In this document: positions 1-64,000 of the stretch, one piece after another
Layout of the letters: every line of letters starts with the position of its first letter
How positions within the stretch are numbered: position 1 is the stretch's first letter
Translations under genes and position numbers: made by a program
From: Harmothoe impar
Taxonomy: Eukaryota; Annelida; Polychaeta; Phyllodocida; Polynoidae
Length of the DNA stretch: 64,000 nucleotides
Assembly: GCA_947462335.1 (NCBI GenBank)
Contig: OX381715.1
Coordinates: 36,494,650-36,558,649 of the forward strand
Reading direction: 5' to 3'
Notes under the pieces: generated by a model
The model's database searches: none
What the model was told of the DNA's origin: nothing
What the model saw: the letters and a program-made list of their open reading frames with translations, nothing else

Positions 1-427
1 ATAAGCGCGTTGTGTCGCGCCCGCTCGGCCTGAGCCGACGGTAACGTCATCCCCATTCTCTTTAACATCATGAAGCGCGATATGGCCTGTTTTATATGGA
101 GGTGCCTCTTCATCCCAGCCTTCTCTTTAACGTCCTTAGGCTTCAACATCTCCACCACCTTATCTAGGATGTCCCTCCGCTTTACAGTCTCCAGGGCGCG
201 TTTTATATCGTCCACCGAGGCGCGGGAGTGCATACGCCGCCAGCGAGCCAAAGCGGCGCAGGCAGCGGTTTCCGAGTCGGTGCGGTAATGGGTGTTGATG
301 ATGTGGTCGATGTCTGAGTCTAATGTCGCCTCGCCTCGTCTGGGGAAGAACGCGAGGTTACGGTAGAGTTTATGCCAGTCTGAACCAATGTGTTTTGCAA
401 CGAGGGAACACACCCGTTCTAACGCTT
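1..427 (-). CDS. Death-domain exon of a host gene (gene 1, downstream exon, partial)
   Basis: Read on the minus strand, one frame is open from 427 to the window edge (about 141 codons). It matches the six-helix death domain pattern: a start like LERVCSLVAKHIGSDWHKLY, then a DIDHII helix, then ALARWRRMHSRASVDDIKRAL and a final RRDILDKVVEML helix. A basic helical tail follows. Death domains are homotypic interaction modules of apoptosis and innate immune adaptors. The exon opens after a pyrimidine-rich acceptor (TTCCTTCCTTTCCAG, minus strand). It begins with two bases of a split codon, which is exactly what the exon at 7965-9399 leaves open, so I infer direct joining across a 7.5-kb intron. The C-terminus lies outside the window. 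The domain call is strong; the particular gene is not recognised. Confidence 0.82.
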
Positions 428-489
428 CTGGAAAGGAAGGAAAATTGTACACTGTTAGAAGTCAATGTAGCTGAGCAGTTGAAACTGTT

Positions 490-878
490 GGGTACTTAAC
501 AAGTAAAAATTTAAGTCCTGTGAAGATTGAAAGGTTCTTTACTGGAGTGACCTTGAAAACATGTCTTGTCATTCAGGTACAGGAAGCCAAACTTCCCAAG
601 CACAAAAGGTACAAAGTGTAACCCACTACAACCATATAGTTCTTAGCTTTCACAGAAGGTGGCAGCACACTCCAGAACAACTTCTGACACCATGTTGGAT
701 ACTTAGCAAGTAAACATTTAAGTCCTGTGAAGATTGAAAGGTTCTTTACTGTAGTGACCTTGAAAACATGTCTTGTCATTCAGGTACAGGAAGCCAAACT
801 CTCCAAGCACAAAAGGTGCAAAGTGTAACCCACTACAACCATATAGTTCTTAGCTTTCACAGAAGGTGGCAACACAGG
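490..878. repeat. Direct tandem duplication, about 180 bp, offset 207 bp
   Basis: Two near-identical units (about 490-671 and 697-878) share the run from ACTTARCAAGTAAA through CTTTCACAGAAGGTGGCA. Only a few substitutions separate them. They lie in the gene 1 intron just beyond the death-domain exon acceptor. No coding potential is seen. Confidence 0.85.
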
Positions 879-2163
879 TATTATCATCTCAACTATTTAC
901 AGTGTAACTTTTAAACATGAGATACACCAGCATTTGTTCATTACTCAAATACTTGGAATGACCTTTATGTGATAAAATATGCTGGACTGATGTTAAGATA
1001 AACCGATCTATAGCTGTTACCAGGCCTCAGATGCATCTTTTTATATTTCACTTTCTGCATGTCTAATAGTCTCCTTGTTCGGGTGTTCTAATAGCATTTT
1101 AACATACTTTATGACTTTTATAAGCATGTTAAATCCAAAGAAACAGATGAAGAAAAAGAGAAAGCTTCCAGCATTATCATTTAATCCACCACTTGATCGG
1201 GTGATGGTGTTCTGCATGGTGTTCTCCATGTGGCTGCAGATGGGTCAAAAGCGACCTGGCGACCTGGGCTGTTCTGGAGGCGACTTCCGACCTAAGGCAA
1301 TAATAAAAGTGACCTGGCGACTTTTGCTAAAATTGCCAATAGATTAGAGGGTCAATAAAAGCGACTTTTCGACCTGGACCCCTTAATTTCGGCGACTTTC
1401 CGACCTCAGGGGGGGACCCCTCTGCACCCCCCTCCATGGGTGAGCTTGTCCCACACGCCAATCCGGCACAGAGTGGCACTTACAAACACCACTGTGACCT
1501 TGAACTTGATTTTTTGCTGGGGTTAGGCCATCTCTGTAGTTATTTAGAACCAGCAAACAGGAATCGAAACTGAGACCAGAAAGTAGAATGGGTGCACCTC
1601 CATCATATATTCTGGTTCCTGTTTACTGGTTCCAAGCTCTCAGCAGGGGTTGCCCAAACCAGTAAAATCCAAGATCAAGTTCGTAGTTCGTAGTTCAAGT
1701 CCCAAGTTCAAGTTTGTAGTTCGTACTTAGGGACGAGTAGAATGAGTTTAGTAGTGGACATTTTCCTTGCCTTACAGGTCACATGGTATTCTGGTCTGCA
1801 CTGAAGGAAGATCTGGCTGCTGATTGGGTCATATTTTGAATGCAACGAAAATGGCTAAAACTGTGGGGGGGAAATCACAGGTATTCCCAAAAGCTTTCTG
1901 GATAGATTAGCACATGTGGTTTTATGCTATGTAAAGGGTTGGGGAATTTCTAAGGCATGCAAAAAGTGATTTGGCCAAGGTCGATTTTAGGCCCAAAATA
2001 GGGCAAAATGGGACACCCTGTGGATAGAAGTAACTTTCTTGAGATTTTCATACAGGCTGATACATTGTGTGTGAGGGATTCTAAGGCTAGGGCTAAGAAA
2101 CTAACAAACCCTGTGAATGGCAGATTTTTTGCATTTATGCTACATAGAAACAAAGAGGAATAA
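879..2163. other. Non-coding intron sequence
   Basis: Intron of gene 1. It holds a short cluster of GCGACCTGG-like words at 1250-1400 and a dispersed palindromic repeat at 1447-1690. Short open frames here have no family signature and are not annotated. Confidence 0.6.
1447..1690. repeat. Dispersed palindromic repeat, GGTTCC family, copy 1
   Basis: Shared with 6030-6245 and 19270-19510. The common parts are a CACACGCCA / GGCACAGA end, an ACCTTGAACTTG stretch and a central hairpin built on AACCAGCAAACAGGAA paired with TTCCTGTTTACTGGTTCC. It is MITE-like, with no protein content. Confidence 0.65.
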
Positions 2164-2676
2164 TACCCAGCAAATCTTGGTCACACTTTGCCAGCCTGCC
2201 AAACTTCCGGTATTTGGCTTATGGGTTGCCGAATTTGGTCATGCCAAAACCTCACCAAAGTTGCCAAATTTGGCCATGATTTTGTTATAAATTGAAATGC
2301 TTCTGAATTTGCCAATTTAGTCATGACCAAACCTGGCCCCTTATTTGATATTTGTATAGGGATATGGTTTATAATGCCAATTTAGGAAAAAAGAAGTTTC
2401 AATATATAACAAAATCATGGATCCTTCTGAGATTAAACCCAGTTTCTGGGAGTACCAATGACATATACCAAGCATTAAAGCCCCTATGACCACTGACTCA
2501 TGTATTGGATAGGGGCTGCTTGCTAGTTCATATGTTAACTGTTAGGTTTGGGCAACTTTGGTGAGGCTTGGCTATAACCAAATTCGGCAACTTTGGTCAG
2601 GTTTTGGCATGACCAAATTAGGCATAACCAAAGTTGGCTAAAGGTGGCCAGAGGTGACAACGATTTGCTGGGTAAT
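2164..2676. repeat. Foldback element with ACCCAGCAAAT termini
   Basis: The left end reads ACCCAGCAAATCTTGGTCAC and the right end GACAACGATTTGCTGGGT, its inverted partner. The arms are rich in inverted copies of TTGGCAACTTTGG / CATGACCAAA words, so most of the 513 bp can fold back on itself. It is a non-autonomous DNA-element candidate. A shorter relative with similar termini is at 11050-11180. Confidence 0.7.
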
Positions 2677-4893
2677 TACTTCCACGTGACTTACAACACA
2701 CAGCTCTGTGCTGCCACCTGGGGTATTTAATCAGCACTAAGCTGTTTATATCAAGATTCACTCATGATGCAGCAATGCAGCCATGGCAAGTAGCTCCCAT
2801 TGGTGCATCATGCCATTGTAGCAACATTATGGGAGCGAATCAACCCAGTAGAATCGGCATGATATGTGCATGCATGCATCACTATTTTAAGAAATGTCAA
2901 TGTCCCATGTCACTCTCTTTTTCTGTTTTTGTTCCTCCAGTCGTTTGTCACTAAGCCCAAAATGCCAATGTCACTGTATTGAATTTAAGGGTCTAGGGCC
3001 ATACTCTGGCCTTTATAGAAGGTAGGTGAGGGTTTAAATGACCATTCTGGGAAACTAGCTACAGCCCTTCGCACCATGTATGGGACCCAAAACTTAAAGT
3101 TTCCCCTGTATGTTTTGAAGAGTCATTGATAATTTTGCAACCCCTCAATCTATAATAGTGATCCAAGTATCAGGTTAAAGCTAAGGTAGAAGGCTAGATG
3201 ATTGCGGCATTGTCACTCCCTTAATTTGAAAATCATGTGACTGGTTGCCATGGTAACCATGACATTTTTTTCTGAAATTTGGGATTTTTATCTACCTTTC
3301 ATCACTCTGACAGCTATTACAGAAAAACTATGCAGAGTGTTGATATGGGAAGTCCACAGAATTGGTAAAACTAAATTCTGCTTCTTTTGAACCTATTTTG
3401 ATAACTATAGCACCCTTATTTTGGAAAATATGAGCCTCCAAACAGATTGTCAGAATGAGGCAAACATGCTTTATGCCTGCAATTGGACCAAATACGCTAG
3501 AATCTCTTGAATATTTATGCTTTGATGGTAATCCAAGATAGTAGATACACCTACAATCCTAAAGACAGGGGAGAGGGGACTAGTGGGGAGAATAGGGGCT
3601 TGTATTGGCAGCCAAATTTAAGGTTTTTGTGGTCCCACTGTATTCTACTATAGGGAATCTGACCATTAGGTCTACAAAACAGGCTTTCAAGAGTTGAATG
3701 GTGCCTTCTCTTGCAATAAGTGTTAAAAGATGGGTAACTTATTGTTACATTCTGCCTCAGAACTCAAGCAATATTAGCCCATTTTCTCAACTTTAAACAG
3801 TTTTGGAAAGCCAAGACAGTCTGCTTTCCAAAGGATTAACATTGCAAACTCTGTGTTTGATGCTAATGGTCTTAATATTTAGTTTGGGACACATAAGATG
3901 CTTCAGAAAGTTGAAGATCTGACCCGTGTAGGCCTGTGTAGGTCAAAGTTACCCCTATTTTAGGCTGTTCCAATCGCCCACTCAGCTGTAAAAATCTGAA
4001 ATTGTCCACATTTTCCGTTAATTATGATTATAAATGATGTGCAGAGCTTCTATTGTATAATCAAGAATGAATTGACTGGCAAAAACACATTCAAACTCAT
4101 TATTTCCCTCAGTGAATACACCTTAATTGCTGAGTCCCATATATGGTGGGAACATCTATAGTGCATGCGGGACCCTGTGGAGATGTTCAAAACCTTTAGC
4201 AACTCACTGACCCCCCCTGGTGTGTGTTGGTTCAGGCTAATTCTTTTGTAAACATTTTAGTAAGTTTCCCCAAGAAAGCCTCAAACCCTTGACCCTAGGA
4301 TTTAGAAGCAGGCACCCTACCGACTGAGCTAACCAAACAAGGGTCAGCAAGGTCTATTGATAAGACACTCAAGGGTCTCTAGTTCAGAATGTTCCATTTG
4401 GATGATATGTTGGATATTAATTTCTCTGGTTATGAAAGAAATACAATGGACACCCATTCTGATATTTTGATATGTCCCAAACTTACAACTGGGTCTGTTG
4501 AGGAGTCCAAACACCATTCTTAACAAATCCCATGTCATTAGAACAGAAAACTATCATTTCCAATGTAAAGATTCCCATCTTGTGGAAAGCTGTAGTCTGA
4601 TATGGCTGGGTCAATCACTACCCTATTCGGTTTGGCATTTGATCACATATGTTATAAATGACCTGCAAGAAGTCTGAAGGTATTTATGTACAATTCTGAG
4701 ATCCGCCCAATGATCCTTGAGAGTAAACCTGTTTTCGCCTGGCCCTATACACCTAACGAGTAGTAAGCCGTTTCATCTGAACCTTCTCAAGTCTAACTCT
4801 TAATTACCAATGCGTATCAGCTGACGCACTTGGTGCCAACACAATATAAAGTACAGCTAGTGGAAGGGCCAGAACCTCCTTTCTATAATTGAT
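2677..4893. other. Non-coding intron sequence
   Basis: Intron of gene 1. A degraded fragment of the ATGATGCA MITE family is visible at about 2758-2890 and a tRNA-like block at 4265-4338. Nothing else is recognised. Confidence 0.55.
4265..4338 (-). repeat. tRNA-derived SINE head or tRNA pseudogene
   Basis: The minus strand reads GGTTAGCTCAGTCGGTAG, a good pol III A box, then a CTTCTAA anticodon-loop-like string and a degraded B box (GGGTCAAGGGTTTGAGGC). The mismatched B-box region argues against a working tRNA, so a SINE head or relic is preferred. Confidence 0.5.
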
Positions 4894-5154
4894 TTAACCC
4901 TTTAAGGACAGCATGTCACCAAAATATTACATTTATCGTCATGGTGCACCAATGCAGCCTTGGCGAGTAACTCGCCAGGCCTGCATTGGTGAATCATACC
5001 AACCCTTCGGGAGTGTCTCAACCCTGTATAGGTCGACATGATGCTTGAATGCTGCCCTGGCGAGTTACTCTCCAGTGCTGCATTAGTGCATCATGAAGAC
5101 CAAGGGCATGATGCATTAATGTATCATGCCACCCTTAAAGCATTAAAGGGTTTA
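4894..5154. repeat. TTAA-flanked multi-hairpin MITE (reference copy for the family)
   Basis: This family dominates the window. Consensus by eye: TTAA, then a terminal inverted repeat CCCTTTAAGGACGGCATGAT. Inside are two head-to-head palindromes built on ATGATGCACCAATGCAGCCC paired through a GGCGAGTAACTCGCC core with GGGCTGCATTGGTGCATCAT. Between them is a spacer like CGACCCTTCGGGAGTG...CCCCATAGGGTCGGC. The copy closes with CCTTAAAGGG-TTAA. TTAA targets are typical of piggyBac and Kolobok transposons, so a non-autonomous member of one of these is inferred. No transposase is seen. Confidence 0.85.
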
Positions 5155-5261
5155 TAGTAAAAGGTTTATAACACATTAAGAGTCTTCAGTCTGACACCCT
5201 TAACTACATCACACAGATCCCTCCATCCAAGCCAAGACAAATTAAGCATTAGGCTCGGCCG

Positions 5262-5480
5262 CATCTATAGTGTAAATGTAGATATTTTCGTGCTGTACAT
5301 ATTTTCGCGATTTCTGTGGAATTAAAAAAAACCCATAAAATATGTACAGAGCGCATTTTCATACAATATTGAATTAAAGTGCCCAATTTCAGAAATCCGC
5401 GAATTTAAATCCGCGTGGAATTGTACTTTTTAGCTGATCCGTGAAAATTTATGCCAGCAAAAATATCAACATTTACAGAA
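5262..5480. repeat. MITE with TTTCGCGAAAATATGTAC-type palindromes
   Basis: Contains GTACATATTTTCGCGA and the inverted AAAATATGTACAGAGCGC, with further CCGCGAA words. A related element is at 41508-41733. AT-rich, no coding potential. Confidence 0.55.
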
Positions 5481-6029
5481 GTGCTTTGATGTAGTGAGAC
5501 CTTGATATAAGACCCCTCCATTTAAGATTTTGAAAAGACGGCCGGTTACTAAAACATCCGGATATTAAAAGCAATGTTATATATACAAACAGAATGGGTG
5601 CAATCAGAATTATTGTCATAAATCTATGATTGATAAGTGAGAAAACCGACTTATCAAAGACCGATGTATCCACCTCGCCACAATCATGCGGACCCTTCGC
5701 TTCAGGGGTGAACCAGCCCCATATAGGCTCAGCATTGGGTTAGACCAACACTAATGAGATATTCACCAGAGCTGCATTCATGCATCTTGACGATAAAGGC
5801 GATAATGTGGCGCTTAGAGGGTTATATGTTACATTGTGTACAAGGATAGAGGCTTCTGTGGAAGTTAGATAGGATTTTAAAATGAAATAGAATATCAGCA
5901 CCTGATGAACAAACACCATTGTTGGTATGCAGGGCATGGCAGGTAGCATTCCTGGGCTCCTGGGCTGTGGAATGTACACTGGTAATTACTGCTTGAACTT
6001 GGATTTTGCAGGGTTTATAAGGTATCATT
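5481..6029. other. Non-coding intron sequence with a MITE scrap
   Basis: A partial TTAA-MITE fragment lies at about 5690-5825 (GACCCTTCGCTTCAGGGGTG, then TGCATTCATGCATC). No gene signal. Confidence 0.5.
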
Positions 6030-6245
6030 TTTTGGTGAAACCTCCTCCCATGGTATTATATATATATTTTTTGGAACCAGCAAACAGGAACTAGAATGTA
6101 TGATGACAGTGCTGCCATCATACATTCTGGTTCAAGGTCTGGTTCCTGTTCGTTGATTCCAAGCTAAGAACAGGAATTGCACAATCTCAGCAAAGGTTCC
6201 AACTCGCGTCACAGTGATGCTTACATGCGCCATTCTGTGCCAGGA
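6030..6245. repeat. Dispersed palindromic repeat, GGTTCC family, copy 2
   Basis: Best preserved hairpin of the family. AACCAGCAAACAGGAACTAG followed by AATGTATGATG is paired, around a short loop, with CATCATACATTCTGGTTC and CTGGTTCCTGTTCG. It ends in GCGCCATTCTGTGCCAGGAT. Confidence 0.65.
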
Positions 6246-6429
6246 TGGCGTGTGGGACAGGTGTATGGTCAAGTGAGTCTAACTTGTTGAGATTTCTGTT
6301 GGCCTTCCCCTCAGCTGTTCCCCCCTGACACAGCCCCCCCACTCCCTCTCCTCCCACTCACCCCCCCCCCCTCACCTGTTATACTCTGTGGTAGTACTAG
6401 TATAAGCTGATTCATTACCCTGAGGGTCA

Positions 6430-6720
6430 TTCACCGTTTAGTTGGTTCCGCTAAAGAGGGTTGGTGCTTTATGGGCCGCATGGTGATTCACTTAGCTGTG
6501 CCCTTTGTTGGCATGATGCATGCATGAATCCATCCCTGGGGAGAGTCTATACGCGGCATGCTTTCAAGCATCATCCACACCCTTCAGGAGTGTATCAACC
6601 CCACCAGGGGTATGATACCTGAATGAATGCAGCACTGCTGAGTTACTTCCCAGGATTGCATTCATGCATCATGCTGACCGAGGTGCATTAAAGCGCTGAG
6701 TCACCGCTAAATGGTTAAGG
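6430..6720. repeat. Divergent TTAA-MITE relative
   Basis: Ends read TCACCGTTTAGTTGG and GAGTCACCGCTAAATGGTTA. Interior keeps the ATGCATGAAT / GAGTTACTTCCCAGGATTGC hairpin words but has drifted from the consensus. Confidence 0.5.
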
Positions 6721-6931
6721 CTGTGCTAGTCCCCTTTAATATTCCTAGCGTGAAACTGGATTTTGTTGTTTAGCTCCTCAGATGTGGGTTTGTAATCAGG
6801 GTGAGGTAGGGGCGGTGTTTAGTCCACCACTTGATGGAGGCCCAGAGGGGCTTAGTGCTGAGGGTAGGAGGACTGGGTGTTGTGGTAGGAGGTGTAGGGT
6901 GCTCTCTGGGCACTGCATAGTGTTGTAATGC

Positions 6932-7173
6932 TGTAACCCTTAGGAACGGGATGGTGCCTTAATGCATCATGCCTTTGGCTGTCATGATGCATAAATGCAG
7001 CCTTGGCTAGTAACTCGCCAGTGCTGCATTCAAGCATCATGCCAACCTTGACACACTCCTGAAGGGTCGGCATGATGCACCAATGCAGCACCGGTGAGTT
7101 ACTCATTGGGACTGCATTGGTGCATAATGACAACAAATGTCATGTTTTAGCAACGTGCCTCCTTACAGGGTTA
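6932..7173. repeat. TTAA-MITE copy
   Basis: Both internal palindromes are present (AGTAACTCGCCAGTGCTGCA and GGTGAGTTACTCATTGGGAC). The terminal repeats are degraded (AACCCTTAGGAACGGGATG and CCTCCTTACAGGGTTA). Confidence 0.7.
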
Positions 7174-7964
7174 TGGCTGTATTTTATCATCATAAAGTGT
7201 GAATGCAGCCCAACCGATACTTCATGAATGTCTGCATTTTGAATTAGAATTTAAAGTAGATTTAAGATGCCTTAAAGAACACTTTAAGCAGATTTAAGTT
7301 CAGTGATACCATATAAATGTTCCAGAAATGCTTAAATGCAAACATTCATGCGCTGCGAGTGACTGGACAGTAATGGGTTCATGTTTTATGATGTTTTTAC
7401 AGTACATGGTGGAAGGTTGTTATGATGGACCAATGCAGTTAGCGGGTCAATCGTCCTCACTGCATAGGTGCACTTACCAGCCCAGACTGCATTCAGACAA
7501 AGTGATGACAATAAGCATTAATGATTCATGCTGGCCTATTGGCTTCTTACACTTCCACTGGTTCCAGGTAATGCAGTGGGATTGGCACTGAAGAATATCT
7601 AGGGAATCGGTGATAACTCACTTTCAAATAAACATCCTTTGAAACATTTGGTTTTCTTAAGTTTTATTTTTTTTATGTGCAAACCTTAATCAGTTACCTT
7701 TGTAATTAGTTATTTTAATCATATCATTATATTAAGACCACGGAATAATTGAATACATATATATGCTAAATGGAAAACAATTTGATATCTAATAAAATCA
7801 AATTACAAATGCTGCAGTATCCATAAAATGTCAGCTAGTCATACGTTTAAACATCTTTAGATTTGGTGTAGCGAATCACCATGTCAAAAAAAGATAACAC
7901 TTTAAAGAAATCATGAAAAGGTTTTCTTGAAATGAAGATAATTAAAATTTGATAGTAAACTCAC
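7174..7964. other. AT-rich intron sequence beside the gene 1 donor
   Basis: Begins directly after the last MITE and runs to the GTGAGT donor at 7959-7964. A drifted ATGATGGACCAATGCAG scrap is at about 7420-7480. No further exon is visible. Confidence 0.5.
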
Positions 7965-9399
7965 CTGGCTTAGGTTTTGGTTTGTCCTTAGCCCTCTCCC
8001 CCTCGCGGGACCGGCTGGACAGTATCCGTGCGGACTTAGCCCGGGGCTCAATGGGCTGGTTATTGAAGATCTTGCGGGTGATATTAGGGGATGTTCTCTT
8101 CCTGTGGATGTCCTTGAGTTGACCTAGACACCGCTCGATCTTCTCCATATCCCGCACCGCTAGTACCACCTCTGTTTTCGATACCAGCGACATTTTCCCG
8201 TAACGAATAGACTTCTTTTTTAACAGCTCAAGCTCAGACTGTTTGTCTGTAATCAGCTTAAGCTTGGACTTTAAGGCGTCTACCTGCCGGGTTATCATGT
8301 AGGTTTTGAGACGTAGTTTACGCACCTCGCCTTGCGCAATCTCAAACCTCTCGAGAAGCTCGTTATTCGAGCTACTCACCGAGCTTCCTGAGCTCCTTGT
8401 GCGGACCCTGAGGTCCTCCAAGTCCTCCTCCCGCAGATTCATATCTAACTTGATAGTTTTTATTTTATTTGTAAGTTTGTGGATTTCCTTCTCCATAGCC
8501 TCTTGCTGAGGTTTAAGTTTCTCCGCTTTCTGCGACATCTCAGCGACCTCCTTTAGTAAGGATTTATGCTTGTGCTCGGTGAGAACGTTATTCTCCCGCG
8601 CGTCCCGGACCTCCTGAGCCTGAGTAATCTTCTTAGACTCTAACAACTCAATGTCATTTTTCACTATCTCCGGATAATGCCTGTCACTTTTGATCCACTT
8701 AAGGATACACTCACTTGCTGTCCGTATGTTAGCGCAGGCCTCCGGGAAGCATAATAACAGCGGAAGGTAGCTACATCCTACCTTCCTGCCCATCTGATTA
8801 GTGGGAGTGGACAGGGTCTTCTGTGTGACCCCTTTGTCCTTGAAGTCCAGCCCCATCTGCTTAATGTGAACCAGCTGCTCATCGGCTGACTGGATAAACG
8901 CCTTTTTCTCCTCCTCGTAATGAGTGGCTATATCCACCAACGGGTCGCGCTTCCCTTTGAAGAAACTGCGACAATATTTCTTCAGGAAATCCACAATTTG
9001 TTGAATGTCTGACATGACCTCGTTGAATATGTTGGGGAAGGATTCATTTAATTTGTCCCCAAATTCTTTAAACTTTAACAACTGCACACGATCGACGCCA
9101 TACTGATCGCCAAATTTCTCAAAGCGTCTCATGACATCGCGGATCTGCCACGATGCATGCAGAAATGTCACCTGGAAGTTATTCATAATGCTGTGGAAAA
9201 TAGGCCCTAAGTAGTTTAGATAGGCTTCACACTTCATGCCACAGTAGAAGTTTCTCTCGAGGCGCTTGAGCTTTGACTCGACCTCGTCTACGGCTTTAGT
9301 AAGCAAGTTGTGGAGGGCCTCGATGGATTTTGGCCGCTCCTTGGAGAGATTCTCCAGGGTTTGGGAACGCCGGTAGAAGGCGAGGCCTGTATGCGCCAT
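7965..9399 (-). CDS. Coiled-coil exon of the death-domain host gene (gene 1, first coding exon)
   Basis: Starts at an ATG at 9399 in a strong initiation context (AAG-ATG-G) and encodes 478 residues plus one base. Residues 1-210 are helical and include a single Cys-rich patch near NFYCGMKCEAYL. Residues about 245-420 form long heptad-rich coiled coils (EMSQKAEKLKPQQEAMEKEI and similar). The last 50 residues are basic and Ser/Pro/Lys-rich. Without splicing the frame would stop soon after PGEFTIKF, but that stretch spans a perfect CAG|GTGAGT donor, so the exon is taken to end at 7965. Its phase fits the death-domain exon at 1-427. Together they suggest an oligomerising adaptor that presents a death domain. 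The N-terminal half is not recognised. Confidence 0.83.
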
Positions 9400-11049
9400 C
9401 TTGTTTTACGTAAGTAACCCCTCACTATGGTTACTGCCTCATGTAAGCAGCCGGTTACCGTGGTTACAGCTTCATGTCACCCTGGTGGGTGTAGAGGTCC
9501 CAGTGTAACACCCTCATACAGGGGTGACTCAGCACAACAGGCACCACCTGCAGATATAGAGCACAGTTATCAATTATTAACCAAATAAATAGACAAATGC
9601 CAATGCCCACTGGTCTCTGGGCCATATCCCACAGGCACCCCAGCCCCCACTTGTGAAATTCATCAGAGACAATATCAAGGTCGTTGGCATTTGTGGTTAT
9701 CTTTAAAATTAAAATCCTTTTAATGAAGGAAAAATAACTTTTTCTTAGCCCTTTGAATACGTCCATGTTGTACAACCCATTGCATTTAAATCAGCCAATG
9801 GTCCTAAGTTGCCCCTCACAGCCAGAAGTTCAAAGTATTTGGCATTAGGACATGCAATGATACGATATTTATATAAATCTATGTTCTAATGTATAAAACC
9901 TAATTATACCATATAAAGCTGAAGAATCTTTAATTTCTATAGCATATATCTATTGATCCATACAAATTCATGTGTGAACCCTAAATAGTGTACGTATTTC
10001 TGCATTTTAATTAATATGGCTTGCACACTTACTATAATTTAAATAGCTGTTGGCCGATCAGTCATCAGATATCCGGGCTCTGGGGAGAAAGGATTCCTCA
10101 TTAAAGTTCTGCTGAAAGGTTATGGATTACCTGAAAAATATAAAATTCAATGCTCGGTTAGTCAAAGATATTTCATTATTTCATGGTGGATACAACGTGC
10201 ACTAATCTGAAGTATTAGAAATACTGTATCCCATGCCCCCCATGAGATACAGTGTCCCCGTATCACATGGCCTGTGACATCATTATCTGTTTACATTTCT
10301 TTGGCCATTTTAATGCAATTTAACCTATTTTGAACATGAAAAAAACACGAAATAAAGGCAAAGGCCTATAGCAAGGGTAATTTGGGACCGTTCCCCCATT
10401 CGCTTTCGTGGGATACCGCACCAGCCACACCTCAGGGGGAACAACCCAAAATTAATATTGGCCTTTGTCTATACATCAGTCAAGCTTACTCTCTATATAT
10501 ATCCATATGTCCTTTAGATAACTATAGTAAGCTGGTAAGCGCCTTCTTGAGTAAGTGCTATGGAAATCTTATTTCCTGGAACGTTTTCTGGACATTTTCT
10601 TGTGTTATACTCCCTGTCATTTCTAGAAGTGAAACGTGAGAAATACACATCTTCATTCTACTTTGGGTATTTCTGGTTATTTGCACGAGTAAAACTCTGG
10701 AAATACACATCACCATTGAACATGTCACTAGGAACGTTCACTGTTCTTGAGAATCTCCCATGTGTATCTTATGTATACAGCTTATGGTTTTCCCGGGGAA
10801 TACATACATTTCTAACTTGTGTCATTCTTGAGTTCTGTTTGGAGGGGCATATTAAAGCACTAGACCATGCATCCTACTACCATGCCCAAATAAACACCTA
10901 GCCTAGCCTGGGAAGTCTGAAAATTGTAGTGGGAACCATGACCCTGTCTGAAATTAAAATCTTACAAATCTTACCTTCCTAGTAGTGTTAAAAGTGTCCT
11001 GCCAGGGCCGCATTCATGCACCAGGATTACAGTGGGTAGAACATAATAA
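9400..11049. other. Non-coding region upstream of gene 1
   Basis: Should hold the gene 1 promoter and 5' UTR, but no TATA box or other clear signal is identified. At 10220-10460 is a relic of the GTGAAATACGG-type repeat seen at 28090-28820 (GGCCTGTGACATCAT, TTTACATTT). Open frames at 10382-10901 look random. Confidence 0.5.
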
Positions 11050-11180
11050 TTACCCAGTAAACAAAAAAAACGTTATACAACGTCATGATACACAACGTTT
11101 CTCTAAGGGCCCCTCACCGTGTCAAAAACGTTACATAACATTGATTTCGACATAAAATAACGTACTTTTGTTAGCTGGGA
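11050..11180. repeat. Short MITE with ACCCAGTAAAC termini
   Basis: Left ACCCAGTAAACAAAA and right TTTTGTTAGCTGGGA are inverted partners. Inner AACGTTATACAACGT and AACGTTACATAACATT words repeat. It is likely related to the longer foldback at 2164-2676. Confidence 0.6.
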
Positions 11181-12603
11181 AAGCACTGTGCCACCGAAGG
11201 GTTCGACATATCCAACATACAAAAACCTGAGTATGGACTAACATGTCACAGAGTGTAACTAAAGTTAATAACCCAGTAGGCCTAATAACCCTGATAGAAT
11301 CAGGTAAGCCTCGACATTAAGCAGAGATCCAGGACCCTGTACAACAGTATAGGGCCACCTATGTGGCTAATAGAGCTGTGCATGTCCCTGAAGAGGGACT
11401 TAGAGTTCACAGAATGTAACTGAAGTTAATACCTAGTAATAACGCCGGTATCATCAGGTATAAGCCTTGATACTAAAGCCAGCAGAACATGTGCGCCATA
11501 ACAGGGGCCTGGACATGTATAGGGGCACCTACATGTGTGTGTTTCAGCCATGTCAACTCCCATCTATCAGTCAGCCCAAGCAACCAGAAAACCACTCACT
11601 CACTCCGAATAGTGGCTAATCCTAGTCCTAGCCATCCCCTCTGTGCTGCTGTGCATAGATAAATCCTGCGAAATGGCATCATCGAAATAATAATATGTCA
11701 CTTGTCGCTCGAATACAGAGGGGTGATTAGCAATCCAGGTTTTTTTCGAAATAAAAAAAAATTGAAAAGAGAAATCCTTGCGGCGAGGAATTACATGGTG
11801 TTGACTGAACGAAATCTGATGGAGGTAGTGAGGCGAACGGTGTGTGTAGTGGAGGCAGTGGTGGTGGTGGAAGGAGGGGGAGGGGGAGGGGGGAGGGTGG
11901 GTGCATAGGGAGTTAGGCCACTCCATAGAAATGAGGTTTATTTCATGATGAATACAGCAGGCCCATTGATTTACCCAAGAAAAAAAAATTATGATGATGA
12001 TTTATTAAGCAGTATAAAATAGCTTTTTCAGATGAATAAAAAAGAATTGAAAACAAATATAATGAATATAATGACATGAAATTATACAAAAAGGAGAAAT
12101 GAAATTAATACAAAGGAGCACTTGTGTAGATCCCCACTGAAGTTTATTTTCACTTGATTTGCCTTGTGAAATATCCCTTAGTGGGGAACTAAATTCGTGA
12201 ACCTTTGTATATTTCTCGTAATTTGGTAATGCGCGCGGTGATGAGAAATGAATTTATTTTTTGGATTGGCCTGATGAGGATTTTACACCTCGGGTAGGCT
12301 GCTTCTGACTAAGCACTACATGTGAGGGAATTACAACAGAGTTGTGGTCCACATCAAGCAGTAGAGAGTTTTGGGGTGGATTCTAGGGCTGGACATGCCC
12401 TGAACATAATATTATTCAGACAGGAATTTCCAATTCATGTATCGAATTTTCAAAAACTCTCTCTATATTTGTAGTAGGCTGACTGAAATACTGAAGTAAA
12501 CTAGTAAATGAGGGTAGATTGCGGGGGGGGGGGTCATACCGTAATGGCTCGTTTAAGCGCCCCTGCGCTTATTAGCCCATGTTATCCCTGGGATCTGTGC
12601 TTT
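11181..12603. other. Non-coding region
   Basis: Contains a G-rich purine tract at 11838-11905 and a relic of the GTGAAATA-type repeat at 12090-12230. Frames across the purine tract are low-complexity artefacts. Confidence 0.5.
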
Positions 12604-12887
12604 AGGCCCAAAAAAAAAAGGTTTGTTTCCGGTAACCCGACCGGGTCTAGCAAAACAGGGCCGGGTCCCCCTCTTTTTTTCTCTTTTTCAAATTTTTCCC
12701 CACATACCAATTCTTACGGTTTGTAAATCGGAAAATTTTTAAGGATTTTAGAGGAAAAACGCTAAGAATAGGCCTAAAATAAGAAAATTTAAAAAAAAAT
12801 TTAAAAAAAAATAAAAAATCCGACCGGCCGGGTCTGGGTTGTCTGACCATGTTACCGGAAACCAACCTTTTTTTTTATTTGGCCTTA
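12604..12887. repeat. MITE with AGGCCAAAAAAA termini, copy 1
   Basis: Left AGGCCCAAAAAAAAAAGG followed by TTTGTTTCCGGTAAC is the inverted partner of right GTTACCGGAAACCAACC followed by TTTTTTTTTATTTGGCCT. The 284-bp interior is AT-rich with a second inner GACCCGG inversion. The second copy is nested in a LINE at 23296-23718. Confidence 0.85.
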
Positions 12888-13174
12888 TATCAGTCAGAGA
12901 ACTTGTTGATTTCAGGGTGTTCCTAGACCTGTACTTAAAAGAGACCTGGGCTCATTTGAGACCCCGTGCTTAAATAAGCTTTTACGGTATGTCTAACAGA
13001 GGCCGGGGGTACATATAGGTTTGTAGGTTGGGGTAGGGGGGGAGGGGTAGCATTATAAGTAATCCCCCACATGAAGTCAGCTGTAGAAAAGCCCCCGGGC
13101 CGTGCTCCAATCTGTAATCCCTTCTCACACTCACAGCCGTACACCGGGACGACGTGCAGAACCCTGCCGTGCTA
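12888..13174. other. Short non-coding spacer
   Basis: Between a MITE and the next element cluster. A short ACTCACAGCCGTACACCGGG unit occurs here and again at about 13207, marking a small direct duplication that extends into the next MITE. Confidence 0.5.
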
Positions 13175-13522
13175 CTAACCCTCTAAGGGCGGCATGATGC
13201 ACTCCCAAGGACGGCATGATGCACTCACAGCCGTACACCGGGACGACGTGCCAAACCCTGCCGTTGTATTAACCCTCTTAGGACGGCATGATGCTAAAAG
13301 ATGACATTTTTCGTCATGATGCACCAATGCAGCCCCGGCGAGCAATTCACTGGTGCTACATTGGTGCATCATGCCAACCCTTCAGGTGTGTCTCAGCCCC
13401 GTACGGTCAGCATGATACTTGAACTCACCACGAGTTGCTTGCCAGGCCTGCATTCATGCATCATGACGACCATGAGGATGATGCATTAATGCATTAAGAG
13501 CAGCATGATACCCTAAGGCATA
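13175..13522. repeat. TTAA-MITE copy with duplicated left end
   Basis: Three successive AAGG/AGGACGGCATGATGC starts (near 13185, 13200 and 13280) show a duplicated or nested left terminus. The main copy then runs through both palindromes. A further fragment follows at about 13545-13680. Confidence 0.75.
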
Positions 13523-14073
13523 AGTTTATTTGTTGTTGTAATACACCAATACAGCACAGGTAAGTTACTCATGACTTCGGGAGTGTAGCAGGCTAGCTAC
13601 AGATGAAGTACTTCATCATGCTGAGCCTACACAGCACAAGCATGATGCATTCATGAATGCAGTTCTTGTGGATACGTTAAATGGGAGCTCTCTCTCTTGT
13701 TGACGTTATTTGAGAGCAATGGAACTATTCCATGTGTTAGCCCCTTTTCACCCAGGGATGATTAGCATAATTATTGTGTAATGTTGGCAGCATTTATCAC
13801 CTACCTGCCCGTGTATCACTAAATTGAGTTGAAAGTCTATGCCTAAGTGCAATCTATGACCGCCATGTAAGAAAACGGCTTATTTAGGGCAGATGTGCAT
13901 AGAAATGGCCAGAAAAGATTGGATGTTTCAGACGTTATAACACAGCGCTGACACAGCGCTGACTGATGGTGTTAGTGACGTTATGTAAGGGTGCAGTGAT
14001 ATATCACCTGTATTCCACCCCAGTAATTATTACATAAACCTCTGCATTATGTGCAGTACAACGGTCAGGGCCA

Positions 14074-14316
14074 CTTAGCCCTTTAAGGTTGGCATAATGC
14101 CTTAATGCATCATGCCCTTGGTCGTCATGACGTATGAATGCAGCCCTGGCGAGTAACTCGCCAGCGCTGCATTCCAGCATCATTCCGACCCTATGGGATT
14201 CAGACACTGACAGAGGATTGGCATGATGCACCAATGTGGCATGGGTGAGTTACTCGCCATGGCTGCATTCATGCATCATGCATCATTAAGGTATCATGCC
14301 GTCCCTAAAGGGTTGA
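14074..14316. repeat. TTAA-MITE copy
   Basis: Intact length. The two palindromes are centred on GGCGAGTAACTCGCC and GGTGAGTTACTCGCC. The ends are CCCTTTAAGGTTGGCAT and GCCGTCCCTAAAGGGTTGA. Confidence 0.8.
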
Positions 14317-15407
14317 TAATGCTAAGCCTACTCCCCATCTAATACATACAACCCATATAACCCCCACTAAAACATGGATGGTGTCCAGTAACATAGGACC
14401 ACGTAGGTTCAACACCCCCCCCCCCAACTCGGATGCAATGGGGGGCATTTTTGGGCCGAGCTGGTTCAGTTTCAGATTTGGTGGCATTTTCACATAGTTA
14501 TTTCAATGATGAGACTTCACCTAAGTAACGTAAATGTGGGACTATGTGCTACTTTTGCATATATTCTATGTTTATAAGTGATTCTGGTACAAGGGTCCCT
14601 TAAATGGAAATTTCCCTTCTTTTTCAATTTTGGCTCCAAAATTCTTGATAATTGTTAAGAATTTAGCATTATTAAGTGGTCCTGACCGTTGTACTGCTAA
14701 TTAACAAACAGCAGGCAGCACACACTCCCTACTTCTTACTCCTTCATATAAAACTGCTTGTAAAAATGTACAAATACTTAAAGAATTCACACACTGTTCA
14801 AAGCGAAATCATGTCTTTCCACTGATGCGAACAGATCTGGTTTTATTCGAGTTAATTAGGCACAAAGTTAATAAGCGATTAATGCGAAAAGTATGGCTAA
14901 TAGCTGAATGTCAGTGCCGTGGCAGGGCGGCCTGAATGGCCTAAACGGTAAGCCTGCAGCCACATGTGGAGTCTGCAGCATTAAGGAGTTCACCTGCCTT
15001 CACCTGCGTTTGGCACCTGGTTTTGTATCATGGTCTAATTGCCTAATAATTTTCCCAGTAAAGGACTGACAGGTTTTCAATTTATTGGTGTAGCTATCAA
15101 TATACATTTATGCTTTTTATTTGTGGAATTTTTATGCTAGTATTATACAATGTAGTTTCTAGATATAATCTCCATTGATGCACTATGCCATTTTGCCAAC
15201 ATGATACACATTACTTTTTTTGTAGCCCTCTTGAGTAATTTACCAGGTCTGATTTGAGGCAGAAGCATTTAAGGGGCAATCTCACCACTCGCACTTAACC
15301 ACATAGAATAGAACAGTACTAGAAATGTGAATGGGACACACTCGGTGACAATGCCACTTTAACTGGTTGAGGATCAGCTTCAGAGAAAGTACACTTCTTT
15401 CTTGCAT
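14317..15407. other. Non-coding region
   Basis: AT-rich spacer with a short poly-C run at 14418-14429 and a drifted CATTGATGCACTATGCC scrap near 15175. No gene signal is seen. Confidence 0.5.
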
Positions 15408-15830
15408 AACACCTGTCCGTCACTCTCCCTCTGTCGGTCTGTCTGTTTATCACTCTCCCTTTGTCTGTTTGTCTGTCTGTCACTCTCCTGTTGTCTGTCT
15501 GTCACTCTCCTGCTGTCTGTCTGTCTGTCGGTCTGTCGAGCTGTCTGCCACTCTCCCACTATCTGTCACTCTCCCTCTGTCTGTCACTCTCCCTCTGTCT
15601 GTCACTCTCCCTCTGTCTGTCACTCTCCCTCTGTCTGTCACTCTCCCTCTGTCTGTCACTCTCCCTCTGTTTTTCACTCTTCCGCTGTCTGTCTGTCACT
15701 CTTCCGCTGTCTGTCTCTGTCTGTGTGTCCCTCGGTCTGTCTGTCTGTCTCCCTTTGTCTGTCTGCCTGGCGTGCTTTGTCTCTCCCTTTGTCTGTCTCT
15801 CTCTTTCTGTGTCCCTTCCTTTCCCTCCCT
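15408..15830. repeat. CTGT/CTCC microsatellite and 18-bp minisatellite
   Basis: A pyrimidine-strand repeat. Its regular core at about 15556-15672 is a tandem 18-mer, CTGTCTGTCACTCTCCCT. Flanks are variable CTGT and CTCC runs. Long open frames in all three forward frames are a by-product of the periodicity and are not genes. Confidence 0.9.
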
Positions 15831-16011
15831 CACCCAGGAGATGCTAACCCCTGAGAACAGTGTCCTGTACGCATAAGGTTGCACCTATAGCGGCGCTTGG
15901 TCTGCCCCCCTGCCTGCTAACACCAAATACCCAGTGTAGTCAGGTTCAACACGTGGGTTTAGCATCTACATGTAACAGGAAATCCACCCCACCCTCCAGG
16001 TGTAGCACGGT

Positions 16012-16238
16012 GAACCCTGCAAGGACCGCATAGTGCATGAATACATCATGCCCTTGGTCGGCATGATGCATGAATGCATCATGCCGACCTTTCAGGATTG
16101 TGCCAATCCCATACTAGGGCCACACTGATTCCTAAATGCAGCACTGGTGAGTACCCCACCCAGGTTGCATTCATGTATGCCTATCATGCTGATAAAGGGC
16201 ATAAAGCATGAAAGCACTACGCACCCTTTAAAGGGTTA
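16012..16238. repeat. TTAA-MITE copy
   Basis: The first palindrome is partly deleted (CATGATGCATGAATGCATCATG directly). The second keeps GGTGAGTACCCCACC. The right end is a clear CCTTTAAAGGGTTAA. Confidence 0.75.
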
Positions 16239-16494
16239 AGTAAGGTCAGAAATAAAGTGTGCATATACAAGTGCTGAGATTTATAATCCAAATATAGTCT
16301 GTTTCACTTATGTGACTAGGTGTACACGTACACGGTGTTCTAGTTCTAGTTCTACCGGTGCTTACTCCAACCTAACACTATGCTTTTTTTCTTTTGACAC
16401 ACACCATGGAAAAACATTTTCATTTGGAACGATCGTCGTACATACCATGAAGTGTTCATAAGAAAACTATATATGTACGTTGTGTACCCCTACT

Positions 16495-16621
16495 AGAGTA
16501 ATGTCTCATTACAGAGTAATGTCTCATTACAGAGTAATGTCTCATTACAGAGTAATGTCTCATTACAGAGTAATGTCTCATTACAGAGTAATGTCTCATT
16601 ACAGAGTAATGTCTCATTACA
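16495..16621. repeat. 18-bp tandem repeat (GAGTAATGTCTCATTACA, about 7 units)
   Basis: Seven near-perfect units. Each contains TAATGTCTCATTA, itself a short imperfect palindrome. The LINE fragment begins exactly at the right edge, and the last repeat word recurs beyond the LINE tail. Confidence 0.92.
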
Positions 16622-17979
16622 AAATACTCCTCTCATAGAAACCAAAGAATGGCTCAGAGAAACATGCAAGTTGATTTGAACAAAGTGAAAAAATGGTGTG
16701 ACACTAACAGTATGACGATAAATGAAAAGAAGACTCAAACTATGTGGTTTGCCTCAAATAGGAAATTCTCCCCAAACTAGAGCTTAAAATTGGAAGTATT
16801 GTATTACAGGAGGTGAGATGCTACACCTAGGTGTTGAGATAGATGGTGAGCTAGTGCTTGACAAATATGTGAATAACACTGCTAGTCAAATGTCAAACAA
16901 GGTGTTTAAGCTAGCCAATTGGAGACCCTCACTAAATGAATTAGCGGCTATCTTGATGTACAAACAGGGTGTTCTCCCCCTAGCAGACTACTGCTGCTAT
17001 TTAGCGGACTCAGCAAGAAAAAACACTTCTCACAGGTTCCGGGTAATACAAAATCAAGCTCTTAGAATTTGTGTAGAAAAGAGACAAAGAGACATCTCAG
17101 TGGCAAACCTACATGCTAGAACTGAGGTACACCCTCAGAAAAGTGAGAGTCATTGTCGCTAAAACTACCCTCACCTGAGAGTCAGGCAGTGCCTGACCCT
17201 AGTCAGGCAGTGTCTGACCCTCAGGTGAGGGTAGTTTCAGTGACAATGACTCTCACTTCTCTGTGTGTGTACCCATGCTTGAGGGGAGGTGAAAAGAACT
17301 CCTTCTGTCAATGATGTATAGAAAAGCAAAAAAGGTGACCCCCATAACGAAAGCCCGCAGCACTAGATCTGATGGAAAATTTGTCTTTTCCAGTAGGCAT
17401 GCTAATACAAGGATGTACATGAAAGCCCCATATATGAGGGGGATAAAGCTGTGGGATTCACTTAACGCTGAGACCCAATGTATTAAAAGTAAGGATGCTT
17501 TTAAGACTGCAGGGAAAACGAAATTGAAAACATACTGTAAGGGAAGCAGAAAGAAGTACTTTCAAAATCTCAGGCGCGCTCCATGATTTAAGTAATATTC
17601 TACAACTCTAAAGTGCTCCAAACTGCCAAATGTTTGTCCACTTTTGCTCTAGTAAGAGATCTCCTTGTTAAAACTCTGGTACATGAAAACACTGTCTTTG
17701 TTTTGAATGAAATGAAATTAACTCCATTTATTGTATACACCATTTATCTGTTTATTACTGCATAAACAATGTGATATTCACTGTATACATTCTCTTCCCT
17801 AATGTGATAAATTGCTGTATAAATGTTGACAAATCTTCTCTATGAAGCTAAAGCATACATCACTATGTAAAACTGAACGCTGACTAGAGGACAACATATT
17901 TGCACAAGTTGAACCGTGACGGATATTTGAAACTGAAAATCACTTTGTGACGTTATGAATAAACAATTTAAAAAAAGAA
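16622..17979 (+). pseudogene. 5'-truncated non-LTR retrotransposon (LINE) reverse transcriptase fragment
   Basis: Frames carry the C-terminal part of a LINE reverse transcriptase: a DLNKVKKWCDTNSMTINEKK block (standard D..KV..WC..N.M..N..KT), a LGVEID block, LPLADYCCYLADSAR, IQNQALRICV, and the terminal GIKLWDSLN plus K.AFK motif at 17311-17586. The catalytic YADD region is missing because the copy is 5' truncated. A 118-bp hairpin interrupts the frame at 17141-17258. The tail is AATAAACAATTTAAAAAAAG. GTCTCATTACA flanks the insert at 16611-16621 and 17980-17990 as an 11-bp target duplication. A Jockey/CR1-like clade is likely; dead copy. Confidence 0.85.
17141..17258. repeat. Perfect-arm hairpin MITE inside the LINE
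   Basis: AAGTGAGAGTCATTGTCGCT and the following AAACTACCCTCACCTGAG pair with CTCAGGTGAGGGTAGTTTC and AGTGACAATGACTCTCACTT. An inner GTCAGGCAGTGCCTGAC unit is repeated. It breaks the LINE reading frame, so it arrived after the LINE. Confidence 0.88.
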
Positions 17980-17990
17980 GTCTCATTACA

Positions 17991-18963
17991 GTTAAATTAA
18001 ATAGGAACCACGACACCACCTAGTGTTAATTTCACTTATGTCGGCCATTCAATTTCAACTTCTCGGAGAAGAGAATCGTGCGACTACACACCCATCATCC
18101 CAGTATGTTTGATGTCGGCCTATTGATGTTTGAAAAATGTATACATTTGTATTGTCTACTTGATTATTGTTATAAAATATCTCAACTGTTTTATAGCCAG
18201 ACCGTGTTGTGTTCTCAATGATGATTACAGTCAGGCTGCCTACTGCCATATATCACCTGTGTCTGAGGAGAGAGGGCAGTGTGGTACACTTCTCCCTTAC
18301 CAACTGTTCAAACCCATGAGTAGGGTTGAACCAGCACTTTACCATTGTGAGGGAGGTGTTGATGTTGCCTCGAGTTGTGTAGGTAGTGTATGGCAACACA
18401 CGGGTGTTATGTGAAGTGGGCGGGCCTTTATCTGTGTCAATATAATGTAATATAAGGTAACCGAAATTAGCTGTGATATGTCAATAAACTTGGGGGGACG
18501 CTCATAAGTAAATTACAATAGCAACTAATATTTTAGAATTTTGAGAGACTTACCCTGTAAGTTGCAATTGAATTAAATATTTAGTTTGTAGAGGGAGTTG
18601 TTTTCTCTCCGTCCACAGTCCCCCAGAAATGATAAATTTTCATCAGAATCATTTATGAATGGTGAATTATCAAAAAGGTTATTCACTGTGAATTCGGATT
18701 TTCAGTTATTCAAAACCTTGCTCTGTACTTTATCTTCAAATATAAATAAATGTACTCATTATGTCCACACATGTAAAAACAACCGGGCCTGCTAAATCAA
18801 TAAATCTGCAGGACCAAATGTCCACCATGGTGAAAATGTTTTTGTATGGACTGAGAGAGCTCGTTTTATCAGACTCATAGACAAATGGTGTGTTATCATA
18901 ATAGTTGTATTGTGGTTGTATCTGGGACTGTTGTGGTACTGTGTATGTATTCACTGTACATGC
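17991..18963. other. Non-coding region
   Basis: AT-rich spacer between the LINE and the next MITE. Open frames of about 60-100 codons here have no recognisable motif. Confidence 0.5.
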
Positions 18964-19204
18964 ATTAACCCGGCATGTAACTATTTCATTTGTTATCAAG
19001 ATGCACCATTGCAGCCCTGACCATGGCGAGTAACTCATTGGTGCTGCATTGGTGCATCATGCCTACCCTATGGGAGTGTGTCGACCCCATAGGGTAATCA
19101 TGATGCTTGAATACATGCAGCCCTGGTGAGTTACTCGCCAGGGCTGCATTCATGCATCATGTCAAGCAAGTGCATAATGCATCATGCCGTCTTTGAAGAG
19201 TTAA
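18964..19204. repeat. TTAA-MITE copy with TTAA at both ends
   Basis: Starts TTAACCCGGCATG and ends TTTGAAGAGTTAA. Second hairpin is perfect around GGTGAGTTACTCGCC. Confidence 0.8.
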
Positions 19205-19269
19205 TAGGGACTGACTGGTGGTGTTTTGGTGAGGCTATACTATAGTAAGACTCTCTACTTTATTGCAAA

Positions 19270-19510
19270 ACTCTTACACTTGACACATGCGCCATTCGGG
19301 CACAGAATGGAAATTGTAAACATCACTAAGCCCTTTCAAGAACTTGAACTTTGGCCAACCTTGTTCTTAGCGAATACGAACCAGAACTGGAAGCAGAATT
19401 ATGATGGGAGATATACCATCATACATTCTAGTCCCTGTTCACTGGTTCTAAGCTACCAGCAGGAACTGTCCAAACCCAGCAATATACAAGTTCAAGGTCA
19501 TAGTGATCGT
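19270..19510. repeat. Dispersed palindromic repeat, GGTTCC family, copy 3
   Basis: Carries GCGCCATTCGGGCACAGAAT, then AACTTGAACTTTGG, then the ACCAGAACTGGAAGCAGAAT / CATCATACATTCTAG hairpin and GTTCACTGGTTC. Confidence 0.6.
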
Positions 19511-19696
19511 TTACGAGGCAGGGGCATGGTGGTAATTATAGTCTCTATTTTTGAGCAGATCAAAATGTAAGTCGTCTTTCATTCATCAGTAGAGAAACTA
19601 GTTTGAGTACAACTCCGTTTAAATTCATCCAACCAGAATGAACCGTGCTCCCTAGCCTGCGGTACCAGGACAAATTAGTAAAACTTCTTACAAGAT

Positions 19697-19892
19697 GTAA
19701 CCCTTTAAGGACGGCACGATGCTTCAATGAATCATGCCTTGGTCATCATGATGTATGAATGCAGCCCTGGCAAGTATGCCTTGGTCATCATGATGCATGG
19801 ATGCAGCCCTGGCAAGTAACTCGTCAGGGCTGCATTCAAGCATCATGACGACAAATGTCATCTTTTAGCGACATCCGTGCTTAAAGGGTTAA
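19697..19892. repeat. TTAA-MITE copy, internally rearranged
   Basis: The GCCTTGGTCATCATGATG segment is duplicated at about 19737 and 19781. Ends are AACCCTTTAAGGACGGCAC and GTGCTTAAAGGGTTAA. Confidence 0.75.
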
Positions 19893-20041
19893 CAGCTAAC
19901 TATATGATTCAGGCTCTAGTCATTATTCGGAGAAAGCATTGGAGATGAAACCCAAGTAGCTTTACCTCTTAGACATGTAAGGTGCCTTAGAAATGAATCA
20001 TAAAGACTAACTCCAAAAGGGACCCTTCAAGTGGGAATTTA

Positions 20042-20200
20042 TTAACCATTTAAGGGCCCCATAGTTCTTTAATGTGATATATCCAAGTATCGTCATGATG
20101 CATGAATGCAGCCCTGGCGAATTAATCGTAATGAAGACAAAGGGCATATTGCATAAAGGTGACAAAGAGCATAAAGCACTATGCTGCCCTTAGATGTTTT
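20042..20200. repeat. TTAA-MITE, truncated copy
   Basis: Starts TTAACCATTTAAGGGCCCC. Only one half-palindrome (GCAGCCCTGGCGAATTAATC) remains. The right end has decayed. Confidence 0.6.
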
Positions 20201-20468
20201 CTAATCACTTATACCCAAATAGGATTACACTTGACAACCCCAGCCGCCATATTTATTTATTAGTATTATTATCCCCTTAGTAAATTAATATAACAGAGAG
20301 CACTCCATGTCGTTCAGCAATGACCGCGGCTGAAATCCTAATAAAACTATTGACCTAAGGGCTCGTGCGTGTGGGCAGAGATCATGCGTGGTGGTGGCAC
20401 CTCTTCGGTTACCGGCAAACATGATTAAAGTGTTTAATAGCATTAACCCAGACCCAAGCCTTGACCCT

Positions 20469-20717
20469 TTAACCATTTAAGGACGGCATGATGCATAATG
20501 CCTTAATGCATCATGCCCTTAATCATTATGATACATGAATGCAGCCCTGGCAAGTAATTTACGAGGACTGCAATCAAGCATCATGCCGACTATACAGGAT
20601 TGAGTTACACCTGAAGGGTCGGTATGATGCACCAATGCATCACCGACGAGTTACTCACCAGTTACTCACCAGGTCTGCATGAAGTAGTAAATCACTATGT
20701 GGCCCTTATATGGTTTA
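20469..20717. repeat. TTAA-MITE copy
   Basis: Starts TTAACCATTTAAGGACGGCA. GAGTTACTCACCAGTTACTC shows a short duplication at the second hairpin tip. The right terminus is decayed. Confidence 0.72.
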
Positions 20718-20772
20718 TAGTGCTTACTCGGGTCTAGTCCTTAAGGTCTTTTTGCTCTGGTATAAACACATG

Positions 20773-20996
20773 CTTTAATGCATTGCTCTTTGTAGACATG
20801 ATGCATAAATGCAGCCCTGGTGAGTAACTTACCAGGGCTACATCCATGCATCAAGCTGACCCTACAGTGTTGATATGCTCACAAAGGGTCAACATGATGC
20901 ATGAATGCAGCACTGGTGAGTATCTCGCTGATGCTGCATTCATTCATCGTGACAACAAAGGATATTAAAGCAGTATGTGGCCTTTGAATGGTTATA
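20773..20996. repeat. TTAA-MITE, degraded copy
   Basis: Two hairpins survive (TGAGTAACTTACCAGGGC and TGGTGAGTATCTCGCTGATG). The terminal repeats are barely recognisable. Confidence 0.62.
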
Positions 20997-21179
20997 GGCG
21001 GTGGGAGCCAACACATTACTTCACGGTTGGGCATGAGGGAGTCGGGAATTACAAAGGTACTAACACCACCTGAAATGAGGCGTACAGTAAATGCAGATTC
21101 AGGCATGTAAAATATTGAAGTTTACTCATGTTGACTCTTGCTGCTACACCCAGAAAAATATGAGAGTCAGCTGGACACA

Positions 21180-21430
21180 GGTTATGTCGCAAAAAGGACT
21201 CTAATACAAGGGTCAGGCATTTTAGTGAGGGTCAGGCATTGCTGGACTCACCCAAAGAGCTCGACAGTGGCCATGCTGGACCCTCATACCAGAGTCTGGC
21301 AATGCTGGACTCTGAGGAGAGTCTCTTTCAGCCTCCAAGAGCATTGTCAGACTCTGATATGAATGTCCAGCATAACTCTCAAGCAATTTTTGCAATAGTC
21401 CAGCCTGATTTTGGAGGTGCAGCCTGACCA
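21180..21430. repeat. GTCTGGCAATGCTGGACTC minisatellite, left block
   Basis: Irregular repeats of a word like AGAGTCTGGCAATGCTGGAC, in both orientations near the right end. It borders the second LINE. The same word forms a regular tandem array on the other side of that LINE. Confidence 0.75.
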
Positions 21431-21439
21431 GCACTAAAA

Positions 21440-23955
21440 ATTGATGGAAAATTATACATATACCTAAAGGTGGAGACTCCAGACGGGTTAATAACTTAAG
21501 ACCCATCAGTTTACTTGCACTACCAGGAAAATTAAATGAAAAGATCATTCATGAGCAATTAATGTATTTCTTGGAAAAAAACAACCTTTTAACGGATTAT
21601 CAAAATGGCTACAGAAAGGGGAGGTCAACCATTCCGTCAGTGGGTAATCTTACAGATAATAATAGGGAGAAATGTGGGAATGAACACTTTAGCAACCTTT
21701 TTGACCTTAAAAAAGCATTTGACACTGTTAATCATGAAATTTTATTATCAAAATTAGAATATATGGGTATTAAGGGTAATCTATGAAATTGGCTTAAAAA
21801 TTATTTATCTGGTAGATTGCAAAAAACTAGTGTAAACGGAGTAACCTCGGACACAGAAAAAGTTAGGTGTGGAGTCCCACAAGGCTCAATTTTAGGTCCA
21901 CTTCTATTCCTGATATATATAAATGATGTTTATAAAGTTTGCACAAATGTAAATATTAGCATTTCTATCTGTATCTCTGAAACATATGCAAAATGATATG
22001 GATAATTTTGTTAACTGGTGTATAAAAAACAAATTAACTGTTAACATAGATAAGACTAAGTATATGGGTTTTGGGTATAAGAAATGTTTTAAAAATTGTA
22101 ACTTGTACATAGGGGGAAAACAATTATAGAGGGTTTACAGTTACAAATTTTTGGGTATCATTTTGGATCCAAAACTTAGTTATGATGTATTTCTGAAAAA
22201 TCAAATGTGCACCATTGCTTATAGAACCTATCAACTAAAGAGTAAAGACAGTTTAATCAAAATTTATAAGGCTTACATTCTACCAATATTTGACTATGGT
22301 GACATTCTTTTCATGAGGTCATCAACAAATTTATTAAATAAGTTGCAAAGGATACAAAATAGGGCATTAAAGGTTTGTTTAAAAGTGAGTTGCGTACTTC
22401 TACATCTTGGGTTCATAAAGAAACAAAGGTTAACTATCTAGCAGATAGAAGGTTGAGTCATCATGAATTGAGGGTTACAAAAGGTCAAAGGATATGAAAA
22501 AAAACTTAGATAAATGACTATTAATCCTAGATCTGCTGATGCCGCTTTGTTATTGAATAAGCTGCCTCATACAGAGGCTTACAAAAGGAGTATTGAATAC
22601 AATATTTCAACCCTTTGGAATGCATTGGATCCCACTTTGAGAAACATCCCAGATATTGCCTCCTTTGAATTCAAGCTAACACTTGAATTGAAGGGATTAA
22701 TTCCATTATTCTAGAGTTCTTTCTTCCATTGTATAACAATATGGAAATTGAGATATTATTGTGAAACATGGTATAATTTGTGTAAATGATATTAACAACG
22801 TAATGTTTATGAATTTGTTGGTCACACCATCTCCTGATTTAAATTCAAGTTGGTCTTAAATTGAAACTAATATATAACACCATCATATGATTATGTAGCC
22901 GATTTAGAATTTATATTTCTGTAAACTAATCTGTAAATAATTACGTCATTTTCTCAAATTGTTTTGTCCTTGTAAAGTCCTGTATAGATTAAGCCCATTT
23001 TACATACGGTCTTATCATTTATTGATATATAATCTTAATAATTAGATTGAGGTAGTGTCTCATACTGGTAGCTTTGCTGTATGTCATAATATATACATAA
23101 AATTACACTAAATATTTATTTATTTAATTTATGAACATTGTGTACAAACGATGCCACAAATTAGTACTTTGATTACATATTATATTTAATATGTAAATAT
23201 TATATCATAATTATTAATGTAAAATATTTGAACATTAATTTTACTGATCAAATGTTATACTTATGAAACTTGCATTATATGCTTGTAACTATATAAGGCC
23301 AAAAAAAAGAAGGTGTGTTTCAGGCAACATGGTCAGAATTTCTAGGGTAGGTAGGTCGGATTTATTTTATTTTATTTTATTTTTAAACATAGAGAGAACC
23401 AGGAATGAGTCGCGAATCGACAAATCGACTCGCGACTCACCAGAATGATTCAATAATTCCTCTATTGATTAGGAATATCAAGAAGTTATTGCATATTCCT
23501 CTTAAAAAGCCATTTTCTGAATTTAATCAATTATTCAGGCCTCTGAGGTCACTGGGAGCTTGTTTATCTTGAAGGAATTTGTAAAAATTGAGAAAAATAA
23601 ACAATAAAAACCAAAAAAAAAGAAGAAGAAATCTCCAAAATTGGGAAAAAAAATGCTAGGGTCGGCCCTTTTTTGAATCTAGGGTCGGGTTGCCTGAAAC
23701 ACACCTTTTTTTGGCCTAATGGAAAATTATAGTTGTCTACAGGTGGCCGACAAAAACAGACTACATAGTCTTGAAGCAGCCTTTTTGCTTAAATATCATA
23801 AATTGTTAAGTTGTGACTTGTAGAGGGTGATAAATGATTTGGGTTAATTATTATATGACTGAACAATGTATATTTTATTAATGATGAACAATGAATTGTA
23901 CAAATTGTTGATTTTGAGCAAATAAACTTTTAAAATTGAAATTGAATTGAAATTG
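21440..23955 (+). pseudogene. Decayed LINE with reverse transcriptase remnants
   Basis: An NNLRPISLLALPGKLNEKII block precedes DYQNGYRKGRST, then FDLKKAFDTVNH (motif A with the catalytic Asp, about 21700) and [20 protein letters not shown] (about 21870). The next block, which should hold the YADD active site, is deleted. The tail continues with MGIILDPKLSYD, YILPIFDYGDILF, QRIQNRALKVC and ISTLWNALDP...FEFKLTLELKG. There is an in-frame stop at 21784 and frameshifts elsewhere. The 3' end is AATAAACTTTTAAAATTG and similar. A 423-bp MITE is nested at 23296. Likely the same broad LINE group as the copy at 16622, and inactive. Confidence 0.85.
23296..23718. repeat. MITE with AGGCCAAAAAAA termini, copy 2 (nested in LINE)
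   Basis: Left AGGCCAAAAAAAAGAAGG then TGTGTTTCAGGCAAC. Right GTTGCCTGAAACACACC then TTTTTTTGGCCT. Longer than copy 1, with diverged interior but the same inverted termini. Confidence 0.85.
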
Positions 23956-23970
23956 CCCTAAACCCATCTC

Positions 23971-24115
23971 TCCCAGAGTCTGGCAATACTGGACTCTCCT
24001 CCCAGAGTCTGGCAATGCTGGACTGTCCTCCCAGAGTCAGGCTATGCTGGACTCTCCTAGAGTCTGGTAATGCTGGACTCTCCTTTTAGAGTCCAAGGTT
24101 GGATTCTGGATTCTC
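23971..24115. repeat. Tandem minisatellite, unit about 30 bp
   Basis: Four to five units of CCCAGAGTCTGGCAATGCTG followed by GACTCTCCT. Same motif as the block left of the LINE. Confidence 0.85.
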
Positions 24116-24847
24116 ATTGCGTGGCTCCATTGTTGCCAGAATAATAACCAGTGCAATTGGATCACCTCCCCCCCTTGATGTGATCAGCGATATATATTTT
24201 CATTTAGATGGTATTTCCGCACACTGAATGCAGGAACATACGCACCCTGTTTGTATTGTTGTAATACCTTATAGGACGGTGGCGCCGCGCACCGGTAAGA
24301 TCGTTGTGTGCCGTTTGCTCATTAGGGTTATAAAGTGAAGATCCTTATGTTAGCGTAGCTGCCTACAGGACTTACGGCAAAGCTATAACCAAATAGAGTG
24401 TGAATGATCCGGGAGGGAGGGTTGTGCCAGGTCCGCTGTACTGTAGTCTGTACTGTAGTCAGTAACATTCAACCTCTGATACAATGTATAAAATCTCAAT
24501 CCTTACCTCCCCCACATAGGAAAAAGTTGGGGCAGAAGGGCCTAGGCCCCCAAGGGGGGTCAAATACTGCTTTTCTATACAGTTCCAATATAAGCATGTA
24601 TATGATACATCATGCATAAAAGCTGATGCTTAAAGTTAGTTGGAGAGGGTCCCTCTGGGTCACGCAATAAAGATTTGCTTCCTATGCCTCTGAATAAAGG
24701 CTTATAGACTTGCAGTATGTGCCCCCAGTCACGTCTAAACGTTAGTCTACACATTAAGGCTGTGTGCACAGCGGTACTTGATACAGTGTACGGAGTATCC
24801 ACCCTGTCAGCATTACAGTCTGTCTCAGTGGGTGTAGGTGGGGCTGG
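24116..24847. other. Non-coding region
   Basis: No motif recognised. Two forward open frames near 24404 lack any family signature. Confidence 0.45.
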
Positions 24848-25079
24848 TTACATTAATGCATCATACCCTGGTCGTTATGATGCATGAATGCTGCCCTGGG
24901 GAGTAACTCGCCAGGCGAGTAACTCGCCAAGCATCATGCCGACCCTATGGGATTGAGACACCCCCAAAGGGTTGGCATGATGCACCAATGCAGCACCGTC
25001 GAGTTACTCGCCGTTGCTGCATTGGTGCATCATGATGACCAATGTCATCTTTTAGTAAAATTCATCCTTAAAGGGTTAA
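24848..25079. repeat. TTAA-MITE copy
   Basis: First hairpin tip is duplicated (GCGAGTAACTCGCC twice in tandem-like fashion). Second is CGTCGAGTTACTCGCCGTTG. Ends CCTTAAAGGGTTAA. Confidence 0.8.
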
Positions 25080-25084
25080 TCGAT

Positions 25085-25327
25085 CTTGAATGGTGGCATG
25101 GCACCAAAAAGTGACAATTGTCGTCATGATGCACAAATGCAGCCCCGGCAAGTAACTCATCAGTGCTGTTTTAGTGCATCATGCCCACCTTTAGGGAGTG
25201 TCTCAACCCAGTAGTGTCGGCATGATGCTTGAATGCAGCCTTGGTGAGTTACTCGCAAGGGCTACATTCATGCATCATGCCGACCAAGGGCATAATGCAT
25301 TAAGGCATTATGCTGTCATTAAACCTT
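25085..25327. repeat. TTAA-MITE copy, adjacent to the previous one
   Basis: Begins TTGAATGGTGGCATGGC within six bases of the preceding copy and ends in TATGCTGTCATTAAACC. The two sit head to tail. Confidence 0.75.
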
Positions 25328-25499
25328 GGGTGTGTGGACCATGTGTCTGAGGGGCTGGTGTGTTGGGGTAGAGGTGACAGGGAGCTCATGAAGTGTCCAG
25401 TCAATACCTACACTCAACACACACCCATAGCCAGCACACAAACAGCCGTCTGCCCACTGTAAGATGGGGGGTTACTTACCCAGGATACTAACATAAATT

Positions 25500-26595
25500 C
25501 TTGCCTATAAGCCTAACTCGCGTATTAGCCTCAGCTTAACTTTGACAAGCTCTATAAGCCTCAGAGAGGGTCTGAAAAAAAATTTAGTACTGTAGTCACC
25601 GTAAGAACACTGGGCCTGGAATCTTGAGTTAGCTGATCCGTAACGCGGTTGGTGAGCAAGCGATGCTAAACAGATTTTGTCTATATGTAATGTAAATACT
25701 TGATATTCTTACATGATAGTTGGTAGAATCTTAGCTTAGGTATATGTGGTCATGTAGGTAATTGCTAGCCTCATTAAATCAATGTAATTTTAGAGAAATC
25801 AGCCTGAAATAAAGATTGAAGACTAGGCTAACTCTGTTGATGTGACTAGGCTAACTCAGTCTGTTGTGAGAAGAGATGACTAGGCTAACTGCGTAACATG
25901 TACTAGGCTAACTACTCCTTATGTAAATTTAGTTCCCTGGCAGTTACAAGCAAACTTCGGTGTGTCTTTTAGGAGCTCAGCAGTGACTTTCTATGGTGAA
26001 TCATCCAGCATACCATACAAAATCATGCTCATGGAGATCTGGCCATCCAAGGTTTAAAGCTGCAAGCCGGATATTTTGAGTTTGCCTAGTCCTTTATAGT
26101 TAGCCTAGTACATGGAACATGATCCTTCTTATGGGTTAATTTCTTCTCAATTATCCAGGTGGCTGATACCAATTTAATGCACATAGCATAAAGGTCCTAA
26201 ACAGGCACGTGCACTATTCTCTTCACCACTAACTTAAATAGTCTAGTCATGTACTTGTAGTTATCCCAGTCTTTGTTATGTAAACCAATCTAGTTAGCCT
26301 AGTCATCTATATAATCAAATCATTATTTCCTGCTCTTACAGGCCATTATATCCAAAAACCCTTAGTGCACTATGTGCATACGTAAAACATGGCTATAGCC
26401 ACCAACACTTAACTTTACAATGTTCAGATCCCTATAAATACTGTGCAATCAGCCCCTGTAGTTTTGCTTACAAACACAGCCATCGACCATTACGGATCGG
26501 CTAACTCTTGAGTGTTCTTACATTGGTAGTATACCTTTTATAAACTTGCATAAAAGCCATACCTCGGCTTTTGAGCCGATCCTATAAGCCAAATT
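25500..26595. repeat. TATAAGCC-type MITE interrupted by a foldback element
   Basis: The outer parts (25500-25600 and 26535-26595) match the two halves of the TACCGTAA MITE at 36064-36317 in the same order. Between them lies a foldback element at about 25600-26533. Its ends are inverted partners: GTAAGAACACTGGGCCTGG then TTGAGTTAGCTGATCCGTAA, against TTACGGATCGGCTAACTC then TTGAGTGTTCTTAC. The foldback interior carries at least four GACTAGGCTAACT words followed by inverted GTTAGCCTAGTC words. Confidence 0.78.
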
Positions 26596-27453
26596 TACGG
26601 TAGAAAGTGCTGTGAATGTTTTCAAGAATTACCATGTCATTCTACTCCTCAAAATCTTATACACTTCACCTTATCAACTGATCTTATCATTAAGCTTCAT
26701 CAATAAGGTCTCTGGTCTGGTGAACTGTCCACAGTCTGGGCAGAAATTGTAGTATGAGTATTTTTTATCAGGCGAGCTTATACATGGTGTAATACCATAT
26801 ATAAATGGGTCTGATGAAAATACTTGTATGAAGGCGGACTGATGGTTTGGCACCACACTGCACTGGCTTCTCGATAATAAACTCCTTTGCTGCATTCGAC
26901 AGTTAGAACCACATTGCTCATAATATCTTGCTGACTTGATAGGTCAGACTAACCATGTACACCTATTAAAACTTTTTTTACAGCACAATTATAAATAGAA
27001 AAAGGGCTATTGAGTGCTGATTCTCATAGTGAATAAAAAAATATTTGTAAAGGTTGACCTCCCTTGGTTATGATTTCACTAGACAGAATTAACTGCCCAT
27101 ATAATATAAGTCTTTTATTCATTTTCAAGTACTATATTAAAGAGATTTGGCAACCCTACATGACTTTGAATTGTTATAGTCTTACTCGACAAGATCCACA
27201 GCTAATATAATTCATAAATATCTAATTTTATTTTCAAGTATGCATACTTGGTGACCCTACATGAGTCCCAATCATCATAATCTCACTCAGAGAATTAGCA
27301 ACTCATGAGTGTTCTTAGTGTGGCCTATAGAGGACTATATCGAGTCGTGGATCACGTCAAGGGGCACTCGTACATAGGGGTCTACACTCGAGAGGCCTAT
27401 CGAGTCAGAATTAATGCTACATTATTAGCCAGAACCACCTCAATATATCCTTA
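26596..27453. other. Non-coding region
   Basis: A second end of the foldback family seems present at about 27290-27320 (GAATTAGCAACTCATGAGTG then TTCTTAG). Otherwise AT-rich sequence with no gene signal. Confidence 0.5.
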
Positions 27454-27675
27454 TTAACCCTTTAATGGCATGATGCATTAATGCATGAATGCAGTCCTGC
27501 CGAGTAACTCACCAGTGCTGCATTCAAGCATTATGTCGACCTTATGAGGTTGAGACACTCCCGAAGGGTTGGCATGAGGCACCAATGCAGCAATGGAGAG
27601 TTACACACCAGGGCTGCATTGGTGCATCATGGCAATAAATTAATCTTTTAGCAACATCTGTCCTTAAAGGGTTAA
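27454..27675. repeat. TTAA-MITE copy with TTAA at both ends
   Basis: TTAACCCTTTAATGGCATGA at the left and CCTTAAAGGGTTAA at the right. Hairpin tips are CGAGTAACTCACCAG and GGAGAGTTACACACC. Confidence 0.82.
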
Positions 27676-27921
27676 ATAATATACATTTATATACTTCTTG
27701 TATTAGTCCTCTCAACTAACACTTGTTTTGTTATAATTTCAGTAATCTGTCGTCAGGAGTGTTTTAATGTGCATAAACTGTGTATGTTATAGATAAGATC
27801 AGGCAGAATGTTGTCAATAGGAATTATTATCATAACTAACATGCATGAAGCTAATCATGCACTACTATTATCGGTAGGCACGAGTAGTGATAAATCACAT
27901 GCTCGTTGGTTTGGATTCCTC

Positions 27922-28070
27922 TTAACCATTTAAGGACGGATGTCAATAAACGATGATATTTGTCATCATGATGCGCCAATGCAGCCCTCACAAATAAATC
28001 GCCAGTGCTGCAATGGTGCATCATGCCAACCCTTCAGGGGTGTCTCATAAGGTCGGCATGGTGCTTGGAT
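27922..28070. repeat. TTAA-MITE, right half missing
   Basis: TTAACCATTTAAGGACGG start and the first hairpin only. Broken after GGTCGGCATGGTGCTTGGAT. Confidence 0.7.
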
Positions 28071-28089
28071 GATATCATATAACTTGGCT

Positions 28090-28820
28090 GTAAACTCTGT
28101 GGACCCTGATTAAAGTTGGATATATTTAAAAAAAAATCAAATACGACTGTTTCATTGATTCAACCATTTGAACGGCATAGAAAAAAAGCTTTCCCAGCCA
28201 AATTAGGCCCTCCCCCTACAATAATGTAATTTGAATCGAAAAAGGTAAAACATGAATACAAAGGAACACTCGTTTAAGTCTGTTGCCTTCGGCCTCGTGA
28301 AATACGGCCCCACCTTCAACTCGTGAAATAACCCAGGCTTCAAACCAAATCTAGTCGACCTTTGTCTTTCTATTTTTTTACCAAATACTACATCACCATT
28401 GGTTTAACCAAGGTGCGCCGTATTTCACTCCCCCTGTGAAACAGTCCATGACCGTATTTCATGGCCCTGTGACATCATCAAAATGGCGGTTTGTTTACAT
28501 TTGAATGGCCTAGAAAAAAAGCTATTTCAGCAAATTTAGGACCCCCCTAAAAAATGTAATTTGAGTCGAAAAGGGGGCTCGTGAAATATGGCCCGAGGGT
28601 CAACTTGTGAAATAACCCAGTCAACAGACCACATCTCGTGGCGAATATGGCACTCCCATTGATTTAACCACGGAAGGCTGTATTTCCCCCCCCCCCCCCT
28701 GGAAATAACCCTTGCCCATATTTCACGGCCTGTTAAATCATCTAAATTGTTGATTTAATCACTTTACATTGCCTCGGATCTGCCTCGTGAAATAACCCTC
28801 AGTGAGGAACTGTACTCATG
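28090..28820. repeat. Irregular tandem units of a CGTGAAATAACCC-type repeat
   Basis: Two to three inexact units of about 300 bp share AACGGCATAGAAAAAAAGCT / TGGCCTAGAAAAAAAGCTAT, TAATTTGAATCGAAAA and CTCGTGAAATAACCCAG. Poly-C runs are at 28688 and 28886. Relics recur at 10220 and 12090. Confidence 0.65.
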
Positions 28821-28971
28821 AACCTTAGTCTATATCTGATATAACAGCTATGCGTGAACAGGTCTCATTCACAATAACACAGTTTGCCCCCCCCCCACCG
28901 CCCCAAAAGATCCGAATCCCCCCTCCCCCGATCCACCTACCTCCTCTCCTATTGCTAAAATGACTTCTCCC

Positions 28972-29958
<987 letters not shown>

Positions 29959-30190
29959 GGCTTACATATCACTTTTAGAAAAATAGATCAAAACATAAAC
30001 AGTGGTAAAGGACCTATAGTTTCATGACAATCCTGGCTGGGGATTGAACTAGGGACCTTCTTATCACTGTCCCACACTGTGTCTGTGTGAGCTATTGAGG
30101 CAGCTGGAGTAGTGCCTGCAGCATAGCTCTCATATAGATGATCAGATGGATAATATTTAGGACCTCTCGCAAATCAAGTGCAAGGTTGAC
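29959..30190 (-). repeat. tRNA-derived SINE copy 1
   Basis: On the minus strand a tRNA-like block has an A-box-like CAATAGCTCACACAGAC and B box GGTCCCTAGTTCAATCCCC. It is flanked by the family-specific CATATCACTTTTAGAAAAA and CTGCAGCATAGCTCTCATAT sequences shared with the next copy. Confidence 0.7.
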
Positions 30191-30304
30191 CTTGTAGTGC
30201 TAGAACCATATGTTATGTAGCGCTTGCCAAAGGTCTCTGTTGTCCTACGTACAAAACAACATTTCATGTTTTTCTTTAAAAATGCCTAAAATGTATCTTG
30301 TGTG

Positions 30305-30490
30305 GATTTGCATATCACTTTTAGAAAAAGAATCAAAACATGAAGAAACTTTAGTTTCATGACTAGCCTGACTGGGGATTGAACTGGGGACCTGTCCCAC
30401 AATGTAACTGAGTGAGCTATTGAGGCAGCTGGAGTAAGGCCTGCAGCATGGCTCTCATATTTGGCACCTTTAGCAACTGTATAACACCTA
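30305..30490 (-). repeat. tRNA-derived SINE copy 2
   Basis: Same family as copy 1, in the same orientation. B box reads GGTCCCCAGTTCAATCCCC. It lacks about 13 bases of copy 1 within the tRNA-like part. Confidence 0.7.
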
Positions 30491-30649
30491 AATTGTTTAC
30501 TATACAATGAAAACTATAGACAAGCCCCATAGAGAATGATGTTAAATTGCTTGTGACCATTTATTATGTAACACATTGAGAGGTGGCTAGACCAATGATC
30601 GATCCCAGGACCCCCCATGTACATGGCACAGAGAACAATGCTGTGATTC

Positions 30650-30795
30650 TACAACTCCATACTGTAAGCTGCATCTACAGCAACAGAAATGTACATGTAC
30701 AGCAACATTTACTGTATTATTTTTACAGCAAAAGTACTGTATAGTTACAGCACAGTTTGCTGTTCAGGAACTACAACTTTTTACAGTGAGTCTAA
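30650..30795. repeat. CTGTAA-rich short element, copy 1
   Basis: Dense in ACTGTA / TACAGCA words and ending TTTTTACAGTGAGTCT. The same ending and composition occur at 62840-63030. Confidence 0.55.
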
Positions 30796-30824
30796 TGAAT
30801 CCTAATGGACACTATAATAATCAA

Positions 30825-31430
30825 ATACCTACATTAAAAAGTTTAAAGTACATTTCAGCCTCCAGCTGTAAAGAACCAGTGTCAGTGCCCCCCCCCCCGT
30901 GCTGTGCCATATAATACTAATTAACACCTACCTTTTACCACTGCCTCCCACTGTTCATGTAGCACCCCCATTAAATTAAAAAGGCTTAAAGCACATTTCA
31001 ATCCTGAGCCCTTTACTGTCAATACTATCATATCTTCAAAAGCCCTAATGCACAATGCAATCTCCAGCTCAATATTGGAAATACCCAAAATGTCAATACA
31101 CCATGTACCAGTAATTAACAATTATAGTGCCATGTATACATATTTGTGACAGGAAATATCACCTATAATTACTAAATACCTACATTAAAAGGCTTAAAGC
31201 ACATTTCAGTCCCGAGCCCTTTATTCTCAATACTCAACTATGGTAACTAGAATATCATAGGTACAGGCCACAAATGCTGACTAAAATATCTAGCCATCAC
31301 ATCTTCAAAAGGCTTAAAGCACAATGCAATTTCCAGCTCTAAATTGGAAATCCTGCCAGTGTCAGTATTCCCAGTGTCAATATACCATGTAATACTAATT
31401 ACCACCTACCTTTTATTACCTCCCAGTGGT
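30825..31430. repeat. Tandem-like repeat, about three diverged units
   Basis: Units share GGCTTAAAGCACATTTCAG, CGAGCCCTTTATTCTCAATA, CACAATGCAATCTCCAGCTC and ACTAATTAACACCTACC. No coding content. Confidence 0.7.
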
Positions 31431-31599
31431 CCTGTACCTGCCCTACACCTGTATAGCTCCATTGAGTCTCACACAGACAGCGATATATCCCATTGTGCGG
31501 CTACAATGTGAGTGAGGCCCGCGCGGCGTCTACACACGTTTGTACACCGGCCTCCCACAGAGGCCTTAACCGTCCAGTGGAGCTGCATAATGGGTGCTG

Positions 31600-31880
31600 G
31601 TAAATACATGATATGGACTAACTAAAGTGTGTCTGCAAACTAGTGTACATGGTACATGAGCCGCATATCGGGTGCCTGTAAAAACATGATATGGACTAAC
31701 TATAGGCTGTCTGCTAACTAGTGTACATGATAGCAGAGCTGCATACTCGCGCCTGTGTCATTTTTAAAACGGCCATGTCGCCCGTGTTGATTCTTAAAAC
31801 GGCCATATCGCCTGTGTCGAAATGGCTGTGTCGCCCGCGTCGATTTTTTAAAAGGCTGTGTCGCCTGTGTCACCCATATG
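31600..31880. repeat. Two minisatellites, units about 85 and 37 bp
   Basis: 31600-31760 repeats ATGATATGGACTAACTA ... CTAACTAGTGTACATG twice. 31765-31880 repeats CGCCTGTGTC...TTTTAAAACGGCCATGT three to four times. Confidence 0.7.
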
Positions 31881-32385
31881 GATTTTTATCCATGTAGAGG
31901 CACATGTATGATAGGCTATCTACTAAGTCTGCTTACTGGTGTACATGGTAGTACTATAATAAGTATACAGGTAGTCTGTTTGCTAACTAATGTACACCTG
32001 TAGATGGTATGGACTAACTAGAGTCTGTTTTCTAACTTGTGGTCACCTGTGAGTCAGTAATGGTTGTTTTAATCACCATTTCGACATCTATGGTCATATT
32101 GTCTGTGTCCGAGCATTTGAAAAAAAGATAATAGAGAGATATGTCACATATTTAGTGGATTGTAGGTGCTAAATTCTGAATGACAGGCAGTTTGCTAACA
32201 AGAGTAGTCATGGATCTACTTATTTCAAATACGATACATAGCTGGAATGTGCTATGTCGACCAAAGAAAGGCGTTTGTTTGTGCAGACTCTCAATATCTT
32301 CTCGAAAGACTGAACACTTTAGGTCAATAAAATTTAATGCCAATGGCTAAGTAGCTGTCTGATCAATTGCCAAAAGAACACAGAA
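31881..32385. other. Non-coding region
   Basis: Contains further weak copies of the GGACTAACTA word near 32012. Nothing else seen. Confidence 0.45.
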
Positions 32386-32500
32386 GTGTTAAGCTTTGAC
32401 TCTGGTCGGAATGGTGTGGATTTTGGTGTTCCTCAGGGCTCCTCCCTGGGACCATTTGCTTTCTCTTTCTACTATATCACAGAGTATTTACTACATTCTA
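32386..32500 (+). pseudogene. LINE reverse transcriptase crumb
   Basis: The frame reads NGVDFGVPQGSSLGPFAFSF, the conserved motif B of non-LTR reverse transcriptases (GVPQGS.LGP..F). Neighbouring motifs are absent or broken, so only a fragment survives. Confidence 0.6.
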
Positions 32501-32889
32501 GGGGTCTAATGCAAGTAGACATCCTGTCTTTTTTCAACTATAATAGTCCCTATGCACAACATAATCTAGCAAGGTTACTGTTGCACACAGATTAGTTTGA
32601 GGCTCCATATCAACAGAGAAATAACCAAATTCACGTTGAGCTGGGATGGTGATTATTCTGCAATTATTAATTTGAATTAATTGATTGGATATTATACATT
32701 ATAGACACCAACTGCTATATATTAATCAGATATTGATTAATGGTTCTAGAGTAGAGGGAAAAAAATTGGGGACATTGGTTGCGGATACTGATTATAATTT
32801 ATATTCGGCCTGGCAGAAATAAAGCTATTCTGATTAAATTCAAAAGTTCGAAAGCCTGCCCCCCCAAAAAGAAACCTTTGAGAAGACTG

Positions 32890-33580
32890 CCGAGCCAACA
32901 CACCCAAATGGGCCCCATGTGGGTGTGTCTCTGGGCACCATTGGCTAGCCCATATCTGAGTATTTACTGGTAATTGTCAGGGCTTCCAGATGGGGCCCAT
33001 GCTGGCTCAGCCCAGAATATCAACATGTCATGTTTACACTGCAAATCCTTCAATTCATACTCATTTCTGAAAATATTCAATTAATTTACATTTTAAATTG
33101 ACATTATATGCGTTTTTGTAAAAGTGGGTTTCATCTGGGTTGGAAAAGGGCAAAATTGGCAAAGGTGTCCCTGGGTTTCCCATGGGCTCAGCATGGGCAG
33201 CCAGATAGGGCCCATGTGGGCTGAGCCCATGTACTAAACTTAGTTTTTAATGGATGTCTTGCATTGCAGATTCTTAAATTTATCCTCACTTGTCCCTTTT
33301 TTTCTAGAAAATGCAAGTTCAAATTATCTTTTCTTACGCTATGTTGTCTACCTGGGTTTCACCTGGGCTAAAGCTGGGTTAAGTGGCCTGAGGTCTGCAT
33401 GGGTTTTCCATGGGCTTGGTGTGGGCTGCCAGGTGGGCCCCATGTGGGCCAGCCCACCAACTTCACTTTCTGGGCTAATTCTACCAACACAACTTTCATG
33501 ATCAAGTTTCAAAGACCTTTCCCCACAAGAGTGGGGTTTACCTGGGCTAGCCCTGGGCTCAGTGGGCAAGTATTGTTCCT
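32890..33580. repeat. GGGCCCATGTGGGC-rich repeat, left block
   Basis: Begins CCAACACACCCAAATGGGCC and contains repeated CTGGGTTTCACCTGGGCT / TGGGCCCCATGTGGGC words. It is mirrored, in reverse, by the block at 34550-34775. Open frames across it are composition artefacts. Confidence 0.6.
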
Positions 33581-33690
33581 GACCTTACCACTAGATGTCA
33601 TCATTGAGAGTACATGGGATTTGATATCCTATAGACATTTTCTTGTCTTTATTAGGCCTACAATGAGCCATAATTTCACAATTCTTTTAA

Positions 33691-34145
33691 GGGGTCGCTG
33701 TAGGCAGGATCCACTGAAACAGTTGAGCATGTATAATCTAAAAAGAATATATTAAAACTCTACATTTTGTACAATGTTTTGACCATATATGGTACCTTCA
33801 TCAAATTCCTTCCATTATTTGGGGATTTAATGGCTGTGGAATGTGAATAGATCAAAAACGTGGCTTTTTAGCTTCTTCTCCTTAGAACATCATTATGGGA
33901 TGGAAATTTTACACATAAAAAATGAAAATTATACCATCCAATAATAATGTTCTAAGGAAAAGAAGCCAAAAAAGAATGTTTTTATTCTATTCACATTCCA
34001 CAAACATTAAAATGTCAAATTATGGAATGAATTAGGTGGAGACATTATATACACTCATAATGATGTATAATATGTATAGGTTTGACTTATTTCTACTGAA
34101 TTTCACAGGCTCAAAGTTTCAGTGGATCTTCCCTACAGCAACCCC
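33691..34145. repeat. 455-bp foldback MITE flanked by TTAA
   Basis: TTAA at 33687-33690 and 34146-34149. Termini GGGGTCGCTGTAGGCAGGAT and ATCTTCCCTACAGCAACCCC are inverted. Inside, GTGGAATGTGAATAG pairs with CTATTCACATTCCAC. Then CTCCTTAGAACATCATTATG pairs with AATAATAATGTTCTAAGGA. Confidence 0.85.
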
Positions 34146-34549
34146 TTAAAACCATTCAAGGAGACAGTTTTCACAGTATGTTCATATCATATCAAATTGT
34201 CTACACACGTTTGCATATGAATAGGGAAACAAGGACCATTCTGATACTGACACCGTTCCCCGGGATATGATCATAGTACATAATCCCAGGGCTCCCTCAG
34301 GTATCACTATCAGACTTACAGGAACTCTGACTATGTCACCCAATGTGATCAGAGTTGTAGTTAGTCAAAGGATGCATTATGCTTCTCCTCCTGAAATAAA
34401 GGCAAGAGATGACAATTAAATGCAGATAAATTAATTGACCCACTGGAAAACTTGCTGTTAACTACTCTTAACAAAATATGCTATTATGGTCATCAACTAC
34501 ATGACAACTATAATTATCATAAGCTTATGGCTAAAAAAAATTGTGTCTG

Positions 34550-34775
34550 TCCCCCCAGCCTCCACCCCCCAATTACGTGTTACCCAACTAATGGAGCCCA
34601 CCTGGGTCCCACATTGATCTGAATACGGCCAGCCCACTTCAAACCCAGCCAAGCCCTTCTGGGCCCCACCTGATGGCCCGGTCAAAACGAAGCGGGCCCC
34701 AGATGGGCAGTCCATATGGCCCCATAAGGCAGCCCATCTGTGACCCACCTAGGGCCCACTAGGGTGTGTTGGGCG
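34550..34775. repeat. GGGCCCATGTGGGC-rich repeat, inverted right block
   Basis: Contains CCCACCTGGGTCCCACATTG, GGGCCCCAGATGGGCAG and ends GGGTGTGTTGGGCGGGTG, the inverse of the left block start at 32890. The two may be ends of one 1.9-kb element into which the 33691 MITE inserted. Confidence 0.5.
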
Positions 34776-35261
34776 GGTGCAAGGTATATTAAAGGTTGGT
34801 ATTCATTAATAGAGGACATTATTAAGTTTCAATGGATTAGTTTGATCATCAATTGAAATAAATTAGTGAAGTGCATAGCACTTTTCGACGTTCTTTTTCA
34901 AGGGAAATAATTCCGTATTTCCAGGGCATCATAACAGCAGAATGGTGAAAATATTATCCCCACAATGTGCCCTTTTTGAACACCATTGTTTATCCTAAAC
35001 ACGTGTCCTTGCCATAAAAGTACATATTTACAACTAAAAGTTCTTCAGTACATGTAGTACATATTTACAACTAAAAGTTTCCTCCAGAAATGTAAACATG
35101 TAATGCATGTTGCAGACTTTCCGCCAGTTGTTGAATGCAGTATAAGTGCAGCCCTCCCACCCAGTAGGGGTCCACCTCCCCCTCCCCGACCTCCACAGGG
35201 GCTCTTTATGCGGCGTTTAACGTGCCATTCACCGCTCAGTGGTGTATGGTACTTAAGGTGA
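34776..35261. other. Non-coding region
   Basis: AT-rich, with ACATATTTACAACTAAAAGT twice (about 35021 and 35060). No gene. Confidence 0.5.
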
Positions 35262-35512
35262 TTAACCCTTTAAGGACAGATTGATGCCTTAATGTATCAT
35301 GCCCATGGTAGCCATGATGCATGACTGCAGCCCTGGCGAATGACTCGTCAGGGCTGCATCCAAGCATCATGCCAACCCTATGGGGTCATAACACTCCCGA
35401 AGGGTCAGCATGATGCACCAATGCAGCACCGGCAAGTTACTCGCCCCGGCTGCATTGGTGCATCATGACAGCATATTTCATATTTTAGCATATGCCGTCC
35501 TTAAAGGGGCAA
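35262..35512. repeat. TTAA-MITE copy
   Basis: TTAACCCTTTAAGGACAGAT at the left and GCCGTCCTTAAAGGGGCAA at the right. Both palindromes are nearly complete. Confidence 0.82.
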
Positions 35513-35692
35513 CATTCGCCAGTCACCTAGCGAACCCCACCCTGCTGAGCACATCCCAGATATCCTAATATCTGTTGTTTGTGTCAATTAGTGTCAAGAC
35601 CATTGTGGGTGTGGTGAAATATGAACTGAGATTGAAATGGTGGAGTAGGCAGAAATATAAAGATATAATCTGACTTGGTCAGGATATGTACT

Positions 35693-35796
35693 GGATATAC
35701 TCCTGGGGGTCGAGAGGAAATATCATTGATATAAGCCAAGGCCGAAGGCCGAGGCTTATATCAATGATATTGACTCGAGACACCAGGAGTATATCC
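35693..35796. repeat. Long-stem hairpin
   Basis: AATATCATTGATATAAGCC pairs with GGCTTATATCAATGATATT around an AAGGCCGAAGGCCGA loop that is itself self-complementary. The outer arms GGATATACTCCTGG and CCAGGAGTATATCC are also perfect. Confidence 0.9.
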
Positions 35797-36063
35797 AACA
35801 TACAGCCCGCTTGCATAGATTTATTATGTATAATAGGCTGATTACAGCTCTTTTTCCACACATGTGGCCTAGGAGGATATCTTGTATAACCCTCCTAGGA
35901 GGTTATATGATCATCAAACACATACTCTGTGTGTTCTCATAGAAATACAATGACCATAGCATATGCTTGAAGAGTGTAGCCTCATTCTGATTCAACCTAG
36001 TCATATATAATACCCACCATGAACCAAGACTCACAGCCAGACACAGTGGTCATGATCCTTGAG

Positions 36064-36317
36064 TACCGTAATTTTTTTTTTGGTTATGTAGACTCATAAC
36101 AGTTTATTAGACTCATTATGGTTTTCAATAAAAAACCTAGCTTATAAGCCTAACTCGCGTATAAGCCGCACCCCAAGTTTGGTGCGATCCTATAACCCGC
36201 AGAGGCCATCTGAGAATTGTTAATTTGGTACTGTAGTATACTTATTAAAACTCTCGTATAAGCCACACCCTATATAGGCATGTTTGGTATCGGCTTATAC
36301 TCAAGGTTTTACGGTAC
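36064..36317. repeat. TACCGTAA-terminal MITE (TATAAGCC family)
   Basis: Left TACCGTAATTTTTT and right GGTTTTACGGTA are inverted. The interior repeats CTCGCGTATAAGCC. Isolated ends of the family occur near 38190 (TACCGTAGAACCTCGCATAT) and 40494 (TACCGTAAAACCTC). Confidence 0.75.
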
Positions 36318-36339
36318 ATGGTATTTATGGTTTGGGCTT

Positions 36340-36725
36340 CCAGAAGCTGGGTTCGAATCCCATGTTGAGCAGAACTTTTGATATGTCTGATATACATTTT
36401 TTATTTCTTTAGCTATTCTGATATTTCAAGAAAAAAGAAGAAAAGAAAAAAAGAAAGAAAATGGGGGTGCGGGGGCAGAGCCCCCGAATTATATAACAGC
36501 AGCACTAACTAAACAGTACTCTCAACTTTGTCTAAAGGGACAATGCCTCACCACCATTGGCCCTATTTAGCTAGTTGGCTATTCTGATATTTCAAGAGAA
36601 AAAAGGAAAAAAAACAGGGGTGCGGGTGCAGAGCCCCCGATTTATACAACAGCACCACCAACTAAACATCACTCTTAACTTTATCTAATGGGACAATGCC
36701 TCACCACTAGCATAGGCCTTAGTTA
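36340..36725. repeat. SINE-like piece with duplicated 150-bp tail
   Basis: A perfect B box (GGGTTCGAATCCC) at 36352 is followed by two tandem units (about 36412-36568 and 36580-36725). They share GCTATTCTGATATTTCAAGA, GTGCGGGGGCAGAGCCCCCG and GGGACAATGCCTCACCAC. GGGGGCAGAGCCCCC is a small hairpin. Confidence 0.65.
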
Positions 36726-36901
36726 ACAGGCTCAAACACATGTGGCTGTGTGGTCCTGCTGCTAGGGTACAGGGTACTTCTGGTTGGGATTGGGACAAAT
36801 GTGGTGCAAACCCCTTGAATTTTTTAAATAGCATTACTCATTGGTCTCAAAAGGCAGAAGCAGTACATATACTATTGGGTGATGAGTATCATTGCATGAG
36901 T

Positions 36902-36985
36902 CCCGATGGAGCAGTTGGTTAGCTGGTGGGCTCAATAGTTCTGAGGTTGTGGGTATGGATCCTGCTAGATACCCTGGCTCTCAAA
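36902..36985 (+). repeat. tRNA-like fragment
   Basis: GAGCAGTTGGTTAGCTGGTG followed at tRNA spacing by GAGGTTGTGGGTATGGATCC. Mismatches in both promoter boxes suggest a SINE head and not a tRNA gene. Confidence 0.4.
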
Positions 36986-37220
36986 GAGAAAAAGAGTTCT
37001 TAAATATAACCACCTCCTAGGGGTGTATGTATCGTTTGTCTTGCACTTTGGCATTAAACACGGACAACATTGAATCAACATTGACACATGGTTGATCAAG
37101 GAGTCAATGTTTATTTAACTTGGAACTGATTTATGTGTCCACTTGGTTTTACATGTTACACCATATATGTTGTTGGACAAGCAAACATTTTGGTTGTAGT
37201 ATATTATAAACAATTCTCAA

Positions 37221-37380
37221 ATGTCACACCCCCATGCTAAATCTTATACACATAGTTTAGAATGGAGCCTTGCTTTTGCTTGGAACAACTTGGACCCTGA
37301 AGATAGAAATATTCAATCATTTATACTATTCAAAAGAGAAGTTACAACTTTCTATTTGATAATATCCCTGTTAAAGTCAC
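37221..37380 (+). pseudogene. LINE C-terminal crumb
   Basis: The frame reads SYTHSLEWSLAFAWNNLDPE followed by FILFKREVTTFYL, the usual end of Jockey/CR1-type ORF2 (WN.L......F K..L). Nothing upstream is preserved. Confidence 0.55.
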
Positions 37381-38264
37381 ACAATGAAACATCAATCTTC
37401 TGGCTACCTCTCCCACCGCCGCCCCCCCCCCCCCCCGACAAACAATACATGTCTGCGTCTGAGCTCATGTTAGACCCTACTATCATTTAGAATTAAGTCA
37501 CTAGCAGTAAGCGTTTTGTATGATGCTGCTGTCTAGTTACCGGTATTTCAAGAATTAAGTGGTTATCATGTTGATATTGATATTTGAATCAAAGGTTACC
37601 GAGAATGCTGTATATTAGTATACTTTTTATTACCATTTTCAGTATTCTATAAAGGTGTTATATACAAGGTTATATGGCCTGCCAACCAGACATAAAATCC
37701 TACAATATTATTTGTAACGGTCGCTGATTCCAATATTAGCCTTTATTAGATAGGTGACCCGTCTTTTGTTAAAGCCATAAGATATAGATACTGTGAATGT
37801 AACAATGACTATTTTTTAAATGAAGACAAATTCAAATTCAGCATACACTGAGTAGGGTAAATAGACCATAGCTCACCCACCTACTAGATCTTATACCAAA
37901 TATTCCACCACTATTAATTGGAATGCTAAAACACCGATCTAGGTGTGATTTCATGGAGCCGTTTTGGTAAAATCCTTATAACATTGTTTGTAATAATTAT
38001 TTTTGCAAACATCTTATATGAGGAGATTCTCAAGGGAATTATCTTTCAAATAGCTTATATTAGAATGCAGGATTTTGAGGTTATATTTGCGTATTTGTTA
38101 GTCACACTTCAGAAATGTTCAAATGGTTTATAAACAACTTTTCTGTCTTCCTGCATTGGTCTTTAGGATGGGCAGGCACTATATGTACCGTAGAACCTCG
38201 CATATTAGCCACGGAGTTAGGCTTGGGGTAACAGCACCCCTTTCGGACGCTCCTGGTCAATGAA
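37381..38264. other. Non-coding region
   Basis: A poly-C run at 37424-37436 and an isolated TACCGTAGAACCTCGCATAT MITE end at 38188. No gene. Confidence 0.45.
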
Positions 38265-38752
38265 GAGGTGATCCCCGGGGGGGGCACTGAGGCATGGTTT
38301 GGATAACCACTGCCGCACCTCTCCCAGGAGCGGTCGCGGTGGGCTAACAGTGGGGATGAAAGGTAGGGGCGGTCAGCCCTACTTTAAATGAAAAGAGGGG
38401 GCGGTGGCCCCCCTTATGTCATCAAAAGTAGAGGGCTTAATGCTTCCTGTGTAAAGGTTTCTTGTGTTTATACAGCAATATTGCAGCACAAACATGTCAG
38501 AAAATGGTAAGTGATAAGTTTGCCATTGTTATGTCTGAATTTGATGCTCAGATGGGATGAAAGAAGGGGGCTTAGATTGCATATGGTCCATTTAAGGGGG
38601 GCGGTCACTCCCACAATTTCCCTCAGTCTTGAAAAGGAGGGTCGGTCAGTGACCCCCTTAGCTCCCCCAAGCATGAGGAGGACGGGCGGTACCGCGGCAG
38701 TTGCCACTCACCCACATACCGTCAGTGCCCCCCCCCCCGGGAGGTGATCACT
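38265..38752. repeat. GC-rich foldback element
   Basis: Left AGGTGATCCCCGGGGGGGGC and right GCCCCCCCCCCCGGGAGGTG are inverted, each next to a TCAGTG/CACTGA word. The inner GCGGTCGCGGTGGG and GGGCGGTACCGCGG parts add further stems. Frames crossing it are artefacts. Confidence 0.7.
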
Positions 38753-39345
38753 TTTGCCTGTTTAAATAGACACCTTTAAAAGATGTTAACTTTAACATAG
38801 GTTACCCCATTGGACACATTACCTATAATAGGTTGTATTCCTGATGAGATTACAATAAATAAATCTACATCTAAAATCTTGATTTTAAAGGATTGAACTA
38901 CACCTAAAATCGGACACTTCATGCCAGAAATGATAATGGAGTCGGACACTTGTCTTTTCATTGGTTTGATAGGTTTGCTTGACAGTAAATGTAATATTCT
39001 TGTGGGAGAAATATCATTATGTTTTTGAAACAGTTACTTTTCTATTCATAGATCCTCAATCATATATTGGTCCCCAACCAGATGAAGTGTTCATTCAACA
39101 TTTAGTCATGTATGCATGTAGCTACGGCTATCTAACTGACCCATGTATTCAACACAATATATTAATGTTTATGATGGTTTATGACATGTGTATATTAACT
39201 ATGTAATTCATAGCCAATGGTGTGCGACTCAAGGTATCTGTCCGAGTCAGGGTGCCTTTACCCTATACTCTAGGTTTTATGGTAGTGGCGGGAGGCGTCC
39301 GTCAGGATCAAGGAGATTAACCTGAGATAGCGGCTCTTAATCCCA
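38753..39345. other. Non-coding region
   Basis: AT-rich spacer; no motif recognised. Confidence 0.45.
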
Positions 39346-39604
39346 TTAATCCTTTGAGTACCGCTTGGTACTTTGATGCATCAGTACCTTGGGTGTCATG
39401 ATGCATGAATGCAGCCCTTGTGAGTCTACTGGCCAGTGCTGCATTCATGCAACAAGACCATTCATTAGGAGTGTATCAGCCCTGTAGGGTCGGCATAATG
39501 CATGAATGAAACACTGGCGAGTCAACCACCAGGGCTGCTCTCATGCATCATGATGATAAAGGGCATGGTACATTAATGCACTCTGCGGTCCTTCACCCTT
39601 TGAG
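39346..39604. repeat. TTAA-MITE copy
   Basis: Starts TTAATCCTTTGAGTACCGCT. Second hairpin tip is GGCGAGTCAACCACCAGG. The right end is degraded. Confidence 0.68.
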
Positions 39605-39609
39605 GATCC

Positions 39610-39796
39610 CTCAACCCTTTATGCGTCACTTGGTTCTTTGATGTATCATGCCTTCAGCCATCATAGAGTTAGGATACCCCCGGAGGGTCGGCATGATGCA
39701 CCAATGCAGCACTGGTGAGTTACTCACCAGGACTATATTGGTGCAGTATGGCGACAGATGTTGTCTTTTAGCGACATGCTGTCCTTAAAGTGATAA
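39610..39796. repeat. TTAA-MITE copy, left hairpin lost
   Basis: Starts TCAACCCTTTATGCGTCAC. Only the GGTGAGTTACTCACC hairpin survives. Ends GTCCTTAAAGTGATAA. Confidence 0.68.
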
Positions 39797-39927
39797 AGAG
39801 CTAATCCACTCCCTGTACATTAACAGATGCTCAGCCCAGATAGTGGCCGCCTGGGAGTCATTAGAGGTGGCCGATTACAGACAGATAACACTGATAGGGC
39901 TGCTAAATGTTAACACTTTAACTCTTT

Positions 39928-40105
39928 AAGGATGACTTGTTGCTAAAATATGACAACTGTCACTACGATGTACCAATGCAGCCCTGGCAAGTAACTCGCC
40001 GGGGCTACATTGGTGAATCATGCTGACCATCTGGGAGTGTCTCAGCCCCATAGGGTATAGGCATAATGCTTGAATGCAGCACTGGCGAGTTACTCACCAG
40101 TTTTA
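39928..40105. repeat. TTAA-MITE, right end missing
   Basis: TTAACTCTTTAAGGATGACT start, first hairpin around CAAGTAACTCGCCGG, broken inside the second. Confidence 0.7.
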
Positions 40106-40544
40106 CTAGGCATTGGGAGATGATCCATCAGTTTCAATTGTTCGAGTTTGATAATTTTATAAATCAATATTATATATAGATTTTTGTCTTTTCACTCAAT
40201 GTCGACCAGAATTCGCATAGAGTCGCACAGAAGTCGAACATTTATGACAAATTTCCATTTTGTGTGTAGTCAAAACAGGTCATACACATTCACTTCTGCA
40301 ATATGTATTCATATGAATAAAATAATATTGGTGAAAGATATGGATGCTATGTAGACCAGTAACACTTCAACTTTTAAATCAAATAGCATGTGTACCCCCA
40401 TATAGCATAGGATAGAGGCAGTATGGTGCTGTAGGTGGTTGACTTATGGTAGGTCGTCGGAAATAGGTGAGCTTACCCTATGCGTACCGTAAAACCTCTT
40501 CTAGAAGCCGTGGCTAGTACCTGACCTATGTGCCCCATAACCAG

Positions 40545-40725
40545 TCAAGGGCCGCACAGTGCATTAATGCATCATGGTCAGTATGATGCATGAATGCAGC
40601 CAATCAAAGTGCTGCATTCAAGCTTTATGACTACCCTACAGGGTTGATACACCAATTAAAGGGATGTGCCAATGCAGGCAAGTTACTCACCAGGGTTGAA
40701 TTGGTGCATCATGACAACAATTTTT
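40545..40725. repeat. TTAA-MITE, degraded copy
   Basis: CAGTCAAGGGCCGCACAGTG start and GCAAGTTACTCACCAGGG hairpin. Termini are not recognisable as TTAA. Confidence 0.58.
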
Positions 40726-41507
40726 TGAGTCATAAAAGACTCGTGCATCTAGAGATATATTGGTATTTAGGGAAATAGGGTCTATAGGTAATGCTCTCAA
40801 ATGTAAAAGACAATTAAACACCATGGCATATGCTTTTTTTCTGTGTTTCATAAGCATCAGGCTAATATCCCTAGAGTCAAAAAGGAAAATTGTTGGTCGA
40901 TTTGAAATTAGCTAGGTTGTACTATAGGTTGTGTAAAATACCTTGAAGGGTTTAATTGTCTCCAGAAATAAAACTATTCTATTCCTTCTAGTCTTTAAGA
41001 TTCCCAAAGGGTGGGAGGGGGCTTATTATATTGAATATGGTATGCATAAATTGCATCCATGATAGATTATAGTTATGATAGAATTGATGGTTATTATCAC
41101 ACCATGCAGTGTTTTCTATAATCATCAAAAGCATAACAAATACATTGATATATTTTTCTGTTTTATTTCGACAGAAATATAAGTACAGTTAATAACCTTA
41201 AGCCTCAACTTTGTTGAATCGTTAGATTTGTTGAATTGCACCTGTTGAATAATAATAGCACATATGCATTTCTAATGGTTAATGTAGCTGAGCAGTAGAG
41301 TGTACTGCAGGTTTTCAGTGTATACTATGGTATATATCTATGTGTAAGAGTTTAGGAAACAGGTAGGGATCCACATGTTTAGGTGGGAAATCTCAAACCA
41401 CAAATCCTCCTCTTTACATGGTCGCAGCTCCTGTGGGTAACTATAGTTACGCCTTGTCTTACTCCATATGTCTATACATTAACAGTAGATTCTGCGGTTA
41501 GTTTGCA
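40726..41507. other. Non-coding region downstream of gene 2
   Basis: AT-rich. Would contain any sequence 3' of gene 2. No gene recognised. Confidence 0.45.
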
Positions 41508-41733
41508 GTATACTGTAAAGCAAGATATATATTTGTGCACATATACTTTCACGAATTTGATAAAAAGCAAAATTTCATGTGTATCTGAAATCACAGATCA
41601 TGGAATATGGCAGTTATATAACTATAGTGGATAAATATTCACTCTGTACATACTTTCACGGATTTTCATTTCCGCGAAAATCACGAAAATATGTACAATG
41701 CGAAATAACATATGTTTACAGTAAAAGGTATTA
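41508..41733. repeat. MITE with CGCGAAAATCACGAAAATAT interior
   Basis: Ends TATACTGTAAAG and TGTTTACAGTA are inverted. Interior words TACATACTTTCACGGATTTT and CGAAAATATGTAC match the element at 5262-5480. Confidence 0.62.
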
Positions 41734-41794
41734 TCTTGGGGTTCACTATTACAGTGTATGATGAAATAGCAATTCAACATACAATATGCAGGAA

Positions 41795-42096
41795 TTATGC
41801 AGGAATGACCAGGATGCAGGGGTTGAGGGTGACCGCATACTTCTCCTGATGGAAGTAAAAGTTCTTGTGCGGTTCTTTCTGCTGGATGAGGCCGGCAGCC
41901 TTCAGGAGCCGCTCGTTGTCGTTACACCAGTTATTGAGGGTCTGGGTGCCCACAGGGGCACAGGTCGCTACGATGATCTCCGTGGTGGGCTTCTTCCACA
42001 GGTTCTTGTTCTCATCGCTAAGGATGCACAAGCCGTATGTGACTGGCGGGTCGAGGGCATCGGGGTCACACACAATGTCCCCCGGGAACCGACAAC
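41795..42096 (-). CDS. Gene 2 exon 3: six-cysteine C-terminal domain of a secreted protein
   Basis: The exon opens after a strong acceptor (TTCTCCCTACAG) and supplies two bases that complete the glycine codon left by exon 2. It encodes 99 residues starting CRFPGDIVCDPDA and ending NPCILVIPA-stop. Six cysteines (C-x7-C pattern at the start, one near each of GLC, ATC and NWC, and a last one in NPC) suggest three disulfides in an extracellular module. An FYFHQEKYAVTL strand-like segment precedes the end. I do not recognise the family. Codon use is GC-richer than the surrounding repeats. No clear AATAAA was found close downstream. Confidence 0.8.
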
Positions 42097-42276
42097 CTGT
42101 AGGGAGAATTAACACCGGGTTTGTGACACTCCAATACCATGTGCATCATGTAAATCATGATTTGAGATTACCCTTTTTTTTAAAATAATTTTATGTTTTA
42201 ATAAAAAATTATGCCCACAAATATTGGCATAGGTACCAAATTAAAGCTTATATAGGCCTAGTTGAGGTTTACTCAC

Positions 42277-42651
42277 CGTTCTCGTCGATGTAAGGTATCT
42301 TGATAGGGACCAGCTGGTGGTCGTGTTGGCCACGACTGTGTCCATGGTTATGGCCCTGGTTCTGTCCGTTTCCCCCTCCGTATCCACCGCCGTGGTGTCC
42401 CTGCTTCCCACCTTGCCCGTATGCCTGCTGGTTGTTGCCATAGTTACCGTTGTTGTTGTTATCATAGTTGTTGTTGCCATAGTTGTTGTTGTTGCTGTAG
42501 CCGTTGTTGTTGCGATAGTTGTTGTTGCCGTTGTTGTTGTTGTTGTTGTAGCCGTAGCCATAACCTGCACTCTTCCCTTGTACCTTAGTAACGGCACTGG
42601 TTCCCGTTACCTTGGTAACAGCAGCTGATGCGTCAACCAGACAGGCAGCAG
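42277..42651 (-). CDS. Gene 2 exon 2: Asn/Gly/Tyr-rich low-complexity region
   Basis: Opens at a pyrimidine-rich acceptor (CCTTTTGCTGCTTGCAG) and ends at an AACG|GTGAGT donor, 180 bp before exon 3. The first residues complete a signal peptide (AAACLVDASA, cleavage expected after DASA). A repeated VTKV segment follows, then about 40 residues made almost wholly of N with G and Y. A GQGGKQGHHGGGYGGGNGQN Gly/His/Gln stretch and a final QLVPIKIPYIDENG linker close the exon. Such Asn/Gly/Tyr composition is known from structural and adhesive extracellular proteins, but no specific role can be assigned. An alternative acceptor at 42676 would keep the frame and lengthen the hydrophobic segment; the site chosen gives a normal signal peptide. 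Confidence 0.8.
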
Positions 42652-43852
42652 CTGCAAGCAGCAAAAGGACAAGAGCTCAAAGCAGTGTCACTTCAATGTG
42701 AACTCACTTTTTAAGGTGGCATGGTCCGATGGTTAGGACTCCAAATAATTTCTTTAAAATGAACCAGAACGTCCAATATGACCAGCCTTCATTTGCTACC
42801 TACTTTATAAAACATTGTTCACTCGAATTCAACTTAGAACTCCGCTGGTTATCAGTTTCATGCTCAATTTTAGACTTTTGGAATGCACACTATAACTCCG
42901 CCCACTAAAAATACACTAGCTATAAAAACACTAAACCTTTGCTCATGGGACCCTCTAAACTGGCTCTTATCACCCATCAAAGATATTTTATTGTGTCACA
43001 TCCTCCAAATATGATACTGCAATAACATTCAGGACCCATTTAAATAGAATTTAAAATACGGACAAAAGCGGGCCATGTCACTTTAAGGTCTTTTTGTTAG
43101 TGTTATTTTAAGGGCACTCTGACTTTCAGAGAGTTCAGTCCAACTTTGACTTCTTAATCCATTAAAGGCAGAATAGCGCATTAATAGCAGCAATCGAGTT
43201 CCTCTAAATACTATTGAGAGTCAGTTTTCTCTGAAGATTATGGGGGATATGCATGCATGCTAGGAGGTCACTGTCAGATGGGAAAAGAGGAAGAAAGGCG
43301 AGGTATGGGGGACAGAGCCCTCCATGACATAAATATGTAGTAATAAGACCATTACTACAATGGTTACTGATAGAAGAGACTGGAGAATGAATGGCGCCCC
43401 CTAGAGTGATAATGTTAAGTCAACCAATTTTACTGAGAATATCTGTAATCCAGTACGGTGAAACACAGTTAATTCATTTACGGTGAAGCTATGTCTTGTA
43501 AAAATATTTCGTTGAATATACAAAGAATCAATGTAAAATTTTACGGTGGATCATCATTATGTATTATTACAGTGGGGCAATGTAAAATTGATCAATTTTA
43601 CTTTGAATATCCGTAATTCAGCACAGTTTTTTTACAGTGAAACACAGTTTATTTATTTCACGGTGAAGCTTTGTTTAATTGATGTTTAGTTTGATCACAC
43701 CAGGTGGCAGTTTGGTTAATGAGGAGATTTTCATGGATGCTAGGAACACCATTTTTTTGGTGGTAAGAAAAATATAAAGATAAACAGCTGTAAGGTTTGC
43801 TCTGTAGCCATCCAAGAGTGACTTCTTCCCATGGAGTGGCATTACAAAGTGT
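42652..43852. other. Intron 1 of gene 2, part left of the provirus
   Basis: Contains a block at 42715-43085 resembling 29290-29640, and at 43440-43680 repeated ACGGTGAAACACAGTT / ACGGTGAAGCT words that look like an eroded MITE. No exon seen. Confidence 0.55.
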
Positions 43853-43938
43853 TGTCATACAAGGAATCCCCTTAGTTGGGAGATCCCTTTAATATGAGGA
43901 AGTTGAGTAAGTCTTGAGGTCTTGTAGTATAGTTGGTA

Positions 43939-43944
43939 TTTATT
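43939..43944 (-). terminator. Polyadenylation signal AATAAA in the 3' LTR
   Basis: Minus strand GTAATAAATACC, about 260 bases downstream of the TATA box and 87 bases before the LTR end. The same motif in the 5' LTR is at 56830-56835. Confidence 0.7.
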
Positions 43945-44201
43945 ACAAGTTGACAGCAACAGTACAGTAGTACAATGTAGGTTCCACTCAGTTACACCTA
44001 TCCACACAATAATATAGGTCTTGGTAAATATACCTAATAACCCTGAGGTTAGTACTGGACTAGAGCCAAGGGGGTCCTACACCATGTCTGATAGTTGGGC
44101 CTAGTAGGGCATAGCCTATAGCCTTGTTCTCAGTCAGTGGAGAGGTCCTTGCTCTGTGGTGTCCAAGTGTAGAGTGAGGATGGAGATGTGAGAGGCTGGG
44201 G

Positions 44202-44207
44202 TTTATA
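44202..44207 (-). promoter_or_regulatory. TATA box of the 3' LTR
   Basis: CCCCTTATAAACCCC on the minus strand, within GC-rich surroundings. Initiation is expected about 30 bases further on. This copy could drive transcription out of the element toward gene 2 exon 2. Confidence 0.7.
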
Positions 44208-44396
44208 AGGGGCCCAGCCCTCAGCTTGGTCTAGACAATGTTAGAGGGCTTGTAAGTGTCAGGGAGACAGTCACACAATACCCCTCCATAGTCTGAATAC
44301 CCCTGTTAGTGTACATCAAGGGAGGTGACCCTTATGCTGGTCTGTGGGAACAATGGTCCCCCTAGCTAACAGTGGGAAACAATGTGCGGGATGAGC

Positions 44397-44472
44397 GTCG
44401 CCTGGCGGCGACGGGAGTGCCGACTGGAGCGCCGCCTATGCGGGCCGGCGGCGGCAGTAGCATCTGCCGCCG
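44397..44472. promoter_or_regulatory. CpG-rich double hairpin in U3
   Basis: GTCGCC-TGGC-GGCGAC (44397-44412) and CGGCGGCAG-TAGCAT-CTGCCGCCG (44449-44472) are perfect stems within about 110 bases of CpG-rich sequence at the start of U3. The rest of the element is CpG-poor. The same structures are at 57288-57303 and 57340-57363. A protein-binding or enhancer function is only a guess. Confidence 0.6.
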
Positions 44473-44507
44473 TTGGCGGTGTGCCCGCACCTGTCACATG
44501 ACAGGTG

Positions 44508-44517
44508 CCTCCCCCTC
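44508..44517 (-). other. Polypurine tract
   Basis: GAGGGGGAGG on the minus strand, four bases before the 3' LTR. This is where plus-strand DNA synthesis of LTR elements is primed. Confidence 0.75.
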
Positions 44518-46152
44518 GGAGAAAAGGACAACTCTCCGTCAGTTGTCATTCCATCTAAAAATTTGGGGTGAATTTTGGCATTTTATCCACAATTTTTGGT
44601 GGCAAATAGAATTTACCTTTTTGTTTTTGATTATTTTTTTTTTTGATAGTGAAGTACACTTTTTTTTTGTAATATAGATGATGTGAGAGTATGTAAATAC
44701 CAAAGGTCTGGGGAGAATTTTGGTTTTGTGCTTGGCTAGTCATCTACATTATATACAGTGTAATCTTAACTATAAGGTATGCAAACCTTCTTTGTACCAA
44801 CTTGGTACTTTCTTAACCACATAATTATACAGTGTAGTGATACATTGTGTCTTTAGCTGACACTTTTCAAATCATGGTTTGAGTTATATACACAGTATGG
44901 TACATCTTTGTCTTAATTCTAAAACATGATGAAAATGTGTTATCAAGTAATAGGCTGTCTTTGGTGAATAGGTGCTTTGTGGAACTGAGTGGATTTTGAT
45001 ATATCAATGTTCACATGTGAATACAAATATACAGGGTATAATGCAAATTATGCGAAATCTTATGATAATTATTACAAACTTTTTTGTTTGATACCAAAAA
45101 AAACCAAGGCCACTTTTATATAAAAGTAGGCCAACCGGCTTGAAGTTTGTTTTCTTATTTCTAGATAGCGCTTATCTATGGATTTGCGTGATATAGCAAT
45201 CAGTAATGTACATTTTATGCATAGTTATGTGCTTGTCCGGTGGCGGATAAGTGTTCATAATTGTGTCATCTGACATTTTGCATTACTTAAGTTTGTATGT
45301 ACAAATACAGTCCTTTTTATGCAGATATTTTGTCCTTATCCGGTGGAGGGTAAGTGTTCATAATGTCATGAAAATGACTCGGTATCTTGTTTCTGCATTG
45401 ATAGTTGAATCTTACAAGATTCTTGGTGTTGGCAATTTGCAACTTGTGGATCTACACTTTGATCAGAAATGTCTTTGCAGTGGGCCGCTGCTGTGAGATT
45501 TAAGTCTTTTGTGTAGTATCCTAGGGTTAGTCAGCGGACTATCTCCCTTTTTGCTTCATGTTTTTCTGTAAATAGTCTTACATAATACAAAGGTATACAG
45601 TGTAAAATACAGTGCAAATACAGTGTTATATACAAACATGTTTGATTAGCAATTTAGATTGTAATAATACAATTTCATACATATAAATGCATGTTTGAGC
45701 AAGTTTGACATGGTTAAGAGTACGCAATTGTTTTTGTAAAACTTCGATTTTTCAAAATTGGCTGTTTCATCTTGGGATACCTTAAAATTGATTCCCTGAT
45801 ACTACTGACACACACTGAGACCTTGCTTTGACCTTGGGATTGTGAGAGTTTGAAAATTTTGCACCTTGAGCAGATTTTTGAGTGGCACCTTGAGTCTATT
45901 GTGTCATGCGGCGCAAGATGCGTAGTGTGCCGCGGTGACACCGGTGGTTGACACCTTTTTGGTGAGCAGATCATGTGCCTTCTCATGGACTTGTCACCTG
46001 AAGTGAGGGGATCACTTCAGAGGGTGAACAGTGTCATTTGGGGGTTGGGGAGGGGTTATAAAGGCTGTGTGGACCACAGTAGGGTCACTTATTCCTTGAG
46101 TACCCTTGAAATAACACAGTATGGCGGATACGGCAATTTTGTATAATTATGC
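44518..46152 (-). other. Element 3' non-coding region between env and the LTR
   Basis: 1.6 kb of AT-rich sequence without a convincing frame. TGTCCGGTGGCGGATAAGTG near 45235 recurs as TATCCGGTGGAGGGTAAGTG near 45338. A 90-codon minus frame at 45714-45986 has no recognisable motif. Confidence 0.6.
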
Positions 46153-48771
46153 TTATTCTTCCCCATGTACTTTCTCACTAGTTACAGCTGTAGGTGGTTG
46201 GGTGAGTATGGTGAGTACATTTTTGAATGTGTTGGTGCTCTCTCTTTGGTCGTCGATTATGATGTTTTCCAGCTTTGACTCATGGGTATCCATGGTGACG
46301 GGCTGGGGTGAAATGTCATTCTGTAGTAACATGGCAAAATCTAAATTGGGTTCCCTGAGCGCTGGTATTATGCTGAACCTGGCACGCCATGGTAGATTGA
46401 TAGTTTCTGGCAGTAAATATGCGGTCTCTCCTTTCTTAGTAGTAATTACTACTGGTCCATTCCATTCAAATACTAGTCTTGGGAGAGGGTACATTTTGAT
46501 AATCATATCTCTGTATGTTGGGGCTGAAGCTTTTATAATTGTATCAAACTCATGTGGCACTGGACGCAAGGGGAAGGAGAAGCTGGTGTCTCCTTTGTAG
46601 ACTTTTAGTACTACTGTGGGATTTGTCCTCTTTGTGACTTTTCCCTTTCCACAGTGCTTGGTTGCCATACTCTTTAGGTATTTGGTCAGCCTGTAGGCTG
46701 AGTAAATGGTGAGTGTGAATAGTATGGCTATGATAAGAGTATGGGTCTCATGGATAGTTAGAATAGGGCTGGGGCCCTGTTCTATTGGTGCCGTGGTGGT
46801 TTCCTTCTGGTATAGGGTTTCGAAGGCTTTCTCCATAGGCTTCTCTGTGACAAATCTATATGCTTTTGCAGTTGGCATATAAGCTAGTAGTGTGGATCCT
46901 CTGTGCATTTTGAACAGGGTGTATGTGGCCAAAATTGTAGCTATAACCGAAAGTATCATTGGTATGATAGATGCTGCTGGATGCCGTGCAAATTTGTATA
47001 GATAGGACTCTATTAGTCTATTTTCCAGTGGCTTAGCCAGGCTGGAGGCATCATCTAGCAGGGTTTTTGCGAATGGGTTTAGGTCTAGTAATGTTGATTC
47101 ATCAATATTACTTGATTTCCTTAACATATCCAGTGTCCTGGATAGGTTGACCTTTGGAAAAGGTGGCAGATTTGCCTTGGAGTCTGGTCCAATTTCTTTG
47201 ATTTCATTTAGAGCCGCGAGAAAAGGTAGGTTTATAGTCTCCAAAGCATAGTGAAATGAAATTGTAGTGTTGCATGGCAACCTAGAATTTGGTAGTGAAT
47301 AGTGATCTATATTCACTGTACATAGGCATGGTACACCTATGATTGAGTGTGATGGTGCTTTGTGAGTAGTAGCTGGTTTCCCGTGACACGTAACTGTGTA
47401 GGTGGGAGAATTTGTGGTCACAAGATATTCATCTTGTGAAATGGCTACAGCGTGTGAGATAGGTCTCTTCAAGGGTGAGATAGTAAATTGGCACATTTCC
47501 TTGACTTGCTGAGCTTGGTTCAAATAAATTGCTACTGTGCATGTAGGTACATGTCTATGGATTCTCGGGCTAGTTTTGGTACAAATTTTGATCTTAGTTC
47601 CTGGACAGGTTAGCATATCTGCATTTGTTAGTTCAATAAATAGTGAACCATCTTCAGAGATAGCCAAGAATTTGACATCAGTAATTAATTGGGTTACTCC
47701 CTTTGTAGGTGTCTCCTTGGTGTTGATTGGTACTGGTGTAGTTACGAGTTGAAATACTCTGAAGGTGGAGACGGTGGATGCTACAATGATATCCAGGTGG
47801 ATGTATATGTGCCATTCCGAATAGGTGTAGGATATCATTCTTTGGGAATAATAGTAGTCAAGGTCAGTTATGGTGACCTTTGATCCTGGTGAGTGTATTC
47901 TGAGTGTCATGTCCAGATCATTCAGATGCTCCGTTAGTTCAGCTGGTGGTACTATGTCAGCAGTCATAATGCCTGCTGATAGCATCCTGAGTGCTGATGT
48001 GGTGCGCTGCAATGCTTGCAGATAGTTCATTCTTGCTACAATAATGGTGAGTGCATCAGTTAAAATTTGGATCTTCCTTCTTTGTGTGTGCTCGTGATTT
48101 GCATAAGTGTTCAGAGATGTGGTCATATTTTGAGCCCATAAATTCATATTTTGGCCTAGAGTGTTCATGGTTTGGTCTAGCATACTTTTATCCTTAACAT
48201 ATGCCTTGACAAATTTGTCTTGGCGTTGTGTGACCTTATCAATTAATATAGCTGCTTCTTTGTCTTGCTTGGAAAAAGCTTCTAGAATGCCGTCTATGTT
48301 CTTTATCTGGTCCATGACCTCTTTGACGTCATCTAGTGTGGCAAGACCTATTGCTCCTCTGAAGAGTGGGGCTAGGAACCCAAGTGGTGCTCTTCTGTAC
48401 CTTCCTTGACTATTAATTGGATTTGATAGGAACAAATGGATGGATGCTAAGGTAGAGTTAATTTCCTTGTCTGTTATGTCTATCAACAGATCTAGTTCCC
48501 TTGCTTGCTGTAATATCTGACTGGTAGAACTGTCGTCATGCAGGGTAGGAAATGTCAGTGCCATAACCTGGTCCAGTATTTTGGTTTCGGTCTCTGGTGG
48601 AGCAGGTATATGGTATGGTATTGCCAATATCATGGTTGTGGTATCGTGCCCATTGACCAATGGTTCAGGTAATGGCTCATATATGGCTCCAACGTTTTGT
48701 CTAACGGTGGGCACATATGTGATGGCTTGAGAAGTGGCCATCATCACTAGTAGTAGGATTGGCTTTAGCAT
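46153..48771 (-). CDS. env: Env: baculovirus-F-like class I fusion glycoprotein of the element
   Basis: 872 residues from an ATG at 48771. Residues 1-16 form a signal peptide ending SQA. A furin-type site RYRR lies at 124-127, directly before a hydrophobic Ala/Gly/Leu-rich fusion-peptide-like segment (128-146). Helical heptads follow at about 150-265. A cysteine-bearing region spans 389-500 with eight cysteines. A transmembrane helix is predicted at about 601-621 (IIPMILSVIATILATYTLF). This order matches the Baculo_F family used by insect errantiviruses. A second hydrophobic segment at 677-695 and a further 175 residues after it are unusual. The frame is uninterrupted. Expression is probably from a spliced mRNA, as an acceptor lies just upstream. 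The family assignment rests on architecture only. Confidence 0.82.
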   Translation of the reverse strand: MLKPILLLVMMATSQAITYVPTVRQNVGAIYEPLPEPLVNGHDTTTMILAIPYHIPAPPETETKILDQVMALTFPTLHDDSSTSQILQQARELDLLIDITDKEINSTLASIHLFLSNPINSQGRYRRAPLGFLAPLFRGAIGLATLDDVKEVMDQIKNIDGILEAFSKQDKEAAILIDKVTQRQDKFVKAYVKDKSMLDQTMNTLGQNMNLWAQNMTTSLNTYANHEHTQRRKIQILTDALTIIVARMNYLQALQRTTSALRMLSAGIMTADIVPPAELTEHLNDLDMTLRIHSPGSKVTITDLDYYYSQRMISYTYSEWHIYIHLDIIVASTVSTFRVFQLVTTPVPINTKETPTKGVTQLITDVKFLAISEDGSLFIELTNADMLTCPGTKIKICTKTSPRIHRHVPTCTVAIYLNQAQQVKEMCQFTISPLKRPISHAVAISQDEYLVTTNSPTYTVTCHGKPATTHKAPSHSIIGVPCLCTVNIDHYSLPNSRLPCNTTISFHYALETINLPFLAALNEIKEIGPDSKANLPPFPKVNLSRTLDMLRKSSNIDESTLLDLNPFAKTLLDDASSLAKPLENRLIESYLYKFARHPAASIIPMILSVIATILATYTLFKMHRGSTLLAYMPTAKAYRFVTEKPMEKAFETLYQKETTTAPIEQGPSPILTIHETHTLIIAILFTLTIYSAYRLTKYLKSMATKHCGKGKVTKRTNPTVVLKVYKGDTSFSFPLRPVPHEFDTIIKASAPTYRDMIIKMYPLPRLVFEWNGPVVITTKKGETAYLLPETINLPWRARFSIIPALREPNLDFAMLLQNDISPQPVTMDTHESKLENIIIDDQRESTNTFKNVLTILTQPPTAVTSEKVHGEE

Positions 48772-48790
48772 GCCTGAAATATAAAATATA
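48772..48790 (-). promoter_or_regulatory. Candidate env splice acceptor
   Basis: The minus strand reads TTTTATATTTCAG|GC immediately before the env ATG. Errantiviral env is made from a spliced transcript, so the position fits. The donor was not identified. Confidence 0.55.
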
Positions 48791-49861
48791 TTCTATGTCT
48801 TAGTAAGACTTCTACTAGTGTTTTTGCAATATACTTAGGTTTAAATTGGTTTGCTGATTTTGTGAGCTATCCTTTTTGCTTATGTGAAGTATCCACTTGG
48901 CACTGCCTCTGTGTACATAGTTTTTGAGAGCAGAAATCCTGGTTGGTCCCAATAGTAATATAATAATCAATGTAGTGTTTGAACTGTACCTTTTTCCATG
49001 ATCAAGCTAGTGTTGGCTTAATGTCCAATCTGTGCTAGAGTCCTTTCCCAAGATTGTAGTAACTGGGTATGATATTGTAGAGTGGGTGTGGTCTGCTTTC
49101 TGACAGAGTCCCTCCTACTATAGGAGAACTGGTATGGCTAGGACCAGCTGGTGTGTACCTGACTGCTGCAGGAGTAGAACTGGTGAGTTGGCTATGGAGT
49201 CAGGGCATCTTATGTAGCCCACCCTACCCTCATCCATTGAGGGCCTGGCTTTGTTTCCCTGATGGCTGGTGCCGGCCATCAGTGTCAGCTGACTGACTGG
49301 GGTAATTATGTCTGGGGTAATTAGTGTGGACTACCTGCATCTGTGGGGGTTTGATTTCCCTGGCAGGTGTGTGGGTCCTTTGAAGGGTAAGGGTGTGTCT
49401 AGACAGTAGTCTCTTGGCATAGCACGCTCTGTTTCATGTACTTTACAGGATTTAGGTTCAAACATTTTCATTGTGCATTCTTCAAGGATGCTAGCCTTTG
49501 ATGCGAAAATATGATAATTGTGGTTTCTTCAAGCTTGGGTTGCTAATCCCTTTAGGTAGTCTCTTTTGGCTTTTGTGTGTAGCCTTTCGGGTTTCAGACT
49601 TCAACCCTGTAGTAATCTGTCCTTTGATTCTACTTTGTGTGCACATTGTTTTTGTAACCTATATAGTGTATATTGTCCTTTTCTGTCCTTTGTGTGGGTT
49701 CATATCCTATGCTGATATGAAATCCCTACTTATCATTCATGATTTGGACAGTTGTTGGAAAATTGATTTCCTTCATATGGAGTGTGTATACTTATTTGAC
49801 TATTATTCATAGTCTGTGGGTATAGATATTCCATATGATCATGTCAATATATAAAAGTAAT
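48791..49861 (-). other. Spacer between pol and env
   Basis: About 1.07 kb with no minus-strand frame of interest. The forward frame at 49498-49812 is hydrophobic by composition and antisense to the element, so not called. Confidence 0.6.
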
Positions 49862-52800
49862 TTACTTAGATATTCTCCCTTGCCTGGAGTTTCTTTTCAC
49901 CTTGTGGTGGGCTGGTCTGGGTACTATTTGGTTTAGACCAACTGACTCTTTGGTGAGTGTGATTTGGGATTTATCCCTTGTTATCCTGTGGATAAACTTT
50001 GAGGTGTGGGGAATGAGTCTGTGTGCAAACTCATTTTTCCTCAGTGTGGTGACCTTTTTGAGCCTATCAATATGTACTGGTCTGGGGACTAGTAGGTTAT
50101 TTGATAGGTTCTTCAACCTTGCGCTGGTTGGGGTTGGTCTTTCTGCAACAACATATGGTCCCATGAATAGGGGTTGAAGCTTCTTTGAATCTGTGGTCAA
50201 CAGAATTCTGGGAATGTTGATATATACAATATCTAGTGGAAGTATAGCTTGTGGTGTAAGCTTTTTGTCATATCTTGACTTCCTTCCTTGTTGTAGCTTT
50301 TTGACTCTGTCTATTGCCTTTCTTCTAGACTCATCTTGAGACAGTATCATTCCAGATACATGCTCTGCTACTGTTTTGATTTCTTCCTCTATGTTTAGGG
50401 CAGTTTCTACAATGGTTTGAGGGTTTCTGCCATGAAGTAGGAAGAATGGTGTGTAACCTGTTGTCTGGGACTCTGTGTTGTTCAATGCAAATGTAATTGA
50501 TTCTATATACAGGTCCCATGTTTTCTGATTCTGAGAACAGAAAGTCCTTAATGCTGTTCCTATACTGGCATTGAATCTTTCCACTAATCCATTTGATTGT
50601 GGTCTATATGGACTTGACAGGTCGTGTCTTATCTTCTGGGTGTTCATCAGTTTCTTAAAATTGCTGCCTGTGTAGCAGGTGCCATTGTCAGTTTGAACTG
50701 AAGTTGGTACACCTTGCTGACATATGACGTTCTTGTAGAACTCATGTTGTGTGGTTTCTGCTGTGAGATCCTTTGTGGCATATGCTATGACATATCTAGT
50801 TGAATAATCTATGCAAACTTGTATGTGTTTGTTTTTCCTGGCTGTTTCTGGGAGTGGTCCCACAGCATCTAAGTTCAGGTGCTTCATGGGGGTTGGCATA
50901 TAGTCCCTTACAGTCATTGGTGTTTTGTGGGTGTGCACTGCCCTTTTTGCTTTTAGGCAAGTGTCACATGTTGACACATACTGATTGGCATCAGCCATCA
51001 TAGATTTCCAATATACCCTAGGTATGAGAGAAGACATCATTTTTGAAGTACCTACATGACCTGCCATTGGTGAGTCATGGAAGTGTTGCAGTATGTTTTC
51101 AACCCAAGTTTTTGGGACTACAACTTGTAGTGGTACTGTGTCTGTTTTTCTCCATGATGTAGGGGATATGTGTACTAGAATGTTGTCTAGGAGTAGGTAA
51201 TGCTGAGCATTATTCCTAATCCTTGTTGCTTCAGTGCTTTTTACAGGTAGGTCACCTTTCTCTAGGTAGTCTATAATGGGTATTAGTCCAGTGTCCTTCC
51301 TTTGTTCTTCTTTCAACAGTGTGGAGTTGATTGAACTGTCTGGGATTTGGTCTAACATCTGGTCTAATTCCATTATATGCTGTGCCAGCCTTTCTTTGTC
51401 TTTCTCTGCCTGGATTGTTTCAGGAGATTTTGGTGCAGGTCTGGTCTTTGTCTGTTTCTTTGGTTGTTCAACTGCTATGTCTGTGTTGACTGTCTGCTCC
51501 TTTGAACTGGCTGCTCCTCTGTTTGTGCTGGTGGAGGCGGCCTTTGTTCTTTTGGGATGGGGGTCAGATTTGTTTTTGTGAGCCTTCTGTGCAGTACCTG
51601 CTCTGTCTGAGTGCTTCTGCAAATTGGCTGTGGGTGTGCTGGGTGTTGAAATGGGGGATTTAGTAGGGAAAGAGGATTTGGTTGACACTTTGTTCTTTTT
51701 GGCTTTTAGGCCTAATTGCTGAGGGTGGTCATTAGACCTTGTATCCTCTGCAACCGACCGTTTTGCTTTTGAACGTGTGGTGACAACACAAATGTCTCTG
51801 TCCTGTTCTTCCTCCATATCCAGCTGTTCTTTTGCAAATCTGACTACCTTGGTGATTGAAGCAATTTTATGCAGTTTTTCTTCCAACTGATTTTCTGATG
51901 CACTGTGTGGTGGTTCACGAGGTGTGGTTTTCACCATCTGTGCAATCCTGTTGGTCTCAACCGGGGTAAAACAGTTTTCTGGATACTCTTCACAGTATTC
52001 CCTTTCACAATGACAGAACACATAATGGGTGGTCTCTTTTAAGATACCTCTGATCACTGGTTTTGGTCTGTCAATTGCTTTTGGTGGGTCATCTCTGTTG
52101 AATGGTATCTTGGTTTGGATTTTAGAGAATTTGGTTCTGGTGGCTGCCCTTTTCCTTCTTGGAGGTGGTGGGGGGTTGGTCATTGGTGGTGCATCTGGAT
52201 ATTCTCTTCTTGACATCACATCTGGAGGAATGTTGTCATCTCCTTTTACGTGTTGTATTGTGAATGCAAATTGTTGGATATCCAGTGCCCATCTGGCCCA
52301 CCTGTGGGTCAAACCTGTGTTTGTGAGGAGTGGTATTAGAGCTGCATGATCTGTGTACAACTGAAAGTGTCTACTTTCTAAGTAGTGCCTAAAATGTAGT
52401 ATCCCATATACTACACCTAGTAGCTCTCTTTCTGTTGTGTTGTAGTTTCTTTCATGCTTTGATAGTGTTCTACCTGCGAAGGCTACTGGTCTCAGTACTC
52501 CTTCACTACTGCGTTGTGATAGAACAGCTCCTATGCTCACATTTGAAGCATCTGTTGCTAGACTGAATTCTTTGTCATAGTCTGGGTATCTCAATAGTGC
52601 ATGGGTACAGAGTGCATGTTTCAATGTTTTGAAAGCATTGTCTGCATCCTCATTCCATTTGAAAACCTTTAGGTTTGTTTGTAGGTCGTACAGTGGCCTA
52701 GCAATATTGGCATAGTCTTTGATGAACTTTTTGAAGTATTGGCATAGTCCTGTGAATGATCTGACTTGTTTCACGGATTTTGGGGTGGGAAAAGTTTTGA

Positions 52801-54667
52801 CACTTTCCACCTTTTCTGGGGATGGTTGTAAACCATCTGGTGTGACACGCATTCCTAGAAAATCTATCCTATCTGTGAAGTATTCACATTTTGATTTCTT
52901 TAGCTTGAGTTTCCCAATTCTCAGGCTTTTGAAGACATCTTCAAGGTCTGAAAAATGTCGTTCTACATCTGGTGATAGGACTAGAATGTCGTCTAGGTAT
53001 GGTAGGGCACATTTGTATTTCAGTTTGTTGAGAATTAGAGTTACTAGATGGCAAAATCCTGCCGGCGCGGTAGCCAAACCCATCGGCATCTTTTGATAGA
53101 CATACTTTTTGTCATTTGCTATGAAAGCAGTTTTGTGTTGATCCTCCCTTCTTATGGGAATTTGGAAAAACCCTTGTTGCGCATCTAGTTTACTGAAAAC
53201 AGTAGGTTTGAGTGACCCTATCATGTCTAGTGTGTCGTCTGCACGTGGCGTTGATAAAGCTTGGTTTATCATATTAGCATTGACGTGGCGTAGGTCTGTG
53301 ACTAGACGTTGGCCTCCAGATGCTTTCTGTACTAAAAATGATCTGGATGCCCAGGGTCCCTCTGCACATTCTCTGAGGATGCCCTGTCTGACTAGGTCTT
53401 CACAGACTTCTCCCATCTTAGCTTGCTTCTCAGGCGTCTGCCTGTATGGTAGGTAGTGACATGGTACTGCATCTGGTTTGATGTGAATTGAATGTGTATA
53501 TAGGTGGGTTGTACCTATGTCATTGTCTTTTCCTACAAATACATCTTGATACTTGTGGAGTAACTTTTGGAGTCTCTCTTGTCCAATATCTGTTAGTACA
53601 CATTTTGGTGGCACATTCTCCATTATGTCTGGCATAATGTCATGAGCCTCACTGTGAATTGTGGCCAATTCATCATCAGTGTCATCTCCACGGTTTGTAT
53701 CTGGATCTGCATATACTGAGGCACAGTCTGACTCTGTGTCACTACAATTCTCTTCAGTGTCTAGCACCTGTAGTGTGGGTTCCTCAGTAGGGATGTCAGC
53801 ATCTGGTTGATGTAACTCAGAGGGATCTACCTCTGTGAATAAGGCTATTATATCACCCTTCCTCACCTTGTATGGTCGGTGGCTTGTATTGAGCAGTATG
53901 ATTGGGTGCCTGTTCATTTCTGAGGGTGTTACTACCCCCTTTTGAACTAGGTATGGAACTCTGTTGTTCCTCTGCAAATTGTCTAATGTGCCTACACATC
54001 CTTCTAAACATTTGAGGGATGTGACTTGCCCTAGAACTGCTAGTTCTGTGAAAGGAAGGATTGTAGCCTCCCTAACAGCTCGGACTGGCTTGACTTGTAG
54101 CTCTGGGTCTACATTGAATTCGATCTGTGATCGTGTTGCTTTTAAGAAATCTGTGCCTAGGACAACTGGCTTTGTGAGATTTGGAATAATTGAGAATGGG
54201 AATTCGAATCTGGTACCATGAATTTTGAATTTCAATACTGCTGCTTGTCTTACATGGCATATGGATCCGTCTGCTAAGTGTACATTGAACTTTCTCTTTT
54301 TGATTTCTACATCTCGAGATTTCTGAATTTCCCTAAGAAAAGTATCCCTGACACAGGTGATAGTGGCACCGGTGTCAACTAAACAAGGTATTTCAGTGTG
54401 TTCATAGAATCTTGCATTTAAACAGCCATTTTTAAGAAGTTCAACAGAAATTTTGGTACTCTCACCCATTTCCTTTTGCGATGCATCTTGTTGAGGTGTG
54501 ATATGAATCACTGATGGTCGGCTTGATTTCCCTGTATGTAACTGGGGGATTGTCTCTGCTATACTAGCAATTGTCTTTGGTTGTCCTAGGGGTTGTTGAT
54601 CTTGGATCTTGATGGGGGGTTGGAGAGGCTCACAACGCACTGGCCCAGCGGCGCTGTGGGTCTCTAG
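49862..54667 (-). CDS. pol: Pol polyprotein: protease, reverse transcriptase, RNase H, integrase
   Basis: About 1,600 residues reached by -1 frameshift from gag; no ATG opens the frame. Numbering from the first GTG at 54640: aspartic protease LVDTGAT (Asp89) with a later VVLGTDFL; reverse transcriptase with Asp486 and YLDD at 548-551; RNase H with Asp697, Glu739, Asp764 and Asp807; integrase zinc motif H1188/H1195/C1225/C1228; catalytic D1258, D1318, E1354 with the D-35-E spacing; GPYVVAE at 1494, the GPY/F module. There is no chromodomain. Between RNase H and integrase lies an unusual 330-residue Lys/Ser/Thr/Pro-rich spacer with a CHCEREYCEEYPENC cluster. All catalytic residues are present. 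It makes, matures and inserts the element's DNA. Confidence 0.95.
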   Translation of the reverse strand, partial: LETHSAAGPVRCEPLQPPIKIQDQQPLGQPKTIASIAETIPQLHTGKSSRPSVIHITPQQDASQKEMGESTKISVELLKNGCLNARFYEHTEIPCLVDTGATITCVRDTFLREIQKSRDVEIKKRKFNVHLADGSICHVRQAAVLKFKIHGTRFEFPFSIIPNLTKPVVLGTDFLKATRSQIEFNVDPELQVKPVRAVREATILPFTELAVLGQVTSLKCLEGCVGTLDNLQRNNRVPYLVQKGVVTPSEMNRHPIILLNTSHRPYKVRKGDIIALFTEVDPSELHQPDADIPTEEPTLQVLDTEENCSDTESDCASVYADPDTNRGDDTDDELATIHSEAHDIMPDIMENVPPKCVLTDIGQERLQKLLHKYQDVFVGKDNDIGTTHLYTHSIHIKPDAVPCHYLPYRQTPEKQAKMGEVCEDLVRQGILRECAEGPWASRSFLVQKASGGQRLVTDLRHVNANMINQALSTPRADDTLDMIGSLKPTVFSKLDAQQGFFQIPIRREDQHKTAFIANDKKYVYQKMPMGLATAPAGFCHLVTLILNKLKYKCALPYLDDILVLSPDVERHFSDLEDVFKSLRIGKLKLKKSKCEYFTDRIDFLGMRVTPDGLQPSPEKVESVKTFPTPKSVKQVRSFTGLCQYFKKFIKDYANIARPLYDLQTNLKVFKWNEDADNAFKTLKHALCTHALLRYPDYDKEFSLATDASNVSIGAVLSQRSSEGVLRPVAFAGRTLSKHERNYNTTERELLGVVYGILHFRHYLESRHFQLYTDHAALIPLLTNTGLTHRWARWALDIQQFAFTIQHVKGDDNIPPDVMSRREYPDAPPMTNPPPPPRRKRAATRTKFSKIQTKIPFNRDDPPKAIDRPKPVIRGILKETTHYVFCHCEREYCEEYPENCFTPVETNRIAQMVKTTPREPPHSASENQLEEKLHKIASITKVVRFAKEQLDMEEEQDRDICVVTTRSKAKRSVAEDTRSNDHPQQLGLKAKKNKVSTKSSFPTKSPISTPSTPTANLQKHSDRAGTAQKAHKNKSDPHPKRTKAASTSTNRGAASSKEQTVNTDIAVEQPKKQTKTRPAPKSPETIQAEKDKERLAQHIMELDQMLDQIPDSSINSTLLKEEQRKDTGLIPIIDYLEKGDLPVKSTEATRIRNNAQHYLLLDNILVHISPTSWRKTDTVPLQVVVPKTWVENILQHFHDSPMAGHVGTSKMMSSLIPRVYWKSMMADANQYVSTCDTCLKAKRAVHTHKTPMTVRDYMPTPMKHLNLDAVGPLPETARKNKHIQVCIDYSTRYVIAYATKDLTAETTQHEFYKNVICQQGVPTSVQTDNGTCYTGSNFKKLMNTQKIRHDLSSPYRPQSNGLVERFNASIGTALRTFCSQNQKTWDLYIESITFALNNTESQTTGYTPFFLLHGRNPQTIVETALNIEEEIKTVAEHVSGMILSQDESRRKAIDRVKKLQQGRKSRYDKKLTPQAILPLDIVYINIPRILLTTDSKKLQPLFMGPYVVAERPTPTSARLKNLSNNLLVPRPVHIDRLKKVTTLRKNEFAHRLIPHTSKFIHRITRDKSQITLTKESVGLNQIVPRPAHHKVKRNSRQGRISK

Positions 54668-56448
54668 TTTCCCGAGTTTGAAGATCCTAGTAGCTGCTTG
54701 ATCTGTTGAAGCACGTCAGGCTGGATAGCTTGAGGTGGCTGTTGGGGCTGCTGTTGGGGGTTGTAGCCTTGTGTGTTGGATCTGTAGCCATTGTAGCTGT
54801 CTCGACCTCTGCTGTTGTCACGACTGCGGTTGTAGTCATGCTGTCTGTCACGACTATTGCTGTAGTCACGACGGTTTTGATCCCGACCTCTGTTGTAGTC
54901 ACGATCTCTGCTCTGGTCACGACGGTGGTAATCACGGTCTCTGCTGTTATCACGGCGATTGTAGTCGCGATTTCTGCTACTATCACGGTGTCTGCTGTTG
55001 TCACGACTTCTGCTGTTATCTCTACGGTTGGTGTCCTGACTGTTGCTTTGGTGATCTCGGCTGTTATTTTGGCTGTATCCACCTCTGCCTCGTTGTCCTC
55101 CTCTGTTGCTATTTCTGAAGTTTGGGTCAAAGTTTTTGCCTCGGTAGCCTCCTCTGTTATTTCCAGAGTTCCTTTGTTGGCTGTTGTTGGGTTTACCTTG
55201 ATCCTTCAGTGCCCTTTGTTCTTGCCTCCTCACATGTTCATTTGACATGAGGTTTAGGCTTTGATCTTCATCCTCTGATGAGTGATCCATTTGAACTGTC
55301 TTTGGGTCTGATTTGGCTTTCTTTGAGGGGTTTCCATTTTTCTGTGACTTTGTTTGCTTCACAATCATAGAGTTTACATGTGTCACAGACTTCAGTTGTG
55401 CCTGCATGGATTCTATTGTTTCCTGTAGCTCTGAGCCTAATTCTGCTTTTATCTCATCTTTAATGTTACCAGTGGAGACTGTTTGTTGGTTCTCATACTC
55501 CTCTGCAACTTCAAGTATTTTATCCCATGTAGTTGCTTCCCTGTGGATGACTACTGCACTGATGTCGTCCCTTAGACCATGTAGCAGGGCTTCCCTTGTT
55601 CTCTCCTCGGACTTGTTGTGAGCTGTGGCCATCTTTTGTAAGGCCATGGCATAGTCTGATACAGATTCTTTTGGATTTTGCTTCCTCAATGCCTTAGCAT
55701 CAAATCTGTCGTCCTCCTTCTTGAAGTATTTCAGGAAAGCTGCCTTCATTTCTTCATAGTCTGCTGTTGGATGGGCTGTCCTATAGGCTTTGTACCAAAC
55801 TTTTGCCTTACCATCTAGGTAGTTTGAGAAATACTTGATTCTGTTACTGGGATGGTACCCATATCTGGAATCAAAGTATTGTTCATAGTCTGTGCAGTGC
55901 CTCCTGGCGGATTGTGTGAGAGAGGACTGTGAAAATTTTTCTGGCTGTAGAATATCACAGTACTTTTCCTCTTTGTCTCGTTTTAGCTGGTCCCTTAACC
56001 CACTGAAAGATGCCTCCCTTGCAACTCTTTCCTCTTTCAAGGCATCTAGGAGTGCTGAGGAGGTGTCAGTGTTAGTCAGGTTCACTCCTTGGGTATTGGG
56101 TGCACCTGACTTGAGTGAGGCTAGGGCCTCAGCTAGCTGGTTTTTCATTGTCACTTGTAGATGAGCTTGCATATCAAGTAGTGCTTGAGCGGCTTCAGCT
56201 TTTTGGGTCTCCATAGAGTTCTTCAGTGCCTGGTTGGCTTGTCTGAGTAATATTAATTCCTTCTCTTGTTCCTCTTTGGCCTTCCTTAAGGCTCGGCTGG
56301 TGCTTTCCTCATGTGTGGTGTGTAGGGCTGTTAGTTCAGGCCTAAGTGTCTTATCCACATGAGTTTCTACATTCTGGGCTATGAGTAGAAGTGCCTCAGC
56401 CTCCTCTTTGGCTGCCTGGCCTGGGGGTACTGTCTCATCGTCACTCAT
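54664..56448 (-). CDS. gag: Gag structural protein without zinc knuckles
   Basis: 594 residues from the first ATG of the frame at 56448. The N-terminal 130 residues are acidic then coiled coil (EEEQEKEL-type heptads). The middle (about 165-340) matches the retrotransposon capsid pattern: a KFSQSSL start, YFDSRYGYHPSNRIKYFSNY, LDGKAKVWYKAY, AFLKYFKKEDDRFDAK, ALLHGLRDDIS. The C-terminal 170 residues hold RGG and GGYRG boxes, then more than a dozen RD/RRD/SRDR repeats, and end in a Gln/Pro-rich tail. No CCHC knuckle is present, so RNA binding is inferred to rest on the Arg/Asp repeats. The frame stays open upstream for about 100 codons to the primer site, without an ATG. It ends inside the frameshift signal to pol. 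Confidence 0.9.
   Translation of the reverse strand: MSDDETVPPGQAAKEEAEALLLIAQNVETHVDKTLRPELTALHTTHEESTSRALRKAKEEQEKELILLRQANQALKNSMETQKAEAAQALLDMQAHLQVTMKNQLAEALASLKSGAPNTQGVNLTNTDTSSALLDALKEERVAREASFSGLRDQLKRDKEEKYCDILQPEKFSQSSLTQSARRHCTDYEQYFDSRYGYHPSNRIKYFSNYLDGKAKVWYKAYRTAHPTADYEEMKAAFLKYFKKEDDRFDAKALRKQNPKESVSDYAMALQKMATAHNKSEERTREALLHGLRDDISAVVIHREATTWDKILEVAEEYENQQTVSTGNIKDEIKAELGSELQETIESMQAQLKSVTHVNSMIVKQTKSQKNGNPSKKAKSDPKTVQMDHSSEDEDQSLNLMSNEHVRRQEQRALKDQGKPNNSQQRNSGNNRGGYRGKNFDPNFRNSNRGGQRGRGGYSQNNSRDHQSNSQDTNRRDNSRSRDNSRHRDSSRNRDYNRRDNSRDRDYHRRDQSRDRDYNRGRDQNRRDYSNSRDRQHDYNRSRDNSRGRDSYNGYRSNTQGYNPQQQPQQPPQAIQPDVLQQIKQLLGSSNSGN
54667..54673 (-). promoter_or_regulatory. -1 ribosomal frameshift site between gag and pol
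   Basis: G-GGA-AAC in the gag frame, immediately followed by the gag stop TAG, is a canonical X-XXY-YYZ slippery heptamer. Seven bases downstream CC-CA-CAGC-GCC-GCTG-GG can form a short hairpin with one bulge. The pol frame is open from 54715, so it overlaps gag by about 50 bases in exactly the -1 phase. Confidence 0.85.
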
Positions 56449-56726
56449 ACCTGATCCTGGGGTATGCTGACCGTTTGAGAACAAGTCACTCTGTGTGTCC
56501 TGGATACTGTCCAGGGCAGCTAGGGTGTCCAGGTGAAGCTTGCCTTGGAAGTCACTCTCTTGAGTGGTGTGGTGTGGTGAAGCTGAGGGTGTTGGAGTGG
56601 AGCTCCTGGATGACTCCTTGGAGCTGGGTCTCCTCCTCCTGCTGGGTAGAGATCCAGGGGTAGCTGGTCCTTTGCCGGGGAGGTGAGTCTTGGTAGTCTG
56701 TGCTGCCAGCTTGTGGGATCTTGTTA
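56449..56726 (-). other. Leader between primer site and gag ATG
   Basis: 278 bases in which the gag frame has no stop and no ATG. A donor for the env mRNA or a packaging signal would be expected around here, but none is assigned. Confidence 0.55.
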
Positions 56727-56740
56727 GGACTTCTCCACCA
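56727..56740 (-). other. Primer binding site candidate
   Basis: TGGTGGAGAAGTCC on the minus strand, three bases after the 5' LTR. TGG complements the CCA end of a tRNA. I cannot say which tRNA has the matching 3' end. Confidence 0.6.
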
Positions 56741-56743
56741 CTT

Positions 56744-57394
56744 TGTCATACAAGGAATCCCCTTAGTTGGGAGATCCCTTTAATATGAGGAAGTTGAGTA
56801 AGTCTTGAGGTCTTGTAGTATAGTTGGTATTTATTACAAGTTGACAGCAACAGTACAGTAGTACAATGTAGGTTCCACTCAGTTACACCTATCCACACAA
56901 TAATATAGGTCTTGGTAAATATACCTAATAACCCTGAGGTTAGTACTGGACTAGAGCCAAGGGGGTCCTACACCATGTCTGATAGTTGGGCCTAGTAGGG
57001 CATAGCCTATAGCCTTGTTCTCAGTCAGTGGAGAGGTCCTTGCTCTGTGGTGTCCAAGTGTAGAGTGAGGATGGAGATGTGAGAGGCTGGGGTTTATAAG
57101 GGGCCCAGCCCTCAGCTTGGTCTAGACAATGTTAGAGGGCTTGTAAGTGTCAGGGAGACAGTCACACAATACCCCTCCATAGTCTGAATACCCCTGTTAG
57201 TGTACATCAAGGGAGGTGACCCTTATGCTGGTCTGTGGGAACAATGGTCCCCCTAGCTAACAGTGGGAAACAATGTGCGGGATGAGCGTCGCCTGGCGGC
57301 GACGGGAGTGCCGACTGGAGCGCCGCCTATGCGGGCCGGCGGCGGCAGTAGCATCTGCCGCCGTTGGCGGTGTGCCCGCACCTGTCACATGACA
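56744..57394 (-). repeat. 5' LTR of the element
   Basis: 651 bp, same boundaries as the left copy. TATAAA is at 57093-57098 and AATAAA at 56830-56835 on the minus strand. I saw no base difference from the 3' LTR on reading both. Confidence 0.95.
57093..57098 (-). promoter_or_regulatory. TATA box of the 5' LTR
   Basis: TTATAAACCCC on the minus strand. It would start the genomic RNA of the element about 30 bases downstream (near 57063). Confidence 0.72.
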
Positions 57395-57398
57395 GTGT

Positions 57399-58660
57399 CA
57401 TGAAGCATTTTATAAGGCTCTCATAAACTGATTCCTAATGATTAGTCCTGCAGTCCTAGAGTCCTGACACTAAGATGCTATTGCCGGTTGGACATGGTAC
57501 CAAATTTGGCATGGAACCATATTGAGAATAGAGTTAGGTATAGGTCGATAAATGGACACAAAAGTACTGGGATAAATGAGTTAAATTACACAAAATAACA
57601 TTATAACTATTGTTTAGGCACTGTATTGAAATGACAGTGATGTCCCGTATTCTGATAGAATAACGGTGATTCACTGGCACCACTGGGTGCCGGACTTTCA
57701 CTGTTAAATTCGGTGAAATTCCGCCACCCAGAGTAACAGTGAATCTCCGTTATTTTGACGGAATTTCTTTTACAGTCTACTGAAAAGACACCTGTCTCAT
57801 AACAGTTATATATTATTGAAATGTCTCTCTAAGCTTAGATTTACATTCAACACGTTCGTTCCCATCTTTGCAGATACGTTTGAGAAAAAATAGGTGCGGG
57901 AGGGTAGCTATTTATTTTATATGATATTCCTAATTTGTACCATGAGGGCGGCCCCATTTTATTCTTATTTCAGTTCAAAGGAATTTGGATAGGCTAATGT
58001 ATTATATAATTCTCAATATAACCATTATAAGTAATCAAAAAAAATAGTCTAAACAAACAGGAATTGCATCAAGGTAGAATAATGCTTTTTAAAATTGAAT
58101 TTCTACCTAATTTTATCATTGAGATATGATAATTTTATATGTTAGGGTTTACCATATTCACGCATGTGGGGATCTCGCAATTTATTTTAGGAAAATATAA
58201 AATAGAAAGCACTTATTCGGCCCTTTTTAAATGGTGCGAGCAGTCTCTGCAATGCTGATTTTCTTTAGTAAGTGGCCTAAGCAGTGCAATCTTTGCCTAA
58301 ATACCAACATTCACGCAGTGCAGGTTTACATGAGATAAGTAGCATGTTAGCTACATGACGACTGCAGATTACCCTGAGCAGAACGGTGGTTGCTAAGGAG
58401 AGTACAAAGGGTCTAGATACTTAGGCAATGTACTAAAAAGAGTCATCTCTCTGCTGCTTACTCTTCGAGTAATGCTATTAGAACTTATCATATCTGACGC
58501 ATCTCATATCTGATGCATTCTTTCAATATCTGTCCAATTTAGGATAGCCTTTTGTTGTAGATAAACTACACAGAGGAGAAGGCTAAGATTAAGACAAAAC
58601 GTAACATGAATCTCAGCCTGCAAAGTTGTTGGTTTGACAAAGTAGATGAAAGCTTCCTAC
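57399..58660. other. Intron 1 of gene 2, part right of the provirus
   Basis: AT-rich. An imperfect inverted repeat at 57653-57759 (GATAGAATAACGGTGATTCA against GTGAATCTCCGTTATTTTGA) looks like an old MITE. It leads to the exon 1 donor at 58655-58660. Confidence 0.6.
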
Positions 58661-58694
58661 CTGAGAGCACTAGCAGCAGAGTGAGCAGCCCCAT
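58661..58694 (-). CDS. Gene 2 exon 1: start codon and signal-peptide N-terminus
   Basis: An ATG in near-perfect context (GACACC-ATG-G) begins MGLLTLLLVLS, plus one extra base, ending at a TCAG|GTAGGA donor. The hydrophobic run is the start of a signal peptide. The left-over base joins in phase with exon 2 at 42651, giving a complete signal peptide and a total of 236 codons with a single stop. A TATA box lies 88 bases upstream. The link across a 16-kb intron is inferred from phase, strand and the resulting signal peptide, not from a transcript. The exon is too small for similarity to decide. Confidence 0.68.
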
Positions 58695-58781
58695 GGTGTC
58701 TGAAGATGCTGATACCTCAACGTTGGTCTGCACAGGTTCTGGTCTCGGAGTAGACGGTGATCGGATGGAGTTGTCGGCTCT

Positions 58782-58789
58782 CTTATATA
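58782..58789 (-). promoter_or_regulatory. TATA box of gene 2
   Basis: TATATAAG on the minus strand, within GCTGTATATAAGAGAGCC. With initiation about 30 bases on, the 5' UTR would be roughly 60 bases before the ATG at 58694. Confidence 0.7.
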
Positions 58790-58896
58790 CAGCTTCTTTT
58801 TTACATGAATAATGCATGAACTCCTCCCCAGGTGTGAAGGGACTGACACATCCCCCAATAAAACAGGCATTAAGCTGTTAATGATGCCATAATGCC

Positions 58897-59108
58897 TTAA
58901 CCCTTTCAGGACGGATGCAGCCCCAGTGAGTAACTCGCCGGTGCTGCATTGGTGCATCACAACAACCCACTGGCAGTGTCTCAACCCCATAGGGTAGGCG
59001 TGATGCTTGAATGCAGTACTGGCGAGTTACTGGCCAACGCTGCATTCATACATCATGAAGACCAAGGGCGTGAAGCATTGTGGCATGATGCTATCTTTAA
59101 AGGGTTAA
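58897..59108. repeat. TTAA-MITE copy with TTAA at both ends
   Basis: TTAACCCTTTCAGGACGG at the left and TCTTTAAAGGGTTAA at the right. It lies about 110 bp upstream of the gene 2 TATA box. Confidence 0.8.
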
Positions 59109-59110
59109 AA

Positions 59111-59311
59111 TGTTATGCCATCAGTCGTCATGATGCATGACTGATACCCTGGTGAATAACTCACCAGGGCGGCATTCATGCATCATGCCGACCCTAGCGA
59201 TTTGAGAAACTCTTGAAGGGTTTGCATGTTGCACTGATGCAGCCACAGTGAATGACTCAACATGACTGACAGATGTCATTTTTTTGTGACATGCCGTACT
59301 TGACGGGTGAA
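59111..59311. repeat. TTAA-MITE copy, adjacent to the previous one
   Basis: First hairpin GGTGAATAACTCACCAGG is complete, the second is degraded (CACAGTGAATGACTC). Ends GCCGTACTTGACGGGTGA. Confidence 0.65.
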
Positions 59312-60206
59312 ATAGTTGAAAGTGTGAGATGGAAATACTAAACACGGCAGTCTGTGCTCTGACTCTAGATGAGTTTGTCCAAACTCCGATACTTTTCTCT
59401 CCCTTTAACCTTTTAAAGAACGGTGTGTCTCTGATACACCAATGTAGTTCCAACAAGGAACACGCCGAGGCTACTTTGGTGCATCCCATCGACCATGCAG
59501 GAGTGTCCCGGGAGGAGTGTATCAACCCTGTTCAATTTTGCAAGTTTGAATGCAGCACTGGCAACCCAGCTTACAAAACTCGTAGCTAATGGCATCTTTT
59601 ATACATAATTCTGTGATACTTGATGACATCATTCGATGATGTCGGTTTTGGTCACCAAGATGTCTTATATGCAAATGGTTTTACGTGGTGTCTGGCATGG
59701 TTTGTGTTATTATTGGGCAGTGCATTGATATCCCTCAATATGGGCTGTATTTGTATTATCTAAGAACCACTTCATGTTATAACATATTAATACCCAAGGG
59801 TAAGTTATATTGCTTACTGGTAATACTAAGAAGTTGTGTGATCTTTGAGAACACTTTGCGTCTCCTCATTGTTGTGTGTTCTGGTACCTATTTGAGGGGG
59901 AATACACCATGATTATACACAGCATAGACCTATATGCCCGTATAAACCCAGGAGTAGGGAGCGGATCTCCAGCGCGCCAGTTGCCCGCTGCTCCCTCTAG
60001 GAGGCGCCAGCGGCGCCCTGAGGGTAGTTCCCCGTTCCGCCGCATGACATCAGCACCACCATGACGTCATGTAGTCATGTCGCTTAGCAACGTTCCCTTT
60101 GATGATGGTGTACTATAAGAACCCACCCTGGAGTAACGGTCATTAGTTGATCACAGCAGTTCCTCCAGTAAGGTCGTCACCCGATTCTCCAAATTTTTAA
60201 ACGTAC
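59312..60206. other. Non-coding region and 5' part of the DIRS-like element
   Basis: A broken MITE scrap is at 59400-59600. From about 59950 the sequence becomes GC-rich (GGAGGCGCCAGCGGCGCCCT) and includes ACTATAAGAACCC at 60113. This probably is the untranslated 5' region of the element that follows. Confidence 0.5.
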
Positions 60207-61834
60207 TTGGGTCGTCAGAGGAGGTTTGTCGTCAGTATGGCTCCTAGGAAATCGGCAAAGAAGGCCGGGAAGAAGGCGGTGAAGGTTACAGCGGGGCAGG
60301 ACATTGAAGAAGGGGGCGTGGTCAACTCGAACATAATCTTGCAGCGGACTCAGGCGGCGCTGGCGGAATCAGAGGGTCATCTCGCGAGGGTTGAAGCCGG
60401 ATTTGATCGTCTGGTGAGGATGGTCTCCACTGTCCAGGATCACCTCGAGAAGCTGGCAGAGTTGAAGTCTTCCGAGGGCAGTCCCGAGGGTCGTCTCCCG
60501 AGCAGCAGCGGCGCAGGGGCAGTAAGCAGAGGTCGGAGGCGAGCAATGTGACTAGAGTCTATAGGGTGGGCTCATTGGTTTCCTATGACAAGAGTGTTCG
60601 GGAGAGGGCAGATGTGGTTGGTCCTGATGCTTTCGGCACAGTGCTAACCTCTGATGTTTTCAGGTTTTTCTCGTATGACAGCACAATTGTCTCGGCTGCT
60701 AAGACTAACAAAGCTAGGCCTAAGGCTGAGGGTACAAAAGAAAAGAGGCCTTGTTTTGCGTTGAACTAAGGGAAATGTGATATTGCTGGCTGTAAATATG
60801 CTCACAATTGTATCTTTTGTCGCAGTACCAGTCATGGGTCTATGACTTGCTCAACGGGCAAGTCGGATAAGTAGGATGGAAGGGGTATGCAGGTAGTTAG
60901 TGCCTTAAATGTGACTCCTGCTAATACCCGCCAAGTAGGTCCTGTAAAAAATTCTAAATTAAATCCAGCTGCCTCAGTGTTTGTCCCTAACCCTATTGGG
61001 AAGGGTGCTGGTGTTCTAGATATGTATGCAGGTATTTATGGCACTTATGATGAGGGTAAAGGTACCGGTATCGTGGTTCCTCTTAACAACATTTTAGAAG
61101 TTTCTACCCCCTGTGGTGATGTGGGTTAGGGTTATGATCTGAATCCAGAATGTGTACCGTTCGTCCCACGCCGGGCCATAGAGCAGGCGGGGGCGGCGCA
61201 GGGGGTAGTAGTAGATGACCCTGCAATTGTCGCTTTGAATCAGGCGCCTCTGGCTATTGAGCCACTGTCCCCGGAGGTGTCGGGGGACAGGGTTCTTTTA
61301 TTTTCCATTGATGGTGTAGGTTCTATGCCTACCGTACATGTGTATGATGATTGCCTCGGTGGTTCTTGTAACTGTGTTCATTATATTGGCTCAGAAAGAG
61401 CTCAGCTCATGCCATGCAGGTTTGCCCCATATATTTCTGGCAGTGCTAATGTATGTGTGGGTAGGACAGAGGAGGCTAAGTTCATTTGGGAAGGTGTGCT
61501 CCAGGGTTTTAGTATAATCGATTAGGGTTGTGATACCTCTTATTCATGTAAGAATTATAAAACCATATTGGAAGACCCTTTTTATTCTGAAATGTGTGAT
61601 ATTATTGAACGGGAACTCAAGGATGGATACATTACTAAGGTCTCTTCTCCTCCCCGGTGTGTGCACACTATGGGGGGGGGGGGTAGAAAATCTAATGGTA
61701 AACTTAGGCCTATCACTGACTGTTATATGCCGGAAACTCTGGCCATAAATAATTTCACTTATGAGCATTTTTCATATAATTCAGTGTATACGGTGGCTGA
61801 CCAGCTTGAACCTAATATATCCCACGCTATCTGA
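60207..61834 (+). pseudogene. Decayed DIRS-like retroelement: gag-like frame and start of reverse transcriptase
   Basis: The first frame (60207-60551, preceded by ATG GCTCC at 60238) is basic at its start (MAPRKSAKKAGKKAVKV) and then helical. It shifts near its end into a second frame that runs to 61834 with four in-frame stops (60767, 60871, 61127, 61523). That frame has a C-x7-C-x4-C-x3-H zinc-finger-like block (GKCDIAGCKYAHNC). Later come FIWEGVLQGFSIID, a KTILEDPFYSEM...ERELKDGYITKV stretch and GRKSNGKLRPITDC, which resembles the N-terminal reverse transcriptase region of DIRS-type elements (K.nGk.R.I.D.S). The catalytic part is missing and replaced by a tandem duplication. Family assignment is tentative; the copy is dead. 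Confidence 0.6.
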
Positions 61835-62206
61835 CAGTGAGTACGGTCAAGGCACATTGCGCCACAGTCACCAGTTGGTTATCAGGTGTATCAGTTTTGC
61901 CAGGGTCAAGAGCTAGGATGTGTTCACAGTGGTCGACTTTGACGGGTAGAGAAATCTAATGGTAAACTTAGGCCTATCACTGACTGTTCTATGCCGGAAA
62001 CTCTGGCCATAAATAATTTCACTTACGAGTATTTTTCATATATTTCAGTGTATACGGTGGCTGACCAGCTTGAACCTAATATATCCCACGCTATCTGACA
62101 GTGAGTACGGTCAAGGCACATTGCGCGACAGTCACCAGTTGGTTATCAGGTGTATCAGTTTTGCCAGGGTCAAGAGCTAGGATGTGTTCACAGTGGTCGA
62201 CTTTGA
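61681..62206 (+). repeat. 263-bp tandem duplication at the broken end of the DIRS-like element
   Basis: Units 61681-61943 and 61944-62206 start GGGTAGA and AAATCTAATGGTAAACTTAG and end CAGTGGTCGACTTTGAC. Only a handful of substitutions separate them, so the duplication is much younger than the stops in the element. Confidence 0.92.
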
Positions 62207-62412
62207 CTTGTTCACTGTCAATATGAACTCAGTTGTGATATAATACTTCTATTTACACTTTTCTGTATATTGTGAGCAGTTCAATAAACACTTTTCATAG
62301 ATATATTAAAAAACCTTTAAAAGTGACAGTTTTATGCACAGTATGAACATGATTAGCCCTGACTAGAAATTAAATAAATCTATACTAATTTAAAATTGAA
62401 AAAAAAACAATA
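62207..62412. other. Non-coding AT-rich spacer
   Basis: Contains TTCAATAAACAC near 62280, a possible polyadenylation signal for the decayed element. Confidence 0.4.
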
Positions 62413-62487
62413 ATTGCCAAGGGATTCTAACTGGCATGGATAGGACTCATGTGCCAGCACCAAGACTACTCAGCCACGGCACCTGAC
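62413..62487 (-). repeat. tRNA-Leu/Ser-like SINE head
   Basis: The minus strand reads GGTGCCGTGGCTGAGTAGTC, an A box of class II tRNA type, and later CAGTTAGAATCCCTTGG as a degraded B box. Not a functional tRNA in its present form. Confidence 0.5.
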
Positions 62488-62839
62488 ATACTCTGTGAGG
62501 TGTAGAACAGCTATTTAACCCCCACCTCCTGGCAAATTGGCAAAGAAAATCAATTTAACAGTGTTCTAGCGGTCCCTGAGTTCTAATTCTTCCAGCATTC
62601 TTCCAGCATCTAATTAACTACTAATAAAAGAGGATGCTACCCCGCGATGCACCGCACCCCAAGCAGGCCCCATCATAAGTTCTACCTTGGACTCAGAGTT
62701 GAAGATTGAAAATTTTATGCCACTCTGACCCTATATCGTATATATGTGATATGCTAAGGCATTCCCACCATGCAGTATTCTGGGGCAGACGAACGCTGTT
62801 GCACAATTTTCCCGCGCCAATATCAGCACTGTAATAGTT

Positions 62840-63030
62840 AGTGTAGGTACACATTAGAATCGACTGTAGATATATACAGTATAACCTATTGTAGAATGGA
62901 TTTACAGTAGAATATACTGTACATTTACAGTAGATTTTACTGTTTAACTACAATAAACTGTACACCTACAGCACTGTACAGTAGAATATACTGTACCTAC
63001 AAAAATGGCAACCAACATTTTACAGTGAGT
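62840..63030. repeat. CTGTAA-rich short element, copy 2
   Basis: Repeated TACAGTAGAATATACTGTAC palindromes, ending ACATTTTACAGTGAGTCT as at 30795. Confidence 0.6.
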
Positions 63031-63530
63031 CTTTGCCTATACTTTTTCATCCCACAGGTAATTCAGTCCTGCAAATTCTCAATGTTGCAGGAATGGCTGC
63101 ATTTTTGGAGGACCGGATAGCCACATATCTAACGGCTTATGCATTTTAAATATAAAATAGTATTTTCCATTAAAAGTACATTATATTTGTAATCATTTAT
63201 GGCCAAGTCAGGATAGTTTTTCACAGTATATGGACACACATATTTCAGCTTTAGAAGCCCAACTGAATTCTTCTAGTTCAGAAAAGGCTAACATATGTAA
63301 CTGGACATTCGGTCCTGCTACACTTGTACTCAATAAAAATAGCCTGAACTCCCTATTCCCTGTTGTTAAAAAATGACCATTGCCTTAGAAATGTGATCTA
63401 GCGCATTCAGCTTTTGATCTTCAATCTTGTTATGGCTGCACAGTGCTATAATGTGACACGTCCTTTACCATCACGGTTAGTCTACGTACTAGACCTTTAC
63501 ATGGAAATCTTGAGAGTGTACAAACTCTGT
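63031..63530. other. Non-coding region
   Basis: AT-rich spacer with no recognised motif. Confidence 0.45.
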
Positions 63531-63744
63531 AAGGTCGGCATGATACATGAATGCAGTCCTTGCAAGTAACTCCACAGGGTGGCATTCATGCATCATGCCC
63601 AACCTTGGGAGTGTACCAACCATATAGGGTTGGCATGATGCATGAATACAGCCCTGGTGCGTTATTCGCCATAATTAATTCGTGCATCATAATAATAAGG
63701 GGATTAATGCAACATAATCCACTATGCAGCCCTTAAAGGGTTAA
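63531..63744. repeat. TTAA-MITE copy
   Basis: The left terminus is lost, starting at AGGTCGGCATGATACATG. The right end is canonical CCCTTAAAGGGTTAA. Confidence 0.75.
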
Positions 63745-64000
63745 CTTACTCCATCTGATACAATAAATAACGATATCAAAGCTCGGTAACTGTCATGTCA
63801 GCTGTACTCAGGAAGTGATAGTTTCTTTTTGCCAAGGAAACGACGTACCATTTATGCCTGGCGCTACATCAGTATGTGTTACTAAAAAAGGTTCATATTT
63901 TCACACTGTGATGGATGGAGTGAGGATTATATTTTAATGCCTGGGGCGAGGGGAACTTAATATCAACTTTGCATTGAGATAGAATCCCTGTGTAGCAGGT
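63745..64000. other. Non-coding right edge
   Basis: Nothing recognised. Confidence 0.4.

What the first reader, a model, noticed from the sequence alone, without database searches (positions are those of the whole stretch)
43853..57394. Complete, young errantivirus-like provirus with env
Seen: two 651-bp LTRs that read the same, TGTCAT/ATGACA ends, 4-bp GTGT duplication, uninterrupted gag, pol and env, all protease, RT, RNase H and integrase catalytic residues in place. Known: env-bearing Ty3/gypsy elements with baculovirus-F-like envelopes are best documented as insect errantiviruses. Inferred: a structurally complete member outside the well-studied hosts, probably inserted recently and possibly still competent.
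Basis: partly seen in the sequence, partly recalled or inferred. Interest (0 to 1): 0.9.

Follow-up and report, generated by a model that had tools for sequence, protein, structure and literature searches.

The report
Young envelope-carrying Ty3/gypsy provirus family
This is a retrovirus-like Ty3/gypsy element, likely inserted very recently, with intact gag, pol and envelope genes and many nearly identical relatives in the same (likely invertebrate) genome; its envelope is predicted to be a fusion protein of chuvirus or baculovirus type, and most sister copies examined carry an extra backward-facing gene, apparently kept by selection, that this copy has likely lost.

Summary
The element lies on the minus strand: two 651-bp LTRs with 0 differences, GTGT duplication, open gag, pol (-1 frame, slippery GGGAAAC before the gag stop) and an 872-aa env. 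Pol is Ty3/gypsy. "Errantivirus" is not shown: no named errantivirus could be put in a tree, and the integrase keeps a GPY motif that errantiviruses reportedly lack. Env looks like a class I fusion protein; one of five relatives passes Pfam Baculo_F, and Foldseek on two low-confidence models ranks chuvirus-type glycoproteins above a mosquito baculovirus F. In the host genome 52 of 52 scored env copies are open (1417 first-look candidates), under strong purifying selection. New: a ~685-bp segment between env and 3' LTR holds most of a 202-aa antisense ORF, present in 29 of 29 top-scoring other env copies fetched, pN/pS 0.18, identical in protein at the 150 best places. The window copy and a second element lack it at the same breakpoint, so "complete" is true only of gag-pol-env. 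Kind: envelope-carrying metavirid, known across animals; variant features: likely chuvirus-like Env, antisense gene. Infectivity untested; host unnamed.

The parts
43849..43852 (.). target-site duplication GTGT, left
57395..57398 (.). target-site duplication GTGT, right
56744..57394 (-). 5' LTR (651 bp); TATAA at LTR position 297, AATAAA at 560
43853..44503 (-). 3' LTR, identical to the 5' LTR
56723..56740 (-). likely primer-binding site, beginning TGG three bases after the LTR; primer tRNA not identified
   Evidence: sequence; assignment inferred
44508..44517 (-). likely polypurine tract GAGGGGGAGG four bases before the 3' LTR
   Evidence: sequence; assignment inferred
54664..56448 (-). gag, 594 aa from the first ATG; Retrotrans_gag and Ty3_capsid; RG/SRD-rich tail
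54667..54673 (-). slippery heptamer GGGAAAC in the 0 frame directly before the gag stop, followed by a hairpin (z -2.15): predicted -1 frameshift site
49862..54715 (-). pol open frame (-1 to gag), 1617 codons: protease, RT, RNase H, a linker of roughly 350 aa, integrase with GPY motif
46153..48771 (-). env, 872 aa: signal-peptide-like N terminus, RYRR then a fusion-peptide-like stretch, 8 Cys invariant among 6 aligned sequences, hydrophobic TM segment at residues 609-627 of the 879-codon frame, C-terminal domain predicted beta-rich
48391..48402 (-). furin-type site RYRR (cleavage predicted)
46139..46140 (.). junction where the ~685-bp segment with the antisense ORF is missing from this copy
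46121..46150 (+). remaining start region of the antisense ORF (ATG kept; the frame now runs on antisense to env)

Best explanation
This is an envelope-carrying Ty3/gypsy provirus with identical LTRs, likely inserted very recently, of a large, nearly identical family in its host genome, and it likely spreads by copying itself and by infecting germ cells with virus-like particles whose Env is predicted to be a class I fusion protein of the chuvirus-G / baculovirus-F type. Shown: identical LTRs, duplication, open gag-pol-env, slippery site, many near-identical intact relatives, purifying selection on env. Predicted: -1 frameshifting makes Gag-Pol; env is made from a spliced RNA; cleavage at RYRR frees the fusion peptide. 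Inferred: particles bud and fuse with neighbouring or germ-line cells. Most siblings examined also carry an antisense gene between env and the 3' LTR, likely a regulator made from a separate antisense promoter, as in HTLV HBZ (recalled) or plant Grande gene23; this copy belongs to a sublineage that has likely lost it.
For: LTR identity and duplication; domains; slippery heptamer plus hairpin; Ty3 as best solved relative of Pol, E 2.1e-95; six env relatives at 88, 99 (partial), 57, 37, 34 and 36% identity, with 8 invariant Cys in the six aligned sequences and an R.[KR]R motif in four of five full-length ones, not in P0006; Baculo_F above cut-off in P0006, below it in P0007; Foldseek to viral models: 11 hits at E<=0.001 for the window Env (best 1.7e-15, chu-related virus glycoprotein; Culex NPV F 2.3e-9) and 13 for P0006 (best 3.2e-16; Culex NPV F 5.1e-9); best PDB match human metapneumovirus F, E 1.3e-3. 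52 of 52 scored env copies open at 879 codons. Among 29 other copies 90 synonymous and 15 nonsynonymous env variants, pN/pS 0.05. 6 of 11 LTR pairs compared have no mismatch. Antisense ORF: found in 29 of 29 (26 of full frame length), pN/pS 0.18, p 6e-6 (4e-4 at ts/tv weight 6), the only stop-free frame of six, identical protein at the 150 best-scored places of 504 candidates.
Against: No expression, particle or infection data. Both Env models are poor (mean pLDDT 42.9 and 41.7), TM-scores to the chuvirus-type proteins are 0.18 or less, sequence identity 12-15%, and no solved structure matches at E 0.001 or below. The window Env itself has no Baculo_F hit. Only weak splice-site candidates were found (donor-like AGGTA at 56452 and 56107, one acceptor at 49166). 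One sense frame of the antisense ORF also shows pN/pS 0.36 (p 0.006), though it has six stops. The antisense gene is absent from two insertions with mismatch-free LTR pairs (window and C2:52.1 Mb); it is partly deleted in the C6:47.3 Mb element, and the C7:64.1 Mb element has the segment but no long antisense frame was found there.
Confidence: 0.75

Rival explanations
1. It is an ordinary errantivirus in the wide sense of Chary and Hayashi: env-bearing gypsy elements with F-type Env, widespread in animals, with nothing unusual in its Env ancestry.
For: PMC13172572 (passages) and PMC12859917 (passages) report envelope-carrying gypsy elements across metazoan phyla; Baculo_F passes in one relative; Culex NPV F is among the fold matches.
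Against: GPY motif present although reported absent in errantiviruses; chuvirus-type glycoproteins outrank the baculovirus F in both fold searches; LTR ends TG..CA rather than the AGT..ACT that I recall for insect errantiviruses.
Confidence: 0.45
2. Env is no longer used for infection: the family moves only inside germ cells and env is kept merely because the burst is young.
For: Copies are so similar that little time has passed; no infection evidence.
Against: Variants that did arise are strongly biased to synonymous ones (90 to 15); in five of 29 comparisons made, the window env differs by 24-30 synonymous and 6 nonsynonymous changes, so selection acted before or between bursts; env relatives at 33-55% aligned identity keep the same organisation. 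The 52 and 30 copies are the best-scored ones, so decayed copies would be missed.
Confidence: 0.2
3. The antisense ORF is a passenger or chance frame, not a gene.
For: No Pfam, PDB or viral-contig relative; missing from two insertions with mismatch-free LTR pairs and partly deleted in a third element; no transcript data.
Against: Only stop-free frame of six; pN/pS 0.18; 16 of 28 variable sites at third positions; base composition unlike env and pol (GC 0.545); identical protein at the 150 best-scored places.
Confidence: 0.15
4. Identical LTRs reflect assembly collapse or gene conversion rather than youth.
For: Long identical repeats are prone to both (general knowledge).
Against: LTR variants across the family are 83-99% alike to the window LTR, yet 6 of 11 pairs have no mismatch within the pair; four-base duplications can be read by eye in the window and in four other pairs.
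Confidence: 0.05

Closest known systems
Envelope-carrying gypsy elements of metazoans (Chary and Hayashi 2025, eLife 108449; not held, known here only through citing papers)
   Same: LTRs, gag-pol, third env frame of fusion-protein type, copies in an animal genome
   Different: whether any has this RT clade, this Env type or an antisense gene could not be checked
Insect errantiviruses (gypsy, ZAM, 17.6; PMC12992720 passages; details partly recalled)
   Same: gag-pol-env order, 4-bp duplication, pol in -1 frame (last two recalled for errantiviruses)
   Different: 13.5 kb, TG..CA ends, GPY motif in integrase, Env of 872 aa with an extra C-terminal domain, antisense gene in siblings
Anakin elements of mosquitoes (BEL/Pao with chuvirus glycoprotein; PMC7642597 passages)
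   Same: LTR element whose env is, here likely, a chuvirus-like glycoprotein
   Different: Anakin is BEL/Pao; this is Ty3/gypsy. PMC10084718 (passages) found no clear evidence of Jingchuvirales glycoprotein capture by Gypsy elements
TelKA elements of bdelloid rotifers (PMC5408684 passages)
   Same: retrovirus-like LTR element with a class I fusion protein related to negative-strand RNA viruses
   Different: TelKA Env is paramyxovirus-F-like, about 600 aa; no relation to this Env was tested
Plant Grande / RIRE2 / Retand antisense aORFs (PMC7264820 passages) and HTLV HBZ (recalled; the passages mention an HTLV antisense promoter)
   Same: antisense ORF between the sense genes and the 3' LTR
   Different: different hosts and lineages; no sequence relation was tested, and the antisense ORF here has no Pfam match

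Membership tests
Metaviridae (Ty3/gypsy) | protease-RT-RNase H-integrase order in Pol | tested here: met
Metaviridae (Ty3/gypsy) | Pol nearer to Ty3 than to retroviruses among solved structures | tested here: met
   Ty3 2.1e-95; best non-Ty3 entry ('Enzymatic polyprotein') 1.6e-38
Metaviridae (Ty3/gypsy) | single Ty3-type RNase H, no second retroviral RNase H | tested here: met
   RT_RNaseH models at one place only, no RNase_H model at E<=0.1
Errantivirus | RT inside the errantivirus clade | not testable with these tools
   no named errantivirus sequence available; FastTree places it in an unnamed clade of 21, support 1.0
Errantivirus | no GPF/Y motif in integrase (reported in PMC12440569) | tested here: not met
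   GPY 1519-1521 invariant in 12 of 12
Errantivirus | third frame encodes an F-type Env | tested here: inconclusive
Baculovirus-F-type Env | matches Pfam Baculo_F | tested here: inconclusive
   window Env no; of 5 relatives 1 above cut-off, 1 below it, 3 none
Baculovirus-F-type Env | signal peptide, basic cleavage site followed by fusion peptide, conserved Cys, TM | tested here: met
   by motif and hydropathy; relative P0006 lacks the R.[KR]R motif
Chuvirus-type glycoprotein | fold match over most of the length | tested here: inconclusive
   top ranks in two searches, but low-confidence models and TM-scores <=0.18
Chuvirus-type glycoprotein | sequence-profile homology to chuvirus G | not testable with these tools
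   no chuvirus glycoprotein sequence at hand
Lokiretrovirus | dual RNase H | tested here: not met
   definition from PMC9040795 passages
Recent insertion | LTR pair near-identical with target duplication | tested here: met

The most novel reading that the evidence does not exclude
A currently spreading invertebrate retrovirus of the Ty3/gypsy lineage took its envelope from a chuvirus-like negative-strand RNA virus and evolved an HBZ-like antisense regulatory gene, with one sublineage, that of the window, spreading after losing that gene.
Probability: 0.35. Interest if true: 0.8.

Novelty: new variant of a known kind. Interest (0 to 1): 0.6.

Why it matters
Envelope capture and antisense regulation are two hallmarks of infectious retroviruses. 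A young, high-copy family that shows both in a Ty3/gypsy background, with a sublineage lacking the antisense gene, would allow direct comparison of how the antisense gene affects spread and how Env is inherited between RNA viruses, baculoviruses and retroelements.

Tried and rejected
Lokiretrovirus or Retroviridae: rejected, single Ty3-type RNase H and Ty3 as nearest solved relative. Echinoderm host (would contradict the absence reported in PMC13172572): rejected, COX1 reads Lys at sites that I recall as conserved only if AAA is Lys; the vertebrate code breaks the frame. Two mitochondria from doubly uniparental inheritance: unlikely, the two COX1 proteins match at 244 of 499 aligned columns, more like a second organism. 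Viral-contig relatives of Env: 140 pattern stretches, none confirmed; of the antisense ORF: 3, none confirmed. Host RT loci L001-L008 gave no match to this Pol in my script. Rfam and tRNA scans of the window: nothing. Primer tRNA: not identified. Env structure for a fine fold comparison: both models too poor.
Full report
Observation. The finding at 43853-57394 is real. Two 651-bp LTRs differ at 0 of 651 positions, end in TGTCAT...ATGACA and are flanked by GTGT on both sides. The element is on the minus strand. Its open frames are gag (54664-56745, first ATG 56448), pol (49862-54715) and env (46153-48792, ATG 48771). The pol frame is -1 to gag; the heptamer GGGAAAC sits in the 0 frame right before the gag stop and a hairpin follows (-23.2 kcal/mol, z -2.15), the usual layout of a -1 frameshift site (prediction). 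Pfam finds Retrotrans_gag and Ty3_capsid in gag and protease, RT, RNase H, H2C2 and rve in pol.

Lineage. The best solved relative of Pol is Ty3 (E 2.1e-95). Of 832 database relatives of the RT-RNase H part, the best 120 were listed; 119 of them passed my coverage rule and went with the query into a FastTree tree. The query falls in a clade of 21 with support 1.0, nearest P0010 (98%) and P0011 (77%). The integrase keeps GPY (1519-1521, invariant in 12 of 12); PMC12440569, section 17, says that errantiviruses lack GPF/Y. I therefore file it as an envelope-carrying Ty3/gypsy element, not as an errantivirus in the strict sense.

Env. Six relatives were found at E<=0.001; five were aligned, P0005 (99%, 505 aa) was left out. 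The protein has a signal-peptide-like N terminus, RYRR followed by a hydrophobic stretch, eight cysteines invariant in the six aligned sequences, a hydrophobic TM segment and a conserved C-terminal domain; a second hydrophobic segment passes my cut-off in P0006, P0007 and P0008 but not in the window protein or P0004; P0006 lacks the R.[KR]R motif. Pfam Baculo_F is over its cut-off in P0006, under it in P0007, absent in the other three relatives and in the window Env. Two AlphaFold2 models, of the window Env and of P0006, have mean pLDDT 42.9 and 41.7. Foldseek against viral models gives 11 hits at E<=0.001 for the first: ten glycoproteins or uncharacterised proteins of RNA viruses, four of them named chu or mivirus in their records (that the others are chuvirus-like is mostly recalled), and the F protein of Culex nigripalpus NPV (2.3e-9). 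The second gives 13, again led by such glycoproteins (three named chu), with the same baculovirus F, an abalone herpesvirus protein, Sunshine Coast virus F0 and one RdRp that is probably noise. TM-scores to the chuvirus-type proteins are 0.18 or less. In PDB the best is metapneumovirus F, E 1.3e-3, none at 0.001 or below. I read this as a class I fusion protein, with chuvirus-type G as likeliest nearest kin. PMC7642597 (passages) describes BEL/Pao elements with chuvirus glycoproteins; PMC10084718 (passages) saw no clear capture by Gypsy.

Family in the host. The window is C13:36494650-36558649 of a 1.51-Gb, 736-contig genome. Env: 52 copies scored of 1417 first-look candidates, 52 of 52 full-length and open, 99-100% identical; these are the best-scored ones. 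In 30 fetched copies the window differs from the other 29 by 27-36 of 2640 bases; these differ among themselves by a median of 14 (3-34); variants among the 29 are 90 synonymous and 15 nonsynonymous, pN/pS 0.05; five of 29 comparisons with the window gave dN/dS 0.06-0.08. LTR: 46 matches from 40 scored of 1049 candidates; apart from the window only the C7:64.1 Mb element is 99% alike, the rest 83-98%. By eye I count 15 LTR pairs about 13-21 kb apart in that list, window included; ten of the other 14 were fetched. Mismatches within pairs, window included: 0 in six of 11, otherwise 1, 1, 3, 3, 6, with gap columns in three (four of the alignments touch an end of a fetched piece, so part of those LTRs may be missing). 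The C7 copy has a broken env. So several LTR sublineages seem to have inserted recently.

Antisense gene. In 29 of 29 other env copies, but not in the window copy, a ~685-bp segment follows env. On the opposite strand it holds most of a 202-aa ORF whose ATG lies just outside it: 26 copies with the full 204-codon frame, two with 202, one with 176. Across the 26, 18 synonymous and 11 nonsynonymous variants give pN/pS 0.18, p 6e-6, and 4e-4 when transitions are weighted sixfold. It is the only stop-free frame of six; one sense frame with six stops has pN/pS 0.36, p 0.006, the others 1.0-1.2. Its GC is 0.545, against codon-position values of 0.38-0.50 in env and pol. The genome search lists its best 150 of 504 candidates, and all 150 encode the identical protein; variants exist among the fetched copies, so the list is the conserved end. 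No relative was found in Pfam, PDB (best E 0.74) or viral contigs. The element at C2:52.1 Mb, with a mismatch-free LTR pair, lacks the segment at the same breakpoint; the C6:47.3 Mb element has part of it deleted; the C7:64.1 Mb element has the segment but no antisense frame of 170 or more codons turned up there. Since the start codon remains in the window, loss is likelier than a first gain elsewhere (inference). PMC7264820 (passages) describes such antisense ORFs in plant elements and an antisense promoter in HTLV; the words animal and metazoa do not occur in it. My paper searches listed no animal case by title or the part of the abstract shown; only 15 of 274 and 3 of 3 papers were listed, so that is not proof of absence.

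Host.

Verdict. A young, structurally intact gag-pol-env provirus of an abundant and probably still active family; a known kind, with two variant features, a chuvirus-like Env (likely, not proven) and an antisense gene under purifying selection that this copy lacks.

Noticed in passing
G000:C466:6400-8200 (L061): A second, full-length COX1 on a 21,441-base contig, identical to the main COX1 at only 244 of 499 aligned columns: probably the mitochondrion of another organism in the sample, flatworm-like from memory.
   Followed up: partly
window 7942-9399 (-): Intact 485-aa coiled-coil-like ORF without a Pfam hit over cut-off; relatives of 74% and 60% identity exist, the first on a contig of the same length (2,990,890) as a Pol relative, P0015.
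   Followed up: partly
window 42269-42676 and 41795-42145 (-): Secreted-looking N/Y/G-rich frame followed by another open frame, possibly exons of a matrix- or shell-type protein.
   Followed up: no
G000:C2:109.63-109.83 Mb: Four antisense-ORF copies spaced about 66 kb apart on the same strand, as if a segment holding an element had been duplicated in tandem.
   Followed up: no
window 61681-62207: Tandem duplication of a 264-bp unit, 97% alike, that may be part of a polymerase gene.
   Followed up: no
Pol residues ~830-1195 (window ~51130-52230, minus strand): A linker of roughly 350 aa between RNase H and integrase with a C.C motif (C901, C903) invariant in 12 aligned sequences, function unknown.
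   Followed up: no
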